Part shown: positions 1-21,714 of the stretch, in pieces
Numbering within the stretch: the stretch's first letter is position 1
How the letters are laid out: every line of letters starts with the position of its first letter
The notes under the pieces: generated by a model
Databases searched by the model: none
The model's input: only the letters and a program-made list of their open reading frames with translations
Told to the model about the DNA's origin: nothing
DNA from: a virus
Virus record (IMG/VR): IMGVR_UViG_3300007539_000266
Span: 1 to 21,714 of that record
Strand: one strand, 5' to 3'
Length of the DNA stretch: 21,714 nt
Translations under genes and position numbers: made by a program

Positions 1-2
1 AC

Positions 3-167
3 CACTTTCAGCTAGTACCGCTATACGGTTTTGCTATAGGCTATCTTTATTACCACCCTTCGCACGAGGATATAGATATAGTAGACGATGATACCGAATG
101 GAGTAAGCACCAAGTATGCTTAGGAATATTTGCTATAATTGTTACGACGTGGAGGGACTTAGACTAG
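3..167 (+). CDS. Small membrane protein, C-terminal part (5' end outside window)
   Basis: An open frame enters from the left edge and ends with TAG at 165-167, giving 54 residues with no start codon in view. It has two hydrophobic stretches: one at the beginning (FQLVPLYGFAIGYLYY) and one near the end (CLGIFAIIVTTW). They are separated by an acidic segment containing three consecutive Asp. This is the pattern of a small integral membrane protein with two helices and a short acidic loop. It overlaps the sigma-like gene by 52 bases if that gene starts at 116, or by 19 bases if it starts at the GTG at 149. The function is unknown. I recall small membrane proteins in this position in other flavobacterial phages, which is memory and not a search. 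That the frame is coding is fairly likely; its role is a guess. Confidence 0.5.
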   Translation, partial: HFQLVPLYGFAIGYLYYHPSHEDIDIVDDDTEWSKHQVCLGIFAIIVTTWRDLD

Positions 168-622
168 CTTACAAAAAGCATAGGGACTGGATCGAAATAG
201 TACAGTCCTTCGGCTGCAACATAGAGACGGCAGAAGATCTGGTTAGCGAAATGTATATTAAACTAGATAAGGCTATAAAGGACGGGCGGGATATATCGTA
301 TAACAACGACATAAACCACCTATATATATTTAAGATCCTTACGACCTTGTTTTTAGATCTAAAACGTAAAGAGGCTAGAATGGTGCTGGTGGAATATAAT
401 AAGACGATCGACAACCGACCAAACGAATACGTAGACTACGAGAAGAACTACGAAAAAATACTAGATACCTTAGACGGCTTATACTGGTACGATCAGAAGG
501 TATACGAAATAATCGAGAGCGGAGAGAGTATCGCGGAACTTAGTAAAAAGACTAAGATATCGTACTACTCCCTTTATCGTACCTATAACAGAGTAAAACA
601 AATTTTAAAAGACACACTATGA
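116..622 (+). CDS. Sigma-70-like RNA polymerase sigma factor
   Basis: This 168-residue protein has the layout of a small two-domain sigma-70-family factor. Residues about 14-85 look like region 2, with an AEDLVSEMYIKL segment at 39-50 resembling the AED-hxQE-hF-K pattern of region 2 and a later FLDLKRKEAR helix. Residues about 134-166 (SIAELSKKTKISYYSLYRTYNRVKQIL) form a helix-turn-helix like region 4. The role would be to redirect host RNA polymerase, or act as a transcriptional activator, in the phage programme. A GTG at 149 is an alternative start that trims 11 residues and shortens the overlap with the upstream frame; the sigma-like homology only begins around there. It overlaps the next gene by an ATGA. 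The four late-promoter-like elements in this window are the obvious candidate targets, but that link is inference. Confidence 0.72.
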   Translation: MLRNICYNCYDVEGLRLAYKKHRDWIEIVQSFGCNIETAEDLVSEMYIKLDKAIKDGRDISYNNDINHLYIFKILTTLFLDLKRKEARMVLVEYNKTIDNRPNEYVDYEKNYEKILDTLDGLYWYDQKVYEIIESGESIAELSKKTKISYYSLYRTYNRVKQILKDTL

Positions 623-798
623 GCAAAAACAAAATTATCGAAGTCGAGATAGTAGAAGCCGAAGACTTAATTACTGGAGCAAGAATAGAACCAGAAAACG
701 AAATGCCTATAGAGATCTCCGCTGCGATCTGCGCAGGGGCGGTACTAGGGCTTATCGTTTCCTACGGATTAATACAAATTATATATTTATTACTATGA
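619..798 (+). CDS. Small single-pass membrane protein
   Basis: This 59-residue gene starts at the ATG in the ATGA overlap with the sigma-like gene and ends TGA at 796-798, itself overlapping the next ATG at 795. The first 30 residues are hydrophilic and acidic (IIEVEIVEAEDL, then EPENEMPIE). Residues about 33-59 are a single hydrophobic helix (ISAAICAGAVLGLIVSYGL onward) ending close to the C terminus. The tight coupling on both sides supports a real gene. It looks like a tail-anchored membrane protein. It could be a holin-type or superinfection-exclusion protein, but nothing in the sequence decides this. The function is not recognised. Confidence 0.6.
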   Translation: MSKNKIIEVEIVEAEDLITGARIEPENEMPIEISAAICAGAVLGLIVSYGLIQIIYLLL

Positions 799-992
799 AG
801 ATAGGCTGCTACATAAAGTTAGGGACTATGGTACACGCTATTACGGAACTCCTTACGTTTGGTAATGCGTATCCCGTAGCCCTATGGGTAGCCCGTAAGT
901 TTGGTAAAAACGACTGCGGGTGCTACGAGCGAGAAATGTATCTAAACTCCTTAACCTGCAAAGATGACGAGCGAGGACCAGATAGCGTATAA
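795..992 (+). CDS. Small CGC-motif protein, hypothetical
   Basis: This 65-residue protein starts in an ATGA overlap with the upstream membrane protein gene. It has an N-terminal helical part (about 10-36) with a moderately hydrophobic stretch. A compact Cys motif follows: C41-G-C43, then R46, L50 and N51, and a further Cys at 55. The D-C-G-C-x-x-R-x-x-x-L-N arrangement is one I recall at the C terminus of small proteins in Bacteroidetes phages, near the packaging genes. It may bind metal, but with only three or four Cys this is unproven. The end overlaps the next gene by 29 bases in a different frame. No function is assigned. Confidence 0.65.
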   Translation: MKIGCYIKLGTMVHAITELLTFGNAYPVALWVARKFGKNDCGCYEREMYLNSLTCKDDERGPDSV

Positions 993-1167
993 ACCGATAT
1001 ACGATAAACAACCTACCAGCGTAATAATCCACGAAGACTTAAAGGTTATTTCTAGGCTCCACGCGAAGTACTTTAACCACAAAGAGTACGTACCTTGTAC
1101 CTGCAACTGGAAGCTAGTAAAGAAGTGGATAAACGCATTAAATGAATTATATGAAGAACAACTATGA
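964..1167 (+). CDS. Small CxC-motif protein, hypothetical
   Basis: This 67-residue protein starts inside the end of the preceding gene and ends inside the start of the following one. The central part has H33, H39 and the C45-T-C47 pair within ISRLHAKYFNHKEYVPCTCN, followed by a helical C terminus (LVKKWINALNELYEE). The H-x5-H-x5-C-x-C spacing would suit a small zinc site, but that is only a possibility. It belongs with its neighbours to a string of tightly overlapping small genes after the sigma-like factor, so it is co-transcribed and probably expressed early or mid infection. No function is recognised. Confidence 0.6.
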   Translation: MTSEDQIAYKPIYDKQPTSVIIHEDLKVISRLHAKYFNHKEYVPCTCNWKLVKKWINALNELYEEQL

Positions 1168-1609
1168 GGATCTAGAAAAAGCCGTCGTAGCCGTATGTAA
1201 CCTTATAGGCTGGGATCTTAAATGGGTAGGCGATAAAAATTATTGCTACGATGCTTACGGTTTTACGATCAAAGGGAACTCTTGCATTATGGAAATGAAA
1301 TTTAGAACGACGTACTACGAAACTAAAATGATCGAGAAGAAAAAGTACGACGCGATTATGAATTTACCAGAGTGCGTTAAACTCTATTTCGTAAACGATC
1401 CTAAGGGTAGCTACGTCTACCACCTTAACGATTTAGTCCTACCAGATTTAGAAGTAAAGCAGTTACCCGAAACGACCTACTGGAACGCCCAGAAGGTACG
1501 CAAGGAGGTATACTACCTAGAAGAGAGTCAAGCCGTAGTCTTCGACGAGACCCCGATAGATCTACACCAGAAGTTTAAAGAGTTCAGCGCAAAAAAAAAG
1601 GGGGCGTAA
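1142..1609 (+). CDS. Probable PD-(D/E)XK-type nuclease-like protein
   Basis: This 155-residue protein has an N-terminal helix, then a beta-rich core holding D37 (YDAYG) and an E51-M-K53 motif at the end of a strand (CIMEMKFR). These match the D...ExK arrangement of the PD-(D/E)XK nuclease fold as seen in Holliday-junction resolvases and restriction-like enzymes. A helix rich in Lys and Glu follows (TKMIEKKKYDAIM). The active-site match is suggestive only; no full family is recognised. Two start codons are possible, ATG at 1142 and ATG at 1151, differing by three residues. The TAA at 1607-1609 lies in the loop of the terminator that ends this operon. It could act in DNA processing with the exonuclease gene further right. 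Confidence 0.5.
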   Translation: MNYMKNNYEDLEKAVVAVCNLIGWDLKWVGDKNYCYDAYGFTIKGNSCIMEMKFRTTYYETKMIEKKKYDAIMNLPECVKLYFVNDPKGSYVYHLNDLVLPDLEVKQLPETTYWNAQKVRKEVYYLEESQAVVFDETPIDLHQKFKEFSAKKKGA

Positions 1610-1625
1610 TTGCCCCCCGTTTTTA
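1591..1625. terminator. Bidirectional rho-independent terminator
   Basis: The hairpin is GGGGGC (1600-1605), loop GTAATT, GCCCCC (1612-1617). It has nine A on the left (1591-1599) and a T run on the right (1620-1624), so it can work on both strands. It separates the rightward operon from the convergent gene at 1623-1940. The stop codon of the rightward gene is in the loop, and the stop codon of the leftward gene touches the T run. Confidence 0.85.
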
Positions 1626-1940
1626 ATACCAGTCTTCGGGTATAAGGTCCTCTACTTTTCGGTATAACCTAAGTATCTCCGTACTTGTTAACGCTTTCAG
1701 TTCATAAGTAGGAAACTCGCGATCTTCGTAGTAGCAGTTTTCAAAAGTAACCTCTAAGTAAACGCACTCTAGAAACGGACTAACAACCGTAAATTTAACG
1801 TCGAAATAATCCCAACCTATAGTAAAGGTCTTAGGTTCTAGATCTACTCTCTCATCTACTCGTTTAGATAATTCGCAGAACTTGCGGACGAGTTCAATAG
1901 TGAACGTAACCGCGTTCTCGGTATCAATGCTTGTTTTCAT
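1623..1940 (-). CDS. Reverse-strand hypothetical protein
   Basis: This 105-residue protein is the only convincing gene on the - strand. It is acidic, with an N-terminal helix (about 14-30, TFTIELVRKFCELSKRV), a beta-rich middle (FTIGWDYFDVKFTVV, CVYLEVTFENCYYED) and a C-terminal helix (STEILRLYRKVEDLIPEDW). It runs into the shared hairpin terminator at its 3' end. It has its own promoter candidate at 1994-2024 with an A/T-rich leader of about 45 bases. No family is recognised. A lone reverse gene with its own promoter and terminator fits a moron or a gene under separate control. The composition is like that of the neighbours. Confidence 0.72.
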   Translation of the reverse strand: MKTSIDTENAVTFTIELVRKFCELSKRVDERVDLEPKTFTIGWDYFDVKFTVVSPFLECVYLEVTFENCYYEDREFPTYELKALTSTEILRLYRKVEDLIPEDWY

Positions 1941-1993
1941 TGTTTTAGTGATTTAAATTAAGTCAAAGAACTTCGTTAAACTAATAACGTACT

Positions 1994-2024
1994 ATAATAT
2001 ACTGAATATCAACGACTTAACCAA
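1994..2024 (-). promoter_or_regulatory. Candidate promoter for the reverse-strand gene
   Basis: Read on the - strand there is a TTG (2022-2024) within a TTTTTTTGG context, then 20 bases, then TATATTAT (1994-2001). This approximates the Bacteroidetes TTG / TAnnTTTG arrangement. It would start transcription near 1987, about 45 bases before the ATG. The match is partial at the -7 box. Confidence 0.4.
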
Positions 2025-2039
2025 AAAAATACAGAAATA

Positions 2040-2080
2040 TAACAAAACGACCCTAAATTGTTATAAATGTAACAAAATGC
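2040..2080. promoter_or_regulatory. Candidate operator region between divergent genes
   Basis: The sequence TAACAAAA(C/T)G occurs twice in the same orientation, at 2040-2049 and 2070-2079, 30 bases apart (about three helical turns). The second copy is also half of an inverted repeat, TTGTTA (2058-2063), six bases, TAACAA (2070-2075). The block lies between the two divergent promoter candidates, where a regulator of both would bind. The protein is unknown. Confidence 0.35.
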
Positions 2081-2108
2081 ACAGTCTTAGAATTTTTGTT
2101 TATATTAG
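2077..2108 (+). promoter_or_regulatory. Candidate promoter for the 2146-4424 operon
   Basis: A TATATTAG (2101-2108) followed by CGG matches TAnnTTTG in all but one position. It has ATG in place of TTG at 2077-2079, with 21 bases between. The downstream leader (GCGGTAATAATTAACAAA) is very like that after the promoter candidate at 5945-5975, which supports a shared promoter class. Confidence 0.4.
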
Positions 2109-2145
2109 CGGTAATAATTAACAAATCTAATTTAATTTACACACT

Positions 2146-2496
2146 ATGAAAGGTTTTCACTTAGAACTAGGACCAGAGGGTACAGTAACGAATAACGTAT
2201 TATACCCTAGATTTTTAAAAGCGATGAGTATTATTATTGATCGCGTAATGCACGAACACGTAGACGGAGTACCCGTACTTGACGAGGAAATTATCGAGGG
2301 TATCGGATACAACGACTCCAGCGGATACATTTACGTATATTTCTGTAGCGGTATCGCAGCGTGTATCGAAGAGTGGGTAGGACACAAAAACGACCCTAAC
2401 GACGTATTTTATATTTTAACAGATCCCGAAACGGGCGAAGAGTTCGAATTTGATACTTACCCCTTAGCGATCGAGAAGCAGCAAAAATTATATTAA
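2146..2496 (+). CDS. Hypothetical acidic protein
   Basis: This 116-residue acidic protein is the first gene after the divergent regulatory region, with an A/T-rich leader and no Shine-Dalgarno sequence. It has an N-terminal helix (LYPRFLKAMSIIIDRVMHEHVDG), a beta-rich centre (SGYIYVYFC), and a C-terminal segment with VFYILTDPETGEEFEFDTY. No known family is recognised. It shows a weak resemblance in layout to the next gene: a helix ending in VDG and later an aromatic VFYI/FVYFC strand. The two may be distant paralogues. The position at the head of an operon leading to an exonuclease gene suggests an early or accessory function. Confidence 0.65.
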   Translation: MKGFHLELGPEGTVTNNVLYPRFLKAMSIIIDRVMHEHVDGVPVLDEEIIEGIGYNDSSGYIYVYFCSGIAACIEEWVGHKNDPNDVFYILTDPETGEEFEFDTYPLAIEKQQKLY

Positions 2497-2526
2497 TTAA
2501 AATTGTCTAACTTAAAACCCGAAACA

Positions 2527-2934
2527 ATGGAAGACACTAAAACTAGTTTGCATAAACTATTGATCAACGCGAAGGAGCCTAATATGAACAGAGGCGAAAC
2601 GGCACTACTTAACCCGTCAGTATTGAACGCTTTAAGCCGTCTAAAAGAGACGATCTTAGAGACTAGAGTAGACGGTAAGCACTTAGGTATAGAAGCTATA
2701 CAGTATTGTACTGTAGAAGAACACCTAGCGATACATACCGACTACAACGACTTGCAGGTATGTATAAGTATATCGGACTTTCAAGCTATGCATAATGGGT
2801 TCGTATATTTTTGTATTCAAGACGAAAACCAGCTTAGGCACTTTCGTACTTTTTTGGATTATCAAAAATGGCTAGAAGGATACAAAGAAGCTAAGGTCTT
2901 AGAGGCGGTTTATTATTTAGAAAATAATGGCTAA
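2527..2934 (+). CDS. Hypothetical protein
   Basis: I chose ATG 2527 over the upstream TTG at 2503, because ATG is the usual start here and the eight extra residues look like leader. The protein is 135 residues. It has a helix (LLNPSVLNALSRLKETILE) followed by TRVDG, a beta part (LAIHTDYNDLQVCISI), an aromatic strand (FVYFCIQDEN), then a helical C terminus. It may be a paralogue of the preceding gene. No family is recognised. It overlaps the following gene by 8 bases, so the two are translationally coupled. Confidence 0.6.
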   Translation: MEDTKTSLHKLLINAKEPNMNRGETALLNPSVLNALSRLKETILETRVDGKHLGIEAIQYCTVEEHLAIHTDYNDLQVCISISDFQAMHNGFVYFCIQDENQLRHFRTFLDYQKWLEGYKEAKVLEAVYYLENNG

Positions 2935-3256
2935 CAAGATCGAGATACAAGACGAGACGCTTTACCTCGATGACGCAGAAGTAATAGCGAAGATCTTAAA
3001 GACTCAAAGTGAGCGCAAGACAAGCGAGACCCTTAACGAACTTACTACACGGTTCGTTAGGGTTTTTTCGTATGTTGGTAGACTTCATAACGCAAGATGG
3101 ACTTACCAGCATTTATTAAGGGACCTAGAAGAAAAGGTTTTAAAGTACAAGGAAGAAGCTAAGGAACTCGATAAACTCCGACAAGAGAACAAAGCCCTAG
3201 CAGAAGAGAACGATATATTAACAAAAGAGGTTTACGCCTTAGAGCAAAGAATATGA
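2927..3256 (+). CDS. Coiled-coil protein, hypothetical
   Basis: This is a 109-residue protein. Residues about 1-25 contain two short strands (IEIQDETLYLDDAEVIAKIL). From about 35 on it is helical, and residues about 65-109 form a heptad-rich coiled coil (LLRDLEEKVLKYKEEAKEL, then repeats of L and E/K). It overlaps the exonuclease gene by 4 bases (ATGA) and the upstream gene by 8. It would form dimers or higher oligomers and could be a partner of the downstream exonuclease, as the close coupling hints. That pairing is inference only. Confidence 0.62.
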   Translation: MANKIEIQDETLYLDDAEVIAKILKTQSERKTSETLNELTTRFVRVFSYVGRLHNARWTYQHLLRDLEEKVLKYKEEAKELDKLRQENKALAEENDILTKEVYALEQRI

Positions 3257-4017
3257 AATTATTAGACGGCAAGGTATGGGATCGTACCGAACTATTAGAG
3301 AAGATGCGAGACGATGAGTTTTACTACGGATACTTAAAAACGGCTGCGCTTAGTTCGTCTTCCGTAAAGAAACTATTAGAGTCTCCTAAAGTATACCACT
3401 ACGTAACCAAGTACGCACAGAAGGATACAAAAGGATTAATCGAGGGTAGGCTATTACACCTATCCGTATTAGAACCGCAGAAGTTCGAAGAGTTACGTTT
3501 TGTAGACGTGGTAAGTAAGAACACCAAAGCGTACAAAGAAGCGAAGCAGGAGTACGGAGAAGTATATACCAAAAGAGAACGAGAAGAAACCGAACGACTG
3601 ACCGACGCGATATTTAGAAATAAGTTTGCTATGGATCTACTTAGCGACGCGGAGTATGAAGTACCAGCAATAGGCAATATATTAAACTACCCCTTTAGAG
3701 GAAAGGCAGACGTACTAGGAAGCGTTATCGTAGATCTAAAGACAACTACAGACGTAGGAGCCTTCGAGAGACACACCGCAACTAAATACGGGTACGACGT
3801 ACAAGCGTTCATATACTGTAACTTATTCAATAAATCGTATAAGGAGTTCTGGTTTTTAGTGATCGATAAAAAAAGTCTAGATATCGGTATATTTGACGTA
3901 AGCGAAAAAGCCTACTACGAAGGCGAAAAAAAACTAATGTTTGCAATAGATCGTTATAAGCAGTTCTTCGAACAAGGGGAGAGCCTAGACGATTACATAA
4001 TACGAGGGACAATATGA
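3253..4017 (+). CDS. PD-(D/E)XK exonuclease (Cas4/RecE-like)
   Basis: This 254-residue protein carries the complete motif set of the RecB/Cas4/RecE-like PD-(D/E)XK nucleases. It has G65-R-L-L-H69 followed by LEPQKF, then GKAD with D153, V-D161-L-K163-T-T, and the downstream Y-D-V-Q184-A-F-I-Y188 (QxxxY). D153, D161 and K163 would coordinate the metal and carry out phosphodiester cleavage. H69 and Q184/Y188 are accessory conserved residues. Phage members of this group (similar to exodeoxyribonuclease VIII) resect dsDNA ends 5' to 3' for single-strand annealing recombination. No annealing protein (RecT, Erf) is visible in this window, so a partner may lie outside it or be the coiled-coil gene before it. 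It overlaps both neighbours by 4 bases. Confidence 0.82.
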   Translation: MKLLDGKVWDRTELLEKMRDDEFYYGYLKTAALSSSSVKKLLESPKVYHYVTKYAQKDTKGLIEGRLLHLSVLEPQKFEELRFVDVVSKNTKAYKEAKQEYGEVYTKREREETERLTDAIFRNKFAMDLLSDAEYEVPAIGNILNYPFRGKADVLGSVIVDLKTTTDVGAFERHTATKYGYDVQAFIYCNLFNKSYKEFWFLVIDKKSLDIGIFDVSEKAYYEGEKKLMFAIDRYKQFFEQGESLDDYIIRGTI

Positions 4018-4424
4018 AGCCAGACTACGTTAAAAATCGCATAATAGGCGAACTAGGAATAAACATATTTAAGAGGACCCGACAGAGGGAATACGTAGAC
4101 GGTAGGGCGTTATTCTATTATATCCTACGAACCAAGTACAACTATAGGTATAGAGAGATCGTAAACATAACAAAAGAGTACGGCTATCCGATAACGCATT
4201 GTACAATAGTGTACACCTTAAAAAACTTCGATGACGTTACGATGAGGTATAACCCGCATTTTAAGCAACTGGCAGACGATCTGCTAGACGATGCGACTTA
4301 TTACCGTAACAAGAACCTAAAGTATATAAGTCTTAACGTAGGAGTCCTTAAACCTATCGAGATCGACGTACTAAGGGAATACATAGAAGATAGGGTAAAT
4401 AATATTAGATACGTTGAGGTTTAA
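4014..4424 (+). CDS. DnaA domain IV-like DNA-binding protein
   Basis: This is a 136-residue basic protein. Residues about 21-75 resemble the C-terminal DNA-binding domain of DnaA. A basic start (TRQREYVDGRALFYYILR) is followed by a helix-turn-helix (YRYREIVNITKEYG) and the segment T-H62-C-T-I-V-Y-T-L (61-69), which lines up with the DnaA signature DHSTVLYA. The AAA+ domain is absent, so it binds DNA but would not hydrolyse ATP. It could mark a replication origin, regulate the adjacent operon or serve packaging. It lies just before the terminase genes and overlaps the exonuclease gene by 4 bases. The similarity is judged by eye from the motif and helix order. Confidence 0.5.
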   Translation: MKPDYVKNRIIGELGINIFKRTRQREYVDGRALFYYILRTKYNYRYREIVNITKEYGYPITHCTIVYTLKNFDDVTMRYNPHFKQLADDLLDDATYYRNKNLKYISLNVGVLKPIEIDVLREYIEDRVNNIRYVEV

Positions 4425-4433
4425 TTTTTTTTT

Positions 4434-4446
4434 ACGTTATATAGGT
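4434..4446 (+). promoter_or_regulatory. Late-promoter-like element, copy A (terminase)
   Basis: ACGTTATATAG starts at 4434 after a run of ten T. It is identical to the copies at 6480 and 17961, and one base off at 13293. The base pattern extends to GTATAA, so the TAT that overlaps the start codon in the other copies is kept here although the ATG is not. The terminase small subunit starts 41 bases after the element begins. This copy therefore separates the DNA motif from any start-codon role. Confidence 0.55.
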
Positions 4447-4474
4447 ATAATTGATTAATCAAAGTTTATCAAAT

Positions 4475-4738
4475 ATGGACGGACGAATAAATAACGGAGG
4501 GAAGCGCGAAGGTGCAGGGCGTAAACCAAAGGACGCAGAGCAGAAACTTATAGAGCGTTTAGATGCGTTAATAGATAAAGAGGAAGCTATCGAGATCCTT
4601 AAAAACAAAATGCACGACGGAGATATGAGAGCGTTACAGTTATACTTTAATTACCGATACGGTAAGCCTAAAGAGAGCGTAGAACTAAGCAGCGAAGGAT
4701 TTAACTTAAACTTCCGCGATCTGGTTAAATTTGATTAG
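4475..4738 (+). CDS. terS: Terminase small subunit
   Basis: The ATG at 4475 gives 87 residues beginning MDGRINNGGKREGAGRKPKD. The GG-K-R-x-GAGRKP motif is a hallmark of the N terminus of small terminase subunits in Gram-negative and Bacteroidetes phages. A TTG at 4451 gives a longer frame that I regard as leader. The rest is helical (KLIERLDALIDKEEAIEILKN, then MRALQLYFNYRYGKPKES), as expected for the oligomerisation and DNA-recognition parts. It recognises viral DNA and hands it to the large subunit, whose gene follows with an 8-base overlap. It is short for a small terminase, but within the usual range for this type. Confidence 0.82.
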   Translation: MDGRINNGGKREGAGRKPKDAEQKLIERLDALIDKEEAIEILKNKMHDGDMRALQLYFNYRYGKPKESVELSSEGFNLNFRDLVKFD

Positions 4739-5927
4739 CCTACAGAAGCAATACAAGTTAATCCCGAACTCGGATACAAGGTATACGATCATTACGGGGG
4801 GAAGGGGTAGTGGTAAGAGTTTTAATATTACTACCCTTATCCTTTGGCTAACGATGGAGCGCGGACACGTAATATTATTTACGAGGTTTACGCTCAAGTC
4901 TGCGCATATTTCCATAATACCAGAATTTTTAGAGAAAATAGATCTACTCGATATGGGTAGGTTTTTTTATATAACCAAAGACGAGATTATTAATAAGGAG
5001 ACGGGCAGTAAGATACTCTTCAAGGGTATTAAGACCAGTAGCGGAGACCAGACGGCAAACCTTAAATCGTTACAAGGGGTCAGTACTTGGATCCTAGACG
5101 AAGCAGAAGAACTTACCGACGAGACTATATTTGACAAGATAGATCTATCGATACGCCACAAGACGTTACAGAATAGGGTAATACTTATAATGAACCCAGC
5201 GACTAAAGAGCATTTCGTATATAAGCGTTTCTTCGAGGACAAAGGCGTACAAGAGGGATCCGTAATATCTAAAGGGGATACGACGTATATACATACGACA
5301 TACCTAGACAACTTAAAAAACCTATCGGAGTCCTTTATACAACAAGCGGAGGTAATGAAGAACCGCAGACCAGAACGATATAAGCATATAATGCTGGGTG
5401 GCTGGTTAAATAAAGCCGAAGGGGTTATATTTCAAAACTGGACTATAGGAGAGTTTCCACAAGGAGACAGTATGTACGGACAAGATTACGGAATGACGGA
5501 TCCTACCGTATTAGTGCAAGTCTTAATAGATCGATCTAGAAAAACGATATACCTAAAAGAGTGCTACTACAAGTATAACTTAACGACCAGCGAGATACGA
5601 TCCCTTAACAGACAGTACGCAGGTAACAGACTAATAATAGCCGACTCCGCAGAGAAGAGACTTATAACAGAACTAAAAGCGGACCTAAACATAAAAGGGA
5701 TACAAAAGACTACTATTTCGGAAGGTATTACGATTATGCAGGACTACGACCTCGTAATAGATCCCAGCAGTAAGAACCTAATAAAAGAACTCAATAACTA
5801 CGTATGGCTAGACACTAAGAGCAACACACCAAAAGATAACGGTTACGATCATTTGATCGACGCAGCGAGGTATTGTATTACGTACCAACTGAAAAACCCG
5901 AACTACGGCAGTTATGCAGTACGATAA
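4731..5927 (+). CDS. terL: Terminase large subunit (Terminase_3 / PBSX type)
   Basis: This 398-residue ATPase-nuclease packages DNA into the prohead. Walker A is G23-G-R-G-S-G-K29-S. Walker B with the catalytic Glu is W-I-L-D123-E124-A-E-E. A coupling motif lies near MNPATK (154-159). The C-terminal RNase H-like nuclease has D252 (YGQDYG), D305 (IIADSA) and D373/D377 (DHLIDAARY), the usual acidic triad. The start is TTG at 4731. In this frame there is a stop at 4707-4709 and no ATG or GTG between it and the Walker A coding part, so TTG is the only plausible start. The frame overlaps terS by 8 bases. After it come 78 bases with a promoter candidate and no other gene. Confidence 0.93.
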   Translation: MISLQKQYKLIPNSDTRYTIITGGRGSGKSFNITTLILWLTMERGHVILFTRFTLKSAHISIIPEFLEKIDLLDMGRFFYITKDEIINKETGSKILFKGIKTSSGDQTANLKSLQGVSTWILDEAEELTDETIFDKIDLSIRHKTLQNRVILIMNPATKEHFVYKRFFEDKGVQEGSVISKGDTTYIHTTYLDNLKNLSESFIQQAEVMKNRRPERYKHIMLGGWLNKAEGVIFQNWTIGEFPQGDSMYGQDYGMTDPTVLVQVLIDRSRKTIYLKECYYKYNLTTSEIRSLNRQYAGNRLIIADSAEKRLITELKADLNIKGIQKTTISEGITIMQDYDLVIDPSSKNLIKELNNYVWLDTKSNTPKDNGYDHLIDAARYCITYQLKNPNYGSYAVR

Positions 5928-5944
5928 AAAAAATGTTTATTTCT

Positions 5945-5975
5945 TTGGAGATTACTAACATTTATTATTATATTG
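5945..5975 (+). promoter_or_regulatory. Candidate host-type promoter for 6006 gene
   Basis: TTG (5945-5947, in TTTCTTTGG), then 21 bases, then TATATTG (5969-5975), which lacks one T of TAnnTTTG. The following GCGGGAAATAACTTAAAAC is close to the leader after the 2101 promoter candidate. Transcription would begin about 20 bases before the ATG at 6006. Confidence 0.42.
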
Positions 5976-6005
5976 CGGGAAATAACTTAAAACAAAATAT
6001 TTATT

Positions 6006-6365
6006 ATGTACGGAATTTTAAACGAAGAAATGGTCTACGTAAAATTTAAAAGCGCGGATACCTTAAAAAAATTAGCGAATATGAGATTATCTTATAAGAT
6101 GAAGAGCGAAGGTTTTTCTCTTAATACTAAAGGGGTAATAGACTATATCGATAGCTGGTTAGAATGGTCGCAGGAAAGCGAAGAGCCAGTAACAGAGCGT
6201 AAGGATATTCTAGATCAAATAGCTTCTACTTTAGTATACAGTAATGTACACTTAATGAACTGTAAGACTAGATCCGAGATAAGTAACCAAGAGACAGACG
6301 AGGTTTATAAGTGGACCGTTAGAATTTTAGACCACCACTTAGACAAGTTTAACTGTAGTAAATAA
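6006..6365 (+). CDS. Hypothetical protein between terminase and tail genes
   Basis: This is a 119-residue, mostly helical protein starting MYGILNEEMVYVKF. Helices lie at about 18-30 (ADTLKKLANMRLSYK) and 42-55, and at the C terminus (VYKWTVRILDHHLDKF). One Cys is at 86 (NCKTRS) and a second near the C-terminal end. It has its own promoter candidate (5945-5975) and is followed by a terminator at 6422-6450, so it forms a one-gene unit inserted between the late terminase and tail operons. No family is recognised. The separate control suggests an accessory or early gene rather than a virion part. Confidence 0.7.
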   Translation: MYGILNEEMVYVKFKSADTLKKLANMRLSYKMKSEGFSLNTKGVIDYIDSWLEWSQESEEPVTERKDILDQIASTLVYSNVHLMNCKTRSEISNQETDEVYKWTVRILDHHLDKFNCSK

Positions 6366-6371
6366 AATTGC

Positions 6372-6379
6372 TATATTTG
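6372..6379 (+). promoter_or_regulatory. TATATTTG -7-like box, possible promoter
   Basis: TATATTTG is an exact match to the TAnnTTTG box of Bacteroidetes housekeeping promoters. The TTG expected 21 bases upstream is only TTT (6348-6350). A transcript from here would run into the terminator at 6422-6450 after about 65 bases without any gene. It may be fortuitous. Confidence 0.28.
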
Positions 6380-6421
6380 TAATACGCTTTTTTCATTAGT
6401 GTATTTAGATTAGTTAGGTAT

Positions 6422-6450
6422 GCCCTTCCACTTGGAGGGGCTTTTTTTTT
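6422..6450 (+). terminator. Rho-independent terminator before the tail operon
   Basis: The hairpin is GCCCTTCC (6422-6429), loop ACTT, GGAGGGGC (6434-6441), eight pairs with one G-T pair. It is followed by nine T (6442-6450). It ends the 6006 gene unit and insulates the tail operon that starts at 6493. Confidence 0.88.
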
Positions 6451-6479
6451 GTCTTAATTTTAAAAATAGATCAAAATTT

Positions 6480-6492
6480 ACGTTATATAGTT
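6480..6492 (+). promoter_or_regulatory. Late-promoter-like element, copy B (tail operon)
   Basis: ACGTTATATAG begins at 6480, and the ATG at 6493 is exactly 13 bases later. It lies 29 bases after the T run of a strong terminator, so a new transcript must start here for the tail genes to be made. The AT-rich upstream has no obvious -33 TTG in the right place. Confidence 0.55.
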
Positions 6493-7137
6493 ATGAAGCT
6501 AGAAATAAACGTCCCCGACTCATTAAGCGAGATAACGCTAGGACAGTACCAGAAGTTCTTACGCATAGACCATAGCGACGAACAATTCGTAGCGCAGAAA
6601 ATGTTAGAGATCTTTTGCGGGATCAAATTAACGGACGCTATGCGTATGCCACTAAAAGACGTACGGGCTATTATTAATTTAATAAACGACCTACTAGACC
6701 AGAAACCCAAACTAGTACGAAAGTTTACCCTGCACGATAGGCAGTACGGATTTATACCACAACTGGATCAAATTAGTTTTGGAGAGTATATAGACCTAGA
6801 TACCTATATCGGAGACTGGGAGAATATGCATAAAGCTATGGCGGTACTTTATCGACCGATTAAGAACTCCTACGGAGAGCGTTATAATATTATCGATTAC
6901 GAGATTATGGACGCAGAGGTATATAGATCTATCCCTATGGACGCGGTAATATCGTCTATACTTTTTTTTTGGAATTTAGGGAACGAGTTAGTACAGTCTA
7001 TGCTTACCTCTTTGGAGCAGGGGGAGGAGAGCCGTATAGTTCAGTATCTCAATTCGGGAGAAAATGGGGCTGGTATGGATCGTTATACGCACTTGCTAAA
7101 GGAGACGTTAAACAACTTGAATATATCTCTACATTGA
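6493..7137 (+). CDS. Tail assembly chaperone, 0-frame protein (gpG-like)
   Basis: This is a 214-residue, mostly helical protein with N-terminal MKLEINVPDSLSEITLGQYQKFL. Its position ahead of the tail completion and tape measure genes, together with a second frame that overlaps its 3' end in -1 phase, fits the G / GT pair of tail assembly chaperones. These hold the tape measure protein during tail assembly and are not in the final virion. Two slippery sites lie in phase. One is a T run at 6962-6970 (codons CTT TTT TTT TGG). The other is G TTA AAC at 7107-7113, eight codons before the stop. The ATG sits 13 bases after the late element. Assignment is by position and layout, with moderate sequence memory. 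Confidence 0.6.
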   Translation: MKLEINVPDSLSEITLGQYQKFLRIDHSDEQFVAQKMLEIFCGIKLTDAMRMPLKDVRAIINLINDLLDQKPKLVRKFTLHDRQYGFIPQLDQISFGEYIDLDTYIGDWENMHKAMAVLYRPIKNSYGERYNIIDYEIMDAEVYRSIPMDAVISSILFFWNLGNELVQSMLTSLEQGEESRIVQYLNSGENGAGMDRYTHLLKETLNNLNISLH

Positions 7138-7223
7138 ACGTACACCTATGCTTACAACATTTAATGTACGAAAAGGAGAAGACCGAAATAGAGCAGCAGG
7201 AATTAAAACGTAAATACAGATAA
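6969..7223 (+). CDS. Tail chaperone second frame (probable -1 frameshift product, gpT-like)
   Basis: This frame is -1 relative to the preceding gene and is open from 6969 (TTG) to TAA at 7221-7223, 84 codons. Its core reads as real protein: QFGRKWGWYGSLYALAKGD (WGWY at 7065-7076), then a helical part VHLCLQHLMYEKEKTEIEQQ and a basic end. The only ATG in frame is late (7165), so it is probably made by -1 slippage on the T run at 6962-6970. This would yield a fusion of about 243 residues. Alternatively it starts at TTG 6969. The last 86 bases lie past the 0-frame stop, so this frame alone can explain them. TAATG joins it to the next gene. Confidence 0.6.
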   Translation: MEFRERVSTVYAYLFGAGGGEPYSSVSQFGRKWGWYGSLYALAKGDVKQLEYISTLNVHLCLQHLMYEKEKTEIEQQELKRKYR

Positions 7224-7672
7224 TGAACCAATTTTATAGAGTACTAGAAAAGATCAAAGAAACCCTAGAGGCAGATATCGACGTTAATACGGTTACTTAT
7301 GGGGATATTACGCAGATCGACTTAAATAAGCAAACGATATACCCACTATCGCACGTAATGGTAAATAACGTAACCAGCAGCGAGGCAGTACTAGCTTTTA
7401 ATATTACGGTACTTAGTATGGATCTAGTAGACGTAACAAAGGACGAAGACGATAGCTTCGAGCGTAGCAACGAGCAAGACGTGCTTAATACACAACTAGC
7501 GGTACAGAATAGATTAATACAGAAAATGCGTATAGGGAGTATATACGTAGACAAGTACCAAATTGAGGAAGACGTAAATATAGAGTTCTTTACGGATCGC
7601 TTCGAGAACGAAGTCGCAGGGTGCGCAGCTACATTTAATATTAACGTAGAAAATGACGTAAACGTATGTTAG
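7223..7672 (+). CDS. Probable tail completion / terminator protein
   Basis: This is a 149-residue alpha/beta protein. An N-terminal helix (FYRVLEKIKETLEAD) is followed by VNTVTYGDI and a strand (IYPLSHVMVNNV), a strand (LAFNITVLSMDLVD), a long helix (TQLAVQNRLIQKMRIG), and a strand-rich C terminus (FTDRFENEVAGCAATFNI). The size, fold order and position between the tail chaperone and a gp10-like gene fit a tail terminator / gpU-like role at the head-proximal end of the tail. I recall similar proteins in flavobacterial phages without a proven function. It overlaps the chaperone frame by one base and the next gene by 7. Confidence 0.55.
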   Translation: MNQFYRVLEKIKETLEADIDVNTVTYGDITQIDLNKQTIYPLSHVMVNNVTSSEAVLAFNITVLSMDLVDVTKDEDDSFERSNEQDVLNTQLAVQNRLIQKMRIGSIYVDKYQIEEDVNIEFFTDRFENEVAGCAATFNINVENDVNVC

Positions 7673-8223
7673 ATCTGGATTACGTTAAAGAGGAACTGCA
7701 CAAGTTCGGGAAGTACGTAGTAAAGGAGTCGAGGGCAAACCTAACCAGACAAAAGAAAAACGTAAGTAAGGATCTATGGAGCAGTATAGGATATGAAGTA
7801 ACGGTATACCCTAACTCTATTTTCGTAGAGTTCTTTATGCTAGAATACGGTATGTACCTAGACGAAGGGGTCGCAGGTAAAAACCCGATGAGGTTACCGC
7901 CAAAGGCAAAGCAGCACGGAAAACAACAAGCCCCTAACAGTAGATTTAAGTTTGGAGATGGTAGCGGTAAAGGTTTACGAAAAGGTATAAATAAATGGAT
8001 AACGCAGAAGTCCAGTTTTAGCGGACAGATCCGAGATAAAAAAGGACGCTTTATACCGCGTAAGAGTTTACAGTATTTGATAACTAGGAGTATCTGGTAT
8101 AGTGGTATTAAACCTAGTATGTTTTTTACTAAGCCCTTCGAGAAGGCTTTTGATAATTTGCCCGACGAGATAATAAAAGCGTACGGGTTAGATCTAGATA
8201 AATTTTTTGAAATGACTACATAA
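7666..8223 (+). CDS. HK97 gp10-like head-tail joining protein
   Basis: This is a 185-residue basic protein. It has an N-terminal helix (DYVKEELHKFGKYVVKESRANL), then LWSSIGYEVTVY and a strand FVEFFMLEYGMYLDEGVAG. A loop rich in Gly, Lys and Pro follows (KNPMRLPPKAKQHGKQ), then the C-terminal IKPSMFFTKPFEKAF. The L/MEYG-x-x-h-D-E-G and late S-x-F-F-x-x-P-F motifs are those of gp10-type neck / tail-completion proteins. The place beside the tail terminator candidate supports this. It overlaps both neighbours by a few bases. Confidence 0.6.
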   Translation: MLDLDYVKEELHKFGKYVVKESRANLTRQKKNVSKDLWSSIGYEVTVYPNSIFVEFFMLEYGMYLDEGVAGKNPMRLPPKAKQHGKQQAPNSRFKFGDGSGKGLRKGINKWITQKSSFSGQIRDKKGRFIPRKSLQYLITRSIWYSGIKPSMFFTKPFEKAFDNLPDEIIKAYGLDLDKFFEMTT

Positions 8224-9347
8224 TGAGCGAAATAAGACTAAGAAGTCCCTATTATTTAAAGATAACAGACGAGGACGCAACATACGATATCGACGAGGTA
8301 ACTCTTACACTAAAATATATAAACGGATCAATAACGGGTATAGGAAGTCAGCCAGTAAGATATACACTAACTAAGAAGGCTAACGGAAACTCGTACGTAG
8401 TATTCGAGATCTCCGAACTAATGCGCGACTATATTACTACAGAGTTCGACGGTACTTACGATAACCGCCCTATATGGATTTATGCCGTAGTTACTGCGGT
8501 AGACAGTTCGAGTAATGCGGTAAGTATTGCGATTAATGGCGGAACTGCTGGTACTACTAAGTCGTTATCTAAACTAGCCTACGACGCTTACAGTACTTTT
8601 AAAGACGGAGCAAATTACGAGGTACAAGGGAGTTCGTATTTTTTGACTAATGCAACAAAGATAAGAATACCAAAAGGACAGATTATAAGAGTACCAGTAA
8701 ATCAAAAAGCCAACGATCCTACAAGTGTAACGGGAGGTACGGCAGCATTTTATACACTTAACCCAGAAACCGCAGTAGGTCCAGTAACTAATATAACTAC
8801 TCCTAGTACTGGAAACGATACTATCGCATACGTAGAAAATGACGCGGACAGTTCGGAGAAGTTACTAGTAAAAGATAGTGGAAATACAACGATAGCAGAA
8901 CTAGACGTCATAGAGGAAGACTGTACAAAATACGGTTTTGCTAAGGTTACATATTACAACTCTTACGGAGCCTTACAAGACTTGTACTTTTTTGGTAAGA
9001 CGATCGAGAGTATAAACACAACGGGAGAACAGTACAAAGCTAACGTAGTAGATCTAAGCAGTACACCAACTCCAACCTACGACGTAAACAAACACCAGTA
9101 TAACCAGTATAATAAACAAGGCGTAAGATCTATACAGTTAAATTCTGGTTACGTAGGAGACGATTATAATATATTAATCGAGGAATTAATGCTATCGGAA
9201 AAGGTATGGATAACGTACGAAAATGTACTGTACCCAGCAAAGCCTAAGACAATGGCGCAAACTTTTAAAACAGTTCTAAATGACTCTTTAGTAAACTATA
9301 CCGTAGATTTCGATTACGCCTTCGACGCGGTACAAAATATTAGATAA
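8223..9347 (+). CDS. Beta-rich tail structural protein
   Basis: This is a 374-residue protein starting MSEIRLRSPYYLKI. The first 120 residues look like a beta-sandwich with Thr/Asn-rich strands. The middle (about 165-235) is rich in Thr, Gly and Asn, typical of exposed virion loops. The C-terminal third has a long aromatic segment (YGALQDLYFFGKTIESI) and ends in TVDFDYAFDAVQNIR. No enzyme motif is seen. Its place in a tail block before the tape measure, joined by TAATG overlaps on both sides, suggests a distal tail or baseplate part. The exact role is unknown. Confidence 0.55.
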   Translation: MSEIRLRSPYYLKITDEDATYDIDEVTLTLKYINGSITGIGSQPVRYTLTKKANGNSYVVFEISELMRDYITTEFDGTYDNRPIWIYAVVTAVDSSSNAVSIAINGGTAGTTKSLSKLAYDAYSTFKDGANYEVQGSSYFLTNATKIRIPKGQIIRVPVNQKANDPTSVTGGTAAFYTLNPETAVGPVTNITTPSTGNDTIAYVENDADSSEKLLVKDSGNTTIAELDVIEEDCTKYGFAKVTYYNSYGALQDLYFFGKTIESINTTGEQYKANVVDLSSTPTPTYDVNKHQYNQYNKQGVRSIQLNSGYVGDDYNILIEELMLSEKVWITYENVLYPAKPKTMAQTFKTVLNDSLVNYTVDFDYAFDAVQNIR

Positions 9348-11374
9348 TGCAGATAGTACAGTTATACATAGACGATCAGCGCGTAGAGTTATTCGAAGAC
9401 GAAACGATTACAATAACCCAGACGCTAAAGAACGCTAAAGATATAGATAAGCTATTTACGGACTTTACGCAGTCGTTTACAGTACCAGCCTCTAAGGATA
9501 ATAACAAGATCTTTAAGCACTACTATAACGACTCAATAATAGACGGCTTCGACGCGAGGAAAAAGGTAGCAGGACGGATCGAGTTAAATAACGTACTATT
9601 CAAAAAGGGTAAAGTAAAACTAGACGGGGTAAACCTAAAAAACAACAAAGCACACGCGTATAGAATAACCTTCTACGGTAACAGTATACAATTAAAAGAT
9701 ATTATAGGAGAAGATAAAATAAGTAACCTAGATCTAAGCGCATACAATACAGATTACACCGCTGCGGATATTGAAGCAGCTATGACGATAGACCCAACGA
9801 CAAACGATTTAATTACTCCGCTTATAACGCATACGCAGAGATTAATATACGACTCGTCTAGCGTATCAGCAACAGATTACGATAATCTATATTACGTAAA
9901 CCCTTCTACGATTAGAGGGGTCCGCTGGAACCAGCTTAAATATGCGATCCGATTACATAAAATAGTAGAGGCAATAGAAACGGATTATTTAACGCCTAAC
10001 GGTTTATCTTTTTCTACCGACTTTTTTAATACTACAAATTCCAGATACCACAGTCTATTTATGTGGCTGCACCGTAAAAGTAGTTTTGTTGAAAACCTAG
10101 AAGACGAGACGCAAATACAAGTAACGGGCTTTACTGGAACTGGAGACTCGTACGTAACACATACGGGTACTTTTCTAGGTACTAACGTACCACCCGCAAA
10201 CCTTGTTACTTTTAGTCTAGCTACTATTACAAGCGACCTCGACCAATACGCGATAATAATAAAAAATCAAGGAAATTTTGTATACAGATCTGGTTTTATT
10301 TCTGGTCCAGATACATTTAGTGTACCCGCAGATTTTGCGTACGCTGCTGGAAGCTGGGAAGTTTTAGTAGTACCTCTTAATTTACCAGTAGATCTAAGCT
10401 TGACTTGGACGGTTACGCATAATATAGGAGGCAGTAATACTACCTTGACTTTCACTTCTCCTACAACTACCTATAATCCAGAGTTTGCTTTTAACATTAG
10501 CCAACAGATACCAGAACTTAAAATAATGGATTTCCTTAACGCCTTATGGAAAATGTTTAATCTGGTAGCTTACATAGACGATAACGACGTAATACAAGTA
10601 CAAACCCTAGACAATTTTTATACGAGTTCTACTGAATACGATATAAGCGAATTTGTAGACGTAACGACTTCGCAGGTAGACGTACCCTTACCGTACAAGG
10701 AACTTAAATTTACCTACACCGATACGGGTACAATACTAGCAGATAAGTACGGACAGATCGTAAACAAAGAATGGGGTGCGATCTATTACAACAATAACGA
10801 AGAGGGTCTTACTGGAGGGTTATATTCTGTAGAAATACCTTTTCACCACGCACAGTACGAACGTATAAAGGACGAGTTTACGGGTAATAATACTAATATA
10901 CAGTACGGATTATTTACCGATAACAACCTTAACCCGTACCACAATGCCCCGTTGGTATTTTATCCCGAACGCGTAACGGGCTTAACGTATGCTTTTGTAG
11001 ATGACGTAGAGCGAGACAACGACCCGCAGACTGTAAAAACTAAATCGTCGGCTATTATGCCTTCGAACTCTAGAGTACTAAACCCTGCAACCTCAACGGA
11101 TAATATACATTTTACGTCCGAGTTCAGCGAATGGGAAACTAGTACGACGCTTACTAATTCTTTATTTGAGTCGTACCACAAAAACTACGTCTCGGATATA
11201 TTTAACAACCTTAACAGATTAACTAAAGTAACCGCTTATTTACCCTTACGTATTATTCGTAACCTCGATCTATCGAACCGTCTAATAATTAACGGGGAAA
11301 GGTATAAGATCAACTCTATTAAGACGAACTTACAAACGGGTAAAAGCGATATAGAATTATTAAACGATTTATGA
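9347..11374 (+). CDS. Large tail tip / baseplate-like protein
   Basis: This is the largest gene of the window, 675 residues. The N-terminal 130 residues (QIVQLYIDDQRVELFEDE onward) form beta-strands with the pattern LFTDFTQSFTVPASK followed by F/Y-rich segments. A central domain rich in Thr, Ser and Asn (about 250-390) looks like an exposed beta module. Residues about 395-425 carry a helix (ELKIMDFLNALWKMFNLVAY) followed by a beta-rich hub-like domain up to the end. No lysin or protease motif was found. By position it may act as the tail hub or tip protein that contacts the fibre. The assignment is from position and composition. Confidence 0.55.
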   Translation: MQIVQLYIDDQRVELFEDETITITQTLKNAKDIDKLFTDFTQSFTVPASKDNNKIFKHYYNDSIIDGFDARKKVAGRIELNNVLFKKGKVKLDGVNLKNNKAHAYRITFYGNSIQLKDIIGEDKISNLDLSAYNTDYTAADIEAAMTIDPTTNDLITPLITHTQRLIYDSSSVSATDYDNLYYVNPSTIRGVRWNQLKYAIRLHKIVEAIETDYLTPNGLSFSTDFFNTTNSRYHSLFMWLHRKSSFVENLEDETQIQVTGFTGTGDSYVTHTGTFLGTNVPPANLVTFSLATITSDLDQYAIIIKNQGNFVYRSGFISGPDTFSVPADFAYAAGSWEVLVVPLNLPVDLSLTWTVTHNIGGSNTTLTFTSPTTTYNPEFAFNISQQIPELKIMDFLNALWKMFNLVAYIDDNDVIQVQTLDNFYTSSTEYDISEFVDVTTSQVDVPLPYKELKFTYTDTGTILADKYGQIVNKEWGAIYYNNNEEGLTGGLYSVEIPFHHAQYERIKDEFTGNNTNIQYGLFTDNNLNPYHNAPLVFYPERVTGLTYAFVDDVERDNDPQTVKTKSSAIMPSNSRVLNPATSTDNIHFTSEFSEWETSTTLTNSLFESYHKNYVSDIFNNLNRLTKVTAYLPLRIIRNLDLSNRLIINGERYKINSIKTNLQTGKSDIELLNDL

Positions 11375-11511
11375 TCCAGAATATACTAGAACTCTTAGAA
11401 ATTGCTCAAGGCGAAACGGAAAACATACGTATAGCGCAAGGCAAATACTATCTACCTAACAATTTTAAAGAAGCAATACAAACTGTGAAAAAGATATACG
11501 ATGAGTACTAA
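11371..11511 (+). CDS. Small 46-residue protein between tail tip and tape measure genes
   Basis: A short gene that is easy to miss. ATG 11371 overlaps the TGA of the previous gene (ATGA), and TAA at 11509-11511 overlaps the start of the tape measure gene at 11501 by 11 bases. The protein is MIQNILELLEIAQGETENIR and so on, two helices with a central IAQGKYYLPNNF. The overlaps on both sides and the plain amphipathic pattern support translation. It may be a tail assembly factor. It was kept because otherwise 126 bases would be unexplained in an otherwise gapless operon. Confidence 0.62.
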   Translation: MIQNILELLEIAQGETENIRIAQGKYYLPNNFKEAIQTVKKIYDEY

Positions 11512-13252
11512 AAAGATAATAGAAATTGAAGCGCAAACCGATAAAGCTACTAAGGAAATAGAGGAACTTCGGAAGGAGGTAAAGAAATTAAACGACCAAG
11601 TAGAAAAAGGTAATAAGCAAACCAAAGAAGGTATAAGCGGAGTAAAAAAAGCTACACAAGCTGCAACGGGTACAATTAAAAAACTAGGTACTACTATTAA
11701 GGGTTTAGGTCTAGGGTTATTTGTGGCGTCTATGGAAAAGATAAAAGAAATATTTTCTACTTCGCAGCCTATCGTCGATCTGGTTAATACTGCTTTTGAG
11801 GCGTTAGGTTTAGCCTTTCAAGATTTCGTACAATTTGTTACGCAGAACTGGAGCAAGGCAGCAGGACCTATAAGCGATTTCTTTAGTAGTGAAGCGGTAA
11901 CACGTATAAAAAACTTTGCGAAGGTCTTAACCGTTGAGGTAATAACGCGAGTTAAAAACTTAATCGAGGGTATAGGCGGACTCGGTAGAGCATTAGTAAA
12001 AGTATTTAAGGGAGATTTTCAAGGTGCAGCAAACGAAGCTAAGGGCGCACTAGGAAACTTTAAGGATACTCTTATAGGTAATGCAGAAGAAACCGCAAAA
12101 GTAGAGCAGGTTTTTGATAAGGTAACTAAGAAGGTCAAAGAATACGTTAAGGAAACCGTAAACGCTGCAAGGGCAAACGTAGATTTACAGAAGTCCGCAG
12201 AGATCGCACGTACAGTTCAGCAAGGTTTAGTAGATCAGTACGACAGACAAGCGGAAGCCTTACGAAATGTAAGAGATAACGAGCAGCAAACAATAGCGGA
12301 CCGAATAAAAGCAAACGAGGACCTAAAGGCAGTTCTAGATAACCAAGAAGAGGCTATGTTAAAGCAGGTCCAACTACAGATCGACGCAGCAGCAGCCACT
12401 TACGAACGTACAAAAAACCAAGAAGACTATATAGTACTATTAGAAGCGCAGCAGGAACTCGACGCGGTACTTGTACAAGTAGAGAACCAGAAATACGAGC
12501 AGCAGCGTAACGCCTTAACACTACAAAAGGAAGTTATAGAACTAGAGGAAAGCAGGGCAGAAGGAAAAGCGCAGAGAGATTTAGCCGAGCGAGAATTTTT
12601 AGCCGAGCAGATAGAGGGAGAGTACTTAAAATTAGAAGCCTTACAAGAGGTAGCCAGAATAGAAGCGGAGATAGAAACGAATAGGCTTACTCATAAACGC
12701 GATCAATATAAAGAAGGTACACAAGCGTACGTAGATGCTAACAACGAATTGCTAGACTTTCAAGCAGAGAACAACCGTAAGCAGGTAGAACTTGAAGGGG
12801 AACTGCAAAAATCAAAGACCGCGCTAGTAGGTCAAGCCTTAAACGATCTGGCGGTAATATTTGGAGAAAATAGTAAGTTCGGTAAAGGGATCGCAATAGT
12901 ACAAGCGATACGAGATACCTACGCAGGAGCGAATAAAGCCCTAGCGTCTGCACCTCCACCGTTTAACTTTATTTCGGCAGCAGCTACGATCGCAGCGGGT
13001 ATTAAGAACGTACGAGAAATTACCAAACAAAAAGACCCACAACCTCCAGCGGGAGTTAGTACGGGCGGATCTGTAGCAGTTAGTACGCCAACGCCTCCAG
13101 CATTTAACGTAATAGGGGCAACTGGGACGAACCAACTAGCGGAGGCAATAGCAGGACAAACACAAAAACCAGTTAAAGCGTATGTAGTAAGTAACGAGGT
13201 TACTTCTGCGCAGAGTTTAGATCGAAATATCGTAAGCGAAGCAACGCTATAA
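11501..13252 (+). CDS. Tail tape measure protein
   Basis: This is a 583-residue helical protein. Residues 1-45 form a charged coiled coil, 66-78 and nearby a hydrophobic segment (IKGLGLGLFVASM), 90-115 another hydrophobic helix, and about 225-450 a long Gln/Glu/Ala-rich coiled coil. The C-terminal part has Gly/Ala-rich membrane-like helices (NFISAAATIAAGIKNV) and a PP-rich region. The end has the conserved-looking AYVVSNEVTSAQSLDRNI. This organisation is typical of tape measure proteins, which fix tail length and enter the cell on DNA delivery. At about 1.5 angstrom per residue it predicts a tail of roughly 85-90 nm. The next gene follows after 53 bases with a new late element. Confidence 0.82.
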   Translation: MSTKKIIEIEAQTDKATKEIEELRKEVKKLNDQVEKGNKQTKEGISGVKKATQAATGTIKKLGTTIKGLGLGLFVASMEKIKEIFSTSQPIVDLVNTAFEALGLAFQDFVQFVTQNWSKAAGPISDFFSSEAVTRIKNFAKVLTVEVITRVKNLIEGIGGLGRALVKVFKGDFQGAANEAKGALGNFKDTLIGNAEETAKVEQVFDKVTKKVKEYVKETVNAARANVDLQKSAEIARTVQQGLVDQYDRQAEALRNVRDNEQQTIADRIKANEDLKAVLDNQEEAMLKQVQLQIDAAAATYERTKNQEDYIVLLEAQQELDAVLVQVENQKYEQQRNALTLQKEVIELEESRAEGKAQRDLAEREFLAEQIEGEYLKLEALQEVARIEAEIETNRLTHKRDQYKEGTQAYVDANNELLDFQAENNRKQVELEGELQKSKTALVGQALNDLAVIFGENSKFGKGIAIVQAIRDTYAGANKALASAPPPFNFISAAATIAAGIKNVREITKQKDPQPPAGVSTGGSVAVSTPTPPAFNVIGATGTNQLAEAIAGQTQKPVKAYVVSNEVTSAQSLDRNIVSEATL

Positions 13253-13292
13253 AAAAAAAATAAAACGAAAACGCAAAATATTAATACTAAAT

Positions 13293-13305
13293 ACGTTATA
13301 TATAT
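13293..13305 (+). promoter_or_regulatory. Late-promoter-like element, copy C (head operon)
   Basis: ACGTTATATAT begins at 13293, and ATG at 13306 follows 13 bases after the start, the same distance as copies B and D. This copy has T instead of the final G. The gap from 13253 otherwise holds an A run and no hairpin, so read-through from the tail operon is possible. Confidence 0.5.
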
Positions 13306-14325
13306 ATGAAGATTATAGAGTTAATTCTAGACGAAGAAAACGATATAAGCGGAGTAGACGCTATTAGCGTAGTAGAACGACCAGCGATAGAGGAAGATTT
13401 TATCGCACTAAAGGACCAGCAGTTTTTATTTGCCGAAGCAGACAAAGAAAAGCGGATCCTAGTAGGCGCGTTACTAGTACCTAATAAGCCGATATACCGA
13501 AACGGGGGCGATGAGGATTACTACGTATTCTTTTCCAGAGAGACGATACGTAAGACTAGCGAACTTTTCCTTATGAAAGGATACCAGAACAACTCGACAC
13601 TAGAACATAACGAACCCTTACAAGGTTTAAGTCTTGTCGAAAGCTGGATCGTAGAAGATAAAGAGAAGGATAAGTCAAGGTTATTTAATATGGACTTACC
13701 CATAGGGACTTGGGTAGGATCTGTAAAAGTGAATAACGAGGAAATATGGAACGACTACGTAAAGACTGGTAAAGTTAAAGGTTTTTCCATAGAGGGTTAC
13801 TTTGCCGACAAACTAGAGCGACCAAATGAGAGCATAGAAGAGGATTTTAGTAGGTTTTGCGCAGAGTTCGCAGAAGAGGAAGCAATAGGGGTTACTGACG
13901 AGTTAAGAAGACTCCTAAACGGCACAGAATTAGAAAGCTATGCCGATTATCCAGACGCAGTAAAGAACAACGCAAAAAGAGGAAGAGAACTAAACGAAAA
14001 GAACGGCAATAAGTGCGCAACGGAAACGGGGAAACAAAGGAGCGCGGACCTAGCAGCAGGTCGAGCGGTAACGGTGGATACGATAAAAAGAATGTATAGC
14101 TACTTATCTAGGGCAGAAGAGTATTACGACGAGTCGGATACGGCAGCTTGTGGGACTATTAGTTATCTATTATGGGGAGGAAAAGCAGCGAAACGCTGGG
14201 CAGAGAGTAAGTTAAAAGAATTAGACCTAATAGACCTAAAAGCCCCTTGTGAAGACGGTTACGAAATGATAGGAATGAAGGAGAAAAACGGACGTTTAGT
14301 CCCTAATTGCGTACCGATTAAATGA
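13306..14325 (+). CDS. Prohead protease (XkdF / S78-like) with C-terminal helical domain
   Basis: The first 170 residues match the XkdF-like / Peptidase_S78 prohead protease pattern: SVVERPAIEEDF early, R50-ILVGALLVPNKPIYR, then E100-H101-N and, 60 residues on, V-K-G-F-S161-I-E-G. H101 and S161 are the expected catalytic pair. The enzyme would cleave scaffold and capsid proteins during prohead maturation, which suits its place before the scaffold and major capsid genes. Residues about 215-305 are a separate helical domain (YPDAVKNNAKRG, T-V-D-T-I-K-R-M, then W290-G-G and RWAESKL). This domain is common in phage head proteins and has no certain function. The last 25 residues (CEDGYEMIGMKEKNGR then PNCVP) carry two Cys in a short hairpin-like motif. 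Confidence 0.82.
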   Translation: MKIIELILDEENDISGVDAISVVERPAIEEDFIALKDQQFLFAEADKEKRILVGALLVPNKPIYRNGGDEDYYVFFSRETIRKTSELFLMKGYQNNSTLEHNEPLQGLSLVESWIVEDKEKDKSRLFNMDLPIGTWVGSVKVNNEEIWNDYVKTGKVKGFSIEGYFADKLERPNESIEEDFSRFCAEFAEEEAIGVTDELRRLLNGTELESYADYPDAVKNNAKRGRELNEKNGNKCATETGKQRSADLAAGRAVTVDTIKRMYSYLSRAEEYYDESDTAACGTISYLLWGGKAAKRWAESKLKELDLIDLKAPCEDGYEMIGMKEKNGRLVPNCVPIK

Positions 14326-14519
14326 GCCACAATGTAAGCCCGAAAGGCGGAAAGAGAGGCTGCTTATGCAAAGGATCAGATACGTACAGTCGTAAGTGCT
14401 GCGACGGTTCGTTATGGGCGCAGGGTATAGGAAGTACCTATAAAACGCAAAACTATTTAATGCAGGAGGACGGATCGTCTTTTTTGCTTTTAGAAAACGG
14501 TAGAAAAATTATAACATAA
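14322..14519 (+). CDS. Small Cys-rich head protein, hypothetical
   Basis: This is a 65-residue protein with C14-L-C16 and K-C26-C27 in a Gly- and Lys-rich first half. This is followed by DGSLWAQGIGSTYK and a strand-rich C terminus ending FLLLENGRKIIT. The CLC...TYS.KCC-DGS-AQGIG motif is one I recall in head operons of flavobacterial phages. The four Cys might bind a metal or form disulfides in the virion. It overlaps the protease gene by 4 bases and the next by one base. No function is known. Confidence 0.65.
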   Translation: MSHNVSPKGGKRGCLCKGSDTYSRKCCDGSLWAQGIGSTYKTQNYLMQEDGSSFLLLENGRKIIT

Positions 14520-14962
14520 TGGCGGATAAACGAATAAGCGACTTAAACGCAGCTACTGCGCTCACGGGTACGGAGAAGTTACCCTTAGTACAAGGCACAG
14601 AGACTAAACGAGCAACAGTAAACGATATTAAAAACTACCTTATAGCTACGGAACTTACCGCAAGTGCAGGACAGACCGTAGATTTAGCGACGTATACAGA
14701 TGCGTTTATTATACATTTAATATGGTCTGGAGCAAACGGAACTGCTACTTATACTTTACCTAGTGCAGCAGCTAACGCGAACAGATTAATACGTTTTATT
14801 ACCGATAGCACTTTTACGACAAATACCCGCGTAGATCTTACACCAGCAGCGGGAGAGAACCTAGACGGATCTACTAACGCCTACCAAGTAAACAAATCGT
14901 ACGAAGGTATTGCGATCTGGTCCGACGGTGTAGAATGGTTTATTATACAGAAAAAAGCATAA
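14519..14962 (+). CDS. Head-fibre-like virion protein
   Basis: This 147-residue protein starts MADKRISDLNAATALTGTEK, then LPLVQGTETKRATVNDIKNY. This ISDL-x-x-x-x-x-L-T-G-x-E-x-L-P-h-VQ segment is a common N-terminal anchor in fibre and head-decoration proteins of tailed phages. The rest is beta-rich and hydrophobic-Thr-Ala, with Y/W residues and a closing strand (VEWFIIQKKA), like a trimeric jelly-roll head. It may decorate the head or be a short fibre. The position inside the head operon favours a head protein. Confidence 0.6.
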   Translation: MADKRISDLNAATALTGTEKLPLVQGTETKRATVNDIKNYLIATELTASAGQTVDLATYTDAFIIHLIWSGANGTATYTLPSAAANANRLIRFITDSTFTTNTRVDLTPAAGENLDGSTNAYQVNKSYEGIAIWSDGVEWFIIQKKA

Positions 14963-14975
14963 ATAAATATAATAT

Positions 14976-15419
14976 ATGAACACACAAAAACAAGTATTCG
15001 CTAAACTAAGTGAAGCGTCAAAAGACGAAAGACTTAGAGGTCTCGAACTACGTATGCAAAAGCGTATGGAGTTAATGGATTATAAAGACTGGGAAGAGGT
15101 CGTAAATGATGGAGAAACCGTTTACGGTATTATTGAAAACTACGTACGAGAAGTTTACGATATGGGCGTAAAAATTACTGCATTAAAGAGAGAATTAGCT
15201 AAGGCAGACGATATCGTAAAAGAAGGTAAAGGAGTAATGGACGATTATTTTAGAGATGCTGACAAATTTTTAAAAGACTATAAGGCAAGAGCAAAAAAAA
15301 TCGGTTTAACTAATTCTGTAGCCGAAAGCCAGATAGAGTCTCAAAAAGATGAGGTAAAACAAATTTTTGACACTTTAAAATCAGACGTTGAGTTTAACAA
15401 AAAACAAAAACTAGGATAA
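14976..15419 (+). CDS. Helical protein of the head operon, hypothetical
   Basis: This is a 147-residue, almost wholly helical and highly charged protein. It has an N-terminal RGLELRMQKRMELMDYKDWEEV segment, a middle helix (VREVYDMGVKITALKREL), and a C-terminal coiled coil (ESQIESQKDEVKQIFDTLK). It is followed with no gap by the next gene (TAA then ATG). Preceding bases AATATAATATATGAAC are A/T rich. It may be an internal virion or assembly protein. No known family is recognised. Confidence 0.6.
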   Translation: MNTQKQVFAKLSEASKDERLRGLELRMQKRMELMDYKDWEEVVNDGETVYGIIENYVREVYDMGVKITALKRELAKADDIVKEGKGVMDDYFRDADKFLKDYKARAKKIGLTNSVAESQIESQKDEVKQIFDTLKSDVEFNKKQKLG

Positions 15420-15785
15420 ATGAGACACGTATTTAATAAAATCGCAAATTTAGCGACAGAGGCAGCAAAGCAACCTTTAAAAAGGGTAGACTTATCAATG
15501 TTCGACGATATCGAAGACGCATTAAGTAGAGTATATTCTGGCGAATTTGTACAAGATGCTTTAGACGAGGCGCAGAGTAAATTTATTTTAGCAAGAGATA
15601 TCGTACGTTTTGATATGGACGATGCGCTTACAGAGGCAGAGTCTCTTATCGAAGATCTAGAAGAAGAACTAAAAGAGATGGGCGAAGAAGACCACCCAAA
15701 ACTTAAAGAGTACAAATCTCAATTAGAAGACGCTAGACAAGAAGTAAAAGAGTACGAAATGAAAGTAGATAGATTTTTAAAATAG
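15420..15785 (+). CDS. Acidic coiled-coil protein of the head operon, hypothetical
   Basis: This is a 121-residue acidic helical protein. Residues 1-35 carry FNKIANLATEAAKQPLKRV and an acidic run (FDDIEDALSRV). From about 60 on it is a coiled coil (ALTEAESLIEDLEEELKEM). It lies immediately after the preceding helical gene and 4 bases before the scaffold gene. With that gene it forms a pair of helical proteins that could assist capsid assembly or be packaged inside. No family is recognised. Confidence 0.6.
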   Translation: MRHVFNKIANLATEAAKQPLKRVDLSMFDDIEDALSRVYSGEFVQDALDEAQSKFILARDIVRFDMDDALTEAESLIEDLEEELKEMGEEDHPKLKEYKSQLEDARQEVKEYEMKVDRFLK

Positions 15786-15789
15786 TAAT

Positions 15790-16350
15790 ATGAACACAGT
15801 AGATATGTTAAACCAGATTAGGACCCTATTAGGGGTAGAGCAAAAAATAGAACTTGCTCAAATTACACTAGATAATGGTACAGTCATAGAAGCGGAAGCG
15901 TTCGAAGCAGGTAACGAAGTATTTATCGTTACGGAAGAGGAAAAGATAGCCTTACCCGTAGGAGAGTACACGTTAGAAGACGGCAGAGCGTTAATCGTTG
16001 AAGAGGAAGGTATTATTAAAGAAGTAGGTACGGCAGAAGCACCAGCGGAAGAAGAAGCCGAAGAGGTAGAAGCCGAAGAAGAAGTAAAAGAGGAAGAAAT
16101 GGCTTACGTAACTCGTCAAGAGTTCGGGGAAGCTATGGACGAGATCAAAGCGATGATCCAAGAACTCGGATACGGTAAAAAAGAGGAAGAAATGCAGGAA
16201 GAAGTTAAGGAAGAGTTAGCAGCACAAGAACCAGCAGCTAGACCTTTGCGTCATAATCCAGAGCGTAAATCTAAACCTCAAATTAAAAAGCTATCAGCAA
16301 ATAAAACAAACGGAACAAAAGATATTATATTCAATAAATTATTTAAATAA
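15790..16350 (+). CDS. Capsid scaffolding protein
   Basis: This is a 186-residue protein just before the major capsid gene and overlapping it by one base. Residues 20-80 are a beta-rich domain (ELAQITLDNGTVIEAEAF, then GEYTLEDGRALIVEEEG). Residues 85-105 are an unusually Glu-rich linker, followed by a coiled coil (MDEIKAMIQELGYGKKEEEM) and a basic C-terminal tail (RHNPERKSKPQIKKLS) that can bind the capsid protein. The acidic middle and basic end are typical of scaffolds. It would be removed by the protease encoded upstream. Confidence 0.75.
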   Translation: MNTVDMLNQIRTLLGVEQKIELAQITLDNGTVIEAEAFEAGNEVFIVTEEEKIALPVGEYTLEDGRALIVEEEGIIKEVGTAEAPAEEEAEEVEAEEEVKEEEMAYVTRQEFGEAMDEIKAMIQELGYGKKEEEMQEEVKEELAAQEPAARPLRHNPERKSKPQIKKLSANKTNGTKDIIFNKLFK

Positions 16351-17291
16351 TGGCAACAGTTACTACAATTACAACTAACTATCAAGGGGAATTTTTACAA
16401 GAGTATATCTCCGCGATGCTTCTTTCGGGAAAAACACTAAACGATGGAGCAATTACAATTAAACCAAATGTTAAACACAAAGCGACTTTAAAAAGTTTAG
16501 ACCTTACGGGGGCTATAGGAGACGCTACTTGCGACTTTACCGATACTGGGGTTTTAACTTTAGCCGACGTGGTTATCGAGCCTAAACCTTTGCAGGTAAA
16601 TATGACTTTGTGTAAGTCAGATTTTAGAGACGACTGGGAGGCAGTTTCTATGGGATATTCTGCGTTTGACTCTTTACCTCCAAACTTTGCGTCGTACATT
16701 ACTGGACATATTGCAGCCCAGATCGCAGAGACGGTAGAGAAAAATATCTGGAACGGAGACGATAGTGCAGGTTCTGGTAACAACTTATTCGAAGGGTTCG
16801 AGCAAAGACTTACTTCGTCTACAATTACTGGAGTAGGTGCGACTACTATTGATCATACAAACGTAATAGCTTTCCTTAACGGAGTAGTCGAAGATATCCC
16901 TAATGCAGTTTACGGTGCAGAGGATTTAATGATTTACGTACCTAACAACGTATACAGAGCGTATGTAAGAGCGTTAGGAGGTTTTGTAGCAAACGTAGGG
17001 GCAGCGGGTATTGACAATAAAGGAACTACCTTCTACCAAATGGAGCAGAAACTAACTGTAAACGGGATCCCGCTTCAACGTTGTCCAGGAATGAGCGACA
17101 ACCGCGCGATCGCTGGTCGTAAATCCAATTTATATTTTGGCACGGGGCTAGTAAGCGATCATAATGAGGTAAAATTACTAGATATGAGCGACTTAGACGG
17201 GTCAGATAATGTAAGGTTCGTTTCTCGTTTTACGGCAGCTACGCAAGTAGGTATCGCAGCAGACGCGATCCACAGAACACCAGCAGTTTAA
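16350..17291 (+). CDS. Major capsid protein (HK97-like fold)
   Basis: This is a 313-residue protein with an N-terminal arm (NYQGEFLQEYISAMLLSGKT). A domain rich in strands and the segment CKSDFRDDWEAVSMGYSAFD come next, followed by an axial helix region (AAQIAETVEKNIWNGDD). The later part has VPNNVYRAYVRALGG and ends FTAATQVGIAADAIHRTP. The layout GEF-x-x-EYI-x-x-x-L-x-x-G-K-T-L at the front and the late R-F-T-A-A-T-Q-V-G are typical of Bacteroidetes phage capsids. It forms the icosahedral shell. The terminator at 17308-17342 follows, so it is the last gene of the main head transcript. Confidence 0.85.
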   Translation: MATVTTITTNYQGEFLQEYISAMLLSGKTLNDGAITIKPNVKHKATLKSLDLTGAIGDATCDFTDTGVLTLADVVIEPKPLQVNMTLCKSDFRDDWEAVSMGYSAFDSLPPNFASYITGHIAAQIAETVEKNIWNGDDSAGSGNNLFEGFEQRLTSSTITGVGATTIDHTNVIAFLNGVVEDIPNAVYGAEDLMIYVPNNVYRAYVRALGGFVANVGAAGIDNKGTTFYQMEQKLTVNGIPLQRCPGMSDNRAIAGRKSNLYFGTGLVSDHNEVKLLDMSDLDGSDNVRFVSRFTAATQVGIAADAIHRTPAV

Positions 17292-17307
17292 TAATTAACT
17301 AACATAT

Positions 17308-17342
17308 AAAGGGGTGGGGTAAATGCGCCCTATCCCTTTTTT
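17308..17342 (+). terminator. Rho-independent terminator after the major capsid gene
   Basis: A 12-pair stem AAAGGGGTGGGG (17308-17319) pairs with CCCTATCCCTTT (17328-17339) with two G-T pairs and an 8-base loop. It continues into TTT (17340-17342). The tail tube gene starts 13 bases further on without a late element, so partial read-through may set the ratio of capsid to tube protein. Confidence 0.8.
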
Positions 17343-17354
17343 AATAAAAAAAAT

Positions 17355-17873
17355 ATGGCTTGTAACTTAACAAATATAGCAGGTAGAGAATTACCTTGCG
17401 AAAAGACGGTAGGCGGATTAAAAGCCGTTTACTTTGCAGCTTTTGACGAAGCTACTACTGCTGGGGACGCAACTAACCCACCAGCGGGTACTTGGTACAA
17501 GTACGACTTAAAGGGTGCGTCTTCTTTAGAGACTTCTATTAACGGGTCCAGAGAAAATAACTCGATCTTTTACACGCAAACGATCAATATACAATTACCT
17601 TTACTAGATAGCGATACTCAAGATGAGGTAAAGATTTTAGCAGCGAACAAACCACACGTTATCGTAGAGGACTATAACGGTCAACAATGGTTAGCGGGAT
17701 TAGAACACGGCTGCGATCTTACGGGAGGTAGCTTAGTAACTGGTGCAAATATGGGAGACTTTAGCGGATTTACGCTAACTTTCGAAGCATTAGAAAAAGC
17801 ACCACCTGCGTACGTAGATACTGCGGTTACTGCTTCGGGTACACCTATAACCCCTAGCGTTACCGCTTCATAG
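17355..17873 (+). CDS. Major tail tube protein
   Basis: This is a 172-residue protein with a first half rich in strands. It starts MACNLTNIAGRELPCEKTVG, then GGLKAVYFAAFDEAT and a long loop. The second half (SRENNSIFYTQTINIQLPLL, DEVKILAANKPHVIVEDYNG) carries the beta pattern of phage tail tube subunits. The Thr/Ala/Pro-rich C terminus is a short linker. It would polymerise as hexameric rings around the tape measure. It stands alone between two terminators in the middle of the head and portal genes, far from the tail operon, which is unusual. Confidence 0.65.
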   Translation: MACNLTNIAGRELPCEKTVGGLKAVYFAAFDEATTAGDATNPPAGTWYKYDLKGASSLETSINGSRENNSIFYTQTINIQLPLLDSDTQDEVKILAANKPHVIVEDYNGQQWLAGLEHGCDLTGGSLVTGANMGDFSGFTLTFEALEKAPPAYVDTAVTASGTPITPSVTAS

Positions 17874-17904
17874 ATTTTCGGTTTTGTTTTAATAGGTAAA
17901 GAGA

Positions 17905-17933
17905 GGGTAGCAGAAATGTTACCCTTTTTTTTT
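17905..17933 (+). terminator. Rho-independent terminator after the tail tube gene
   Basis: The hairpin is GGGTAGC (17905-17911), loop AGAAAT, GTTACCC (17918-17924) with one G-T pair. It is followed by nine T (17925-17933). It is placed 28 bases before late element copy D, the same layout as the terminator at 6422 and copy B. Confidence 0.88.
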
Positions 17934-17960
17934 AATAAGTCGCAAAAAGTCGTTTTTATT

Positions 17961-17973
17961 ACGTTATATAGAT
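17961..17973 (+). promoter_or_regulatory. Late-promoter-like element, copy D (portal operon)
   Basis: ACGTTATATAG begins at 17961, and ATG at 17974 follows 13 bases later. It sits right after a strong terminator, so transcription of the portal operon needs a new start here. Upstream bases are T rich (CGTTTTTATT). Confidence 0.55.
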
Positions 17974-18303
17974 ATGAAGGTTTTAACAACTAGCACCGAT
18001 CCGCAAGAGATAGAAGTAATACCTAGAAGTTACCCTACCAGTATAACGGTAAATCTACGAGATGAAGTAACGAATGACACGTATACTTATACCAGTATAA
18101 CTACCGCGCAAAATAAGGGGTATTTGTGCTTTTCTAACGCGTTTACTCTAGTCGAGGGTAGATTTTATAATATTACGCTTTTAGATGGCGCAGACGTTAT
18201 TTATAAGGGTAAGATATTTTGTACAGATAGTGCGGATTATTCAGTAAACACCAACCAGTATACAGAAGAGACAACGTACGATAATGATTATATAATTATA
18301 TGA
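17974..18303 (+). CDS. Small beta-rich virion protein before portal
   Basis: This is a 109-residue acidic protein, nearly all beta-strand by appearance: IEVIPRSYPTSITVNLRDEV, then TYTYTSITTAQNKGYLCF, FTLVEGRFYNITLL and YKGKIFC. It ends in an acidic Tyr/Asp tail (EETTYDNDYIII). The strand spacing is like a fibronectin or immunoglobulin fold used in fibre and tail tip proteins. It heads the portal operon and overlaps the portal gene by 4 bases. I recall such proteins in flavobacterial phages without a known function. Confidence 0.6.
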   Translation: MKVLTTSTDPQEIEVIPRSYPTSITVNLRDEVTNDTYTYTSITTAQNKGYLCFSNAFTLVEGRFYNITLLDGADVIYKGKIFCTDSADYSVNTNQYTEETTYDNDYIII

Positions 18304-20084
18304 GCAGACAACATAAACCAGCTAAGTACTCCAACGATCTACGGGTAATTAATTTTGCCAGTTATACGAGTCCTAGTATAGTCGAGAAAAAAAACCAAGA
18401 CTACGTAGAGTACGGAGATGATAATAACTATTATCAATATCTTATAGATCGTTATAACGGATCGCCAACAAATAACGCGATTATAAACGGTATTTCGGAG
18501 ATGATCTACGGAGAAGGTCTAGACGCGACAGACTCAAGTAGAAGACCAGATCAGTACGCGCAAATGAGATCGTTATTTTCTAAAGACTGCGTACGTAAAT
18601 TAGCCTACGATCTAAAACTTATGGGAGGCTGCGCTATGCAGATTATATACTCTAAGGATCGTACTAAGATCGCACAAGTAGAACACTACCCAGTAGAAAC
18701 CCTACGAGCGGAAAAGTGTAACGATAAAGGAGAGATAGAAGGTTATTACTATTGCCCAGACTGGACTAAGCACAAAAGAAGCGATAAACTAGAACGTATC
18801 CCAGCTTTCGGAACTTCTAAGGAGTCAATAGAGATACTATTTATAAAACCCTATAGAGCGGGGTATTATTACTATTCTGCGCCAGACTATCAAGGGGGAA
18901 TACAATACGCGGAGATCGAAGAAGAAGTAAGTAACTTCCACCTCAACAACATAAAAAACGGGTTATCTCCTTCTATGCTTATAAACTTCAATAACGGAGT
19001 ACCAGCAGAAGAAGAGCGTAGCTTAATCGAGAGCCGTATAGCGCAAAAGTTTACGGGATCAAGTAACGCAGGTAAATTTATACTAGCGTTTAATGACTCC
19101 AGCGATACGGCAGCTACTATAGATCCAGTACAACTATCCGACGCGCATAATCAATACGAGTTTTTAAGCGAGGAAACGATGCGTAAAATAATGGTAGCGC
19201 ATAGGGTCGTTTCTCCTATGTTATTAGGGATCAAAGACTCGACGGGACTAGGTAACAATGCAGAGGAACTCGAAAAGGCAAGTATACTTATGGATAATAC
19301 CGTTATAAGACCTTTCCAGCGTTTACTTATAGATGCTTTCGATCAAATACTAGCGTTTAACGATATATCGCTAAACCTATACTTTAGGACTTTGCAGCCT
19401 TTAGAGTTCGTAGATCTATCAAACGCTATGAATAAGGAGCAAGTCGAAGAGGAAACGGGGCAAAAACTATCTGCGGAAACGCCTTTTATGGATAACGAAA
19501 CTGCGGACGAATTATGGGAACTCTTAAAAGATCTAGGAGAGGACGAGCCAGAAGGTTACGAACTTATAGACGTTGAAGACACCGAAGACGAACCCGACGA
19601 TTTCGACGCAGAAAAGTATCTAAACGGTTTAAAACTTAGTGCGACGCAAGACAGTAAAGAAGATACGGACCTTTGGAAAGTAAGATATAAGTACATTAAG
19701 GGAACTCGTAAACAAGCTAAAAGCCAGTCGCGGGATTTCTGTAGCAAAATGCTATCCGCAGACAAGTTATACCGTAAAGAAGATATCGGAATGATGAGCG
19801 CAAGAGGTGTAAATAAAAAGTTCGGACATAAAGGACGCAACTATAGTTTATTTCTCTATAAGGGCGGTCCGAATTGTTACCACAGATGGGAACGAAGAGT
19901 ATATAAAAAGAAGTTAAAAAAAGATGGAGAACCGTACGGAGGTAATGCGTTACAAGGGACAAACTTTAAGAACGTAAACCAAGCGATAAGGGAAGGTTAC
20001 AAACCAAAGAAGAACCCAAAAGAGGTAGCAACTGCGCCTATCGATATGCCGAGACAAGGACACCACCCAAACTATAACAAATAA
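18300..20084 (+). CDS. Portal protein with C-terminal Cys/His domain
   Basis: Residues 1-420 of this 594-residue protein are a portal protein. YVEYGDDNNYYQYLIDRYNG near the N terminus is followed by NAIINGISEMIYGEGL. The middle part ends in AHRVVSPMLLGIKDSTG and NNAEELEKAS, the usual portal stem and crown pattern. The ring forms the DNA entry channel and docks the terminase. An acidic linker (about 415-445) leads to an extra basic domain (about 455-594) with D-F-C481 and G-G-P-N-C526-Y-H528-R-W-E-R-R. C481, C526 and H528 could make part of a metal site. I recall similar extensions in portal genes of related phages. It could have a head morphogenesis role of the MuF kind, which is not proven. 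It overlaps the connector gene by one base. Confidence 0.82.
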   Translation: MSRQHKPAKYSNDLRVINFASYTSPSIVEKKNQDYVEYGDDNNYYQYLIDRYNGSPTNNAIINGISEMIYGEGLDATDSSRRPDQYAQMRSLFSKDCVRKLAYDLKLMGGCAMQIIYSKDRTKIAQVEHYPVETLRAEKCNDKGEIEGYYYCPDWTKHKRSDKLERIPAFGTSKESIEILFIKPYRAGYYYYSAPDYQGGIQYAEIEEEVSNFHLNNIKNGLSPSMLINFNNGVPAEEERSLIESRIAQKFTGSSNAGKFILAFNDSSDTAATIDPVQLSDAHNQYEFLSEETMRKIMVAHRVVSPMLLGIKDSTGLGNNAEELEKASILMDNTVIRPFQRLLIDAFDQILAFNDISLNLYFRTLQPLEFVDLSNAMNKEQVEEETGQKLSAETPFMDNETADELWELLKDLGEDEPEGYELIDVEDTEDEPDDFDAEKYLNGLKLSATQDSKEDTDLWKVRYKYIKGTRKQAKSQSRDFCSKMLSADKLYRKEDIGMMSARGVNKKFGHKGRNYSLFLYKGGPNCYHRWERRVYKKKLKKDGEPYGGNALQGTNFKNVNQAIREGYKPKKNPKEVATAPIDMPRQGHHPNYNK

Positions 20085-20584
20085 TGGCTACTGCACTATT
20101 TATAAAAAGAGAGGATATAGTACGTAACTCGATTATCGACGGTAACGTAGATTTTGACAAGTTCGTATACTATATTAAGGAAGCACAAGAGATACATATA
20201 CAAAACTATTTAGGTACTAGATTATATAACCGAATATCTAGCGACATTTTAGCGGGAACTCTAACGGGTAATTACCAAACGCTAGTAAACGATTATATAC
20301 AACCTATGGTTATACATTACAGTATGTGCGACTATTTGAATTTTGCGCCTTATACGTTAAAAAATGGTGGGATCTATAAACACCAAAGCGAAAACTCGGA
20401 AACTGCGAGTAAATCGGAGGTGGATTTTTTAGTACAAAAGCATAGAGACAAAGCGGAATTTTATACTAGACGTTTTATCGACTATATGACTTTCAACCAA
20501 AGCGATTTCCCCGAATACAATACGAATACAAACGACGAAATGTACCCTTCTAAAGATGCGACGTATAACAACTTGGTACTATAA
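20084..20584 (+). CDS. Head-tail connector (DUF6712 / gp6-like)
   Basis: This is a 166-residue helical protein following the portal gene with a TAATG overlap. Its helix order (FDKFVYYIKEAQEIHIQNYLG, LYNRISSDILAGTL, LVNDYIQPMVIHYSMCDYLN), then a stretch from VDFLVQKHRDKAEFYTRRF and an acidic end, fits the adaptor proteins that sit under the portal ring. The first helix with E/A-QE-hhI-x-x-hLG is characteristic of this group. Assigned by pattern and position. Confidence 0.65.
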   Translation: MATALFIKREDIVRNSIIDGNVDFDKFVYYIKEAQEIHIQNYLGTRLYNRISSDILAGTLTGNYQTLVNDYIQPMVIHYSMCDYLNFAPYTLKNGGIYKHQSENSETASKSEVDFLVQKHRDKAEFYTRRFIDYMTFNQSDFPEYNTNTNDEMYPSKDATYNNLVL

Positions 20585-20635
20585 ACCGAAAAAAAAAAAC
20601 GAGAAAAAGCTATATAATTTTTTAAAGAATAAAAA

Positions 20636-20989
20636 ATGGCAGCAAAATACGACATACCAAACCAGTACAACGGGGACACCTTTGAACAAATAACATTTAA
20701 TTTTTATAACACCACCAGCGACGCGGGTAATGAAATAGATCTTACGGGTGCAGTACCTAAAATGGATATAAGACGTAACGACGAAAACGGTAAAGTCGTA
20801 AAGGTGCTAACAATAGGAGACGGCTTAGAATGGGTTAGCGAGAGTAGCGGACAGTTTAGAACGCAGCCGTTTTTAATAGACTGGGGAGGGGGTAAATATG
20901 TATACGATTTACAGATTACGTATTCTAGTACCAGCGTAACTACATATATAAAAGGATCATTTAGAGTAACCGAAGATATTACGGACTAA
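20636..20989 (+). CDS. Fibre N-terminal / BppU-like domain protein
   Basis: This is a 117-residue beta-rich protein ([20 protein letters not shown], then [41 protein letters not shown]). The run G-D-T-F, D-L-T-G-A-x-x-x-M-x-I-R and Y-V-Y-D-L is the pattern of the N-terminal virion-attachment domain of fibres, similar to BppU and related proteins. Here it is a separate small gene joined by TAATG to the collagen-like fibre, so it may form the docking base for that fibre. The 51 bases before it are A-rich with a weak variant of the late element (AAGCTATATAA at 20607) and no hairpin. Confidence 0.6.
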
Positions 20990-21714
20990 TGGCAGAAACG
21001 ATAGGGGTAATATTACAAACTGGGACTAATGATATAGACGTAATAGTCCAAGACGGACCTACTGTAGAAGTAGTATCGGAAACCCAGCAGCCCACAGTAG
21101 AAATAATTTTAAGTGGAGGTATAGGACCCGCAGGACCACAAGGAGAACAAGGACCCGCAGGACCGACGGGCGCAACTGGTCCGCAAGGTCCAGCAGGGGC
21201 AGACGGGGCAGACGGGGCAGACGGGGCAGACGGTGCGACTGGTCCAGCAGGAGCGACGGGACCACAAGGACCCGCAGGTAACGATGGCGCAGACGGTGCG
21301 ACTGGTCCAGCAGGAGCGACGGGACCCGCAGGACCTACGGGTGCAGCAGGGGCAGATGGAAACGGTATCGCTTCTGTAACAGAAAATAATAACGGAACCT
21401 TTACGCTCAACTTTGACGATAGTACAACATTTACCACAATAGATTTAACGGGACCTACTGGCGCAACGGGACCAGCGGGGGCAACTGGACCGCAAGGACC
21501 AGCGGGACCTACTGGGGCTACGGGTGCGCAGGGACCCGCAGGTAATGACGGAGCAGACGGAGCAGACGGAGCAACTGGACCGCAAGGAGATACGGGACCG
21601 CAAGGACCCGCAGGACCTACGGGGGCAGCGGGACCAACGGGACCAACGGGACCCGCAGGGGCAACTGGTCCAGCAGGACCGACGGGCGCAGCGGGAGCAG
21701 ACGGTAACGGTATA
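20989..21714 (+). CDS. Collagen-like tail fibre (3' end outside window)
   Basis: ATG 20989 opens a frame of 242 codons with no stop up to the window end. Residues 1-43 are an acidic beta part ([20 protein letters not shown] onward). From about 44 on come Gly-X-Y triplets with GPAGPQG, GATGPQG and GADGADG patterns. They are interrupted at 21361-21447 by a beta module ([18 protein letters not shown]) and then resume. The last triplets again end in ADGNGI, which suggests the beta module begins a second time just outside the window. Such proteins fold into collagen-like triple helices as fibre shafts. The 3' end and receptor-binding tip lie beyond the window. Three DNA repeats inside this gene are described separately. 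Confidence 0.85.
21196..21231 (+). repeat. Four perfect 9-base tandem repeats in the fibre gene
   Basis: GGGGCAGAC is repeated four times without change at 21196-21204, 21205-21213, 21214-21222 and 21223-21231, coding for Gly-Ala-Asp triplets. The identical third bases show recent expansion rather than only protein-level selection. Confidence 0.9.
21226..21326 (+). repeat. 38-base direct repeat in the fibre gene
   Basis: The same 38 bases, beginning GCAGACGGTGCGACTGGTCC, occur at 21226-21263 and 21289-21326, 63 bases apart (21 codons, seven Gly-X-Y triplets). In-frame deletion or gain between the copies would leave the shaft register intact. Confidence 0.88.

Follow-up and report, generated by a model that had tools for sequence, protein, structure and literature searches.

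What reads the short sequence that stands ahead of one structural operon after another in this phage DNA, and could its reader be encoded by the phage itself? The window, as we call the whole stretch of DNA analysed (21.7 kb), is a piece of a tailed phage carrying Terminase_3, a Peptidase_S78_2 protease, a portal and a small sigma-like gene near its left edge. By terminase, its nearest cultured relatives are the Nonlabens phages P12024L/S (58% identity), followed by Riemerella phages, and we therefore infer a flavobacterium-like Bacteroidota host. One of the terminase matches (H15, OQ791282.1) is recorded as Shigella phage Henu10, with match identity and coordinates equal to those of Riemerella phage PT15, and is possibly mislabelled. 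At the right end of the window (20989-21714) a protein with collagen-like G-x-x repeats, which is probably a tail fibre, runs off the sequence. An Rfam search of the window gave no match, and a scan of it for consensus sigma70 promoters gave matches at chance level.

Our analyses indicate that the element is very probably a late-operon promoter, read by the host RNA polymerase with an ECF-type sigma factor that the phage itself encodes (gene 116-622), transcription being predicted to start twelve bases past the C of the core; the late timing is deduced from the structural gene content of the operons. The initial annotation had described four copies of an 11-base element, each in front of a structural operon, and this description holds: at 4434, 6480 and 17961 the + strand reads ACGTTATATAG without a mismatch, while the copy at 13293 agrees at 10/11 bases and differs only in the last. 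Each of the four lies on the coding strand at the head of an operon (terminase, tail, protease/capsid and portal, respectively); neither an exact ACGTTATATAG on the - strand of the window nor any reversed control copy was found. A third-order Markov model predicts 0.15 occurrences of ACGTTATATA on the + strand of the window, where 4 are present. When two mismatches to ACGTTATATAG are allowed, 17 sites are found in the window against 17.8 expected, which is the chance level, and the signal therefore lies only in the exact copies at the operon heads. The element as first delimited needs some refinement, since its invariant part is the core CGTTATATA, present at all four sites (Table 1), with a flanking A and G that vary among relatives, and since a (C/T/A)AAAAT box upstream belongs to it at 3 of the 4 window sites. 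The terminase copy, which has no clear upstream box, counts against the explanation that we favour; the start predicted there would give a leader of 4 nt (TTG at 4451) or 28 nt (ATG at 4475).

Table 1. Coordinates in the window of the proposed late-promoter elements, the predicted starts, the terminators and the sigma gene.
Feature	Position	Strand	Remark
Predicted ECF-type sigma factor gene, 168 aa, sigma2 + sigma4	116..622	+	proposed reader of the element
Core CGTTATATA, terminase small/large subunit operon	4435..4443	+	same place in relatives; clear upstream box absent
Predicted transcription start, terminase operon	4447	+	C of core +12, T/A at +11/+12
Intrinsic terminator ending the unit upstream of the tail operon	6422..6450	+	
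AAAAAT upstream (-35-like) box, putative tail-operon promoter	6462..6467	+	
Core CGTTATATA, putative tail-operon promoter	6481..6489	+	
Predicted transcription start, gene 6493-7137	6493	+	A of ATG
CAAAAT upstream box, putative protease/capsid promoter	13274..13279	+	
Core CGTTATATA, putative protease/capsid promoter	13294..13302	+	
Predicted transcription start, protease gene (Peptidase_S78_2)	13306	+	A of ATG
Terminator-like hairpin GGGTAGCAGAAATGTTACCC + T9, ahead of the portal operon	17905..17933	+	read directly
CAAAAA upstream box, putative portal-operon promoter	17943..17948	+	
Core CGTTATATA, putative portal-operon promoter	17962..17970	+	
Predicted transcription start, gene 17974-18303	17974	+	A of ATG

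Two of the copies had been placed 28-29 bases after strong terminators. Both terminators are present, with T-runs that end at 6450 and 17933, and the spacing to the element measures 29 and 27 bases, respectively. A further terminator-like hairpin (17305-17354) lies just after the capsid gene and right before gene 17355, and no promoter follows it. It is kept in nearly all relatives and probably serves as an attenuator, reducing expression downstream of the capsid gene.

Relatives in which the sigma gene is retained have the element before the same operons. In 33 records, the window included, CGTTATATA occurs in 118 coding-strand and 2 opposite-strand copies (8/10 for the reversed 9-mer), raw counts that overstate independence because related genomes share ancestry. 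Among the terminase relatives the core precedes the terminase, tail, protease and portal operons. Typical relatives of ~31 kb have five copies, before the homologues of the terminase small subunit gene and of genes 6493, 13306, 15790 and 17974; the site before the gene 15790 homologue is thus usual in complete relatives, and the window is without it. When DNA alone was searched, CAAAAT-N13-CGTTATATA-N3-ATG was found in at least 120 viral contigs compared with 2 for a reversed-core control, and 87 of the 88 sites recovered by DNA pattern only precede homologues of the window's late genes. In line with the initial annotation, which had not seen the element inside genes, its copies in the window and in the relatives are predominantly on one strand and are not scattered within coding sequences.

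One subclade has a copy inside a gene. In L226 (G029 ~6301) a full-looking TAAAAT-N13-CGTTATATA-NNTA lies within a P-loop helicase-like ORF, ~700 bp upstream of the sigma gene, and the same intragenic copy is present in G027, G030, L166, L171-L173, L175, L179, L190, L194 and L206, encoded with the rare codons ACG or TCG. It is possible that this copy acts as a promoter and gives positive feedback on sigma. Another record, G004, has 89,305 bases and is thus some three times as long as its relatives, with its five promoter copies all within the last 20 kb, and may be a chimeric or integrated assembly.

Alignment of the sites from relatives shows that the element is bipartite, (C/T)AAAAT-N13-CGTTATATA-NN-T-A, the final A usually being the A of the ATG. 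The C of the core stands exactly 12 nt before an ATG in 73/151 non-redundant sites; in these 73, A occupies positions -18 to -15 in 84-95%, -19 is C or T, -14 is mostly T, and T is found at +11 in 99%. This proximity to the start codon raises the question of whether the element might be a translation-initiation signal in the 5' UTR, conserved by its adjacency to the ATG in Bacteroidota, which do without Shine-Dalgarno sequences. The 3-nt gap to the ATG is indeed fixed in most copies, the second codon is A-rich, and Kozak-like start contexts are used by F. johnsoniae (PMC6847099). We nevertheless hold this reading to be highly improbable: no element was found in front of the capsid gene and gene 17355 homologues, internal late genes of the same typical genomes, the box 13 nt further upstream is co-conserved, the element sits right after terminators, and the core, the box and the T/A at +11/+12 are all kept where the ATG lies 13-50 nt downstream. 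At the 55 sites that have the upstream box and no ATG at +12, a purine occupies +12 in 96%, and TA is found at +11/+12 in 33/55 compared with ~9% at other offsets (P about 1e-21 to 2e-21). Since the pair is kept where the ATG is elsewhere, it is a property of the promoter that is independent of translation.

The T/A pair resembles the pyrimidine(-1)/purine(+1) that is usual at transcription starts, pointing to a start placed on the start codon; the late promoters of phage AR9 likewise have TA/G where transcription begins (PMC5312081). With RNA predicted to begin at the A of the start codon, the mRNA would therefore be leaderless, and in most late operons the late mRNAs may be leaderless or have a leader of a few bases. 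Leaderless mRNA amounts to 5.5% in F. psychrophilum (PMC9723704), and in F. johnsoniae leaders of >10 nt are found in 87% of predicted transcripts (PMC6847099).

Which protein could recognize a promoter of this kind? The product of gene 116-622 matches TIGR02937 (sigma70-ECF) over residues 26-167 with E=7.5e-8, as do 22/24 members of its family, and 12/24 members match Pfam Sigma70_r2 (best 1.4e-5; window copy E=0.0015, below the cut-off). The window protein scores below both curated cut-offs (18.7 vs 24 for Sigma70_r2 and 32.2 vs 42.9 for TIGR02937), and the case for an ECF sigma therefore rests on the family, whose profile matches the ECF sigmas SigW and SigL in the PDB and aligns over both domains of SigW. 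An AlphaFold2 model (mean pLDDT 83.6; pTM 0.47, which leaves the domain arrangement uncertain) has a C-terminal helix-turn-helix, and ECF sigma structures rank first when Foldseek is run with it. In its 168 aa the protein has sigma4 and neither sigma1.1 nor sigma3. From profiles and model, then, the gene described as sigma-70-like in the initial annotation is predicted to encode a sigma factor indeed, of the more specific ECF type with sigma2 and sigma4 domains. Promoters of ECF (group 4) sigmas have a CGT-type -10 and an AAC-type -35 element; here the -10-like core starts with CGT in almost all cases, and the upstream box is CAAAA rather than GAAC. Such a two-domain protein is in keeping with a bipartite promoter that carries CGT, the box that marks ECF promoters (class SM6) in Flavobacterium psychrophilum (PMC9723704).

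The protein matches PHROG 1740 weakly (E=0.039), tblastn of the window sigma against the phage collection found none, the same search with the P12024L sigma found only the P12024 phages, and a search of the genome contig collection with the sigma family found no relative. Overlapping the end of the sigma gene, window positions 619-798 encode a protein of 59 aa, hydrophobic in a segment at its C-terminus, that could be an anti-sigma candidate; a homologue was not seen beside sigma in G029/G030. Some contigs, such as L098 (683-1171 and 2927-3511), L101 and L105, code for two sigma paralogues of the window-sigma family, of about 166 and 195 aa, and may have a second promoter class.

Either of the two, promoter or sigma gene, predicts the presence of the other. 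Loci recovered with sigma only contain 69 coding-strand cores vs 5 on the opposite strand, 26 of them exactly 12 nt before an ATG, and of the records recovered with the promoter only, 8/8 of those with at least 25 kb have the sigma gene; the promoter-found records without it are of 15-20 kb and are probably fragments. The two also vary together. In G024, whose sigma is 53% identical, CGATATA stands at 5/5 late promoters and no CGTTATATA was found. In P12024L/S (sigma about 23% identical), five annotated starts are each preceded, at a distance of exactly 12 nt, by AAACAAA-N13/14-CGTTAATA, and a sixth copy reads CGTTAAT and stands 11 nt ahead of the start annotated at NC_018272 22090; the P12024L annotation includes a Sigma-70 region 2 protein. 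G016/G017 (29% identical) have ACATTTATATA at two starts. Other genomes count against the explanation that we favour. G010 retains CGTTATATA though its sigma is only 26% identical. The sigma gene is present in G021, G022, G023 and G025, where core copies are few or, as judged by ortholog alignment, loosened; no element was found in G015, and de novo k-mer analysis of G015, G021-G023 and G025 gave no single strong motif. In the sigma alignment no residues could be assigned to the specificity changes. The link between the sigma gene and the element, which had been offered as conjecture, is thus supported by reciprocal co-occurrence and by co-variation that is coherent within a genome.

The same data bear on whether host ECF sigmas might read the element, the phage sigma gene having some other role. 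In favour of such host readers, seven ECF sigmas are present in F. psychrophilum, together with a promoter class that has a CGT box (PMC9723704). We consider this explanation very unlikely, given that within a single phage genome the promoter variants change together, that phage sigma and promoter predict each other both ways, and that a scan of 84,980 species genomes with the full promoter pattern gave only 6 isolated matches, none with homologues of the query genes beside it. A third explanation, that the element is an operator for a phage activator aiding the host sigmaA holoenzyme, would suit a short, highly conserved site upstream of late operons, and seems to us scarcely credible: the element is not palindromic, it occupies the -7/-10 place itself, which leaves no room for a TAnnTTTG ahead of the start, and CGTTATAT agrees with TAnnTTTG at 1/6 fixed positions.

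We propose that promoter recognition by the phage-encoded ECF sigma proceeds as follows. The host polymerase would transcribe the early genes, the sigma gene among them; a search for TAnnTTTG as an early promoter class yielded a small number of matches close to the presumed early region of some genomes, and none of them was decisive. The phage sigma would then join the host core polymerase and open the late promoters sited after terminators. If RNA starts at +12 of the core, then relative to that start the core lies at -12 to -4 and the box at -31 to -26, and at about these positions sigma2 would read CGTTATATA and sigma4 (C/T)AAAAT. RNA would begin at the A twelve bases past the C of the core, which is mostly the A of the start codon. 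Strand, placement, conservation and co-occurrence with sigma all support the view first put forward from the window, that of a phage-specific late promoter class in a Bacteroidetes phage.

No promoter class or transcription programme for these Bacteroidota phages was described in the literature searched, in which few subscription papers were covered. On balance, we favour the broader picture of a large undescribed group of Bacteroidota phages in which all late operons depend on one ECF-sigma promoter class, the transcription start is fused to the start codon, late mRNAs are leaderless where hosts rarely have them, sigma and promoter co-evolve to new specificities, and the intragenic copy of one subclade could give positive feedback. 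The promoter is recognizable from sequence alone in at least 120 viral contigs, with a variant in two cultured phages, and exact predicted start sites are offered. The natural sigma/promoter variants would be useful for deriving rules of ECF recognition, and the promoter could serve as a compact orthogonal one for Bacteroidota genetics. Should the mRNAs prove leaderless, one would have to ask by what means late phage mRNA is translated where cells do not use Shine-Dalgarno sequences and leaderless mRNA is uncommon.

How does this putative system compare with those already known? The late promoters of phage T4, recognized by gp55, consist of a short, strongly conserved TATAAATA with no -35-like box, and gp55 lacks a standard sigma4 and needs gp33 and the clamp. 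The short and strongly conserved late element is a shared trait, and a promoter of the gp55 type is ruled out by the conserved upstream box and the sigma4 domain. The Bacteroidota housekeeping promoter, TTTG / TAnnTTTG (PMC6847099), occupies the same position (-12 to -5) and differs in sequence, with CG where TA stands; it was discarded since no TTG-N17-21-TAnnTTTG match exists at any of the four window sites, in accordance with the early remark that the element is unlike the host-type box. The SM6 promoters of Flavobacterium, in contrast to those proposed here, serve host genes such as components of type IX secretion and not phage late genes (PMC9723704).

The phage systems that appear functionally closest are those of coliphage phiEco32 and Salmonella phage 7-11, in which a phage sigma has matching promoters only at middle or late operons, a distribution that we also find here save for the intragenic copy of one subclade. 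The phiEco32 sigma gp36 transcribes middle and late genes with the host core polymerase (PMC8948821, PMC4281155), as predicted here, and it does so from a single-element promoter, tAATGTAtA, and without region 4, whereas our promoters are bipartite and our sigma has region 4. In phage 7-11 the sigma SaPh711_gp47 has region 4 and the bipartite late promoters, GTAAtg-16-aCTA, are found upstream of late genes only, with the start 6-9 bp from the -10 element (PMC8948821). The resemblance, one of function as described, thus lies in a phage-encoded sigma with region 4 and bipartite promoters at late genes, and the promoter sequences and the Proteobacteria host differ. The 7-11 system was shown biochemically and the present one is predicted from sequence; a start on the start codon is not reported for 7-11. 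What appears to be new here is the Bacteroidota setting, the promoter sequence, the start point fused with the start codon and a natural series of sigma/promoter specificities.
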